Origin: an uncultured Desulfuromonadales bacterium
GTDB taxonomy: Bacteria; Desulfobacterota; Desulfuromonadia; Desulfuromonadales; Trichloromonadaceae
Length of the DNA stretch: 45,945 bases
NCBI GenBank assembly: GCA_945787465.1
Contig: CALZIZ010000015.1
Coordinates: forward strand, 1-45,945
Direction of reading: 5' to 3'
The notes under the pieces are model-generated. The model was not told the origin of the DNA and did not search any database. It was given only the letters and a program-made list of their open reading frames with translations. The position numbers and the translations under genes are program-made. This document shows positions 1 to 45,945 of this stretch, in pieces (the stretch's first letter is position 1; each line of letters begins with the position of its first letter).

Positions 1-278
1 GTTTTCGGTCGTCACCGGCCGCATTCACCGGCGGCTGCCAGAGGTCGCGAAAAGCGAGCCGCTCGCGCTTCATCGCTTCGCGCATTTCCCTCGCGTTTTT
101 CGCCCCCAGAATGCAAGTTTACAAGCCTGCCCCTGAAACCAAGCCTGACCCAGAAACCCATAACTAATCGCCCTCGACCCTCAACCCCTCCATGGACAGG
201 CCGACAAAGCCCTCCCTGCCATGCTGCTCCGGTCGTGCGCAACCGTGACGACGCTCTCTCCTCCCTGAACCTGAGCAG
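1..278. other. No identified gene (left edge)
   Basis: I recognise nothing here. The minus strand is open for about 76 codons (12-242), but the translation is Arg/Gly/Ala-rich, resembles no family I know, and is built partly on CGCGAAG-type repeats. I treat it as non-coding. Confidence 0.4.
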
Positions 279-1073
279 TCATCTCCTCTCAACTTTTTCT
301 TGAAAAAATGTGAATATATGCATTTCACCAGCGACATTTATAAAAAGCTGGATTTCCTGACGTGTTTCCGTTACTTCGGGCAATTTCACCTTGACAATAC
401 CGCCATACCAAGCGCCAGGGAATATTGTTTCTTTCTTCAAGATGGCTGAAGACAGATTCTGAAGGTTTTCACGGCCCTCTGCCCTTAATTGAGCAAACCG
501 CTCTTCGGAGTTTGCTTTGGCAACATTTTGAGCTGCCTGTGCAGCTGCAGGGTTATATGTTGTGCTTGAGTACCTGCCGTAACCATAAGCCCCCGTTCCG
601 TAGCCCGAGTATGCTGAACCGGAATATGTGCCAGATGTTCTTGAGTAACCGGCGTTTGTCGCGGCAATTGAATCAGACACACCGCCCAGGGCGGCGGATA
701 CAGCAGCCCATGCCTGGCGTTTCTTTTCCTCTCTGACCAACTCCTCGTAATTGAAAACCTTTAACGCAGTCTTTTGACCGCTTGTCTCATCAAGGACCGT
801 TGCCGTAATTTCCTCTGTCGAAAACGGGATATCCTGGTTTGTTCCGTTGTTCACCGCGATGATAAAGCCTTCTCTTTGCCCGCTTTTAACAATTTCAGCT
901 TCAGCCGCTACAATGACAGTATTCCTTTTCGTTGACATTAGTGTTTTTCGGCCATCTTTGAAAACGGACTTCTGATCCTCTGAAGGCACTCCATTTATGA
1001 TACCGTGAGTTGCGCACCCTTGTACTCCTACAGCAAAAATCAGTAGGATTGCCAATTTCACGAAAACTTTCAT
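279..1073 (-). CDS. Predicted lipoprotein, Gly/Ser/Tyr-rich
   Basis: A 264-residue exported protein of unknown function. The N-terminus is a lipoprotein signal: a Lys start, a hydrophobic stretch (residues 7-17) and a lipobox-like VQGC with Cys20. Residues about 30-130 look like a beta-rich domain; about 155-195 form a low-complexity Gly/Ser/Tyr segment; then comes an Ala/Gln/Glu helix and a C-terminal beta region. The frame is open a further 68 codons upstream, but the ATG at 1073 is chosen because GGAGA lies 8 nt before it and a signal peptide begins exactly there. It stands alone, downstream of another lipoprotein gene on the same strand. I cannot assign a family. Confidence 0.75.
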   Translation of the reverse strand: MKVFVKLAILLIFAVGVQGCATHGIINGVPSEDQKSVFKDGRKTLMSTKRNTVIVAAEAEIVKSGQREGFIIAVNNGTNQDIPFSTEEITATVLDETSGQKTALKVFNYEELVREEKKRQAWAAVSAALGGVSDSIAATNAGYSRTSGTYSGSAYSGYGTGAYGYGRYSSTTYNPAAAQAAQNVAKANSEERFAQLRAEGRENLQNLSSAILKKETIFPGAWYGGIVKVKLPEVTETRQEIQLFINVAGEMHIFTFFQEKVERR

Positions 1074-1393
1074 CTTCGCTCTCCATCGAGACCGGTCTAT
1101 ATTGATACTCGGCGAACAGATTTCTTTGAAGTACACAGAAGGTTGTTGAGGAGCACCTCTGTCTAACCTTTCTGTGTGGTTAAATGGTTGATTACCATTT
1201 TTATGTTTCGTTTGTTTTATAAGCAAATTCGATTTCGACTGCTCCCTGGTACGGACCACCCTAACCCCAATCTTCAAAGATCGTTCAGAGGAGGAGATTC
1301 CGGAGATGATCGAAAAACGGGAGCTGTTGTTACCGAGACAGGTTCTATAAATTGCCCAATCGGCAAGGGTGACCTTGCCGATTGAGATCCCCT
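1074..1393. other. Intergenic region with 5' region of the lipoprotein gene
   Basis: It holds the upstream region of the 279-1073 gene. On the minus strand an AT-rich stretch around 1195-1235 could carry its promoter, but I see no convincing -35/-10 pair. The stem-loop at 1358-1383 belongs to the upstream gene. Confidence 0.4.
1358..1383 (-). terminator. Stem-loop after the FG-GAP lipoprotein gene
   Basis: A perfect 11-bp inverted repeat (AATCGGCAAGG / CCTTGCCGATT) with a 4-nt loop starts 10 bp after the stop codon at 1394. No clear U-run follows on the minus strand, so it may be a 3' stabilising hairpin rather than a classical intrinsic terminator. Confidence 0.5.
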
Positions 1394-3952
1394 CTATTCA
1401 ACCCAGTAATTGATTACTTGAAAACCCTGTCCGGATTCATGATTGTCTTGAGCATAAGCCATCAGTCCCCATTTGTAGGTACTGTCAGGGTTAAATTGGT
1501 CTGAGCCCGGGTCCACCCCACCGACATTGCCTGCGTAGGTAGTGCTTTCGCCGATGGTGTATCCCAAGGTAGACTCAACCTCGGCGCCCACCGAAAAACC
1601 AGTCATGACATTGCCGCCAGTGAGCTTGAGAGATGTTTCGTATCCCACCGCAAGGGTGATGCTGGCTCCTACTTCCTTGGCGACCTCGATAGTGGCATTT
1701 CGCGAACCTGCCAGATCGACATCGTTAGGCCCGGTCTCAAAACCACCGAACTGTCCAAGGATAGAGTTTTTTTCGAATAGAGTTGGATAGCTTCTGGGGT
1801 CACCGATCGTGTGGGTAAAGACCGAAGTTCCAATTCGACTCTTTGCCTCCAGTACATGATCGTTATAAAAGCCTTGTTCAACCTGGATGGTCCGCGGCTC
1901 ACGCGGCACCGAGAAAATGAATTCTTTACCCACCGCATCCGGATTTGGGTGAGAGACTACGCGATAGGTATACTGGTCGTAGGGTATGGTTGTTATGATC
2001 ACGGTATTTTGCATAGGGTCTTGCGAAAAAATTTCTGATTTTTTAACAGTATAGGCCCCCTGCACCGCGGCCGTTACCGACGCCGTGATGGTCTGTTCGT
2101 ATTCCGCCTCAACGCCGGATTTGATGATCGGCAATTCAAACCCGCCTTTTGCGCCGACATGCCCACTGGCTGACAAAGTGACAGCGGCCCCTTCGAGGAT
2201 GGATTCACTCTCCGAGGTGCCATACGCGGTTCTACAGGCTGAAGTGTTCTGCGCCATATTTAAACCACAAGGGGGACCGGCCAGCGCTGCAATTATAATG
2301 GGTTCACTGAAAACGAATTTGTACTCAACGGTTCCTGCGTATTCGACGACAAAGCTATCACCATCAACATTTGGGGAAATCATCAGCGGCCTTGATTCAT
2401 CACCGGCCGCGGGGTTGTCCGAAGAGCCCCCGAGAGCTTGCGAGAATTTCTCCATGAACAGAAGTGAATTGTCGGTCTGTTTTTCATAACCCCAAACGGA
2501 AAGTTCATTCAGTCTCGGCATACGAAAAATAATATCGTCACGGCCATCTCCGGTGACATCGCCGATTGTTAGCGCTGTGGTGTTCTTGCGAAAGGCAAAT
2601 CCCCTGTTGCCGCCGTCATGACTGAAGGAGTTGACGGGGATCGTTTCAAGCGTCTCCCAGGGTGATTTACGGAAATCTTGATAGATGGTTTCATTAACCT
2701 GGATCTCATCGACTTGATCCCCGTCGATATCCATCGCATTAACATAGGCGAAAATCACGCTGCGAGGGTTAGCGCTGGATTCGCAACTCCCCGTTCCGGG
2801 GGCACTGTCGATGGCCGCACTGAGCGGCGTCAGCCCGTGGGCATGGTCATCGATGGCGATCAACAAGTACAGCGAGCTATCGCAATCCGCTGTGAACTCA
2901 CGCAACCCACCAAGAATAATTTCATCGACGCCGTCCCCATCGATATCGCCCAAGGCGACTGCAGCAGCCTTGGTGGTATATAGGGTATTGTTGACGCGTT
3001 CTTGCACAAAATCACCCAGCAGCTGTTGAAACCCACTGGCCGCATCATCGTAAACGAAATAACGAGCAGTCCCTTCGGAATACCCTGATGAGCCACCGAA
3101 AAATCCAGGCGTATACTCATTCATCGTGATCGCAAGCTCGTATGGAGCATCATAATCTATGTTTCCGGATTTCATGACCAACACAATATGGTCACCACTT
3201 CCTCCGGCAGCAATTTCTTTGCTCAGGCTGGTATCAACTTCGAAACCATTTTGTTTGTTGCCCTTTAAGATTAATAGGCTGGCTTTATCAACTTGGCTGA
3301 CGCCCACTGCGATATCGTCCTTCAAATCGCCATCGTAATCCCCGGAGGTGATTTCCAGCTCGGTGGCATCAAGAGCACTAATGATCCAGACCATTTCACT
3401 GAAGTCTTCGGCTTTATCATCAATCATGCGTAGTCGAATCAAATTATCCACAGCACTGCGATAAACCAAGAGGATCTCGTCCTTGCCGTCACCATCGATG
3501 TCGCCGGCGGTACCGGCGCGGATGACTGATTCGGCCCAGCTGGGGTCGCTCGGTTCATAAAGTGTCGACAGGGTTGGCTCCCCCAGATATTCGGCCAAAG
3601 ATTGCGCAGACGGAGCGGACGCAGGACTATCGACACCGACGAAAAAGAGCTCTGTTATCTTGGTTATAGCACGCGTCGAGCCCAATGGGCTCCAGCTGTC
3701 CGGTAACGCATTGCCGGTATTGTCAAGTCGTTTTGAAGAAACGGTATCTACGCCAAGTTCGTTCAGGCTCTCTTCAAGGGCAGTTGGCGAGGTGGGCGGG
3801 GGGGGCAATATGGGCGGGGGCGTTACTACCCCACCATCGCCACTACCACCTCCTCCCCCACCACCACCGCAGGCACTCAACAGCATCCCTGCAAGCAGAA
3901 CCAATAAAACTGCGCATGTTGATAAGAACAATTGGAATTTGGATTTATTCAT
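1394..3952 (-). CDS. FG-GAP/VCBS-repeat lipoprotein, 852 aa
   Basis: A large predicted lipoprotein. The signal peptide ends in the lipobox LLSAC (Cys28), followed by eight Gly and a Pro-rich linker (about 37-56). At least five Asp-rich calcium-binding FG-GAP/VCBS units follow, of type DxDGDxxDD/E, near residues 151, 205, 336, 408 and 465; together they suggest a beta-propeller. Residues about 530-852 are a separate region without Asp motifs, rich in Ser/Thr/Gly/Val, which I do not recognise. GGGGAGG lies about 7 nt before the ATG. Such proteins are usually surface or periplasmic binding or adhesion proteins; the ligand here is unknown. The gene stands alone between a regulator and another lipoprotein. 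Confidence 0.85.
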   Translation of the reverse strand: MNKSKFQLFLSTCAVLLVLLAGMLLSACGGGGGGGGSGDGGVVTPPPILPPPPTSPTALEESLNELGVDTVSSKRLDNTGNALPDSWSPLGSTRAITKITELFFVGVDSPASAPSAQSLAEYLGEPTLSTLYEPSDPSWAESVIRAGTAGDIDGDGKDEILLVYRSAVDNLIRLRMIDDKAEDFSEMVWIISALDATELEITSGDYDGDLKDDIAVGVSQVDKASLLILKGNKQNGFEVDTSLSKEIAAGGSGDHIVLVMKSGNIDYDAPYELAITMNEYTPGFFGGSSGYSEGTARYFVYDDAASGFQQLLGDFVQERVNNTLYTTKAAAVALGDIDGDGVDEIILGGLREFTADCDSSLYLLIAIDDHAHGLTPLSAAIDSAPGTGSCESSANPRSVIFAYVNAMDIDGDQVDEIQVNETIYQDFRKSPWETLETIPVNSFSHDGGNRGFAFRKNTTALTIGDVTGDGRDDIIFRMPRLNELSVWGYEKQTDNSLLFMEKFSQALGGSSDNPAAGDESRPLMISPNVDGDSFVVEYAGTVEYKFVFSEPIIIAALAGPPCGLNMAQNTSACRTAYGTSESESILEGAAVTLSASGHVGAKGGFELPIIKSGVEAEYEQTITASVTAAVQGAYTVKKSEIFSQDPMQNTVIITTIPYDQYTYRVVSHPNPDAVGKEFIFSVPREPRTIQVEQGFYNDHVLEAKSRIGTSVFTHTIGDPRSYPTLFEKNSILGQFGGFETGPNDVDLAGSRNATIEVAKEVGASITLAVGYETSLKLTGGNVMTGFSVGAEVESTLGYTIGESTTYAGNVGGVDPGSDQFNPDSTYKWGLMAYAQDNHESGQGFQVINYWVE

Positions 3953-4440
3953 AATGGACCTCCCCTGTTGTCGAAATGGACCGGAATCAGCGAATAAGAC
4001 TCAAACAACCATATGCGTTCAGAACCCGGAACGCAGGCAACCCCGCCAAAGTGGAGGATACACCTACGGACCTGCGAGGACCTGCCGGGCGGATCTTCAG
4101 TCACCATCCTTTTGATTCCGACTCGATGGTCTTTAAGGGCCTACGCTATATTTCGGGTCTACTCTGCCATCACGCCATCATGGCGGCCTCGGGCCCACCA
4201 CAGGGCGGGAAGAGGCGCATCATTGCCAAGGGGTGGATGGTGCTTTTTTCGGATCCATGCTTCATATTTAGAACCAATTTGCGTGCCAAAGCCGACCAAA
4301 CTGGTCATGTTTAGCAGATAGCAGTCTATCCAGGGACTTAAGTCGAAGCAAAGGCTTATCAAGGGCTTCTGCGGAGGGGAGTGCATCCACCGTATTTGAC
4401 GGCAGCCGCCGAATACGGTGGGCAGGGTAAAAGAACATCC
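3953..4440. other. Intergenic region, 488 bp
   Basis: This should carry the promoter and 5' leader of the FG-GAP lipoprotein gene (minus strand). The leader near 4020-4110 is GC-rich with repeated CAGGTCC and a GGCGGGGTTGCC segment, and can probably fold. I could not match it to a known riboswitch. I see no gene and no sigma-54 site. Confidence 0.4.
4387..4421 (-). terminator. Stem-loop after the sigma-54 activator gene
   Basis: An inverted repeat CCACCGTATT / AATACGGTGG (10 bp, 15-nt loop) lies 20 bp beyond the stop codon at 4441. No U-run follows on the minus strand, so its role in termination is uncertain. Confidence 0.4.
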
Positions 4441-6708
4441 TTACCCGCGATGGGGGCCTTTAGGTCTTTGAATGCCCAGCTTGCGCATGCGGCCTCGCAG
4501 GGTGCTGGGGTTAAGGCCCAGAACAGAGGCTGCGCCGTCTGTGCCCTCGATTTGCCAGCGGCACTCATCGAGAGCTTGGTAGATGCAGTCGGTCTCCACC
4601 TCTTCAAGGCTCTTCCGGCAAGGCGCATCCGGGCTCTGGGCCTTGGGTATTTTTAAGGGGTCCATCAGACAGAGGCTTCTCCCCGTGGTGTTGATCACCG
4701 CTCGCTCGATCACGTTTTCGAGCTCCCTCACGTTTCCGGGCCAAGGGTAGCTCTCCAGGGCCGCCATCGCCTCTGTCGGGACGCTCTCGATGGTTCGCCC
4801 CATTTTAAGGGCGAACTTTTTGACGAACCACTGCACCAGCAGAGGGATGTCTCCTTTTCGCTCCCTCAGGGGCGGCAGGGTGATGGGAAAGACCTGCAAC
4901 CGGTAGTAGAGGTCTTCGCGGAACAGGCCATGTTGGATCTTTTTCTCGAGATCGCAGTTGGTGGCGGCAATGATGCGCACATCGACCTTGATCGTGCGGG
5001 GGCTGCCCAGCCGCTCGAACTCGCCATCCTGGAGCACCCGCAGAAGCTTGACCTGAAGCTCCTGGGGCAGCTCCCCGATCTCATCGAGAAACAGGGTGCC
5101 CCTGTCGGCAACCTCGAAGCGCCCCACCTGTCTGGCCTGAGCACCGGTGAAGGCCCCTTTCTCCCGGCCGAAGAGTTCGCTCTCGATTAGGTTTGCCGGC
5201 AGCGCGGCACAATTCACCTTGACCATGGGCCGGTCTTTTCGCGGGCTCATGTTGTGGATGGCGCGGGCGATCAGCTCTTTTCCGGTGCCGGTCTCGCCGA
5301 GCAGCAGAACGGTGGCGTCGGTGGGAGCCACCTGCTCGGCCTTGAAGAGAAGGTACTTGAGGGCATCGCTTTGCCCGATGATCTGGTCGAAGTTGTACTT
5401 GGTTTTGATCTCTTCCCGCAGGTAGATGTTCTCGACCTTGAGTTGCTGCTGAAGTCGTTGGATCTCACCAAGCATTCTCTGCTCGGCTTCATCGTCCCCC
5501 TTGCGTTTCAAAACGTTGGCGAAGATCTCCCCCACTAGGCGAAGTCGTTGAACCAGGTCCGCAGACCAGGTCCTCTCGGCGCTCAGGGATGAAAAGGTCA
5601 CCGCCCCCAGAACCGAACCGGCAATGACCAGTGGGATCGCCACGGCAGCCTTTGGCCCCTCCTTCAAAAGAAACGCCTTTTCGGCCACGGCCTCATCGGG
5701 AAGGTCGTTGAGGCTCGAGAACTGGATCGTCTTACCCCGCAGGACTTTCTCGGTAACCCAGGGGAATTCATCGAAACTGACAAAGCGAAGGGCCGGAGAA
5801 AAACCTGGCGCGGTCCAGGAATGGGTGGCCTTAAGCTGTCTTTTATCTTCGGAGATTTCGTACAACGTGCTGCGATCCACCCCCAGAGATTCAACAATGA
5901 GCTGAAGCCCGTGTTCGATTTCCTGGGCTACCACACTGGAGGGGAGGTTGAAAAAGTTCGTTGAGAGTTCGGAAAGAAGCGATTCGAACCTCAGGCGTTC
6001 GTCGAGAGCCTCCTGAGCACACTTGAGTTCTGTGATTGTCTGGGTCAACTGCCGGTTATTCTCAGCCAGCGCTGTGGATCGCTCCTCTAAACATAGTTCC
6101 AACTCATTACAACTCTGTTGCAGCGCCTCCTTGACATATTTGCATTGAGAACAATCGCGGATAAGCCATTGCAACGCCACAAGCCTTCCCGCAGCCCCAC
6201 GGACGGCCGCCAGTGTGACAGCAGCCGGGGCACGATGCCCATGCTTCAGCTTAAGCTCCAGCATCCAATCTTGAATCCCCTCGCCCTGCTCAAGCTGGTT
6301 TAATCGGGAGCGGAAGCTGGCGCGGCAGTCCTCGGCGAAAAAGCCCTCAATGCGCTGGCCGACTAAAGCGTCTTGAGGGAGGCCAAAGAGTTTTGCGGCC
6401 GCCTGGTTGGCCTCGCGAATCACACCACTGGGACCTGTCGTCAAATACCCTGCCGGGGTAAAGTCAAACAAGTCTCGATAGTGTCGAAGTTGTGCTTCGA
6501 GCCCTTCTTGAGTCGTATACAATTGTTCATTTCTTCCCCCCCACTCTCCTGATGCGGAGACAAAATCTTCTAAAGAAACCAGAAATGAACTCAGTCTATT
6601 CTCATTCTCCTTCGAATTGCGATCAAGGTCTCTCCCGGCGTCTTGCATAAGTTCCCCCACGAGCTCTCGCAATACCTGAAGAATATGGTCCATCGAACCG
6701 TGATTCAT
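4441..6708 (-). CDS. Sigma-54-dependent transcriptional activator (PAS-GAF-AAA+-Fis HTH)
   Basis: A 755-residue enhancer-binding protein that would activate sigma-54 RNA polymerase. Domains in order: an N-terminal helix; a PAS domain about 75-185 ([11 protein letters not shown]); a coiled coil 190-240; a GAF domain about 240-400; a second coiled coil 405-435; the AAA+ domain from about 440 with Walker A GETGTGKE (471-478), the sigma-54 contact loop GAFTGA (518-523) and Walker [11 protein letters not shown] (538-547); and a C-terminal Fis-type helix-turn-helix ([15 protein letters not shown]). There is no receiver domain, so input is probably a ligand or redox signal through PAS/GAF rather than phosphorylation. 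GGGGG precedes the ATG by about 6 nt. It is divergent from rdgC. Targets are unknown; I saw no -24/-12 promoter nearby. Confidence 0.93.
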
Positions 6709-7033
6709 ATTAACCCCCGTTGTTGCAAAACCCGCTCAATCAGACAACATGAAAAACTGCCCCTATTCTTTATGGCGGTAGCAGGTCGAGCAGAATCTGA
6801 TTTCAGATTACCGAAAAACAAAAACAAATCTTGACCGATTTAACCTATTTTTTGACCGATTTTGCCAAACCCCGCCATGGGGGCCGCCCGAGACACCGAA
6901 GGCTTTTCATCAAGCAGTTTTTTCGTGCCCCAGACTTAAAACCAAAGCGCGCAAATTACCCAAAATTCCCTTGCCCCAGAACCGCAAAAGGTGTATCCCC
7001 TAGGGCTTGATTTCTAAACCAAGGAGAACCGCA
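6709..7033. promoter_or_regulatory. Divergent control region with direct and inverted repeats
   Basis: This sits between the divergent sigma-54 activator and rdgC. TTGACCGATTT occurs twice in direct orientation (6831-6841 and 6852-6862), 21 bp apart, i.e. two helical turns. A perfect 7-bp-arm palindrome, AATCTGA-TT-TCAGATT, is at 6794-6809. Either could be an operator. The rdgC ribosome-binding site AAGGAGA is at 7021-7027. Confidence 0.45.
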
Positions 7034-8200
7034 ATGGGAATTCTATCCAATACCGTCAGCATCTGTCAGTTTCAGGTCGTAGGCCAGTTGCCCGTTGAAA
7101 ACCTCGGCGAGTGGGCCGGCGAGGCCCTGGCGGCCAACGCCTTTCAGCCGATAGACCAGGGGTCGGAGGAGCTTTCCGTCGGCTGGGTGCAGGTCGACGA
7201 TTTCAAAGACACCAGTTTCGCCTCGCCCCAGGCCTTCTGTCGCGACCATTACCTGGTCTTCAGCCTGCGCCGCGACCAGCGGCGCGTCCCTGCAGCGCTG
7301 CTCAAGGCCCACATGGAAAGGGCCGAGGAAGAGTTTCTCGCCGGGCACCCCGGCATGCAGCAGGTGCCCAAGCAGAAAAAGGAAGAACTGCGTGATGCGG
7401 TGCGCGGTTCGCTGCTCTCCCAGACCCTGCCCATCCCCGCGGTCTATGATGCGGTCTGGGACACCCGCAGCGGGCTGGTGACCTTTTCCAACCTCAGCCC
7501 CAAGGTGGTGGAGCTGTTCGAGGCCCAGTTCAAGCAGAGCTTTACCGATCTGCGCCTGGTCGCGGTGCATCCATTTTCCCGCGCCGAAAAGGTGCTGCCC
7601 GCCGAGATCAAGCCCGCCCTGGAAAAGGCCAATAAATCAAACTCGGATACGGTGCTCGACCTGATCCAGGACAACCAGTGGCTTGGCTGGGATTTTCTGC
7701 TCTGGCTGATGTACCGGACCATGAACGAGTCGTCCCAGTACAGCGTCGACCAGTCGGGACCGGCCCTGGAGGGAGAGTCTTTCGTCGCCTACCTCAACGA
7801 CCGGCTGATCCTGGTCGGCGGCGGCGACAGCGGCGTGCAGAAGGTCACCGTGGCCGGTCCCCAGGACCACTTCAGCGAGGTGCGCACGGCGCTGCGCAAC
7901 AGCAAGCAGATCGAGGAGGCGATCATCTACTTCGAGAAGCAGGAGCACGAGTGGAAGATGACCCTCAAAGGCGGCATGTTTCACTTTGCCTCTTTCAAGG
8001 CCCCGGCGGTCAAGCTCGAGAAAGACAATCGCACCGACCAGGCCAGCGAAAAAGAAGCGATCTTCTACGAGCGCATGTATGTCCTTGAAGAAGGGCTGCA
8101 ACTCTTTGACAGCCTCTACTGCACTTTCCTGCGCGATCGCCTTGGAAACGACTGGGCCGCTCTCGAGACCCAGATCAGCCAGTGGCTTGAAAAGGACTGA
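7034..8200 (+). CDS. rdgC: Recombination-associated protein RdgC family
   Basis: A 388-residue homologue of RdgC, a ring-shaped nucleoid protein that in E. coli binds duplex DNA without sequence preference and restrains RecA. Family hallmarks seen here: the N-terminal domain with a GWV/DF segment (about residue 50), the basic KKEELRDAVRGSLL segment that precedes the family's central strand, and VWDTRSGLVTF. It is longer than the roughly 300-residue E. coli protein, mainly in the C-terminal half, as in delta-proteobacterial members. The frame is open nine codons further upstream, but the ATG at 7034 follows AAGGAGA by 6 nt and starts at the conserved MGILSNTV. A bidirectional terminator lies about 120 bp downstream. 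Confidence 0.85.
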   Translation: MGILSNTVSICQFQVVGQLPVENLGEWAGEALAANAFQPIDQGSEELSVGWVQVDDFKDTSFASPQAFCRDHYLVFSLRRDQRRVPAALLKAHMERAEEEFLAGHPGMQQVPKQKKEELRDAVRGSLLSQTLPIPAVYDAVWDTRSGLVTFSNLSPKVVELFEAQFKQSFTDLRLVAVHPFSRAEKVLPAEIKPALEKANKSNSDTVLDLIQDNQWLGWDFLLWLMYRTMNESSQYSVDQSGPALEGESFVAYLNDRLILVGGGDSGVQKVTVAGPQDHFSEVRTALRNSKQIEEAIIYFEKQEHEWKMTLKGGMFHFASFKAPAVKLEKDNRTDQASEKEAIFYERMYVLEEGLQLFDSLYCTFLRDRLGNDWAALETQISQWLEKD

Positions 8201-8322
8201 ATGGCGTCTTAGCCGAGCCCCTTGGGTTGGCTATTAGCTGGTCGGCTATCTTGCGGCACTGGAACTTCGATTGTTTTTTATACTTTTGTCGTTTTTAGTG
8301 GTGTGGCAGGTCCCACCCTACG

Positions 8323-8357
8323 AAAAAAGGCGGGCTCAGAAGAGCCCGCCTTTTTTT
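8323..8357. terminator. Bidirectional intrinsic terminator
   Basis: A-run 8323-8328, stem GGCGGGCTC (8329-8337), loop AGAA, stem GAGCCCGCC (8342-8350), T-run 8351-8357. It sits between the convergent rdgC (plus) and DUF2835 (minus) genes and fits both directions. Confidence 0.92.
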
Positions 8358-8385
8358 GGGTTAATAAAACACGTAACTTAATTTT

Positions 8386-8607
8386 TCACCCCGACCTGTT
8401 CAGGGAGACCAGCTTATTGTTGGCGTCAAAGCGCATGACGAAGCGCCCGCGCACCCCCTCCCGGGTGACAAAGGGCCGCAGGTTGGCCGCGGGAAAGCGC
8501 AGCCTGGTTCCATCCTCTGCGGTGACCACCACGTGCCTGACAGCGCCCCGGTAATAGCGCAGGTATTCATCGGCGGAAATCCGCAGCGAAAAACGCACCT
8601 CGCGCAC
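8386..8607 (-). CDS. DUF2835 family protein
   Basis: A 73-residue protein matching DUF2835: YYRGAVRHVVVTAEDG, FPAANLRPFVT and a C-terminal RFDANNKLVSL, which give an all-beta small domain. The start is GTG (8605-8607), with AGGGTAGGG just upstream, 6 bp after the stop of the epimerase gene. It is therefore the last gene of the pepN-epimerase-DUF2835 operon. The molecular function of the family is unknown. Confidence 0.85.
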   Translation of the reverse strand: MREVRFSLRISADEYLRYYRGAVRHVVVTAEDGTRLRFPAANLRPFVTREGVRGRFVMRFDANNKLVSLNRSG

Positions 8608-8613
8608 GCCGCC

Positions 8614-9489
8614 CTACCCTTGCTCGAAGCAGTTCGCCAGCCCTTCCTTAAGGGTGGGATAGCGCAGCTTGACCCCGAGCATTTCGAGCATCTTGCGGTT
8701 ATCCATGCGCCGCGCCTCGCTCATGTAGGAGAGCATCAGCGGGGTCATGACCTTTTTCGCCTCCTCCATGCTCACCTGCTCGGGCTCGGACAGCCCGGCC
8801 AGTCTGGCCACGGCCAGAAAGTACTCGGTCATGGTACTGGGGTGGCCGTCGCTGACGTTGAAGATATCCCCGTCTTCGGCCTTTTCTGCGGCGGCCACAC
8901 AGACCCGGGCCAGGTCGTCGGCGTGGATGCGGTTGGTCGGCGGACACTCCTCGATGCGCAGCAGCGGGTGCCCGCCCTGCAGCCGCGCCAGGGGCAACCG
9001 CCCCGGGCCGTAAATCCCGGTCACCCGCAAAATCACCACCGGCACCCCGTGCTGCTGCCCCCACCTGCGCACCACGTCCTCGGCATCAAAGCGCCGCTTG
9101 GCCCGCGCCGTCTGGGGATTGACCGGCGTCTCCTCGGTCACCAGGGCTCCCCCGCAATCGCCGTAAACCCCGCTGGTGCTCAGGTAAACGAGCTTTTCCG
9201 GCTCTTCGCCCGCGGTGATTGAATCGCAGAATTTGCGCACCTTGGGATCGGTGATGCCACCGCCCGGAGGGGGGGCGAAATAGAAGACCAGCGCCCCCCT
9301 GGTCGGCAGTTCGGTTAAAGCCGAGGTCATGTTCAGATCTGCAACAATCGGCGCGATGCCCGCCTGCTGCACGCGCTCGGCACTCTCCTTCGAGCGCACC
9401 AGGCCGCTAACCGCAGCGCCCCGCTCCCTGAAGAGCCCGCCAACCCTGCGACCGATATCCCCACACCCGACAATCAATACCTTATCCAT
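8614..9489 (-). CDS. NAD-dependent epimerase/dehydratase (atypical SDR)
   Basis: A 291-residue Rossmann protein of the NAD(P)-dependent epimerase group (YeeZ-like atypical SDRs). It starts with the dinucleotide-binding motif GCGDIGRR (residues 8-15). STSGVYGD carries the conserved Ser and Tyr of the SDR active site, although the usual YxxxK spacing is not obvious, and LRVTGIYGPGR is the family's later motif. HADDLARV is typical of the substrate-binding half. The substrate is unknown. ATG 9489 begins exactly at the Rossmann strand; an upstream ATG at 9504 and the alternative at 9507 lie within a heptamer repeat and are less likely. It lies 43 bp after pepN in the same direction. Confidence 0.82.
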   Translation of the reverse strand: MDKVLIVGCGDIGRRVGGLFRERGAAVSGLVRSKESAERVQQAGIAPIVADLNMTSALTELPTRGALVFYFAPPPGGGITDPKVRKFCDSITAGEEPEKLVYLSTSGVYGDCGGALVTEETPVNPQTARAKRRFDAEDVVRRWGQQHGVPVVILRVTGIYGPGRLPLARLQGGHPLLRIEECPPTNRIHADDLARVCVAAAEKAEDGDIFNVSDGHPSTMTEYFLAVARLAGLSEPEQVSMEEAKKVMTPLMLSYMSEARRMDNRKMLEMLGVKLRYPTLKEGLANCFEQG

Positions 9490-9495
9490 AGCACC

Positions 9496-9529
9496 ATTAC
9501 TCATCACTTATTACTCATCACTCATCACG
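9496..9529 (-). repeat. Heptamer tandem repeat (GTGATGA type)
   Basis: On the minus strand the gap between pepN and the epimerase reads GGCGTGATGAGTGATGAG and then TAATAAGTGATGAGTAAT: degenerate copies of GTGATGA/GTAATAA. The same kind of tract occurs near 23470-23497 and 37057-37082. Confidence 0.7.
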
Positions 9530-9532
9530 CCT

Positions 9533-12184
9533 TTAGCCTTTAAGGCTCTTCGACGCCACCTCGTAAACATCCCGGGAAATCCCGGCGGTCGCTACAATCC
9601 TCTCCAGCTGGGCCTTCATCAGCTGCTGCCGGCTTTCATCGAACTTGCGCCAGCGGGTCAGCGCCCCGAGCATCCGCGCGGCAACCTGGGGGTTGAGGCG
9701 ATCAAGGGCGAGCACCTGCTCGCCGCAAAAGGCATAGCCTGCGCCGCTGCTGGCGTGAAAACGCGCAGGATTTCCCTGGCAGAAGGCCCCGATCAAAGAG
9801 CGCACCTTGTTGGGGTTTTTGATGTTGAAGGCCGGATGATCCATCAGCCGCTGCACCTGCGCAAGGGTGTCGGCCCTTTTGGAGGTCGCCTGGATGACGA
9901 ACCACTTGTCGACCACCAGCGGGTCGGCCTGCCAGCGTTCGATAAAGCTTGCCAGGGCCTTCTCCCGCTCGGGGCCGGAACTGCTGGCCAGGCAGGAGAG
10001 GGCCGCGACTTCGTCGGTCATGTTGCCGGCCCCTGCGAACTGCTGATTGGCCAGTTCGACTGCCTGCGGCTCCTCGAGGCTCATCAGGTAGGCCAGGCAC
10101 AGGTTCTTGAAGCTGCGCCGGCCGACCTCCCTGGGATCGATGCTGTATTCGCCCGGCTCGCAATTGTCCCGGTAGGCTGCCAGCAGCTGGTCCCTGTGAC
10201 GTTGGGCCAGGCTGCGGCGCAAGAACTCGCGCACCTCATGGATCGCCTCGGGGTCGGCCACGCTCATCTGCTCGGCCAGGTAGACTTCGGTCGGCAGGGT
10301 CAGGGCCATCGCCAGCAGGGCCTGGTCGGCCTGGGTATCGCCAAGGGTCTTGCCGAAGGCCTGGCTGAGCGTGTCATCGAGAACCAGTTCGCTCCCGGCC
10401 TGGAACTCGGCGACCAGCCGCAGCACCACCCTTGTGGCCAGCTGCTGCCCGGCCTCCCAGCGGTTAAAGGGATCGCTGTCGCAGGCCATGAGAAAGGCCA
10501 GATCCTGATCGCTGTAGTCAAACTGCTGTTTCACCGGGGCGCTGAAGTCACGCAGCAGTGACGGTACCGGTTCGCCGGGAAGCCCGACAAAACGGAAGCT
10601 CTCCTCGGCCTGACGCAGCTCAAGCACCCGGGTCTCACCCTTTACCGGCGCTGCTTCGCCTTCGAGTTGCAGCGGCAGGGAGCCTCCCTGGCTATCGAGC
10701 AGGCCCATGGCCAGGGGAATGTGGAAGGGCTGCTTGGACTGCTGTCCGGGCGTTGGCGGACAGCTCTGGCGCACCCGAAGGGTATAGGTCGAACTTGCGG
10801 CGTCGTAGTCCCCTTTAATCTGCACCTGAGGGGTGCCGGCCTGACTGTACCAGAGAGCGAACTGGTCCAGGTCGCGGCCGCCCGCCTCGGCCATGGCCCG
10901 CAGAAAATCGCCGGTGGTCACCGCCTGGCCGTCGAAGCGTTCGAGGTAAAGACGCAAGCCGCGGGCGAAGCCCTCGGCCCCGAGCAGGGTGTGGTACATG
11001 CGGATGACCTCGGCCCCCTTGTTGTAGACCGTGGCGGTGTAGAAGTTGTTGATCTCCACGTAGGAGTCAGGCCGCACCGGATGGGCCAGGGGGCCGGCGT
11101 CTTCGGGGAACTGGGCATTGCGCAGCAGGCGCACCTCCTCGATGCGCTTGACCGCCCGGCTGGTCATGTCGGCGGAGAACTCCTGGTCGCGGAAGACCGT
11201 CAGCCCCTCCTTGAGGCTGAGCTGAAACCAGTCGCGGCAGGTGACCCGGTTGCCGGTCCAGTTGTGAAAGTACTCGTGGCCGACCACCCCCTCGATGCCC
11301 TGAAAATCGGCGTCGGTGGCGGTCTCGGGCCGCGCAAGGACATACTTGGAGTTGAAGATGTTCAGGCCCTTGTTCTCCATGGCCCCCATGTTGAAATCGT
11401 CCACCGCCAGGATCATGTACATATCAAGATCGTACTCCAGGCCGTAGGTCTGCTCGTCCCAGCGCATCGCCTTCTTCAGCGAGGCCATGGCATGGTCGCA
11501 CTTGGTGCGGTTGCGCTCTTCAACAAAGATCTGCAATACGATCTCGCGCCCCGAGGCGGTGACGAAGCGGTCCTCGATCTTCACCAGGTCGCCTGCCACC
11601 AGGGCAAAGAGGTAGGAGGGCTTCTTGAAAGGATCTTCCCACTTGGCAAAATGCCTTCCGCCGTCCAGATCCCCCTGGGCGACCAGGTTGCCGTTGGACA
11701 AAAGCACCGGGTAACGCTTTTTATCGGCGAGGATGGTGGTGGTAAAGCGGGCCATGACGTCCGGCCGATCGGGGTAATAGGTGATTTTCCGAAAGCCCTG
11801 GGCCTCGCACTGGGTGCAGAAGATGCCGCTCGCCTTGTACAGGCCCTCAAGAGAGGTGTTTTCCTGGGGCTTGATTTCGGTTTCAACGCCCAGCACAAAC
11901 TGCTCGGGCACCCCGGGAATGGTCAGGGTTTGTTCATCGACCTGGTAATCCTCGGCGCCAAGGGGCCGCTGGTCGAGATAAACCGCCTTGAGAGTCAGGT
12001 TGCGGCCGAACAGGACCAGTGCCTCACCCGCGTCCGAAGCCTGCGGGTTGCGCCGGACGTTCAGCCTCGATTTGACGATGGTCCGCTCTTCGCCGAGGTC
12101 AAAGATCAGGTCGACGCTTTCGACCTGGTAGGCGGGCGGGGTATAGTCCTTGAGATGGATGGTCTGGGGGGTATCTACGGCCAT
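9533..12184 (-). CDS. pepN: Aminopeptidase N (M1 zinc metallopeptidase)
   Basis: An 883-residue cytosolic M1 aminopeptidase of the E. coli PepN type, which removes N-terminal residues from peptides. In the numbering from the first ATG (12193), the exopeptidase motif GAMEN is at 270-274 and the zinc site HEYFH (306-310) is completed by Glu329 in LKEGLT. The preceding N-terminal beta domain carries [21 protein letters not shown], typical of this bacterial subgroup, and the C-terminal helical domain is complete. The start at 12184 (MAVDTP) is preferred because AAGAGGA lies about 9 nt upstream; the ATG at 12193 would sit almost on the ribosome-binding site. It is the first gene of an operon with the epimerase and DUF2835 genes. 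Confidence 0.95.
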
Positions 12185-12318
12185 GAGGTGCATCCTCTTT
12201 TTTGAAGTCGGTTTGCGGGGGGTGAAATTCAGGGCATTTTAACCGAAACCTTACAGATTGCCAACCGGGCATTGCCGCAAAGATGATCCGGCGAGGATCC
12301 TGCGTTGAAAAATGCAAT

Positions 12319-12523
12319 CTGGTTATGCACTTGGCTCCAGTAAGGATCGATTTCAGGCAAACGATTTTACCCCTTCCCAAACATTCAAACAGGGATAAAG
12401 GGGATAAAACCAAAAACCTCAAGAACCCATTTTTGAACTATCCCCTTCATCCCCTTTTCCCTGTCATTTTTTTGGTTTGCTAGCCAGCCAACAGTCAGCA
12501 ACTTGAGTTTGGTGCATAACCAG
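12319..12523. mobile_element. Possible 205-bp MITE-like element with 12-bp inverted ends
   Basis: CTGGTTATGCAC (12319-12330) is repeated in perfect inversion as GTGCATAACCAG (12512-12523). The enclosed 181 bp contain no ORF but do contain a terminator-like hairpin. I see no clear target-site duplication and no second copy in the window, so this is a candidate only. Confidence 0.4.
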
Positions 12524-12541
12524 AAAAAGGCAAAAACCTGG

Positions 12542-12566
12542 ATCCCCGACAAGAGCATTCGGGGAT
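12542..12566. repeat. REP-like palindrome
   Basis: ATCCCCGA (12542-12549) pairs with TCGGGGAT (12559-12566) in the context CTGGATCCCCGA...TCGGGGATGACG. This CTGGAT-[palindrome]-ATGACG layout is a widespread dispersed bacterial repeat. Confidence 0.6.
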
Positions 12567-12610
12567 GACGACCTGGGTTGTGCGCCAGGCCTGAATGCCC
12601 AAACAGATCA

Positions 12611-12646
12611 GAGGCGGTTTCTCCTACGAAAAAACCGCCTCATTTT
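12611..12646 (+). terminator. Hairpin with T-run, downstream of the thioredoxin-like gene
   Basis: GAGGCGGTTT (12611-12620) pairs with AAACCGCCTC (12632-12641), followed on the plus strand by ATTTTT. The neighbouring gene (12671-13240) is on the minus strand, so for that gene the hairpin lacks a U-run; orientation favours a plus-strand transcript that I cannot identify. Confidence 0.5.
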
Positions 12647-12670
12647 TCGCCATACTCCCCTTGGTCCGCC

Positions 12671-13240
12671 TTAGAGCAGGCGATAGGGGTCGGCCCGCAT
12701 CGCCCAGGGGCTGGCGGGGTAATTGGCACTGAGCTGCTGATAAATCTGCTTGAGGTTCTCCACATCGTGGGTTTCTAGGTAGCGGGCAACCCCGGCCAGA
12801 TAAAGGCCTTCAGGCGCCGAGGGGCTGTCGGGGAATTCGCCCACCAGCCGCTCGAAGTGTTTAATCGCCTGGGTCCTTTGGGCCTTGTCAAAACAGGTCT
12901 TGCCCATTCCCAGCAACAACGAGGCGATCAACTCCCTTCCGGAGAAGAAGCCGAGGGTGCGATAATGCTCCTCGCCCCCGGAGTCGAGAACCAGCAACGA
13001 AGGGGTCCACTTGATGGAGAATCGGGGACCCAGGGTCGGGTCGTCTGCAGGAATCCGCAGACCGATGAGATGAGAATCGAAAAATTCGACAACCTCAGGC
13101 TGTGGATACGAAACCGCATCCATCTGTTTGCAGCCGATTCAGTTGGGGTTGAAGAAATCGAGAAGGATGAGTTTATTTTCGACACGGGACCGTTCAAGGG
13201 CCCGGTCCCAATCGGTTTCCCATTGAATCTGTCTGGTCAT
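12671..13240 (-). CDS. Thioredoxin-like + TPR protein, probable selenoprotein (UxxC)
   Basis: Read from the ATG at 13240, with GGGAGG 6 nt upstream, the frame runs 33 codons, meets TGA (13139-13141) and continues open for 155 more. The translation around the TGA is LLDFFNPN-U-IGC-KQMD: the thioredoxin active site CxxC with the first Cys replaced by UGA, so Sec34/Cys37 is the natural reading of a 189-residue protein. A hairpin follows: GGATGCG-GTTT-CGTATCC, with its loop 24 nt after the UGA, inside an outer GGCTG/CAGCC stem; this fits the bacterial SECIS pattern. Residues 35-110 complete a thioredoxin fold (KWTPSLLVLD); 115-189 look TPR-like. It probably acts as a thiol-disulfide oxidoreductase. 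A conventional caller would start at the internal ATG at 13123 and lose the active site. Confidence 0.85.
13104..13121 (-). promoter_or_regulatory. Candidate bacterial SECIS element (thioredoxin-like gene)
   Basis: On the minus strand, GGATGCG (13121-13115), loop GTTT, CGTATCC (13110-13104): seven pairs including one G-U. The loop starts with G and lies 24 nt after the UGA. An outer five-pair stem GGCTG/CAGCC encloses it. This meets the usual bSECIS rules (loop 16-37 nt from the UGA, G in the first two loop positions). Confidence 0.7.
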
Positions 13241-13350
13241 GGCGACCTCCCGAAGATGTTTCAGCGTTGCTTACCATACAATGTTAGCAGCGCCAGCGGC
13301 ACCGTCAACTGAAGGAGACGGCCTCGGCAAGGCAGCTCATGCCAATATCT

Positions 13351-14628
13351 TTACAAAAGGGAACTGCCGAGCTCGTTTGCCTGGGCAAGCTCGCCCTGAA
13401 GCTTTTCGAGGTCGATTTTATCGAAATCGAGATGTCTGCAGTTGTACTTAAGGGTGGTGAGCATTTCGGGAGAGAGCAACAGGCCGTTGACCAGATAGAC
13501 GATTTCAACCAGGGGCCCGAAGGAGTCGGCCTTGGCCGGAGTACGGAAGAATTCGATGGTTTCGATGACCATCTCGGGCAGGTTCCACTTGGCGGCCAGC
13601 AGGACCCCGACCTGCTGATGAAAGCGATCGGCCACATCTTCGGCGGTCTGCCGGGAAAGATCGTAATCATTGCACAGGTTGAGCAGCACCGATTTGCCGA
13701 TGTTGTGCAGCAACCCGCAGACAAACGCCTCTTCGGGGTTGGCCCCCACCGCCAGGGCGATTTTCCTGGCTCCATGGGCGCACTGAAAACCATGATGGAG
13801 GGTGCGGCGCACCGCCTCGCGGTTGCGCACGAAAATACTGCTCAGGGTCTGGGCCACGACCAGCCCCTGGATGGCCTTGAAGCCCATGCAGACAATAGCA
13901 TGGCGGACCGATGTCACCGGGTTGGCCAGGCTGTAAAAGGCCGAATTGGCCGCCTTGAGTATTTTTGAGGTCAGTATCTGGTCTGCGGCAATCAGCTCCA
14001 CCACCTGCGGGACGGAGCTCTGCTGATCATTCAGGCGCTGGTGGATCTTCATCATGCTATCGGGCATGGGGGGTAGATCAAAGTTGCCATCGAGCACCCG
14101 CTGACCGATCTGGGAGATCAGCTCCTGCTCCTCATCATTGGGTTCCACCGCAGTTTCGGCCCCGTCCGCCCTGGCCCGCCGTAAAACATCCTGCACCTCT
14201 AAAGCAACGGGTGTCACCGCCACCTGGGCAGGAAGATCCTGCGCAAAGTCAAAGGTGCCGCTCTGCCATGCCAAGGCTTCATAGAGGGCGGTGGCCACCA
14301 CCTCGACCAGAACCTGCTCAAGCTCTTGCTGCGGCACGATCCGGGCTTCGAGAAGAGACTCGGCAACCGACAGCCCTGCTGCCCTGTCCTGCTGAGCGAC
14401 CTCCTCCAGGCGACCAGGGTCGACCAGCCCCGTGTTGACCAGTGCCTCTTCGAGCAGTTGCCCGAGACCGGTGGCACTGCAGAAAACAATCTTGCCATCG
14501 CGAAAGTAGATCTCCTTGACCTTGCAGCCGTTGGTCAGGGTCAAAAAACCGCTCTTGTGCCCCTCTTCGGCCCAGATCAGCAATTGCTCAAACGACATCA
14601 GAGCCAGATCCCCATTCAGGGTTTTCAT
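13351..14628 (-). CDS. PATAN (DUF4388)-HDOD signalling protein
   Basis: A 425-residue cytoplasmic protein. Residues 1-150 form a DUF4388/PATAN domain (SFEQLLIWAEEGHKSGFLTL, IYFRDGKIVFC), an adaptor common in delta-proteobacterial two-component systems. After a linker, about 185-385 is an HDOD domain: LPPMPDSMMKIHQRLND, ILTSKILKAANSAFYS and CGLLHNIGKSVLLNL. HDOD domains are HD-like but usually lack the metal-binding His-Asp, and act in signalling rather than catalysis. TTG at 14631 extends the frame by one codon, but ATG at 14628 has GGAG about 9 nt upstream. Its N-terminal half is homologous throughout to the stand-alone protein at 27201-27695. Confidence 0.88.
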   Translation of the reverse strand: MKTLNGDLALMSFEQLLIWAEEGHKSGFLTLTNGCKVKEIYFRDGKIVFCSATGLGQLLEEALVNTGLVDPGRLEEVAQQDRAAGLSVAESLLEARIVPQQELEQVLVEVVATALYEALAWQSGTFDFAQDLPAQVAVTPVALEVQDVLRRARADGAETAVEPNDEEQELISQIGQRVLDGNFDLPPMPDSMMKIHQRLNDQQSSVPQVVELIAADQILTSKILKAANSAFYSLANPVTSVRHAIVCMGFKAIQGLVVAQTLSSIFVRNREAVRRTLHHGFQCAHGARKIALAVGANPEEAFVCGLLHNIGKSVLLNLCNDYDLSRQTAEDVADRFHQQVGVLLAAKWNLPEMVIETIEFFRTPAKADSFGPLVEIVYLVNGLLLSPEMLTTLKYNCRHLDFDKIDLEKLQGELAQANELGSSLL

Positions 14629-15055
14629 CAAGGATACTCCCTCTTTCAGTAGCTATCGACCGGTCTGTGGCAAACGGAACATTACCCAGAGACCTATTGA
14701 CTACAACTTCTGTGCCATTGCAGCCCCTTAACCACAGGAGGCCTGCAACCGACGGCGTCGGATACCCTCAAGCAGCCATCTGATGCCGGCATATTTAGTC
14801 CATATCAACGGCTCGTTTGCCGGCCGCTAAAAAAGTGCCTGTCCGACTTGAGAGGGAAGCTCACCCTGCTATGATGTTAAGTAGTACAGGGCATCAGACG
14901 AACTGTCCCCTCCCCTTCATCAAGCCTTCGAAATTCTACCGACGACTCGACGTAAACGGCCTGAGCGATGCCCGAACCATACCTCCCTTTTCACCGGGGA
15001 CATATCACAGGCGACAAGGAGGCTATCGGACTGCCTCCAAGAGGAGGATGACACC
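14629..15055 (+). promoter_or_regulatory. Promoter and long structured leader of a small gene
   Basis: A sigma-70-like promoter: TTGAGA (14848-14853), 16 bp, TATGAT (14870-14875). That would give a leader of about 175 nt before the ATG at 15056. Near its end, GGAGGC (15018-15023) can pair with GCCTCC (15033-15038); the same CCTCC (15034-15038) can instead pair with the Shine-Dalgarno GGAGG (15043-15047) across an AAGA loop. The two hairpins are mutually exclusive. The rest shows nothing I recognise. Confidence 0.45.
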
Positions 15056-15244
15056 ATGGGCGAGCGGTTTGCCTTCAACATCAATGCGGAACTGTACGAA
15101 AACAAATTCGGCGAGCTGGCCATCAAGTTTACCGGAGAAAAGGTCTATGCCGAGGTTGGCACCGACTGGACGTCAAACCTGATGAGATGGGACAGGAAGC
15201 CCGCTCCTACCTCGGAGAAGTCTTCCACTAACCTGGATTCCTGA
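15056..15244 (+). CDS. Small protein, apparently frameshifted near its 3' end
   Basis: As it stands this encodes 62 residues from an ATG with an excellent GAGGAGG 8 nt upstream. Residues 1-42 look like a real, charged, soluble protein (ELYENKFGELAIKFTGEKV). After TSNL the reading becomes Arg/Trp/Pro/Ser-rich and ends inside a MITE. One frame over, the same DNA reads DEMGQEARSYLGEVFH and stops at TAA 15229-15231, immediately before the MITE, with codon use like the rest of the window. The simplest explanation is a one-base indel near 15181, by mutation or sequencing error; the original protein would be about 59 residues. Function unknown. Confidence 0.55.
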   Translation: MGERFAFNINAELYENKFGELAIKFTGEKVYAEVGTDWTSNLMRWDRKPAPTSEKSSTNLDS

Positions 15245-15395
15245 GGTCGGGGTGAAAAAAGCGTGTCAGTGCTTGGCCTGAATAAGTGTCTCAAAAAAAA
15301 TCTGAGGCGCACCCGCAGGTTCGTCGGTGATTTTTGGGACGCTTAGACAGGTCAATGATCTGAGCTATTTACCGGTCAGAACTCACGGATTCAGG
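15232..15395 (+). mobile_element. MITE-like repeat, copy 1
   Basis: A 164-bp copy of a family present three times here (others at 21508-21669 and 40076-40238). It starts CCTGGATTCCTGAG and ends CTCACGGATTCAGG, so the ends are imperfect inverted repeats (core CCTGRATCCGTGRG). There is no ORF. Its right end overlaps the 3' end of the malonyl-CoA decarboxylase gene. No target duplication is visible at this copy. Confidence 0.8.
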
Positions 15396-16796
15396 TTTTG
15401 CCACAAAGATTTTCTGCATACGCCCCTTGCGGCCCGGTTCGCGGGTTGTCGCCTGAAGCAGGTTGCTGACCTTGCGAGAAGAGACAATGCGCTTTTCGGC
15501 GGCATAGGCCTCATGATTTTTTTCCACCTCGTCGAGTTTATACAGGTAATTGACCATCAGCCCGCAGGACTCGTCCATCCCCTTGGGCGAGGTGTCCCCA
15601 AGCCAGTTCAGCCGCTCGATGCGGGCCCCGTTGCCCAGGTGAAAGCGCTCCACCGGGTCGTCGCGCAGGCGCTCGCAGACCTCCTCGTCCCGGTGCCAGT
15701 TGAGGCGGGCGAGAATCTCCTCGAGGCGCGGCGCGGTACCCAGGAGTTCGGCAGCGGCAATCACCGAGCGCCTGGGGCCCTCCTCGAACTCAGGCGCCTC
15801 GGCTCCGGTCAGGGTCCGGGTCAGCCAGCGGCGAAAGCCGGGGATCGGCGAGAGGGTGGAAAAGGTCGTGATGTTGGGGAATTCATGGTTGAGATCGTCG
15901 GCCACCTGCTTGATCAGAAAATGCCCGAAACTGATCCCCCGCAGCCCTTTCTGAGTGTTGGAGATGGAATAAAAAATCGCCGTGTCGGCCTCACTTGGAT
16001 CTATTTCGGGGCTGGCCTCGTCAAGCAGGGTCTGGATGTTGCCGGCAATGCCGTTGACCAGCGCGACCTCGACGAAGATCAGCGGTTCTTCAGGCATGCC
16101 GGGGTGAAAAAAGGCGTAACAGCGTCGGTCGGACTCGAGGCGGTTGCGCAGGTCCTTCCATGAATGAATCTGGTGGACCGCTTCGTAGGCGATGAGTTTT
16201 TCGAGCAGCGCCGCCGGCGAGTCCCAGGTAATGTGGCGAAGTTCGAGAAATCCGACATCGAACCAGGTTTCCAGAAGGCGCTTGAGTTCGGTATCGAGAC
16301 TTTTAAGCATCGGCTCCTCGTGGGCATAGTTGAGCAACTCGGCCCGCAGATCGATGAGAAACTTTGCCCCCTGGGGCAAATCATTGAACTGCTTGAGCAG
16401 GCGCAACCGCGGCGAGATCAGCACCTCGCGCAACCGCACTTCTGCCGTTAAATAGTCCTCGAGCCCCTCGGCCTGCTGCACCTGCCCGGCACAGCGAGCG
16501 AGTTCTTCGCGGTCGACGGCAAAATCCCTGGCCAGCAGTTCGAGAAACCGCCGGCGCCCCTCGGCATTGAGGGTCAGGTACATGTGCCCGAGGTGAGCCG
16601 CTCTGCGGCGCCCCGACACCTCCCCTCCCCGGGCCTCGAGGCAGACCCGCATCAACTGGCGCACCCTCTCGAGGTCATCGTCAGGCAGCTGGGCCTTGAC
16701 CACGGGCGGCTTCTGCGCATCGCGGCTGGAGCCGCCAATGCCCTGCCAGGCCTTGCGCAAGTTCCCCAAAGTATCCATGAACACAGAAGTATTCAT
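15369..16796 (-). CDS. Malonyl-CoA decarboxylase
   Basis: A 475-residue malonyl-CoA decarboxylase, which converts malonyl-CoA to acetyl-CoA and CO2. It has the N-terminal helical domain (about 40-180) and the GNAT-like catalytic domain. Seen motifs: HPGMPEEPLIFVEVAL (231-246), FYSISNTQKGLRGISFG (275-291) with the conserved Ser, and a C-terminal segment (S.KG...S.G.MVNYLY) typical of the family. AAGGAGA lies 5 nt before the ATG. The last eight residues (PESVSSDR) and the stop codon are encoded by the terminal repeat of MITE copy 1, so the original C-terminus has been replaced. In an anaerobe it may remove malonyl-CoA or serve malonate use; no malonate transporter or CoA-transferase is adjacent. 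Confidence 0.93.
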   Translation of the reverse strand: MNTSVFMDTLGNLRKAWQGIGGSSRDAQKPPVVKAQLPDDDLERVRQLMRVCLEARGGEVSGRRRAAHLGHMYLTLNAEGRRRFLELLARDFAVDREELARCAGQVQQAEGLEDYLTAEVRLREVLISPRLRLLKQFNDLPQGAKFLIDLRAELLNYAHEEPMLKSLDTELKRLLETWFDVGFLELRHITWDSPAALLEKLIAYEAVHQIHSWKDLRNRLESDRRCYAFFHPGMPEEPLIFVEVALVNGIAGNIQTLLDEASPEIDPSEADTAIFYSISNTQKGLRGISFGHFLIKQVADDLNHEFPNITTFSTLSPIPGFRRWLTRTLTGAEAPEFEEGPRRSVIAAAELLGTAPRLEEILARLNWHRDEEVCERLRDDPVERFHLGNGARIERLNWLGDTSPKGMDESCGLMVNYLYKLDEVEKNHEAYAAEKRIVSSRKVSNLLQATTREPGRKGRMQKIFVAKPESVSSDR

Positions 16797-17208
16797 TCTG
16801 TCTCCTTACTACAAGAATGACATATAGGTTGCCCTGAGCCGCTCCTTAAACCGGTGGCACTTTGCCTGGCATTTAACGTATACTGGCGCCATGTCGGTTT
16901 TTAAGGATGGTGAAACTGCAACCGAACGGCTGCCTAGAGGCCTGTTGCATGCCTAGGAGGCTGTCGAACTTGACGGACCGTAACGAGAAATTGGATGTTC
17001 GAGACCAGATTTTCGAGAATTTGAGAGCGAATAGCAGGGCTATTTGTCGAAAATTGTCGAGAGTATGGGCCGATCAGCCGATTTCGCAGTAGGTTCATGT
17101 TAAGCCCGACAGCCTCCTAGTGTATTAAATTTTATCGGACTTTGAGGCCGCGGCAAGGCGCCCGGTCCGGATCTTTCTAAAATTTTATCCCCAGGCTGGA
17201 AGAAGCCC
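16797..17208. other. Intergenic region between divergent genes
   Basis: It separates the divergent malonyl-CoA decarboxylase and formate dehydrogenase genes and carries a 168-bp MITE-like element (16953-17120). Outside that element I see no gene and no convincing -35/-10 pair. Confidence 0.4.
16953..17120. mobile_element. MITE-like element with 14-bp perfect terminal inverted repeats
   Basis: CTAGGAGGCTGTCG (16953-16966) is repeated in inverse at 17107-17120, and similarity continues inward (AACTTGAC versus GGCTTAAC). The 168-bp element has no ORF and is AT-richer than its surroundings. It is a different family from the three-copy element. Such ends suggest mobilisation in trans by an IS transposase not present here. 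Confidence 0.75.
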
Positions 17209-18063
17209 ATGACCAAGAATTCAGCCCATCAGGCCGACCGCCCCTCGATCTTCGCGCCACTTGACTGCCGCATCGAGGCGATCACCGAGCTGACGGCCCA
17301 GGAAAAGCTGTTTCGCCTGGCCCTGCCCGCAGGGGCCGAACTCGGCCACCGGCCCGGGCAGTTCGTACAGGTCTCGCTGCTCGGTTACGGCGAAGCGCCG
17401 ATTTCCGTCTCGTCCTCGCCGACCCGCAGCGGCTGCTTCGAGCTCGGGGTGCGTCGCGCCGGCAGCCTGACCTCGGCCCTGCACCGCATGCAGGTCGGAC
17501 AGAAGGTCGGCATCCGGGGTCCCTTCGGCCGCCCCTTCGAAACCGAAAAGATGACCGGCAAAGACCTGCTGCTGATCTCCGGAGGCTGCGGCATGGCTCC
17601 GCTGCGCTCGCTGATCCAGTACTGCGAGGACCGCCCGGAGCTCTTCGGCCGCCTGAGCATCCTCTACGGAGCCAAAAGCCCTGCGGATCTGCTGTTCAAG
17701 GACGATATCCGCCTCTGGGAGGCTTCGGAGCGCTTCGCCTGCAGCACCACCGTCGACCAGGCCGCCGGGCAAAGCTGCTACGAGGGTCAGGTGGGCCAGG
17801 TCACCAGGCTGATCCCGGCCCTCGAGGTCGAGCCGAAGCGCACCGTAGCGGTGGTCGTCGGTCCGCCGGCCATGTACCGCTTCGTCATCGATGCACTGAT
17901 GCGCAAGGGCCTTGGCCAGGAGCAGATCGTCGTCTCGTTGGAGCGCTACATGCGCTGCGGCATCGGCAAGTGCGGCCACTGCACCATCGACCATCTTTAC
18001 TGCTGCACCGATGGGCCGGTCTTCTGGCTCAACGAGATCAGCGGCCTGCCGGGGGCCCTATGA
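17209..18063 (+). CDS. FAD/NAD(P)-binding oxidoreductase subunit (HydG/AsrB-like)
   Basis: A 284-residue flavoprotein of the ferredoxin-NADP reductase superfamily, related to the gamma subunits of NADP-reducing sulfhydrogenases and to AsrB. The FAD-binding barrel has RPGQFVQVS and the motif APISVSSSP; the pyridine nucleotide domain has GGCGMAPLRSL. A C-terminal [2Fe-2S] motif uses Cys250, Cys255, Cys258 and Cys265/266. It is the first gene of a three-gene operon, with its stop overlapping the next start (ATGA). It probably passes electrons between NAD(P)+ and the iron-sulfur subunit encoded at 20096. Confidence 0.9.
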   Translation: MTKNSAHQADRPSIFAPLDCRIEAITELTAQEKLFRLALPAGAELGHRPGQFVQVSLLGYGEAPISVSSSPTRSGCFELGVRRAGSLTSALHRMQVGQKVGIRGPFGRPFETEKMTGKDLLLISGGCGMAPLRSLIQYCEDRPELFGRLSILYGAKSPADLLFKDDIRLWEASERFACSTTVDQAAGQSCYEGQVGQVTRLIPALEVEPKRTVAVVVGPPAMYRFVIDALMRKGLGQEQIVVSLERYMRCGIGKCGHCTIDHLYCCTDGPVFWLNEISGLPGAL

Positions 18064-20099
18064 AACGGACCCTCACCACCTGCCCCTATTGCGGCACCGG
18101 ATGCACCTTCTACCTGCTTGGCGACGACCAGGGGCGCCTGGTGGGTGTCGACCCAAGCACCAGCCACCCTGCCAGCCGCGGCAGTCTCTGCGTCAAGGGC
18201 TGGAACGCCCACGGCTTCGTGCAGCACCCCGATCGGCTGACCACCCCGCTGATCCGCCGCGGTGGTCGCCTCGAGGAGGCGAGCTGGGACGAGGCGCTGG
18301 AGCTTGTGGCGGGGCGGCTGAAGGACCTGGCACTGCGCCATGGCCCCGATGCGCTGATGTTTCTCGCCTCGGCCAAGGCCAGCAACGAAGAGAACTACCT
18401 GCTGATGAAGCTGGCCCGGGCGGTCTTTTCCACCAACAACGTCGATCACTGCGCTCGGCTCTGCCACTCCTCCACCGTCACCGGCCTGGCCGAAACCTTC
18501 GGCTCCGGGGCCATGACCAACTCCATAGCCTGCATCGACGAGGCCGACCTGATTCTGGTCACCGGCTCCAACACCACCGAGCAGCACCCGCTGATCGGCG
18601 CGCGCATCCTGCAGGCCGTGCGGCGCGGGGCGAAGCTGATCGTCGCCGACAACCGGCGCATCCGCCTGGCGCCCTTTGCCGATCTGCACCTGCGCCACCG
18701 CAACGGCAGCGACGTGGCCCTGTTCAACGGACTGATGCACGTGATCATCCGCGAAGGCTTAGAGGACCGGCATTTCATAAACAGCCGCACGGAAAACTTC
18801 GCCGCCCTCAAAGAAGCCGTAGCCGACTGGACGCCGCAAAAAGCGGCCGGGATCACCGGCCTCGCCCCTGGGCAGATCGTTGACGCAGCACGCCTCTTTG
18901 CCGCTGCCGACAAGGCGATGCTGGTCTATTCGATGGGCATCACCCAGCACAGCCACGGCGTCGACAATGTGCGCGCCATCGCCAACCTCGCCCTGCTGAC
19001 CGGCAACCTCGGGCGGCCCGGCACCGGGGTCAATCCCCTGCGCGGCCAGAACAACGTGCAGGGAGCCTGCGACATGGGCGCCCTGCCCAACCTGCTCACC
19101 GGCTACCAGAAGGTGAGCGACAAGGCGACGCGGGAATCGTTTGCCAGAGCCTGGGGCCTGCCCTGTTTGCCCCGGGCGCCGGGTGCCATGGCGACCCATG
19201 CCATGGACCAGGCCGCGGCAGGCAAAATGAAGGGCTTTTTCATCATGGGCGAAAATCCCATGCTCTCCGACCCCGACCAGGCCCATGTGCGCCAGGCCCT
19301 GGAAAGCCTCGAGTTTCTCGTCGTCCAGGACATCTTTCTGACCCAGACCGCAGAGCTGGCCGACGTGGTGCTGCCCGCCGCCTGTTATGCCGAAAAAGAG
19401 GGCACCTTCACCTCCACCGAGCGCCGCGTCCAGCGGGTGCGCAAGGCGATTGAACCTCCCGGGAAGGCCCGGGCTGACTGGGAGATCCTCTGCGAGATCG
19501 CCACACGGGCCGGTTACCCCGGGATGGATTACCCCGGCCCGGCAGAGATCATGGATGAGATCGCCGCGCTGACGCCCATATACCGGGGTATCGACTACCG
19601 GCGCATCGACGACCTGGGCCTGCAGTGGCCCTGCCCCGATGAGAGCCACCCCGGCACCGCGATCCTGCATGCGGAGCGCTGCACCCGGGGCCCCGGGCAC
19701 TTCAGCCCGACCGGCTACCGGCCGCCCGCCGAGCTGCCCGACGACGATTTCCCCCTGGTGCTGACCACCGGCCGCACTTATTTTCACTGGCACACCGGCA
19801 CCATGACCCGCCGCACCCACCTGCTTGACCGCGAGGAGCGTTTCTCCTTTGTCGAGATTCATCCCGAAGATGCCCGCCGTCTCGGGGTGCACGAACGCGA
19901 GGAGGTGCTGGTCGCCTCGCGCCGCGGCGAAATCAGGGCCCGGGCCCGGGTCACCGAGATGGTGGTCCCCGGGGTGATTTTCATGCCCTTTCACTTCGCA
20001 GAGGGTGCAGCCAACGTGCTGACCAACAACGTTCTCGACCCCGAGGCCGGCATTCCCGAGTACAAGGTCTGCGCGGCCCGCATCCGGAAAGCCCCATGA
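18060..20099 (+). CDS. fdhA: Molybdopterin formate dehydrogenase catalytic subunit (Cys type)
   Basis: A 679-residue molybdopterin oxidoreductase of the FdhF/FdhA group, oxidising formate to CO2 at a Mo or W bis-MGD centre. The N-terminal [4Fe-4S] site is Cys8, Cys11, Cys15, Cys44, followed by Lys46 (electron relay). The active site reads DHCARLCHSSTV: Cys135 stands where E. coli FdhF has Sec140, and His136 corresponds to its His141. The C-terminal MGD-binding domain (from about 560) has TTGRTYFHWHTGTMTRR. The size is like FdhF, without N-terminal ferredoxin extensions, so partners must supply further clusters. Start and stop both overlap their neighbours by 4 nt (ATGA), so translation is coupled. 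Confidence 0.93.
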   Translation: MKRTLTTCPYCGTGCTFYLLGDDQGRLVGVDPSTSHPASRGSLCVKGWNAHGFVQHPDRLTTPLIRRGGRLEEASWDEALELVAGRLKDLALRHGPDALMFLASAKASNEENYLLMKLARAVFSTNNVDHCARLCHSSTVTGLAETFGSGAMTNSIACIDEADLILVTGSNTTEQHPLIGARILQAVRRGAKLIVADNRRIRLAPFADLHLRHRNGSDVALFNGLMHVIIREGLEDRHFINSRTENFAALKEAVADWTPQKAAGITGLAPGQIVDAARLFAAADKAMLVYSMGITQHSHGVDNVRAIANLALLTGNLGRPGTGVNPLRGQNNVQGACDMGALPNLLTGYQKVSDKATRESFARAWGLPCLPRAPGAMATHAMDQAAAGKMKGFFIMGENPMLSDPDQAHVRQALESLEFLVVQDIFLTQTAELADVVLPAACYAEKEGTFTSTERRVQRVRKAIEPPGKARADWEILCEIATRAGYPGMDYPGPAEIMDEIAALTPIYRGIDYRRIDDLGLQWPCPDESHPGTAILHAERCTRGPGHFSPTGYRPPAELPDDDFPLVLTTGRTYFHWHTGTMTRRTHLLDREERFSFVEIHPEDARRLGVHEREEVLVASRRGEIRARARVTEMVVPGVIFMPFHFAEGAANVLTNNVLDPEAGIPEYKVCAARIRKAP

Positions 20100-21079
20100 A
20101 AGCCGCAACCCTTGAAGAACTGAAGCGATTTTTCGAGTCGCTGCAGAGCGATTTCGACCTGCGGGTTCCGGTGCTGCTGCCAGGCGACACCCGGGGCCTG
20201 GGCAGGCTTGACGAAGGGCCCCTGGCCCTCGAGGGCGGGCCTCTGCCCCGCAAGCCGACAGAGGTCTTCTTTCCCCAGGCCGAGCTGCTCTTCAGCGCCT
20301 GTTACGACGGCCCCCTGCAATTCGAAACGGCACCGCCAAAACCGCTGCTGGTCGTCGGCTTTACCGCTCAGGACTTGGCCTGCCTCGAATTCATCGACCG
20401 GTTTTTCCAAAGCGGCTACCGCGACGATGTCTACTTTCGCAAGCGCGACACTACCCTGGTTGTGGGCCTGGCCGGGCGCTGCGGAGAAGGCGGCGGGTTT
20501 CTGCCCATCGCCGGGGGCCGCTGCGACCTCGAACTGGTCAGCGACGGGCAGCGATTTCTGCCGGCGCCCTATTCGGCCGCCGGCAGGGCGCTGATTGAAA
20601 GGCTCGACTGTGCCGAGCACCGGGCCTCGCTGCAGACGCTGCAGACCGAGTCGGACAACCTGCCGACAGAAGAGGCCGAGCTGCTGGCCCAGGCCTCTCG
20701 GCTGCTGCGCGCCGGGCGGGTCCCCGAGAGTTTCTGGAACGACATCGCCGCCCGCTGCATCGCCTGCACCGGCTGCAACCTGGCCTGCCCGACCTGCACC
20801 TGCTACGGGGTCCAGGACTGGAGCTACGCCGGGCGCGTCGAGCGCAGCCGGCTCTGGGACTCCTGTCAGCTCGACGGTTTTATGCGTGAAGCCAGCGGCC
20901 ATAACCCCATGGGCACCGAGGCGCTGCGCACCAGGCGGCGCATCCACCACAAGCTCGCCGCCGACGTCGAGCGCTGGGGGCAGATCAGCTGCTTTCTCTG
21001 CGGTCGCTGCGACCGGGTCTGCCCCACCGGCATCGGCATCCTGGCCGTCGCCGGGGAGCTGGTGAGGCGCTATGCCTAA
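20096..21079 (+). CDS. 4Fe-4S dicluster electron-transfer subunit (HydB/AsrA-like)
   Basis: A 327-residue iron-sulfur protein resembling the beta subunits of sulfhydrogenases and AsrA of anaerobic sulfite reductase. The N-terminal 230 residues form the family's unlabelled alpha/beta domain. The C-terminus carries two cluster motifs: CIACTGCNLACPTCTC (about 222-237) and CFLCGRCDRVCPTG (about 301-314). It overlaps fdhA by 4 nt. With the FAD/NAD(P) subunit and FdhA it would make a soluble formate:NAD(P)+ oxidoreductase, with this protein as the wire between the catalytic and flavin subunits. That assembly is inferred from gene order. Confidence 0.87.
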   Translation: MKAATLEELKRFFESLQSDFDLRVPVLLPGDTRGLGRLDEGPLALEGGPLPRKPTEVFFPQAELLFSACYDGPLQFETAPPKPLLVVGFTAQDLACLEFIDRFFQSGYRDDVYFRKRDTTLVVGLAGRCGEGGGFLPIAGGRCDLELVSDGQRFLPAPYSAAGRALIERLDCAEHRASLQTLQTESDNLPTEEAELLAQASRLLRAGRVPESFWNDIAARCIACTGCNLACPTCTCYGVQDWSYAGRVERSRLWDSCQLDGFMREASGHNPMGTEALRTRRRIHHKLAADVERWGQISCFLCGRCDRVCPTGIGILAVAGELVRRYA

Positions 21080-21288
21080 ATTGTGCGATGCATTCAGCAA
21101 GGCAATAATCAGTTCTTGGTTTTGGGGCATAGCAGCGCCGGTGTTCGCAACAGCCGCGTAGACCGGTTGCGCAGCACCCCTGTTTGCAAGCGGGTCCAAC
21201 GAAGACGAGCCGTCTCTCAATTGCCGAACCGGTTCTAAGACTAAGCGCCCTTTGCGAACCCCATGCGGCGCAGCCAGAGTTTCTTTTG

Positions 21289-21320
21289 GTTACTTTTCTT
21301 TGCGCCCAAAGAAAAGTAAC
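21289..21320. repeat. REP-like palindrome GTTACTTTTCTTTG
   Basis: GTTACTTTTCTTTG (21289-21302), loop CGCC, CAAAGAAAAGTAAC (21307-21320). Palindromes of this kind, preceded by TTTCTTTTG, are a common dispersed intergenic repeat in proteobacteria. It is the first strong hairpin after the formate dehydrogenase operon and might end that transcript. Confidence 0.7.
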
Positions 21321-21507
21321 CCGGCTGTCGGGCCGGGACCCGACGGTTTTCAATGCTTTTTGGTGAGATTCTGAACAGTTAAAACCACTCTTGCCTATTT
21401 GCCTCCGACTGTCATGGGGGTTACAGTTTCCATAAAGATCGTTGCGCTAACATGAAAGGTACAAGTCATCCCAATTGCCGGTCGACCGGGGCTCGTCGGG
21501 GCATTAT

Positions 21508-21669
21508 CCTGGATCCGTGAGATCGGGGCGGGAAAAGAGTGTAAGGATTTGGCCAGAATAAGTGTTTCAAAAAATCTGAGGCGCACCCATAGGTTCGTCG
21601 GCGATTTTTTGAACGCTTTGGCAGGTCAATGACTTGCGCTATTGCCCGGTCAGAACCCACGGATTCAGG
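21508..21669 (+). mobile_element. MITE-like repeat, copy 2, with ATTAT target duplication
   Basis: A 162-bp copy with ends CCTGGATCCGTGAG and CCCACGGATTCAGG. ATTAT occurs immediately on both sides (21503-21507 and 21670-21674), a likely 5-bp target-site duplication. Inside, TTCAAAAAATC and GATTTTTTGAA are inverted, so the element can fold back on itself. It lies 66 bp upstream of the DUF3179 start codon. Confidence 0.85.
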
Positions 21670-21735
21670 ATTATACCTCCTCCCCCGGCCTTCGCCCCGG
21701 TCGCCGGCGCAAGATATCAGCCAGGGAGAAGTCAT

Positions 21736-22656
21736 ATGCGCCTTTCATTTATCCTGACAATTTTCATGATGGTCATGGCAGGTTCGGCTTTTGCGGGGTG
21801 GGATTTTTCCCGGCATGCCATACCCATCGATGAGATCCAATCCGGCGGTCCGCCCCGGGACGGCATCCCCGCGCTGACCAATCCGCAGTACGTTGCCGCC
21901 GAAAAAGCCGACTACATGGCCCCTGACGAGCAGGTGCTCGGGGTGTTTCGCAACGGCGTGGCGCGGGCCTACCCGACCCGCATCCTCTCCTGGCACGAAC
22001 TGGTCAACGACAGCTTCGGCGCCGAGCCGTTGCTGGTCAGCTGGTGACCGCTGTCCTTCGCGGGGGTCGTGTACTCCCGGAATGTTGGGGAAAAAGAGCT
22101 GAGCTTCGGCGTCTCGGGCATGCTCTACAAGGCCAACGTGCTGATGTACGACCATCAGAGCGAATCGCTCTGGTCGCAGGTTAAAAACCAGGCGGTCACA
22201 GGCCCGATGACCGGAACAGGACTAAGGGTGCTGCCATCGACCCTGACCACCTGGGAGAAATGGCGCAAAAAGCACCCCAAGACCATGGTCCTGTCTTTGA
22301 AGACCGGATATGCCCGCAACTACAGCCGCGACCCCTATGCGGACTACTACCGCAGCCGCCGGGGTATGTTCGGTTTTTTCAAGGAACTGGTTTCCGACTA
22401 CCCGGGTAAGGAGCTGGTGGCCGGGGTGGTTCTGAACGGAGCCGCAAAAGCCTACCCCCTTGCCGAACTGCGCAAGACCAAACGACTCAGCGACACCCTG
22501 GGGGGACAAAAACTCAGCTTCGCCTTCGATTCGCTGACGGGGGAGTTGACCATCGGCGACGAGGCAGGGACACCGGTGCCATTTATCAGCGCCTACTGGT
22601 TTGTCTGGAAGGAGATTTATCCGGACAGCACCCTGTTCAAAGCGCAGGCACAGTGA
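21736..22656 (+). CDS. DUF3179 family exported protein, probable selenoprotein
   Basis: A 306-codon frame interrupted once by TGA (22045-22047, codon 104). The start at 21736 has GGGAGAA 5 nt upstream and gives a clean signal peptide (RLSFILTIFMMVMAGSAFA). Before the TGA: AYPTRILSWHELVND...LLVSW; after it: PLSFAGVVYS, LSFGVSGMLYKANVLMYD, SLWSQ, VLSLKTGYARNYSRDPY, all typical of DUF3179. In relatives the W/Y-[Cys]-P-L position is a conserved Cys, exactly where the UGA falls. A hairpin CGGGGGT-CGTGT-ACTCCCG follows with its loop 20 nt after the UGA, meeting bacterial SECIS rules. I therefore read codon 104 as Sec; a nonsense mutation is the alternative. The family has no established biochemical function. 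A Crp/Fnr regulator follows. Confidence 0.78.
22061..22079 (+). promoter_or_regulatory. Candidate bacterial SECIS element (DUF3179 gene)
   Basis: CGGGGGT (22061-22067), loop CGTGT (22068-22072), ACTCCCG (22073-22079): seven pairs, one G-U. The loop has G at its second position and begins 20 nt after the UGA, within the accepted 16-37 nt range. Confidence 0.6.
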
Positions 22657-22762
22657 CGGAGAGGTTAACAAGGGGATAGAATTTTCAAATCTACAACTAA
22701 GTTTTTCGAGGTTTTGCAAGTCGGTAAAGATTTTTGAGGGCATCGAGGAGGAGCAACTCTGC

Positions 22763-23449
22763 ATGGATCAGAAAATCTGGTATCTGAAACGGGCCGACCT
22801 CTTTGCCGGCTTGAAGGAGGAGGAGCTTACAGAGCTCGCCGGGATCAGCGAGATGTTCCGCTGCGAGCGTAAACACCTTTTTTACCTTCCCGAGCAGCCG
22901 AGCGACATGGTTTACCTGGTCAAGGAGGGGCGCATCCGGCTGACCCGCCTGACCGCCGAAGGCAGGGAGCTGACTCTCGACATCCTCGGTCCCGGCGAAA
23001 TCTTCGGAGAGCTGGCTCTGGCCGAAGAAGAGCGCCGCTCGCACTACGCCCAGGCCCTTGAGTCCAGCCTGGTCTGCACCCTGTCCCGGGACAGATTCCT
23101 CGATTTTCTGCATCGTCACGAAGAGATGACCTATCGCCTGATCAAGCTGATCAGCTTTCGCCGCCGGGAGCTGGAGGCCCGTTATGAAGACCTGGCGTTC
23201 AAACCGGTCGCAGAGAGGATGGTCCTGACCCTGCTGCGCCTGGCCAAAAAGCAGGGGACAGAACAAGCCGGCGCAGAGGTCCGCTTGCCCCTCACGCAGA
23301 AAGATCTGGCCTACCTGATCGGCGCCACCCGTGAAGCCGTGGCCGAAGAACTGGCCGGCCTCAAACGGGAAAAGCTGGTAAAAACCTCCTACCGGGCGAT
23401 CATCCTCGCAGATTTGGCCGGGTTGAAGAAACGCTCAGCCCGGCCGTAA
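22763..23449 (+). CDS. Crp/Fnr family transcriptional regulator
   Basis: A 228-residue regulator. Residues about 10-125 are a cyclic-nucleotide-binding-like beta barrel (MVYLVKEGRIRLTRL, LGPGEIFGELAL), followed by the long dimerisation helix and a winged helix-turn-helix (LTQKDLAYLIGATREAVAEELAGLKREKLV). The only Cys residues, at about 36 and 102, do not form an FNR-type N-terminal iron-sulfur cluster motif. The ATG at 22763 is chosen over longer in-frame starts because GAGGAGGAG lies about 8 nt upstream and the domain begins directly after. It is 106 bp downstream of the DUF3179 gene on the same strand, so it may be co-transcribed with it. The signal and targets are unknown. Confidence 0.92.
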   Translation: MDQKIWYLKRADLFAGLKEEELTELAGISEMFRCERKHLFYLPEQPSDMVYLVKEGRIRLTRLTAEGRELTLDILGPGEIFGELALAEEERRSHYAQALESSLVCTLSRDRFLDFLHRHEEMTYRLIKLISFRRRELEARYEDLAFKPVAERMVLTLLRLAKKQGTEQAGAEVRLPLTQKDLAYLIGATREAVAEELAGLKREKLVKTSYRAIILADLAGLKKRSARP

Positions 23450-23469
23450 TGCAGAGGCGTCAGTTTAAA

Positions 23470-23497
23470 GGCGTGATTGGTGATTGGTAATCGGTGA
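23470..23497 (+). repeat. Heptamer tandem repeat (GTGATTG type)
   Basis: GGCGTGATTGGTGATTGGTA, continuing ATCGGTGA: about three degenerate copies of GTGATTG, just after the Crp/Fnr gene. Same class as the tracts at 9496-9529 and 37057-37082. Confidence 0.65.
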
Positions 23498-23573
23498 GGG
23501 GAAAAATGAACATATTCCCCCTCATCTGGGGACATCTGCAAGCCAATGCGCCGGCAGACTCAGCGATTCGGTA

Positions 23574-24449
23574 TTATTTCTTTCCCCGACCGGCGGTCTC
23601 CATATCCCGGTGCAACTCCTCGCGCAATCTTCGGGCAATGGGGCCGACCAGGCCCTGGTTGATGGTGAACTCATCCACCTTCACCACCGGCATCACCTCC
23701 AGGGAAGTCGAGGTGATGAAGACCTCATCGGAGAATTTCAGATCCTGAAGCTTATACTCCCCGGTAATGACCCGCAGGTTCATTTTTTCTTCGCAGAGCC
23801 GCATGATCGTAGAGCGCGTCACCCCCTCCAGAAGCCCTGTGGAAGCGTCAGGGGTAAAAACCCAATTATCCTTGGTCCAGAAGATATTCGATGAGGCCCC
23901 TTCGCAGATCTGGTGTTTGTTGTTCAGCATGATCACTTCAAAGGCCCCCGCCGCCTTGGCCTCGAGTTTGCCCAGCAGGCTATTGAGGTTGCTGATCGAT
24001 TTGATTTTCGGGCTGATTGCCTCCGGGGCATTTCTACGGGTTTGAGCCACATTCAGGGAAATCCCCTTGTCGTAGTGCGAATTTTCAAACCCCTGGAACT
24101 CTTTGGCGACAATCAGGCAGGTCAGATCATTCTCTATGGATCGCCGAAAACCGATCTGCCCCTTACCCCGTGTAACCGTGACACGATAATAGGCATTGGT
24201 CAGGTTGTTTTTTGCCTGCAACTCCATCAGGATCTTTTCCAGGTCCTGCTGGGAGAAGGTCATCGGGTAACAAAGTGCCCGGGCTGATTGCAAAAGCCTT
24301 TTATAATGTTCTGAAAATTGATAGAGCCGCCCCCCGACCGAGCGAAAACTCTCAAAGATCCCATCGCCGTACAAAAACCCCTGGTCGAAGGCCGAAACCA
24401 TTGCCTCATCGCTTTTTATGAGCTTTCCATTCAAAAAGACATAATCCAT
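23574..24449 (-). CDS. Class IV aminotransferase (ilvE/dat/pabC group)
   Basis: A 291-residue PLP-dependent fold-type IV enzyme. It begins MDYVFLNGKLI followed by FDQGFLYGDGIFES, the family signature. The PLP lysine is in PKIKSISNLN (about residue 155), and the cofactor/substrate motif CEGASSNIFW comes about 25 residues later; TSTSLEVMPV is the phosphate-binding region. Sequence alone does not separate branched-chain aminotransferase, D-amino acid aminotransferase and aminodeoxychorismate lyase. The start at 24449 is chosen because the family begins there; upstream starts (24497, 24500) add 16-17 residues without a better ribosome-binding site. It is isolated and convergent with the Crp/Fnr gene. 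Confidence 0.87.
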   Translation of the reverse strand: MDYVFLNGKLIKSDEAMVSAFDQGFLYGDGIFESFRSVGGRLYQFSEHYKRLLQSARALCYPMTFSQQDLEKILMELQAKNNLTNAYYRVTVTRGKGQIGFRRSIENDLTCLIVAKEFQGFENSHYDKGISLNVAQTRRNAPEAISPKIKSISNLNSLLGKLEAKAAGAFEVIMLNNKHQICEGASSNIFWTKDNWVFTPDASTGLLEGVTRSTIMRLCEEKMNLRVITGEYKLQDLKFSDEVFITSTSLEVMPVVKVDEFTINQGLVGPIARRLREELHRDMETAGRGKK

Positions 24450-24590
24450 AGTCTGCACCGGTGGGATGATTTTGTATTGAAAACAGGGAGGCTTCATCAA
24501 GGGTCATATGAACTTAACTTTATCTTAAACATAGGGGCCTGGAAAGTCCAAAAGAGCGGAATGACTGTGACCACAGCCTCCGGACGCACG

Positions 24591-24624
24591 AAAGGCCTCC
24601 CTGCAGCAAAGCAGAGAGGCCTTT
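24591..24624 (-). terminator. Probable terminator of the secreted-protein gene
   Basis: AAAGGCCTC (24591-24599) pairs with GAGGCCTTT (24616-24624), with CTGC/GCAG extending the stem inward. It lies 35 bp beyond the stop codon at 24659 on the minus strand. The U-run is short. Confidence 0.55.
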
Positions 24625-24658
24625 CATCAAGCATATTCCGCCAGCGGTATTATACGCC

Positions 24659-25099
24659 TTAACTGGGCACGTAAAGAAACCGGTCGACCAGCTGCTTGCC
24701 GGAAGCATCCACCTCGGCCTTGATCAGATAAGCCCCCGGGGTAGTGAGTTCCACATCGGTGGCGTATCCTCCCCCGGTAAAAACCGCCTCCAGCCGCTGT
24801 TCGGCGCCGTGGGCATCGACCAGGGTGTAGGTGACCCGAGCATTGCTGATCAGATCGCCATTGGGCCCCTTAATAAACAGCAAGAGCCCCGAGGCTGCGT
24901 CCTCCTGCTCGCCGCCATAGGCGGCCAGCCGGGCAAAGGGCTTGCGTTCGGCCTTTTTGACCATCATATATGCCAGGCTAAATCCAGAGAGCGTAGAAAT
25001 ACGGACCTCTTCCAGCCCGGAAACCATCGAAGCCAGAGAGTTTCCGCCGGCAAAAGTCAAAAGAACCATAGTCAGTACGGCAATACTTTTCTTAATCAA
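24659..25099 (-). CDS. Secreted protein of unknown function, TTG start
   Basis: A 146-residue protein with a signal peptide (IKKSIAVLTMVLLTFAGGNSLA) and a C-terminal beta-sandwich-like half: FIKGPNGDLISNARVTYTLVD, GGGYATDVELTTPGAYLIKAEVD. This layout resembles the YtkA/FixH-like and transthyretin-like periplasmic domains, but I do not claim membership. The start is taken as TTG at 25099, because AGGAG lies 8 nt upstream and the positively charged n-region follows directly; the next ATG (25069) would cut the signal peptide. It stands alone. Confidence 0.68.
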   Translation of the reverse strand: MIKKSIAVLTMVLLTFAGGNSLASMVSGLEEVRISTLSGFSLAYMMVKKAERKPFARLAAYGGEQEDAASGLLLFIKGPNGDLISNARVTYTLVDAHGAEQRLEAVFTGGGYATDVELTTPGAYLIKAEVDASGKQLVDRFLYVPS

Positions 25100-25688
25100 T
25101 TTGTTTTCTCCTATAGCTTTGATATCGGCCCCGGATTTCTGAACCGATCCTTGGCTGGACATTTAGCAGCAACCATGCCAGGAGGTTTTTCTCAACAATT
25201 ACAAGCCCTTACATGAAATACCATTTTAGATGGAGTGAAGTCTCTGAAAAATCGAGGGTTTTTCGTAGGCTATCTGCGACAACTGCTACCGGGATTTATT
25301 CCCAGCCCCCCTGAAGGCCCTCTCTCCCCGTCGCAAATCGGCTACAACATTAAAGTTACCCACATTTCCCCTGCCCGCAGAGGATCTCTCCCCGTGGATT
25401 TTTATTATATATATTCGGCCACTTGGGCCACTTGGGTCAGCATGAGACACAGTGGCGTCGCAAAATACAGACGAAGCTTTTCCCGACAGATTTACTTGCC
25501 TTTGTTGACTTTTTCAATCTCCACTATAATCTTTTATGTAATTTCGTCTAAACGGACAACCTCAGAGCTTGCAGATTTCGACTCTTCCGATTTCCAGATC
25601 CCCAGCCCCGGCCTGGTTTGGCCGGGGCTGACATACTCATACTCCCGGCCAGGACCTTCGGCCGGCCCAACCGATGGGAGGTTTGCCT
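25100..25688. other. Intergenic region, 589 bp, with CBS-gene promoter and leader
   Basis: On the plus strand, TTGTTG (25502-25507), 17 bp, TATAAT (25525-25530) is a good sigma-70-type promoter for the CBS gene. The leader then has a perfect 10-bp hairpin, AGCCCCGGCC / GGCCGGGGCT (25604-25629), and a second one, CCGGCC / GGCCGG (25645-25665), ending 10 bp before the Shine-Dalgarno GGGAGG (25676-25681). Positions 25160-25480 show nothing I recognise. Confidence 0.5.
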
Positions 25689-26132
25689 ATGAAAACAGTT
25701 AAAGAGGTCATGGACACCAAAGGAAATCAAATCTGGACGATAGAAGCGGACCGGACCGTTTTTAATGCGCTTGAGATAATGGCCGAAAAAGATGTTGGCG
25801 CCCTGTTGGTGCTTCAGAATGGTAAACTGGCCGGGATCATCTCGGAACGGGATTACGCTCGCAAGGTGATACTTAAGGGGGCCTCATCCCTGAAGACCCC
25901 GGTCAGCGAAATCATGACCTCAAAGGTGGCATATGTGACGCCCGAGCAGACTGTGGACGAATGCATGGCCCTAATGACCGAAAACCGTTGTCGTCATATG
26001 CCGGTTATGCAGCAAAATAAACTGGTCGGGATTATCTCCATCGGCGACCTGGTCAAAGCTTCGATTGCCGAAAAGGAATTTCTGATCGGTCAGCTCGAAA
26101 ACTACATCAGCGGGGATTTCACCACCGCTTGA
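25689..26132 (+). CDS. CBS-domain pair protein
   Basis: A 147-residue stand-alone Bateman module: two CBS domains (about 8-65 and 75-132). Each shows the usual strand-helix pattern, with VGALLVLQNGKLAGIISERDYARKV and CRHMPVMQQNKLVGIISIGDLVK. Such proteins bind adenosine nucleotides (AMP, ATP, SAM, NAD) and act as energy sensors or regulators of partner proteins; the ligand here cannot be read from sequence. GGGAGG lies 7 nt before the ATG. It is monocistronic, with its own promoter and a strong terminator just after the stop codon. Confidence 0.93.
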   Translation: MKTVKEVMDTKGNQIWTIEADRTVFNALEIMAEKDVGALLVLQNGKLAGIISERDYARKVILKGASSLKTPVSEIMTSKVAYVTPEQTVDECMALMTENRCRHMPVMQQNKLVGIISIGDLVKASIAEKEFLIGQLENYISGDFTTA

Positions 26133-26135
26133 AGA

Positions 26136-26172
26136 AAAAGACCGGGGCCGCAGAAGCGGCCCCGGTCTTTTT
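26136..26172. terminator. Bidirectional intrinsic terminator
   Basis: GACCGGGGCCGC (26140-26151), loop AGAA, GCGGCCCCGGTC (26156-26167), flanked by an A-run before and a T-run after. It lies between the convergent CBS (plus) and DUF2726 (minus) genes. Confidence 0.93.
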
Positions 26173-26225
26173 AAACCTTGAACAATCTATTAAATTAATA
26201 AAGCGGCAAAAGCTGCCCGGCCGAA

Positions 26226-27023
26226 TCAGGCCTCGGGAATCTTCAGAAGCCGACGGCAGCGGGGGTAATCGGTGCACACCCAGAAAAGCTTGCCCGAATG
26301 GGTGCCCTTGGTCACCCGGCGCCGCCGCATCGCTGCCCCGCAAGAGCCGCAGGTAGGCCCGGCGGGTTGCACCGGGTCGCTGGCAATTTCGGCCGCAGAA
26401 CCGTTTGCATCACCCAGTTGCCATTCCTCTTCGGGCTCCGCCGGAGCAGCTTCCAGACGGCCGAGCTGCCATCCAGGATGACCCTCGTTCTCGGCCCCCG
26501 ATTCCCCTTCCACCACGCTGAGCCCTAAGGCCTGGTTCAGCGCTTCCCGCACCTGCTCCGGGTCCCCCCCGGCAATTACAGGAATTTGGGCAATATCCAG
26601 AACCTCCCTCATGGAAGACATCCCTGAATCGGCCTGAGGAACAGCAAGGACGACGGCGGCGACGTCCAGGGTTTTACGGTCGCACACGATAAAATCGGCA
26701 ACCTGGCCCCGGAGCTTCTCCGTGGCCCTGCGACGGGACTTTTTACCCAGACCCGGGCAAAGGCAGACCAGTTCAGCCAGGGGCATTTTCCCAAACACCC
26801 GCCAGGGCTCCCCAAGCATCTCCTCAAGCTCTTCAAGAAGCTTGCGCTCGGCTTCAGAAAACAACTCCCGCTGCGGCTCGTAAGCCGCCTCGAGCTGAGC
26901 CTTCAGCACTCTCGAGCGGCTCACCAGGGCCATGGCCAACAGCACTAGCAGAATAAACAGGCCCGTAAGCAGCGCATTTTCAGGATCACTGAACCAGGCC
27001 CTCAGCCAGTCCTGAATACTCAT
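26226..27023 (-). CDS. Membrane-anchored DUF2726 protein with C-terminal zinc ribbon
   Basis: A 265-residue protein. Residues about 13-33 form one transmembrane helix (ALLTGLFILLVLLAMALV). A DUF2726 domain follows (about 50-175), a restriction-endonuclease-like fold: RKLLEELEEML, FIVCDRKTLDVAAVV. After an acidic linker, the last 45 residues form a topoisomerase-type zinc ribbon with CGSC and a later C-x5-C pair (WVCTDYPRCRRLL). The start at 27023 has GAGAGG about 8 nt upstream. The PD-(D/E)xK catalytic residues are not all evident, so it may bind rather than cut nucleic acid. It follows the PATAN and HDOD-GGDEF genes on the same strand after a 177-bp gap. Confidence 0.82.
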   Translation of the reverse strand: MSIQDWLRAWFSDPENALLTGLFILLVLLAMALVSRSRVLKAQLEAAYEPQRELFSEAERKLLEELEEMLGEPWRVFGKMPLAELVCLCPGLGKKSRRRATEKLRGQVADFIVCDRKTLDVAAVVLAVPQADSGMSSMREVLDIAQIPVIAGGDPEQVREALNQALGLSVVEGESGAENEGHPGWQLGRLEAAPAEPEEEWQLGDANGSAAEIASDPVQPAGPTCGSCGAAMRRRRVTKGTHSGKLFWVCTDYPRCRRLLKIPEA

Positions 27024-27200
27024 GACCATGCCTCTCCGAATCGCGAAGACATCGCCCGTTCTGGGCCCGGGGCCCAAACGCCAGAACGGCCATACTTTGG
27101 TTTCACCATCTTATTCTCCGGGAGTCAAAAGGTAATTCGCACAATCGGCGCTTATTATGACACAATAACAAAGGCCTTCCAATACCCAGAAGTTGTATGA

Positions 27201-27695
27201 CTATACCAAACGGGAAGTGTCAACGGGGTTGATGCGACAGGCCTGCTCCAGGGCTCCTTCAACCTCGAGATGCACAGGTCCCTTGAGAATCCCCTCGGGC
27301 AGGCAGGTATCAAACTCCAGGGTTCCCCGCTCCCAGCTCAGGGCATCGGCCAGGGCAATGATCACCAGTTGCGACAGGGCCGTCTCCAGAGACTGCTTGT
27401 CGAACACCCCCGCCTCAATCAGGTCGCCGGTAAAGCGCCCCCCCCGGCCACGACTCTCAACCAGCAGCGATTGCATGCGCTTCAGGTCGAGACAGCCGAT
27501 ATCGGTGAGAAATTCACCAAAGCGCTCCCCGGGCTGGGTCGAAGTCACAAAGATAATTTTGCCGTTTCTAAAATAAAAGGATTTTTCAATCCCGTCCTGG
27601 CTCAAACGAAGAGTGCCGGTCTTGGCCAGGGCTTCGGCTCCTGAAACGACTTCTTTAAGGGAGACCAGGCTCAGGTCACCGGTTATTTTTGCCAC
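27201..27695 (-). CDS. Stand-alone PATAN (DUF4388) protein
   Basis: A 164-residue single-domain DUF4388 protein: ITGDLSLVSLKEVVSGAEAL, GTLRLSQDG and FYFRNGKIIFVTST match the N-terminal half of the PATAN-HDOD protein at 13351-14628 along the whole length. The domain is thought to mediate protein contacts in signalling systems. The start is GTG (27693-27695); the Shine-Dalgarno is weak. It lies 49 bp after the HDOD-GGDEF gene, so together they look like a split version of the fused PATAN-HDOD design. Confidence 0.82.
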   Translation of the reverse strand: MAKITGDLSLVSLKEVVSGAEALAKTGTLRLSQDGIEKSFYFRNGKIIFVTSTQPGERFGEFLTDIGCLDLKRMQSLLVESRGRGGRFTGDLIEAGVFDKQSLETALSQLVIIALADALSWERGTLEFDTCLPEGILKGPVHLEVEGALEQACRINPVDTSRLV

Positions 27696-27744
27696 GTCTT
27701 GCCGCTCTTTCAGAAAAGGGAAAAAGTAACTTCTTCACCGACCA

Positions 27745-29304
27745 TCAACCACCCAGCTCGCCGGCGGTCACCCGGTTGCGGCCATTATGCTTCGAGTGAT
27801 AGAGGGCCTTGTCGGTGGCCTCGATAATCTGCGCTTTTTGCATGACGCCCAGTTCTGGCAGATAGGTAATACAGCCGATGCTGATGGTGGCCCGAATTTC
27901 AACCCCGTCGCAGACGGTCACCGTCTGCTCGATGGCCCTGCGCAACCTCTCGGCCATAACCTTGGCCCCGGTGGCATCGGTTTCCGGCAGCACGATGGCG
28001 AACTCCTCCCCGCCGTAGCGCGCGGCAATATCCGAGGTGCGGGAATATTTCAACACCTTGGCGCTGAAGGTCTTCAATACCAGGTCCCCCGCCGGGTGGC
28101 CGTAGGTATCGTTGACTTTTTTGAAGTGATCGATGTCAAAAAGGATCAGGGAAAAAGGCCGCTTGTAGCGCCCCGCGCGACTGAGCTCCTTGTCCATCAG
28201 CTCCTGGAAATACCTGTGATTGTAAAGCCCGGTCAGCCCGTCGCGAAAGGCCATCTCCCGCAGTTTTTCGTTGGCCTCCATCACCTCCTGGGCCAGTCGC
28301 TCGGCCTTTTCCTTGGCCTGCTTGAACTCCATGACCAGCTGCTCGTAAGACAGGTTCAGCTTGCCCAGCTCTTCGTTGGCCTCTTGAAGGATCTGGGAGA
28401 AGGGGCGCATATCGCCGGCGTCGATTTCAAAAGAGGAGAGGATCTCGATACTCTTTTCGGCCACCGCATCGATGAGCGCCTCTATCCGCTCAGGGGCAAT
28501 CTTGTATTTCTGCTCGAGGATCAGGTTGACCTCGCGGATTTTCTCACCGCTGCGCGATCCGTGATAGACTGAGGATATCTTATCCGAGAGGCTGAGCACC
28601 TCAGTGGCAAGCTGCCATGACTGGGGGGCCTGATCCACCCGATGGTGGTAGCGGATCGGTTCGAGGATATTTTCGGGCAGCGACCAGCGACGCAGTGCCT
28701 CGGCGCCAAGGGTCGAATGATCGAAACCGAAAATTTGTTCTTCGACCTCGGCAATCGACCTCCCGCTCACCTGATTTTCCTCTAAAACCTTGAGATAGTC
28801 ATTGGGCCGACAAAAATACATCAGGGCAATGCCGATATCCTGCAGCAGGGCAGAAACAAAAGTGTCGTCGCTGCGAAACCCGACCAGTTTCCCGATGAGC
28901 TCGGCACCGACCGCTGCGGTAATCGAGCGCTTCCAGAAAAAATCGAAATCAAAGCCCCCTTCGCTATCGCGACGCATCTCGGTGGCAATCACAAAGGACA
29001 GGGCGATGTTCTTGAGCACATCGGCCCCCAGAACGCTCAGGGCCTTTTCGATGCTGGTCACCGGAAAGCTCAGGGCATAGAAAGAAGAGTTGGCCACCTT
29101 GAGAATTTTCGCGGTCAAGGCCGGGTCGGCAGAAATAATCCGCGCCAGCTCGCCAAAGGATTTATCATCCTTCTTGACTACGTCAAGGATTTGAACGGCA
29201 ATCACCGGCGGCGACGGCAGCTTGACATTGCCCTGAAAGAAACTGTCCATGGGGCTCGCTTGTTCTGCGCGCGATTCATTTTGAATGTTTTCTTGCCCAG
29301 ACAT
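27745..29304 (-). CDS. HDOD-GGDEF protein (probable diguanylate cyclase)
   Basis: A 519-residue cytoplasmic protein. Residues about 25-225 are an HDOD domain (LPSPPVIAVQILDVVKKDD, LTAKILKVANSSFYAL, ALLQDIGIALMYF). A coiled coil follows (about 300-345), then a GGDEF domain (about 350-510) with DGLTGLYNHRYFQ, FDIDHFKKVNDTYGH and the active-site GGEEF. The active motif is intact, so it should make cyclic di-GMP from two GTP. No RxxD product-inhibition site is evident in the expected place. The ATG at 29304 has GAGAGG about 10 nt upstream; a longer in-frame start (29349) adds 15 residues before the domain. It is the first gene of an operon with the PATAN protein. Confidence 0.92.
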   Translation of the reverse strand: MSGQENIQNESRAEQASPMDSFFQGNVKLPSPPVIAVQILDVVKKDDKSFGELARIISADPALTAKILKVANSSFYALSFPVTSIEKALSVLGADVLKNIALSFVIATEMRRDSEGGFDFDFFWKRSITAAVGAELIGKLVGFRSDDTFVSALLQDIGIALMYFCRPNDYLKVLEENQVSGRSIAEVEEQIFGFDHSTLGAEALRRWSLPENILEPIRYHHRVDQAPQSWQLATEVLSLSDKISSVYHGSRSGEKIREVNLILEQKYKIAPERIEALIDAVAEKSIEILSSFEIDAGDMRPFSQILQEANEELGKLNLSYEQLVMEFKQAKEKAERLAQEVMEANEKLREMAFRDGLTGLYNHRYFQELMDKELSRAGRYKRPFSLILFDIDHFKKVNDTYGHPAGDLVLKTFSAKVLKYSRTSDIAARYGGEEFAIVLPETDATGAKVMAERLRRAIEQTVTVCDGVEIRATISIGCITYLPELGVMQKAQIIEATDKALYHSKHNGRNRVTAGELGG

Positions 29305-29718
29305 GATGAAATGCCTCTCAAATTCCAGAGAAAACCGGGCTTGTGACAAAAACCGGGCGTTCTCTTATCCACACGGTTGACCATCCTGCTCTACGGACTG
29401 GCCGAAGATTGTAATTTTAAATCGTCAAGGGGATATTGACTGCGGGGATTGATTGTGCAACAAGAGTGCCGTCGACTCCCTTGCCCCCGGGGGCAAAGGA
29501 CGTCCCTTGACAAGAGCAGGGGTTGCTTTGTTAATATTGGCATTGGCCAAATCTTTATTAGACGAAACGACGAATTGGTGCTATTTACTTGAAACTTAAT
29601 AATTCCTGACGGGCTTCAGGGTTCCGGCGTCTTTCGATCCATGAACTTCTGGTGGACCTTTTGACTCCGGGCACCCCCCTCAACCCGCATTTTTGCAGTA
29701 GAGGTTTACTAGACAACG
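29305..29718. other. Intergenic region between divergent genes
   Basis: A possible plus-strand promoter: TTGACA (29507-29512), 18 bp, TTAATA (29531-29536), about 185 bp before the SHOCT gene. Otherwise I see nothing. Confidence 0.4.
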
Positions 29719-30252
29719 ATGTCGGAACCGAAAGAAAAACAAAAAGGTATATTCAGCAGTATCTTCTTCACCTATTTCATCCTCATCTTCCACGGCCTGC
29801 TGATCGTCGGACTGGCTTTCCTGGTGGTCTTCTTCCGTGGCGTGGTTGAATACATGGAGTGGATCGTAGGCGGCGGCATTACCCTGGTGCTGCTGTCCGG
29901 GTTCCTTTTCTACCGCAAGCTCAAAAAAAGCAACCGCGACCTGCGTGATATCATCAACGACCCGGCCTTCAAGGGCAAATCCCTGGAGATCAGCTTTCTC
30001 GGCGGAGTCGCTTCGGTTAAAGTCGGCAGCGCGCCGGAGCAATCACCGGCCGCCCTGGCCCACGACGTCTCCACGTCTGTCCAGCAGCTTGAAGACCCCG
30101 AAACCGTGCGAATCCGCGACCTCGGTCGACTGGCCCACCTGCTCGAACAGGAGCTGATCACCAAGGAGGAGTACGAACAGCTGAAAAAAGACCTCCTTCA
30201 CCAGGCAAAGCGACCGGCAGCCACTGCAGGCCCTGGGGCCGGACGCCGCTGA
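29719..30252 (+). CDS. Two-TM membrane protein with C-terminal SHOCT domain
   Basis: A 177-residue protein. Two hydrophobic segments (about 14-39 and 48-64) form a membrane hairpin, followed by a basic cytoplasmic segment. The C-terminus has a SHOCT-like helix pair: IRDLGRLAHLLEQELITKEEYEQLKKDLL (in parts, residues about 131-160). SHOCT motifs are short oligomerisation or adaptor modules; no enzymatic role is expected. The start codon has only a distant GAGG (about 14 nt), so its initiation signal is weak. It is monocistronic, divergent from the HDOD-GGDEF gene. Confidence 0.72.
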   Translation: MSEPKEKQKGIFSSIFFTYFILIFHGLLIVGLAFLVVFFRGVVEYMEWIVGGGITLVLLSGFLFYRKLKKSNRDLRDIINDPAFKGKSLEISFLGGVASVKVGSAPEQSPAALAHDVSTSVQQLEDPETVRIRDLGRLAHLLEQELITKEEYEQLKKDLLHQAKRPAATAGPGAGRR

Positions 30253-30375
30253 TCCTGTTTTTGGCATAAAGATCGCAATCGTAATAGCCAACCCTTGGCA
30301 AGAGGTTCTTTGAAATTAGCAGTCGAAGGCCATTCACCCTTTTGCGTAATTCGTTAACAGCCAATAGTGCAGGCC

Positions 30376-30437
30376 CTCGGGTAAAGCGTGGTGAGCAGGC
30401 CCGCCTCGAAGCGGGAAGCCTGAAGCGTCTTTCAGAG
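30376..30437 (+). repeat. 62-bp unit A (candidate small RNA)
   Basis: It contains a foldable core: CAGGC-CCGC-CTCGAA-GCGG-GAA-GCCTG, flanked by AAAGCG and CTTTCAG. One base differs from unit B at 30817-30878. Terminator-like hairpin at 30529-30568. Confidence 0.6.
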
Positions 30438-30528
30438 GCAAGCATCTGATCCATGGGCGATGCTGCAGAGGTGAATCAGACGCCTTCTACTCTATTTCAA
30501 AACCTCAGAGAATGTGTTTCCCTCATTC

Positions 30529-30568
30529 CAGGCCCCCCGCTTCAGCGAAGCGGGGGGCCTGCCTTTTT
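30529..30568 (+). terminator. Strong hairpin with T-run after repeat unit A
   Basis: CAGGCCCCCCGCTTC (30529-30543), loop AGC, GAAGCGGGGGGCCTG (30547-30561): 15 perfect pairs, followed by TTTTT at 30564-30568. Confidence 0.85.
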
Positions 30569-30816
30569 GGCCTGTCATTTTTTCGACAAAATGTCAAAAT
30601 ATCGCCACGGAGTCACCGTCATCGCTTCTTCCCGTGAAGCTAAATATACCGCAAACCCTTACCATTGCAGGGCTACCAAAGAATTCTCTCCACAGAAGCA
30701 ATTATTGGCATGGACTTCGCTTATACCAAAAGTACCTCCAAGCGAAGCAGTTCTTTAAAAATCGGGTCAGTGCGATTCACTCTCAAGGCTCTCGTCAACA
30801 TGCCGCAAGGTAACAT

Positions 30817-30878
30817 CTCGGGTAAAGCGTGGTGAGCAGGCCCGCCTCGAAGCGGGAAGCCTGAAGCGACTTTCAGAG
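30817..30878 (+). repeat. 62-bp unit B (candidate small RNA)
   Basis: Direct repeat of unit A (61 of 62 bases). The sequences before and after the two units are unrelated, apart from the general layout of repeat, then spacer, then hairpin. Confidence 0.6.
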
Positions 30879-30962
30879 ACGACCATTTGACTGGGGACGA
30901 GGTTCCCGGGTGATTCGCCTGTCCCAACAGCCAAACCGATCTCCTCTGATCCTTCCTTGGCA

Positions 30963-31001
30963 CAACAAAAGCCCCGTCCGAACTGGACGGGGCTTTTGTT
31001 G
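30963..31001. terminator. Strong hairpin after repeat unit B
   Basis: CAACAAAAGCCCCGTCC (30963-30979), loop GAACT, GGACGGGGCTTTTGTTG (30985-31001): 17 perfect pairs, U-rich at either 3' end, so it can act in both directions. Confidence 0.8.
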
Positions 31002-31183
31002 TTGGGCCGCTGTGCAAACAAAATTTGCCACCAAGCCACGAAGACACCAAGAGGATCAAAAACAGGATCTTATCCGGCCTTTTCCGATTTGATCTGCGTC
31101 CCTTTACCAAGTGTCCGTTTTTCCTCTGGGCCCTGTAGAAACAGTTTTCTGCCTTGGAGCCCCCCCCCGGACAATGCCGATTT

Positions 31184-31861
31184 CTAAAGCAAGCCCATCA
31201 TTCTCAGGTGCCGCACCAGGTTGGTCAGTCCCATAACCACCACCATCACGCCGGCCCCGCGGATCATCCAGGTCCTTGCGCGCCTGCCGAGCCAATGGGC
31301 GGCGCTGCCGAAAAGCAGCAGCGCCGGGGCGGTGCCGAGCCCGAAAGCAAGCATGGTGACAGCGCCCTTGAAGGGGTCGGCGCTCTGGGCTGCGCTGATT
31401 GCCATAGCATAGAGAAAACCGCAGGGCAAAAAGCCGAACAACAGCCCGAGCGGCAACGCCGAGAGACCGACCGGCAGGCTCCTCAAGCCCCGCACCGCCC
31501 CCGTCATGGCCCTCACCGGCCCGGCGAACTCAAGGCTCAGCAGGTTGAAATGGCTGAAGAGCCCGGCACTACCAAGGCCGATGAGAATCAGAAACAGGTC
31601 TGATCCAAGCAGGATCACCCGGGAGAGCTCGCGAAAGCTGTCGGTGTAGGCAATTGCCGACCCGAGCCAACCGACGATCAGCCCGATCAGGCCATAGGTC
31701 AGCAGGCGCCCCAGGTTGTAGAGCAGGTGAAAGGGCACGCCTGCCCGGCGCCCGTCGCTGGTCAGTGAAAGCGCCACCACCAGGCTGCCGCACATGCCGA
31801 TGCAGTGGCCGGTGCCGAGAAAGCCGGTGGCCAGGGCCATGGTAAAAAGAGGGTCGATCAT
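31184..31861 (-). CDS. Sulfite exporter TauE/SafE (UreH-like) membrane protein
   Basis: A 225-residue polytopic membrane protein, about six helices. The N-terminus has GTGHCIGMCGSL and the second half repeats it as GFLPCGFLY, the Cys-containing motifs of the UreH/SafE-like family often encoded at the end of ccoGHIS clusters. In cbb3 clusters such proteins are thought to help metal supply or oxidase maturation; related domains occur in DsbD-type thiol carriers. Its ATG overlaps the stop of the preceding FixH-like gene (ATGA), so it is the last gene of the oxidase maturation operon. Function here is inferred from context. Confidence 0.85.
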   Translation of the reverse strand: MIDPLFTMALATGFLGTGHCIGMCGSLVVALSLTSDGRRAGVPFHLLYNLGRLLTYGLIGLIVGWLGSAIAYTDSFRELSRVILLGSDLFLILIGLGSAGLFSHFNLLSLEFAGPVRAMTGAVRGLRSLPVGLSALPLGLLFGFLPCGFLYAMAISAAQSADPFKGAVTMLAFGLGTAPALLLFGSAAHWLGRRARTWMIRGAGVMVVVMGLTNLVRHLRMMGLL

Positions 31862-32295
31862 TTCAGTAGCACCCGAGGAAGATCAAAGGTAAGGCTCTTG
31901 CGCTGCCCGCCAGGCAGTTGCAGCTCGAAACTCGCCCGCCAGGCCCCGGCCATGGTAAAGACCGCCTCCCCCAGGTAGCGGCCCTCCTCGGCCTTTACCG
32001 AAGGGCGGTTCTCCGGCATGGGCATGGCCGGCATGCTCAGGTCGCATTTGACAGTACAGTCCGTCAGGGGCTCTCCCCGGGCGTCGCGCACCTCAAGGAC
32101 AAAGGCGACCGGTGTCATGCTCTTAAGCGGCGCCGCGGCAAAGGTCAGGGTGCCTGCAAGGCCTTCGCTCCTTGCGGTAAACCCTTGGGATTCGGCAGCC
32201 TGGGCAGCGCCACCAAAGAGCAGCGCAAGCATCAGCCCGGCGAGAATCCTGAAAAACCCGGAGCAAGGCTTATGACTTTGGTTCATGTTGTTCAT
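31858..32295 (-). CDS. Secreted FixH/YtkA-like protein
   Basis: A 145-residue exported protein: signal peptide (FRILAGLMLALLFGGAAQA), then a beta-sandwich of the FixH/YtkA type with MTPVAFVLEVRDARGEP, CTVKCDLSMPAMPMP and GRYLGEAVFTMAGAWRASFEL. The MPAMPMPE segment with two Cys just before it suggests copper handling, as in periplasmic copper chaperones, but that is inference. The ATG at 32295 has GGAGG about 9 nt upstream; a further ATG is at 32286. It starts inside the 3' end of ccoS and ends in an ATGA overlap with the SafE-like gene. It is the second FixH-like protein in the cluster. Confidence 0.82.
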   Translation of the reverse strand: MNNMNQSHKPCSGFFRILAGLMLALLFGGAAQAAESQGFTARSEGLAGTLTFAAAPLKSMTPVAFVLEVRDARGEPLTDCTVKCDLSMPAMPMPENRPSVKAEEGRYLGEAVFTMAGAWRASFELQLPGGQRKSLTFDLPRVLLK

Positions 32296-32467
32296 CGGTC
32301 TTTGCCTCCTTGGCAGAAATAGGCTCGGGGTCATCTTCGAGCATCCGGTATTTGGCCCCTTCCACATCGTCGAATTCCCCCTTCTTGACCGCCCAGAGAA
32401 AGACCAGCCAGACTCCGGTACCAAGAAACAGGGACAGAATAATGAGAATGATGGTGGAAGAAAGCAT
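32270..32467 (-). CDS. ccoS: cbb3 oxidase maturation protein CcoS
   Basis: A 65-residue membrane protein typical of CcoS/FixS: an N-terminal helix (STIILIILSLFLGTGVWLVFLWAV), then KKGEFDDVEGAKYRMLEDD, the family signature. CcoS is needed for incorporating heme and copper into CcoN. The start at 32467 has GGAG about 8 nt upstream. Its 3' end overlaps the next gene by 26 bp. Confidence 0.95.
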   Translation of the reverse strand: MLSSTIILIILSLFLGTGVWLVFLWAVKKGEFDDVEGAKYRMLEDDPEPISAKEAKTDEQHEPKS

Positions 32468-32483
32468 GTTTTCACTCCGTTCA

Positions 32484-32578
32484 AACAAAGGTAAAAGGGT
32501 AAAGGTTCAAGGTAAAAGGTTTAAAAGTCAGCCTCCCCGGGCCTTTCCTTGCACCTTGATCCTTGCACCTTGATCCTT
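32484..32578 (-). repeat. Short tandem repeats at the ccoI 3' end
   Basis: The 14-bp unit CCTTGCACCTTGAT occurs twice in tandem (32547-32560, 32561-32574), followed by CCTT. Degenerate GGTAAAAGG/GGTTCAAGG copies fill 32489-32520. The 14-bp repeat encodes part of the CcoI C-terminal tail. Confidence 0.75.
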
Positions 32579-35010
32579 CTTAGCCGTAAAGAATTCCCCA
32601 CAACGCAGACCGAACTGGCCGCCATGGCCGCGGCGGCGTGAATCGGTGCCAGCTCCCCTGCTGCGGCCAGGGGCAGGGCGAGAAGGTTGTAGGCGAAGGC
32701 CCAGAAGAGGTTCTGGCGGATGATCCGCAGGGTCCGCCGGGCCAGGAGCACGGCGGTGGAAACCTTTTCAAGCTCCGGGTTGGTGAGCACCAGGTCCGAG
32801 GTTTCGAGGGCGATATCGGTGCCGCCGGCCATGGCACAGCCGACCGAGGCTGCCGAAAGCGCAGGAGCATCGTTGATCCCGTCGCCGACCATCAGCACCT
32901 TCTGGCCGCGGCCCATCGCCTCGCTGACCCAGGCAGCCTTGTCCTCGGGGCTCAGACCGGAGAGGACCTCGCCAATCCCCAGCTGCCCGCCGACCCTCTG
33001 GCCTGCCTCGGCGCTATCGCCGGTCAGCAGAACCGTTTCAATCCCCAGCTGGCGCAGCCGCCTGAGGGTCGCAAAGGCCCCGGGGCGAAGCCTGTCCTCA
33101 AGTAGCACCATCCCCAGGTAGTAATCTGCGAGGGCGGCATGAACCTCGGTCAGTCCGCCGGATACCTTCTGCGGCAGAGCGACCCCCGCGCTTTCGAGCA
33201 GGCCCCGGTTGCCGACCCTCAGCAGGCCCTCCCCGGTGGCCAGTTCGACCCCCTTCCCCGGAAGGGTCCGCACCCCGTCACCGCTGCCTGCAGCGATCCC
33301 CCTGTGCCGGGCCGCTTCGACCAGTCCCCTGGCAAGGGGGTGGTTGGAGCCACCTTCGGCCAGGGCTATGTAGCGCAGCAATTCGTCTTCGCCGCAGCCG
33401 CCGGCCCGCAGTTCGACGACCCGGGGGCGGCCCTCGGTCAGGGTGCCGGTCTTGTCAAAGGCGGCCAGAGTCAGGCGACCGCTGGCCTCGAGAACATCCC
33501 CGCCGCGAAATAAAAGGCCTTGCGCCGCCCCGGCGCCGGTTGCCACCAGGACCGCAGTCGGTGTGGCCAGCCCCAGAGCGCAGGGGCAGGCGATCACCAG
33601 CACCGCCACCGCGGCCAGAAGCGCTTCGCCCGGGCCGGCCTGCCACCACCAGAAACCGTAGGTGGCAGCGGCAATCAACACCACCACCGGAACAAAAGCT
33701 GCCGCCACCCGGTCGGCCAGGCGCTGCACCGGCGCCCGCCGGGCCTGGGCCTCTTCGACCAGCCGCGCCACCCTGGCGACAAAGGAATCGGCGGCCCCGG
33801 CAACGACCCGAACCCGAACCGCAGCGCTCAGGTTGAGAGTGCCGGAAACAACCGCAGACCCTGCCGCGCGTAGCACCGGAAGCGACTCGCCGGTCACCGC
33901 CGCCTCATCGACCTCGGTCGCGCCGGAAACAATCACTCCATCGACCGGAAAACGCTCACCGGGCCGCACCAGGATCAGATCACCCACCGCAAGGCGGGCG
34001 CTTGCCACCTCCACCGTCGCCTCGCCCTCGATACGCCAGGCGACTTCCGGGGCCAGACGCAGCAGCCGGTCTACCCCCGCCGAAGCCCGGCGCCGGGCAG
34101 CGCTCTCGAAGAGCCGGCCGGCCAGGATCAGGGTGACAATCATCGCCGCGGTGTCGAAATAGACCTCGCCGCCGGTGGTCAGGGCATAGAGGCTGGCCCC
34201 GTAGGATGCCAGCACGCCCAGGGCAATGAGCAGGTCCATGTTGGGGATGCGGTTGCGCAAACTGCGCAGGGCCCCAGCGAGAAAGGGCCAGCCTGCGTAA
34301 AAGACCACCGGGGTGGTCACCAGGGCGGCAAAATACTGAATCAGCCGCCTGGAGGTCTCGTCCATTCCCTGAAAATAGCCGGCGTAAAGGGCAAAGGAGT
34401 AGCCCATGAGCTGCATGGAGAGAAAGAAGGCGGTCCCGAAGCGCATCAGCAGCGTGCGGCGTTCTTTTTCCGCCGCCTGCTGGGCGGCATCCTGGGTATA
34501 GGGGCGCGGCAGGTAACCGAGGCGGCTGACGGTGGCGTAAAGGGCTGCCGGAGTGACGCGCTCGGGGTCGAAGCGCACCCGGGCGCGGTGGGTGCCGTAA
34601 TTGACCCGCGCTTCGCGAACCCCCTCGAGGCCGAGCAGAATCTTTTCGACCAGCCAGACGCAGGAAGCACAGCGAATGCCCTCAAGCAAAAAGGTGGTTT
34701 CGGCCCCTTCGGCACCCTCTGCAACGAAGCTCGCCAGGTACTCATCGTCGTAGGCGGAAGCAAAGGCCCCTTCGGGCAGGCCGGGTTCGCTCCAGGTGCG
34801 CTTCTGGTAGAAACTGCCCAGACCGGCCCCGTTGATAATGCGAAACGCCCCGCGGCAGCCCTGGCAGCAGAACCGGTGGTCGGTGTCGGCGATCCGGTCG
34901 GTCACCAGCTCCGCCGGGGGTATAGGAAGGGTGCAGTGATCGCAGATCATTTCGGACATGGAAACAGATGGGTTCATATGGTATGGGCCGGATATTTTTC
35001 CTGGACGCAT
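32521..35010 (-). CDS. ccoI: Copper-translocating P1B-type ATPase CcoI/FixI
   Basis: An 829-residue copper ATPase that delivers copper for the cbb3 oxidase. The N-terminal Cys-rich zone is typical of CcoI (CDHC at 23-26, FCCQGC at 47-52) and is followed by a heavy-metal-associated domain with CASC (114-117). The membrane motif CPC is at 475-477, the phosphorylation site DKTGT begins at Asp519, and the hinge GDGIND comes near 720. The start at 35010 is chosen because a G-rich GGAGG lies next to it, but the spacing is short; ATG 34977 or 34959 would remove 11 or 17 residues. The last 16 residues (KVQGSRCKERPGEADF) come partly from a tandem repeat and are probably a late addition. Confidence 0.94.
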   Translation of the reverse strand: MRPGKISGPYHMNPSVSMSEMICDHCTLPIPPAELVTDRIADTDHRFCCQGCRGAFRIINGAGLGSFYQKRTWSEPGLPEGAFASAYDDEYLASFVAEGAEGAETTFLLEGIRCASCVWLVEKILLGLEGVREARVNYGTHRARVRFDPERVTPAALYATVSRLGYLPRPYTQDAAQQAAEKERRTLLMRFGTAFFLSMQLMGYSFALYAGYFQGMDETSRRLIQYFAALVTTPVVFYAGWPFLAGALRSLRNRIPNMDLLIALGVLASYGASLYALTTGGEVYFDTAAMIVTLILAGRLFESAARRRASAGVDRLLRLAPEVAWRIEGEATVEVASARLAVGDLILVRPGERFPVDGVIVSGATEVDEAAVTGESLPVLRAAGSAVVSGTLNLSAAVRVRVVAGAADSFVARVARLVEEAQARRAPVQRLADRVAAAFVPVVVLIAAATYGFWWWQAGPGEALLAAVAVLVIACPCALGLATPTAVLVATGAGAAQGLLFRGGDVLEASGRLTLAAFDKTGTLTEGRPRVVELRAGGCGEDELLRYIALAEGGSNHPLARGLVEAARHRGIAAGSGDGVRTLPGKGVELATGEGLLRVGNRGLLESAGVALPQKVSGGLTEVHAALADYYLGMVLLEDRLRPGAFATLRRLRQLGIETVLLTGDSAEAGQRVGGQLGIGEVLSGLSPEDKAAWVSEAMGRGQKVLMVGDGINDAPALSAASVGCAMAGGTDIALETSDLVLTNPELEKVSTAVLLARRTLRIIRQNLFWAFAYNLLALPLAAAGELAPIHAAAAMAASSVCVVGNSLRLRRIKVQGSRCKERPGEADF

Positions 35011-35027
35011 AATCCTCCCCCCCCCAC

Positions 35028-35110
35028 CCGTTCGACCTGAACCTGTCGAAGGCCATTCAGACCGCTCCTTTTGCCTGATGCTTCGACAAGCTCAGCATGA
35101 ACGGTCGGAA
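35028..35110. repeat. Inverted pair of REP-like TTCGAC...GTCGAA repeats
   Basis: GTTCGACCTGAACCTGTCGA (from 35030) and TGCTTCGACAAGCTCAGCAT (from 35079) are the two orientations of a widespread dispersed repeat (CCGTTC...TGAGC/ACC-TGTCGAAG). They lie in the 257-bp gap between fixH and ccoI. Confidence 0.7.
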
Positions 35111-35150
35111 GAAGTCTCAGGTTTCTCGTTTGAGGGGAACCGGAAGACTG

Positions 35151-35236
35151 TGTAGGTTGGGTCAAGGAGCGCAGCGACGGACCCAACAGTTGCCGGGGGA
35201 AACCACCTGTTGGGTTTCGTTCCTCAACCCAACCCA
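35151..35236. repeat. REP-like TAGGTTGGGT...ACCCAACC element
   Basis: TAGGTTGGGTC...GACCCAACA and CTGTTGGGTTTCGTTCCTCA...ACCCAACC: nested palindromes of a common bacterial intergenic repeat, containing the phrase GGAGCGCAGCGACGG. Confidence 0.65.
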
Positions 35237-35267
35237 CCCCTGGGCTCTCGCAGGGTCCTGGCAAATG

Positions 35268-35726
35268 TTACAGATTCAGCTGCAGCCTGCGGCTGATGCG
35301 TGCCCCGTCGCGGCTGAGTTCGAGGCGGGCGGAGATTTCTCCGAGCAGATTCTCCCCGAGCCTGGCCACATAGAGGCCCGGTTCGGCCTCTTCCAGATTC
35401 AGCCTGAGGCTATTCAGGCGTGAAACGTTAAGCAGTTGCGTCTCACCCCGGCATCCGGCGACGGGCTTGCCGTCACGGTCGGAGAGGCGAATCTCGAGCC
35501 GCTGGCCGGCGATCACGGCGTTCAAGGACCACCCCATGCCTTCTGCGGCCTTCTGCTCCACCAGCGAACGGTTGTACTTCAGGCCATGGCTGTAATAGTT
35601 GCGATCGGTAACCGCGCTGCTTCTGGTTGCGGCCTGGTAAGCCGACCAGAAGCTGAAGACCAGGAACAACGAACCCAGGGTGATGATCAGGCAGGGCCAG
35701 CGGTTGGTTTTGGCAGATTTATTCAT
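35268..35726 (-). CDS. FixH family protein (CcoH-like)
   Basis: A 152-residue protein with one N-terminal membrane helix (WPCLIITLGSLFLVFSFWSAY) and a periplasmic beta domain. The segment RNYYSHGLKYNRSLVEQKAAEGMGWS is the FixH/CcoH signature after the helix. CcoH is an assembly factor that stays with the cbb3 complex. Its ATG overlaps the stop of ccoG (ATGA). It is the proper FixH of this cluster; the protein at 31858-32295 is a second, more distant one. Confidence 0.88.
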   Translation of the reverse strand: MNKSAKTNRWPCLIITLGSLFLVFSFWSAYQAATRSSAVTDRNYYSHGLKYNRSLVEQKAAEGMGWSLNAVIAGQRLEIRLSDRDGKPVAGCRGETQLLNVSRLNSLRLNLEEAEPGLYVARLGENLLGEISARLELSRDGARISRRLQLNL

Positions 35727-36931
35727 AGTTTATTATCCTTGGGGGCGGTAATGAAGGCCTGTTCCCTGGCCAGGGTCTCGCCGCGACCATTGTCGAGGGC
35801 GACCTGCACCCTCAACGGCGACCCGGGGACCGCCTGCGGGCTGACCAGGGCGAAATTGAAGCGCTCCTTTTCGCCTCCGCCCAGAGCGATATTGAAGACC
35901 GGGCCCTTGACCTCGACAGGGGTGCCGTCTTCAAGAGTGGCGGCAAGGGACAAAACCCGCTCTTGCTGCAGGCGGTTGGTCACAAAACCATTAAAAAAAG
36001 TCACCTGCCTTCCGTCAGCGAGCACCCGGCTGGCAGCGCCTGCAGCCCGGGCCAGCTTGAGACTGGCTTCGGGCCGACCGACCATGGCGACGACCAGGCC
36101 CGCAGAGAGCCCGGCGAAGACCAACGCCACCAGCAACAGCCGGGGGTTGAGCAGGGCTTTCAGGCCCCGCCCCTGGAGGCCGAAGGTGTAGCGGATAATC
36201 CCCGGTTGCTGCCGCCGGGCCATCACCTGGCGGCAGGCGTCGAGGCAGCGGCCGCAATTGATGCATTCGATCTGGTAGCCGCGACGGATGTCGATGCCGG
36301 TGGGGCAGCTGCGGGCGCAGGCGCCACAACCGATGCAGCGATGGGCCTCATCGGGGTGAAACCGCAGAGTCAGGGTGCCGGGGTCGACAAGCACCGTCTG
36401 AAAGCGGCCATAGGGGCAGAACTCCTTGCACATCAGCCGGCGGCCATAGGGGCAGAACTCCTTGCACATCAGCCGGCGCACCAGGGCCAGGTTGAGATAG
36501 ACTGCGCCGCCGACGACCCCCAGGGTCAACAGGACCCCGCCCCCCAGGGCCCCCTCGGAGAGCCGCGCAAAGAAATCGTAGGGCGAAACGAAGTACCAGG
36601 TCAGGTTCGCGGCAAAGAGCAGCGACAGGCCGATATAAAAGAGCTGAAGCAGCACCTTCTGCCCCGTCGAGGCGGTCATTTTGCCGGCTTCAACCTTGAC
36701 CCCGATAAGCCTGGCCAGACCCTCGGCCGCATCGGTCAGGGTGGTCTGGGGACAGGCCCAACCGCACCAGGCCCGCCCCAGCACCAGGGTCAGCAGCAGA
36801 AACACCAGCACCAGCACCAGCCCCAACAGCAGAAACAGGTAGAGCTCTTCAATCCTGAAGGTCTCACCGAATGCCTGCAGGCTCAAGGTGGGGATATCGA
36901 GGCGCAGCAGGCTGCGACCGTCGATCCGCAC
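35723..36931 (-). CDS. ccoG: cbb3 oxidase accessory protein CcoG, 5' end unclear, internal duplication
   Basis: CcoG/RdxA family: four or five membrane helices, two [4Fe-4S] ferredoxin motifs (CIGCGACARSCPTG, CINCGRCLDAC) and a C-terminal immunoglobulin-like domain (last about 120 residues). It acts in copper supply to cbb3 oxidase. Two oddities. First, the listed start is a GTG (36931) without any Shine-Dalgarno; the frame is open and family-like back to 37000 (YISPWRRTFQWAS), where an in-frame TAA cuts it off without ATG, GTG or TTG. Second, a 36-bp tandem duplication gives RRLMCKEFCPYG twice (residues 152-163 and 164-175). Either the protein starts at an unusual codon, or the gene is damaged at its 5' end. 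Confidence 0.8.
   Translation of the reverse strand: MRIDGRSLLRLDIPTLSLQAFGETFRIEELYLFLLLGLVLVLVFLLLTLVLGRAWCGWACPQTTLTDAAEGLARLIGVKVEAGKMTASTGQKVLLQLFYIGLSLLFAANLTWYFVSPYDFFARLSEGALGGGVLLTLGVVGGAVYLNLALVRRLMCKEFCPYGRRLMCKEFCPYGRFQTVLVDPGTLTLRFHPDEAHRCIGCGACARSCPTGIDIRRGYQIECINCGRCLDACRQVMARRQQPGIIRYTFGLQGRGLKALLNPRLLLVALVFAGLSAGLVVAMVGRPEASLKLARAAGAASRVLADGRQVTFFNGFVTNRLQQERVLSLAATLEDGTPVEVKGPVFNIALGGGEKERFNFALVSPQAVPGSPLRVQVALDNGRGETLAREQAFITAPKDNKL
36408..36479 (-). repeat. 36-bp in-frame tandem duplication inside ccoG
   Basis: Two adjacent copies (36408-36443, 36444-36479) identical at 35 of 36 bases. They encode RRLMCKEFCPYG twice, duplicating a conserved Cys-x3-Cys-Pro segment. Confidence 0.95.
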
Positions 36932-37056
36932 AAAGGGAGCCAGCAGCAGAACCAGGGTCGACGCCCACTGAAAGGTCCGCCGCCAGGGGCTTATGTAATG
37001 TTAAATACTTTTGAAAAAGGCGCAATGAGCAATATGTGACCTGTGCTTCGGTTTTT

Positions 37057-37082
37057 CCCATATCACTCATCACTCATTACGC
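37057..37082 (-). repeat. Heptamer tandem repeat (GTGATGA type) before ccoG
   Basis: On the minus strand, GGCGTAATGAGTGATGAG followed by TGATATGG, preceded by GGCAAA. It lies just before the degraded 5' end of ccoG, in the 161-bp gap after ccoP. Confidence 0.65.
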
Positions 37083-37092
37083 CTTTGCCGTT

Positions 37093-37605
37093 TCACTTCA
37101 TCCCAAGAACATACTCAGCGAGGGCGTTGACTTCGGCGGCGGAGAGGCGGTTGCCGAAGGCGGGCATCCCGCCCGGGCGCCCCTTGCCGATACTCTGCAC
37201 CACGGCCGCCTGGTCGCGGCCGAATTTGTACTCGCCCGCCGTCAGGTCGGGGCCGATACCGCCCTTGCCGTCGGCACCGTGGCAGACCGAGCAGTTTTGC
37301 GCGTAAAGCGCAGCGGCGTCGACCTTCTCCTCGGCCGGTGTGATCGCCGCAGCCGCGGGGGCCGCGGCAGGTTCAGGGGTTTTCTGCTCGGCAAGCTGCT
37401 GGCGGTGGGCCGCCATGTTCTCTTCGAACTCCCCTTGCGAACTCCACCCGCTCAGCAGAAAGTAGGCACAGAAGATGACCCCCCAGATGATCAGTCCGTA
37501 ATAGAGGGCCGAAAAGTAGACCGGCGGCTTGGTGACCCGGTTCTCGGTGATCCCGTCAAAATCATGGGTCGGGTGTTTGTGTTTGTGCTCTTCCAACATG
37601 GACAT
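37093..37605 (-). CDS. ccoP: cbb3 oxidase subunit III, single-heme CcoP
   Basis: A 170-residue membrane-anchored cytochrome c. The N-terminus has HDFDGITENRVTKPPVYFSALYYG, the CcoP signature for the cytoplasmic start and first helix (about 28-54). An Ala/Pro linker (78-95) leads to one cytochrome c domain with CSVCH (Cys105-His109) and a likely Met ligand in GGMPAF. Classical CcoP has about 300 residues and two hemes, so one heme domain is missing; the two-heme CcoO next door carries an extra one. GGGAG lies about 6 nt before the ATG at 37605. Confidence 0.93.
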   Translation of the reverse strand: MSMLEEHKHKHPTHDFDGITENRVTKPPVYFSALYYGLIIWGVIFCAYFLLSGWSSQGEFEENMAAHRQQLAEQKTPEPAAAPAAAAITPAEEKVDAAALYAQNCSVCHGADGKGGIGPDLTAGEYKFGRDQAAVVQSIGKGRPGGMPAFGNRLSAAEVNALAEYVLGMK

Positions 37606-37625
37606 AAGATCTCCCTCGGCAAATA

Positions 37626-37766
37626 TCAATCATCTTCGAGCATGCGATGTTTAGCCTCTTCGAGCTTCCCCTTGCGCTTGCGGCTGTAAGTCCGCACGAC
37701 GATAGCCAAAAAGATGCAGAAGAGCCCGGCGGTGAATCCCAGGTAAATAAGCGATGCCCAATCCAT
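37626..37766 (-). CDS. ccoQ: cbb3 oxidase subunit CcoQ
   Basis: A 46-residue protein that most automatic ORF cut-offs would miss. It has one helix (LIYLGFTAGLFCIFLAIVV), then TYSRKRKGKLEEAKHRMLEDD, the basic-then-acidic tail of CcoQ. AAGGA lies about 6 nt before the ATG, which shares its A with the TGA stop of ccoO. CcoQ stabilises the CcoP-CcoNO contact. Confidence 0.92.
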   Translation of the reverse strand: MDWASLIYLGFTAGLFCIFLAIVVRTYSRKRKGKLEEAKHRMLEDD

Positions 37767-38629
37767 CAGGGTTCCTTTGAATAATTGATGAAGTTGACAA
37801 TCTTCCAGACGCGATCCGAACCGAGGGACGAGAAGGACGGCATGCCGCCGTCGGTCACCCCTTCGAAAAGCACCTGGTAGAGGTCTGCGTCGTCCATGCC
37901 CATATCGCCGAGCTCAGGGCCGATCCCCCCTTCCAGATCCTTACCGTGGCAGGCGGCGCAGTGCTGCTGGTAAAGCTGAGCGCCGGCCTCGATGGCCGCG
38001 GCATCACCGGGGAAGGGATTTTTCACCTCGCCGACCACCAGGGTCTGGGAGGCCTGCCGCCAGGGGATGTCGCTGCCGAGTTTCTGCATGTAGGCGACCA
38101 TGGCATCCATTTCGGTCTTCCCGGAGAGGCCCTGGATCTGCGCTTCGCTGTAAGGAAAGCCGAGAACCTCCATTTTGCGCCGGATCATCTCGGGGTCGAG
38201 CTGGTTTTCGGCCAGCCAGTCGTGATCGGGCATGTTTGATTTGGGGATCATCGACTGCGGGTCGGCGAAGTGCTGGTAATGCCAGGCGTCGGGGTACTTG
38301 CCGCCGATCCGGGCCAGGTCGGGCCCGGTGCGTTTGGAGCCCCAGAGGAATGGACGGTCGTAGACGAACTCGCCCGACTTGGAGTAGTCGCCGTAGCGCA
38401 CCACCTCTGCGACCAGCGGCCGCACCGTCTGGGTGTGACAGTTGTTGCACCCCTCGCGGATGTAGAGGTCGCGCCCCTCCTGCTCGAGGGGGGTGTAGGG
38501 CGTAACCGAACTGATGCGGTCGGCCTCGGTGTTGACCCAGGCAAAGGGCAGCACCATGGTGATGATGGTTCCAACCAGGATGGCGGCAGTGGCCATCGCC
38601 AGAAAGAGGAAAGGTTTCTTCTCCCACAT
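37766..38629 (-). CDS. ccoO: cbb3 oxidase subunit II CcoO with extra C-terminal cytochrome c domain
   Basis: A 287-residue di-heme protein. Residues 1-185 are CcoO: membrane anchor (8-29), YIREGCNNCHTQTVRPL with heme site Cys61-His65, the family segment TGPDLARIGGKY and the axial Met in KSNMP. From about 205 a second cytochrome c domain follows, with CAACH (Cys224-His228) and GGMPSF. Standard CcoO (about 200-240 residues) has one heme, so this looks like a fusion with the domain missing from CcoP. It lies 16 bp after ccoN. GGGGGAC precedes the ATG by about 6 nt. Confidence 0.94.
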   Translation of the reverse strand: MWEKKPFLFLAMATAAILVGTIITMVLPFAWVNTEADRISSVTPYTPLEQEGRDLYIREGCNNCHTQTVRPLVAEVVRYGDYSKSGEFVYDRPFLWGSKRTGPDLARIGGKYPDAWHYQHFADPQSMIPKSNMPDHDWLAENQLDPEMIRRKMEVLGFPYSEAQIQGLSGKTEMDAMVAYMQKLGSDIPWRQASQTLVVGEVKNPFPGDAAAIEAGAQLYQQHCAACHGKDLEGGIGPELGDMGMDDADLYQVLFEGVTDGGMPSFSSLGSDRVWKIVNFINYSKEP

Positions 38630-38645
38630 AGTATTGTCCCCCCCT

Positions 38646-40046
38646 CTATGCGCTGCGGACGGCGCCGGTGGGTTGCCCCTTGCGCACCGTCATGATCAGA
38701 TTATAGACAAAGACCAGGACCCCGGCCATGTAGATGACGCCGCCGATGGCCCGGGCCCACCAATAGGGGTACATGGCCACCATGGTCTCCATGAACGAAT
38801 AGGTCAGGCTGCCGTCGGCCTCCATGCTGTGCCACATGCCCGCCTGCTGCACCCCGGCAACCCACAGGCTGATCGAATAGATCAGCTGGCCGATGAGCAC
38901 CAGCCAGAAGTGAATGTTGGCCAGGGGGATGCTGAAGACCTCACGACCGTAGATGCGCGGCACCAGGTAATAGATGCCGGCAAAGCCGATCAGCGAGACC
39001 CAGCCGAGAGTCCCCATGTGGATATGCCCGGGGATCCAGTCGGTATAGTGGATAAAGGCCGAAAAGGAGCGGATCGCCTGCATCGGGCCCTGCAGCGTCT
39101 GCAGGCCGTAGAAGGTGATGCCGAGAATCAGGAACTTGACCAGGTAGTTCTCGCGCATCTGGTGCCACTGGCCGTTCATCGAGAGGTAACCGTTAAACAC
39201 CGAGCCCCAGGACGGCGCGATGAGCATCACCGAAAAGGCCATGGCCAGGGTCTGGATCCAGTCGGGCACCGGGGTGTAGAGCAGATGGTGGGCGCCGGTC
39301 CACAGGTACATGAAGATCAGCGACCAGAATGAGATGATCGACAGGCGATGACTGAAGATCGGCACCCCTGTGGACTTGGGCAAAAAATAGTAGAACATCG
39401 CCAGCGGAGGCGCGGTCAGCGCCATGGCCACGGCGTTATGACCGAACCACCAGTGGACGTTGGCGTCGTTGGTGCCGGCGTAGGCAGAGTAGGATTTGAA
39501 GAGCGAGACCGGCACCGCGGCGGCATTGACCAGGTAGAGGATCGCCACCCCGACGATGGCCGCAAGCATGTACCAGAGCGAGATGTACATCTGCTCTTCC
39601 TTGCGCTTGGCGATGGTCATGATGATGTTGATGGCAAACACCACCCAGAGAACCACCACCATGACGTCGATCGGCCATTCGAGCTCGTGGTATTCCTTGG
39701 AGGTGGTGTAGCCCAGCAGCAGGGTGACCGCTGCGGCGATGATGGTGGCGTTGAAGAACCAGAGCTGAAAGCGGGCCAGCTTATCGCTCCACAGGGGGCG
39801 CTTGCACAGCCGCTGCACCATGTAGAGAAACATGGCGAAGATGGTCCCCACCCCCCAGCCGTAGATGCCGGCGTTGGTGTGCAGCGGGCGCAGCCTGCCG
39901 AAGGTGAGATACGGGGGAAAGTTCAGATCCGGGTCGACCATCTGGAAGGAGACGATGACTCCGACCAGGACGGCCACCAGTCCCCAGATAACGCTCCAGT
40001 TCACGAAGCTTCTGACGATGGCAGTATTGTACGATGGTGCCTCCAT
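38646..40046 (-). CDS. ccoN: cbb3-type cytochrome c oxidase subunit I CcoN
   Basis: A 466-residue catalytic subunit with 12 or so helices, reducing O2 to water with high affinity. By comparison with the Pseudomonas stutzeri enzyme, the heme b ligands are His56 (RPLHTNAG) and His343, heme b3 His341 (GHIHMGT), CuB His203, His253 and His254 (TGAHH), and the cross-linked Tyr is Tyr247. All are present, so the enzyme should be functional. GAGGAGG lies 4 nt before the ATG. It leads the ccoNOQP operon. MITE copy 3 begins 29 bp upstream, so any native promoter lies beyond the element or the element contributes to it. The cluster indicates that this otherwise anaerobic lineage can respire or detoxify low oxygen. 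Confidence 0.97.
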   Translation of the reverse strand: MEAPSYNTAIVRSFVNWSVIWGLVAVLVGVIVSFQMVDPDLNFPPYLTFGRLRPLHTNAGIYGWGVGTIFAMFLYMVQRLCKRPLWSDKLARFQLWFFNATIIAAAVTLLLGYTTSKEYHELEWPIDVMVVVLWVVFAINIIMTIAKRKEEQMYISLWYMLAAIVGVAILYLVNAAAVPVSLFKSYSAYAGTNDANVHWWFGHNAVAMALTAPPLAMFYYFLPKSTGVPIFSHRLSIISFWSLIFMYLWTGAHHLLYTPVPDWIQTLAMAFSVMLIAPSWGSVFNGYLSMNGQWHQMRENYLVKFLILGITFYGLQTLQGPMQAIRSFSAFIHYTDWIPGHIHMGTLGWVSLIGFAGIYYLVPRIYGREVFSIPLANIHFWLVLIGQLIYSISLWVAGVQQAGMWHSMEADGSLTYSFMETMVAMYPYWWARAIGGVIYMAGVLVFVYNLIMTVRKGQPTGAVRSA

Positions 40047-40075
40047 TGACCCTCCTCATAAGATGTTGGAATTAC

Positions 40076-40238
40076 CCTGCATCCGTGAGTTCTGACCGGG
40101 CAATAGCGCAAGTCATTGACCTGCCTAAGCGTTCAAAAAATCGCCGACGAACCTGTGGGTGAGCCTAAGATTTTTTGAAACACTTATTCAGGCCAAGCAC
40201 TTACACTCTATTCCCGCCCCGATCTCACGGATCCAAGG
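40076..40238 (-). mobile_element. MITE-like repeat, copy 3 (inverted), upstream of ccoN
   Basis: A 163-bp copy in the opposite orientation to copies 1 and 2, with ends CCTGCATCCGTGAG and CTCACGGATCCAAGG. TTAC occurs directly on both sides (40072-40075, 40239-40242), a likely target duplication. It inserts 29 bp upstream of the ccoN start codon. Confidence 0.85.
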
Positions 40239-40366
40239 TTACTTTAACTTGAAGAGTTTAATAGGCCGGCCGAAAAGATCAACCGGCGCTAATTGCTTAC
40301 AAAAACGGTCATAGTTTAGCCATCGCCCACCCGCCTGTCAACTCAAAACTCAAATCCTCAAGATAT

Positions 40367-40468
40367 TTATTCCCCTTTATGTGACCCGCCCCTTTTAGGC
40401 GCAGCGAGCTCGCCGGCCAGGATCAGGTTCGGGCCCGGTTGTTGCAGCCATTGATAGAAAAGCTGCAT
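40367..40468 (-). CDS. Short ORF or gene remnant, 33 aa
   Basis: MQLFYQWLQQPGPNLILAGE... reads like protein rather than random translation, and the frame is open 33 codons further upstream (RTGHFASFAMQLFYQWL) back to a TAA. There is no clear ribosome-binding site. It may be the end of a lost gene. I do not recognise it. Confidence 0.25.
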   Translation of the reverse strand: MQLFYQWLQQPGPNLILAGELAAPKRGGSHKGE

Positions 40469-40645
40469 GGCAAAGGAAGCAAAGTGCCCCGTCCGGCTGA
40501 TCCTGTCAGCCTGTTCAGGTCCTTTTGGCCGCTGCCTTCGCTGCGCCTCCTTGACTTAGCGCAAGGCCAGGGCCTGCGTCGGCGACGCCTTGGCAGCAAC
40601 CGAAACACCTCTGAATAACCCCGACTCGACCGAACAGGACACAGT

Positions 40646-41777
40646 ATGTCCGAAAAGATTCTCATCGCCCAATCCGATGACCGGCAACGCCAAACCCTTG
40701 GCGACCTGCTGCGCCAGGCCGGCTATTTCGTTCTGCAGGCCGCCGATCTCTGCCAGACTGCGCAACGCCTTGGGGAATACCCGGCCCTGCTGCTGCTCGA
40801 TGCCGAACTGGCCGTCCCCGACGACCACGAACCCTGGTCGGCCCTGGCGCGGGATTGCCAGATGCTCGAAACGCCCTGCCTGATCTTTGCCTCCAACGGC
40901 CTGAACGCCGTGCGACTCAGGGAACTGGCCCCCTGGGCCGCAGGGGTCATCTACCAGCCGGGCAATGGCGAAGCGATCCTCAGCAGGGTCGAGGCGCAGT
41001 TGACCATCCGCCGCCTGCAGTACGAACGCGACCTGGCCCAGCAAATGCTCGTTGCCAAACAGCGCCAGCTCAACGCCTATCGCCGCTCGGCAGCCGAGAT
41101 CCAGGGCAGCCTGCTGCCGCAGCGGGCACCGCGGCTGAAAAACTTTCGCAGCGCCTGGCGCTTCATCCCCTGCGAGCAGGTCGGCGGCGACCTGTTCAAT
41201 CTCATGCAGATTACAGAGGATACCGCCATGGCCTACCTTTTTGACGTCAGCGGTCACGGCATATCCTCGGCCATGGTGACGGTATCGGTCTACCAGAGCC
41301 TCTCCCTGCACACCGGCCAAATCGTCAAACGCCCTCTCGAGGGTCCGCCGTTCTACGAAATCCTCAAGCCCGCCGAGGTGCTGCATGAGCTCTGCCTCGA
41401 ATACCCTTTCGAGCGCTTCGAAAAATTCTTCACCCTGAGCTACCTGCTGCTCGACGGCTCAACCGGCGAGGTCCGCTACAGCAACGCCGGGCACCCGCCG
41501 CCGCTGCTGGTGCACAAAGACGGCAGCAGCGAGCAGCTGAGTTGCGGCGGACCGATCGGGGGACAGGCTCTATCTTTACTCTGACGGGATCACCGAATAT
41601 GCGAGGCAGGACGGTCAATTCTTTGGCGAAGAGCGCATGTTCGACAAGCTGGTGTCGCTGCGCAAGCAGCCCCTGGAGCGCAGTTGCGACCGGGTCATCG
41701 ACGCCCTGACGACCTTCGGCAAGGGGCGCCCACCCCAGGACGACCTGACCCTGGTGGGGCTGGAGTACCTGGGTTGA
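40646..41777 (+). pseudogene. Receiver-like + PP2C (SpoIIE/RsbU) phosphatase, frameshifted with internal deletion
   Basis: The first 312 codons (40646-41584) give a degenerate receiver domain (about 4-120; LLLLDAELAVPDD), a coiled coil (about 120-160) and a PP2C domain: FIPCEQVGGDLFNL, AYLFDVSGHGISSAMVT, LDGSTGEVRYSNAGHPPPLL. After GGPIG this frame ends in ten unrelated codons. In the +1 frame, from about 41562, the missing end appears: GDRLYLYSDGITE, FGEERM, DDLTLVGLEYLG, stopping at 41777. Normal members have about 15-20 residues between GGPxG and GDRL, absent here, so a deletion of about 45-60 bp that is not a multiple of three is likely. Without its C-terminal Asp ligands the phosphatase should be inactive. 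An assembly error is possible. Confidence 0.75.
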
Positions 41778-41796
41778 ACAGTTACGTTTTCCGTAA

Positions 41797-41861
41797 GGTG
41801 GGCTCTGCCCACCGTCTCAGTGGAGGTCCGTAATAACCGAAAAAGGTGGGCAGAGCCCACC
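41797..41861. repeat. Two GGTGGGC...GCCCACC palindromes
   Basis: GGTGGGCTCTGCCCACC (41797-41813) and GGTGGGCAGAGCCCACC (41845-41861), 31 bp apart, are inverse of each other and each self-complementary. They are REP-like and sit between the convergent phosphatase remnant and EF-G gene, where they might end transcription. Confidence 0.65.
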
Positions 41862-41917
41862 CCACGAATTTTGAAACGATTGCTGCCAGATCGCAAGACC
41901 CAACAGGCCGCGGCCTC

Positions 41918-43987
41918 TCAGGCCATACCGAAGCGCTTAAGGGTCTCCTCGGTGGCCTGACCGAAGTGGGAGAATTCCATGGAGAAGGTGCCGCGCCCCT
42001 TGGTTGCGCTGCGCAACTCGGTCATGTAGCCGAACATCTCCACCAGCGGCACCTTGGCCCGGATCACCTCGCAATCCGAACGGCTCTGCATGCCTTCGAC
42101 CCGGCCGCGTTTCTGTTGCAGGGTGCCGAGCACCTTGCCGGCGTAATCGCCCGGCACCACCAGCTCCAGGGCCATCACCGGCTCCAGCAGGGTCGAACCG
42201 GCCTCCTGGGAGGCCAGCGCCAGGCCCCGCTGAACCGCGGCGCGCAATCCGGTTTCGGTGGTCAGGTTGGGGATAAAGGGCGCTTCGAGAACCTCCACCG
42301 CAAGGTCCACCAGGGGGTAGCCCGAGCGCACCCCGGCGTTGCAGGCAAGCTTAAGACTTTCTTGCACGGCGGCCAGCAGCTCTGCAGGCAGTTCGGCCTG
42401 CACCGCTTCGGCCAGGCTCAGGTGCAAACCTTCGCCCCGCGCGGTCGGGGTCAGGCGCAGCAACACCTCGCCGCCCTGCACCCGGCCATCGAATTCGCGG
42501 TGAAAGACCTCCCGGCGCTCGACCTGTCGGATCAGGGTTTCACGGTAGACCACCTGGGGCCGGCCGGTCTTCACCCTGACCCCGAACTCGCGCTCGAGAC
42601 GCCCGGTCAGCACCTCGAGATGCAACTCGCCCATCCCCGAAAGGATCGTCTGCCCGGTCTCCTTGTCTTCGCGCACCTTGAAGGTGGGATCCTCCCACTG
42701 CAGCTTTTCCAGGCTCGGCAAGAGCTTCTCCCGATCATCCACCCCCTTAGCCTCGACCGCCTGGTAGACCACCGGCTCGGGGACCGAAAGCCCCGCCAGC
42801 AGCAGAGGATGTTCGACAGCGCAGAGGGTATCGCCGGTCAGCGCCTCCTTGAGCCCGGCAGCGGCAACGATGTCGCCCGCCTGGGCCATATCCAGCCGTT
42901 CGCGTTTGTGCGAGTGCATGCGAAACAGCCGCGCGACCTTCTCCGAGCAGCCCTGGCTGGCGTTGTAGAGGGTGGCGCCGGCCCGCAGGATCCCCGAATA
43001 GATCCGCAAATAGGTCAGCTTGCGCCCCTCGTCGGAAAGCACCTTGAAGGCCAGGGCGCAGAGCGGCCCCTTGGGGTCGCAGGGCAGCTCTTCGGGATCC
43101 TCCCCGCCCTCCGGGTGGCCGGCCAGCACCGGCGGAACCTCGAGGGGCGAGGGCAGGTAGGCACCGACGGCCTCGAGCAGCGGCTGAATGCCCTTGTTGC
43201 GCAGCGCCGTTGCCAGCAGCACCGGAAACAGCCGGCATTCGAGCACCCCTTTACGCAGCGCCTCCTTGAGCCGCTCGCTGTCGATCGGCCGGCCTTCGAG
43301 AAAGTCGGCGAGAATGCTGTCGTCAAAATCCGCCGCGGCCTCGACGACCCGCTCCCGGCCCTGGCGGGCGGCCTCTTCGAGCTCAGCCGGCACAGCTCCT
43401 CTGGTCAGGGTAATCCCCTGGTCGGCTTCGTCGAAGCTCAGCAATTGCAGTTCCAGCAGGTCGATCACCCCCGCGAAGTCGCCCTCGCTGCCCAGCGGCA
43501 GCTGCAGCAGCACCGGTTTTGCCGAGAGCTGCTTTTCCACCTGCTCCAGCACCGCCTGGTGATCCGCCCCGATGCGGTCCATCTTGTTGATCAGGCAGAT
43601 TCGCGGCACCCGGTAACGATCAGCCTGGCGCCAGACCGACTCACTCTGCGGCTGCACCCCCTCGACGGCGCTGAAGATGGCCACCGCGCCGTCGAGAACC
43701 CGCAGCGAGCGCTCGACCTCGATGGTAAAGTCGATGTGTCCGGGGGTATCGATGAGGTTGATCCACAGCTCGCCCCAGCGACAACTGGTGCTGGTAGCGG
43801 TGATGGTGATGCCGCGCTGCTGTTCCTGCTCCATCCAGTCCATGGTGGCCATGCCGTCGTGGACTTCGCCCATCTTGTGGATTTCGCCGCTGTAGAACAG
43901 GATGCGTTCGGAGACCGTGGTCTTACCCGCATCGATGTGTGAGATGATGCCGATGTTGCGCACGGCATGCAGGGAAGGTAGATTCAT
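41918..43987 (-). CDS. Elongation factor G paralogue
   Basis: A 689-residue translational GTPase of the EF-G family, which drives ribosome translocation or, in paralogues, recycling or rescue. G1 HIDAGKTT is at 17-24, then the switch [16 protein letters not shown] (about 80), NKMDRIG (about 134), domains II to V complete, with domain IV from about 475 and the family ending [16 protein letters not shown]. There are no neighbouring rpsL, rpsG or tuf genes, so this is probably not the housekeeping fusA of a str operon but a secondary copy (EF-G2-like). GAGG is close to the ATG. Confidence 0.9.
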
Positions 43988-44053
43988 GGCGCCTCGCTGA
44001 AGAGATAAATTACTGAAAATTATATCGGATCAGCGAGACAAGGCAAGTTGGTA

Positions 44054-45880
44054 TCAGGCGCTGAGCCCCTGGCGAATCTGGTAGAGGCCCTCGAGGTCGA
44101 GGTTGTTGAGTTCGAAATATTCCCGCTCCAGCTCCTCGACGTAAAACCTGTCGAGACCGCTGTTTTCGAGAAAATCCTCGCGCAGGGCAATGTCCTGATC
44201 GGCGATGATCTGGGGCAGCAGGCTGTGGATATAGATGGCCTCTTTTTTGATGTTGACCACCACGTCGCGAAACAGGGCGCCGGGCAAAGGCCCCTCGAGC
44301 AGCCCCTTGGCACAGAGCTCCTCGGCCACTTCGGCCTGCAGGGCCTGCTGCTCGCTGCGGGTGTTGTAGCGCGAATAAAAGTTGCGGATGCGCTCCTTGA
44401 CGTGATCACGCAGCACCCCGTAGAGCCGGTCCTCGGCGTCGATGGCTTCTAGGCGGCTGACCAGGGTATGCACCGTCAGGCGCCCCTCTTCGATCTCCAC
44501 CAGCCCCTGGCGCAGCGCGAGGATCTTTTTTCGACCGTAGCGCCCGAGGTACTTGTTCTCCAGCACCCCGGTGAAAAACAGCCCGTCGAACAGGCCCCGT
44601 TGGAGCTCATCGAAGGCCTTGCGGTTGCCGAGCAGGCTGCGGATCATCTTTTCGGAGATGGCGACATTTTCCATGAACGCCAGCTGGCTGACTTCGGCCT
44701 GGGTGGTGTCGTACCGATCGAAATAGGTCAGGATGTACGAGAAATTATCGAGCAGGGCCATGTCGGCGCCGTTGTAGATCTTCTCGTCGCAGGCCTTGCC
44801 GGTATTGAGCAGAATATGTTCGAAGGTATGGTCGCGGTTTTCGCTGGCGCACTTTTTGGCGTGCAGCAGCTTGATCATGTCGTCGCGGTCGATGCTGGAG
44901 TCGATCTGCCGCTCATGAAAAAAGATGCCCTCGAGGATTTCACGGGTTTCAAGAATATAGTCCTGCTCCTGCACATCGAGCAGGTTGTCGTGCTTGAGCA
45001 TCTTATCGAGGGTGTAAAAGAGCGCCGAGGGGATCTTGTTGCGCACCGAAAGGGTTTTGAGGCGGGTCAGGCGGGCGTTTTCGAGCTGGTTGATGGTGCC
45101 CTTGCGGAAACAATCGATGAGAATGTGCTTGTATTCGTCGACCACCCGGCGGTTTTCGGGGTGTTTGTACATCACGTCGATGCGGATGCGCTCCTGCTGG
45201 TAGCGGTCGACGCCCAGCTGGTCGGCCAGTTCCTGCAGGCCCTGAAAATCCTCGTCGGAGAGGGCCTTGTTGGCGTGGTAAAGGATGCGAAAGGCGTCGT
45301 GGTAGCGGCGGTGCTTCTTGTGAATCAGCCGAAACAGGTAGAGCGAGCTCTTGTGCCCAAGCAGGCCGAAGAGCTCATCGGCAAGCTGCATATCATCGTT
45401 CAGCCCCACCGCCGGGCTGCGCTTGAGGGTCTTTCCCAGCAGGCGCAGAATGCCCTCCTGCTGCTCGCGGAGATCCCCGCTGACCGACCCGGTGAGAAAA
45501 AAGAAATAGTTGCAGATCGGGTTGCCTTCGAAAAAAATCCGCTCGTAGCTCTGCCGCCCTCCGGTCAAATCCGAAAAACGCAGATTGAACCCGTTTTCAT
45601 AGAGCCCGCCGTAAAGGACCAGGCGATTGCACACATCGCCCTTGGCCAGATCGGCCAGTGGCTGATCGACCCCGAACATGTACTCGCAAAAAGCCCCGCC
45701 GTTGCCGCGGTGCATGACCCCCTGGCCGTCGAGGGCAAACTCGCTGCCCGGGGCAAAAAAGCGCAGCCGGTCGCCGACGGTTTCGTAAAAATAACTGCCG
45801 TAGGCATCACGGGCCGCAGCGGTGGCGAAGAACTCGATGGTTTCATTCAGGTGCCCGTGAAGGCGGATTTCCTGGTGCAT
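44054..45880 (-). CDS. Large conserved protein, possibly TIGR04442 family
   Basis: A 608-residue, mostly helical, highly charged protein without signal peptide or membrane helices. The first 130 residues look beta-rich (HQEIRLHGHLNETIEFF, VLYGGLYENGFNLRFSD); the rest is helical with many Arg, Leu and Glu (RIRIDVMYKHPENRRVVDEYKHILIDCF). I associate this layout with a delta-proteobacterial family catalogued as TIGR04442, from memory only. It has no known function. GGGGAG lies about 10 nt before the ATG. It is upstream of the EF-G paralogue (66 bp gap, same strand), so the two may be co-transcribed. Confidence 0.72.
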   Translation of the reverse strand: MHQEIRLHGHLNETIEFFATAAARDAYGSYFYETVGDRLRFFAPGSEFALDGQGVMHRGNGGAFCEYMFGVDQPLADLAKGDVCNRLVLYGGLYENGFNLRFSDLTGGRQSYERIFFEGNPICNYFFFLTGSVSGDLREQQEGILRLLGKTLKRSPAVGLNDDMQLADELFGLLGHKSSLYLFRLIHKKHRRYHDAFRILYHANKALSDEDFQGLQELADQLGVDRYQQERIRIDVMYKHPENRRVVDEYKHILIDCFRKGTINQLENARLTRLKTLSVRNKIPSALFYTLDKMLKHDNLLDVQEQDYILETREILEGIFFHERQIDSSIDRDDMIKLLHAKKCASENRDHTFEHILLNTGKACDEKIYNGADMALLDNFSYILTYFDRYDTTQAEVSQLAFMENVAISEKMIRSLLGNRKAFDELQRGLFDGLFFTGVLENKYLGRYGRKKILALRQGLVEIEEGRLTVHTLVSRLEAIDAEDRLYGVLRDHVKERIRNFYSRYNTRSEQQALQAEVAEELCAKGLLEGPLPGALFRDVVVNIKKEAIYIHSLLPQIIADQDIALREDFLENSGLDRFYVEELEREYFELNNLDLEGLYQIRQGLSA

Positions 45881-45945
45881 GCAGCTCGGCTCCCCGTAAG
45901 ATGCCCCATCTTAGAACGCAACCGCCCCATTATTCAAGGGCCTTT
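45881..45945. other. Right edge, no gene
   Basis: Leader of the preceding minus-strand gene; nothing else seen. Confidence 0.4.

Follow-up and report, generated by a model that had tools for sequence, protein, structure and literature searches.

The DUF3179 gene at 21736-22656 (+) of the window, by which we mean the whole stretch of 45,945 nucleotides that was analysed, very probably encodes a selenocysteine (Sec)-containing protein. The predicted reading of its in-frame UGA (22045-22047) as Sec, proposed in the first-pass annotation, is strongly supported by recurrence of the codon in many genomes, an invariant Sec/Cys column, selection downstream of the codon, a covarying hairpin and the presence of the Sec machinery. 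The gene adds a well-supported new member, with some new anatomical features, to a selenoprotein family that had been catalogued before, and DUF3179 is a family without a known reaction. The features assigned are listed below.

21723-21729 (+): AGGGAGA, likely ribosome-binding site, 6 nt 5' of the ATG (from the sequence)
21736-22656 (+): DUF3179 gene, very probably a selenoprotein gene, 306 residues with Sec104, terminal stop TGA 22654-22656 (ORF reading, PF11376)
21736-21795 (+): putative signal peptide, residues 1-20 (MRLSFILTIFMMVMAGSAFA), putative cleavage after AFA (inspection)
21913-22080 (+): internal repeat 1, residues about 60-115, with WHExxND and Sec104 (profile comparison, model)
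21994-21999 (+): invariant His87-Glu88 of WHExxND, candidate active-site residues (invariant in 42 sequences)
22045-22047 (+): in-frame UGA, predicted Sec, residue 104 (UGA or Cys codon at this column in 42/42 homologues; UGA in >30 loci)
22061-22079 (+): bSECIS-like hairpin, 7 bp, loop CGUGU 22068-22072 with G as the second loop base (pairing, covariation, folding of the piece alone)
22399-22566 (+): internal repeat 2, residues about 222-277, degenerate, without Sec/Cys and without WHExxND (profile comparison, model)

The ORF starts with ATG and its sole internal stop is the TGA at 22045-22047, which on read-through becomes residue 104 in the context LLVSW-U-PLSFAGVV. That a single DUF3179 protein is split only by this TGA was confirmed by the PF11376 (DUF3179) profile, which matched across the TGA (residues 41-266, 270.9 bits, E = 1.9e-80) well above its curated cut-off of 27 bits, and a profile search of the source genome gave this same match as one hit with one TGA inside. 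A hydrophobic N-terminus recurs in relatives, and the product would be secreted, probably into the periplasm. Gene finders will cut such genes in two, and most members are therefore probably mis-annotated.

The UGA recurred widely among relatives. Of 277 genomes of the class searched with PF11376, 27 gave a match; 20 of these, besides the genome of the window, have a DUF3179 frame that is open apart from exactly one TGA, and wherever an intact sequence was read the TGA was located at the same W-U-P-L. Further members from many more families were found in 395 genomes of the phylum, and a contig search added Sec records from Geothermobacter hydrogeniphilus HR-1 (L048), a Geoalkalibacter MAG and a Deferrisomatales MAG. 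Members with UGA at the same alignment column, which the first-pass annotation had suggested looking for in other genomes, were found at more than 30 loci. Its statement that the UGA stands where relatives carry Cys-Pro-Leu was right for the distant relatives, but not for the near ones, all of which carry UGA where read. Cys-type records came from Myxococcota, Binatota and Verrucomicrobiota. In an alignment of 42 sequences, column 104 was invariantly Sec or Cys, and the other invariant residues were His87, Glu88, Asn91, Asp139 and Trp146. A tree of 49 proteins required at least three changes between Sec and Cys, with 33 of the 35 Sec members grouping together and two (L040 and L066) placed elsewhere on long branches. 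Extra stops were seen in a few sequences: L065 has an in-frame TAG at a usually conserved Gln, the fragment L041 from the class search has a TGA and two TAG codons, and L068 has a second in-frame TGA. These could be errors, decay or recoding.

Selection was analysed on both sides of the UGA. For ten pairs of Sec members, Nei-Gojobori dN/dS 3' of the TGA ranged from 0.05 to 0.29 and was similar upstream, the ratios being approximate because several dS values were near saturation; the closest pair (L020/L021, dS 0.14) gave 0.115 downstream of the TGA.

The 7-bp hairpin with loop CGUGU that had been noted after the UGA is real, and the 20 nt given for it is the distance from the UGA to the loop; the stem starts at 13 nt and the loop G lies at 22 nt, with the arms 22061-22067 and 22073-22079 paired. 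The rule for bSECIS elements is 16-37 nt, with a G as the first or second base of the loop. The window hairpin, which lies just 3' of the UGA, has its G at the second of these loop positions. When folded alone, the hairpin piece gave -9.1 kcal/mol (z = -3.0, with 0/200 shuffles as good), and a 54-nt piece beginning with the UGA, when folded by itself, preferred a different structure. Single-sequence folding is therefore no proof of the hairpin, and the proof is comparative; we counted the alternative fold as a weakness of single-sequence folding only, and during translation the 5' part of the 54-nt piece would probably sit inside the ribosome. Standard pairs filled 93.3% of the seven stem cells across 34 distinct Sec loci, compared with 41.6% at the corresponding position of 11 Cys homologues, and sliding the stem lowered the paired share to 31-61%. 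The covariation score was 0.248 against 0.112 for shuffled alignments (0/500 as high), and 14 stem cells had changed on both sides where 4.2 were expected (0/500 shuffles reached 14). Most of the double changes fell in one pair, columns 21/31 (AU, GU, CG, UA and UG), in which the third codon position of a Gly covaries with a Ser/Ala codon opposite. Since the shuffles do not preserve the relatedness of the sequences, the case for a SECIS element rests also on the contrast with the Cys homologues and on the slid controls. An Rfam scan of window positions 15000-30000 gave no match to a SECIS family, its sole match being a sub-threshold L20 leader.

The Sec machinery was found in the source genome. 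Contig C50 carries together selA (620 bits, C50:11526-12896), selB (377 bits, C50:9430-11298) and a selD with its own in-frame TGA (C50:8320-9246), and tRNA-Sec is encoded elsewhere (74.6 bits, C94:17861-17952). A second selD lies on C385, and both selD genes (L123 on C50 and L124 on C385) have one in-frame TGA; as the source assembly has an estimated contamination of 6%, one of the two may be foreign. tRNA-Sec scored above the cut-off in 44/52 genomes with DUF3179, Cys genomes as well as Sec genomes, so that its presence does not discriminate between them. Seven Sec-bearing genomes gave no tRNA-Sec match over the cut-off; several of these are incomplete, and filtering was stricter in the many-genome search. 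Three findings had been named in advance as counting against Sec, namely a genome lacking the machinery, a UGA confined to one strain and mutations accumulating downstream; we found instead SelA, SelB, SelD and tRNA-Sec in the genome, the UGA in many genomes, and purifying selection 3' of it.

Two other genes of the window touch on selenoproteins. A second probable selenoprotein, thioredoxin-like, is located at 12671-13270 (-), with a TGA at 13137-13139 (-) in NPN-U-IGC (UxxC) and a match to PF13098 on read-through (E = 8e-7); its TGA is probably the first in-frame UGA implied where the first-pass annotation calls that of DUF3179 the second. The gene at 17970-20099 (+) encodes a formate dehydrogenase alpha subunit (TIGR01591), which we take to carry Cys (CARLCHSS) rather than the Sec that many of its relatives carry.

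Two other explanations of the in-frame UGA were considered. In favour of a nonsense mutation in a pseudogene, or of an assembly error, annotation pipelines would see two broken ORFs here. However, many independent genomes share this TGA at this codon, among them that of a named strain and one (G042) that is a single contig with an estimated completeness of 100%, and the low dN/dS shows that selection persists 3' of it, which neither a pseudogene nor an assembly error can explain; on this recurrence and selection we ruled out both, and regard the chance of either as negligible. Reassignment of UGA to a standard amino acid (Trp or Gly) in this organism would likewise have an in-frame UGA translated, but TGA is also the terminal stop of the DUF3179 gene itself, genes nearby (17970-20099, for example) read open under table 11 without any internal TGA, distant homologues have Cys at the column and never Trp or Gly, and the genome encodes the Sec machinery. 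Reassignment was ruled out on these grounds and is extremely improbable. The reading as Sec is thus retained: directed by the bSECIS hairpin that starts 13 nt after it, the UGA at 22045-22047 would be decoded by SelB with Sec-tRNA, and the resulting precursor of 306 residues, with Sec104, would be exported by means of its N-terminal signal peptide.

We analysed the architecture of the protein further by profile comparison and an AlphaFold2 model, in which residue 104 was entered as Cys (mean pLDDT 92, pTM 0.88). The two repeats matched each other in profile comparison (E about 1e-14) and have their strands and helix in the same order in the model. By this comparison the predicted mature protein is an internal duplication, with Sec, the invariant His-Glu and the Asn-Asp in the first half only. 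The mature part has no Cys in any main-clade Sec member read, leaving Sec as the only chalcogen residue, whereas the Sec site of Cys homologues holds either one Cys or a CxxC. Searches of the PDB gave no match to the model by fold at E <= 0.001 and none by sequence at E up to 10. A Foldseek search against viral models gave one convincing match, the uncharacterised Indivirus ILV1 protein A0A1V0SD44 (E = 4.4e-10, TM 0.72 by target length), suggesting that a giant virus may possess a DUF3179-like fold; WWE-domain proteins matched too weakly for use.

It is reasonable to regard Sec104 as a catalytic or metal-binding residue. We favour, with somewhat better than even confidence, a secreted redox enzyme with one selenol, a reading suggested by the exchange of Sec and Cys at this site. 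Sec104 would act as a nucleophile or electron carrier, probably helped by His87/Glu88, and since the mature protein has no cysteine it could not form an intramolecular selenenyl-sulfide; it would instead be re-reduced by an external thiol or reductant. A role as metal ligand fits nearly as well, although we consider it the less probable, at roughly one chance in three. Sec104, together with His87 and residues close by, would then bind, for example, copper or mercury, making the protein a secreted metal carrier or detoxifier and not a redox catalyst. Consistent with such a role, a soft ligand stands beside an invariant His-Glu pair, and a minority of loci, from several phyla and with DUF3179 of both the Sec and Cys types, encode VTT membrane proteins, MerA-like flavoprotein disulphide reductases or both at a distance of no more than about 6 kb. 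However, only 8 of about 48 loci showed this association, which is absent from the window, MerA-like flavoproteins are common, and the main clade lacks the second Cys that many soft-metal sites use. The VTT/MerA-like neighbourhood is thus a lead for the metal role and no more. SDR genes were found downstream of DUF3179 in five loci, and no conserved operon that would name a substrate or reductant was seen across the loci compared; we therefore rejected the assignment of a function from operon context. The many independent Sec members, the invariant Sec/Cys and the Cys-free mature protein of the main Sec clade point to residue 104 with His87/Glu88 as the place to probe.

The suggestion that DUF3179 might be a newly recognised selenoprotein family was not upheld, as the family is already tabulated in two reviews. 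A 2022 review (PMC9312934) lists a 'DUF3179 domain-containing protein' (pfam11376, UxxC/T) among selenoproteins and credits it to Zhang and Gladyshev 2007 (doi 10.1093/nar/gkm514), and a 2026 review (PMC13188914) again tabulates PF11376 as a selenoprotein family. The window protein has U-P-L-S in place of the tabulated motif. Three residues after Sec, the main clade has A, S or T (UPL[A/S/T]), L040, L066 and L136 have C, as do L131 (UAEC) and L132 (UPSC), and short forms with a single repeat (L127-L130, L133) have V, so that the tabulated UxxC/T is too narrow. The short forms are DUF3179-like Sec proteins (AYUPLVDLAAVYSR) that apparently end after the first repeat, and the divergent DUF3179-like L131 and L132 apparently represent further Sec lineages. 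More tentatively, the UPL[A/S/T] clade may be a distinct secreted selenoenzyme, cysteine-free and duplicated, with an unsolved fold, whose lone selenol without an internal partner would possibly carry out an undescribed selenoprotein reaction, although we give this less than an even chance.

Among known systems, the 1-Cys thiol/selenol enzymes (1-Cys peroxiredoxins) resemble the window protein in the way they work only, having one chalcogen and no internal resolving Cys. The window protein does not belong to that family: it has no sequence or fold match in the PDB, and those searches revealed neither a 1-Cys peroxiredoxin nor a thioredoxin fold. Cys-type DUF3179 proteins (for example L053, L054 and L018) share the fold family, WHExxND and Cys-Pro-Leu at the Sec column, but have Cys for Sec and no SECIS-like hairpin, and some Cys-type members, unlike the window protein, have CxxC that would allow a disulphide. 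The tabulated DUF3179 selenoproteins belong to the same Pfam family, with Sec at the family's conserved Cys. The window protein differs from them in its UPLS, and its clade in UPL[A/S/T], which places UxxS, UxxA and UxxT beside UxxC/T, and its mature part is free of any Cys.
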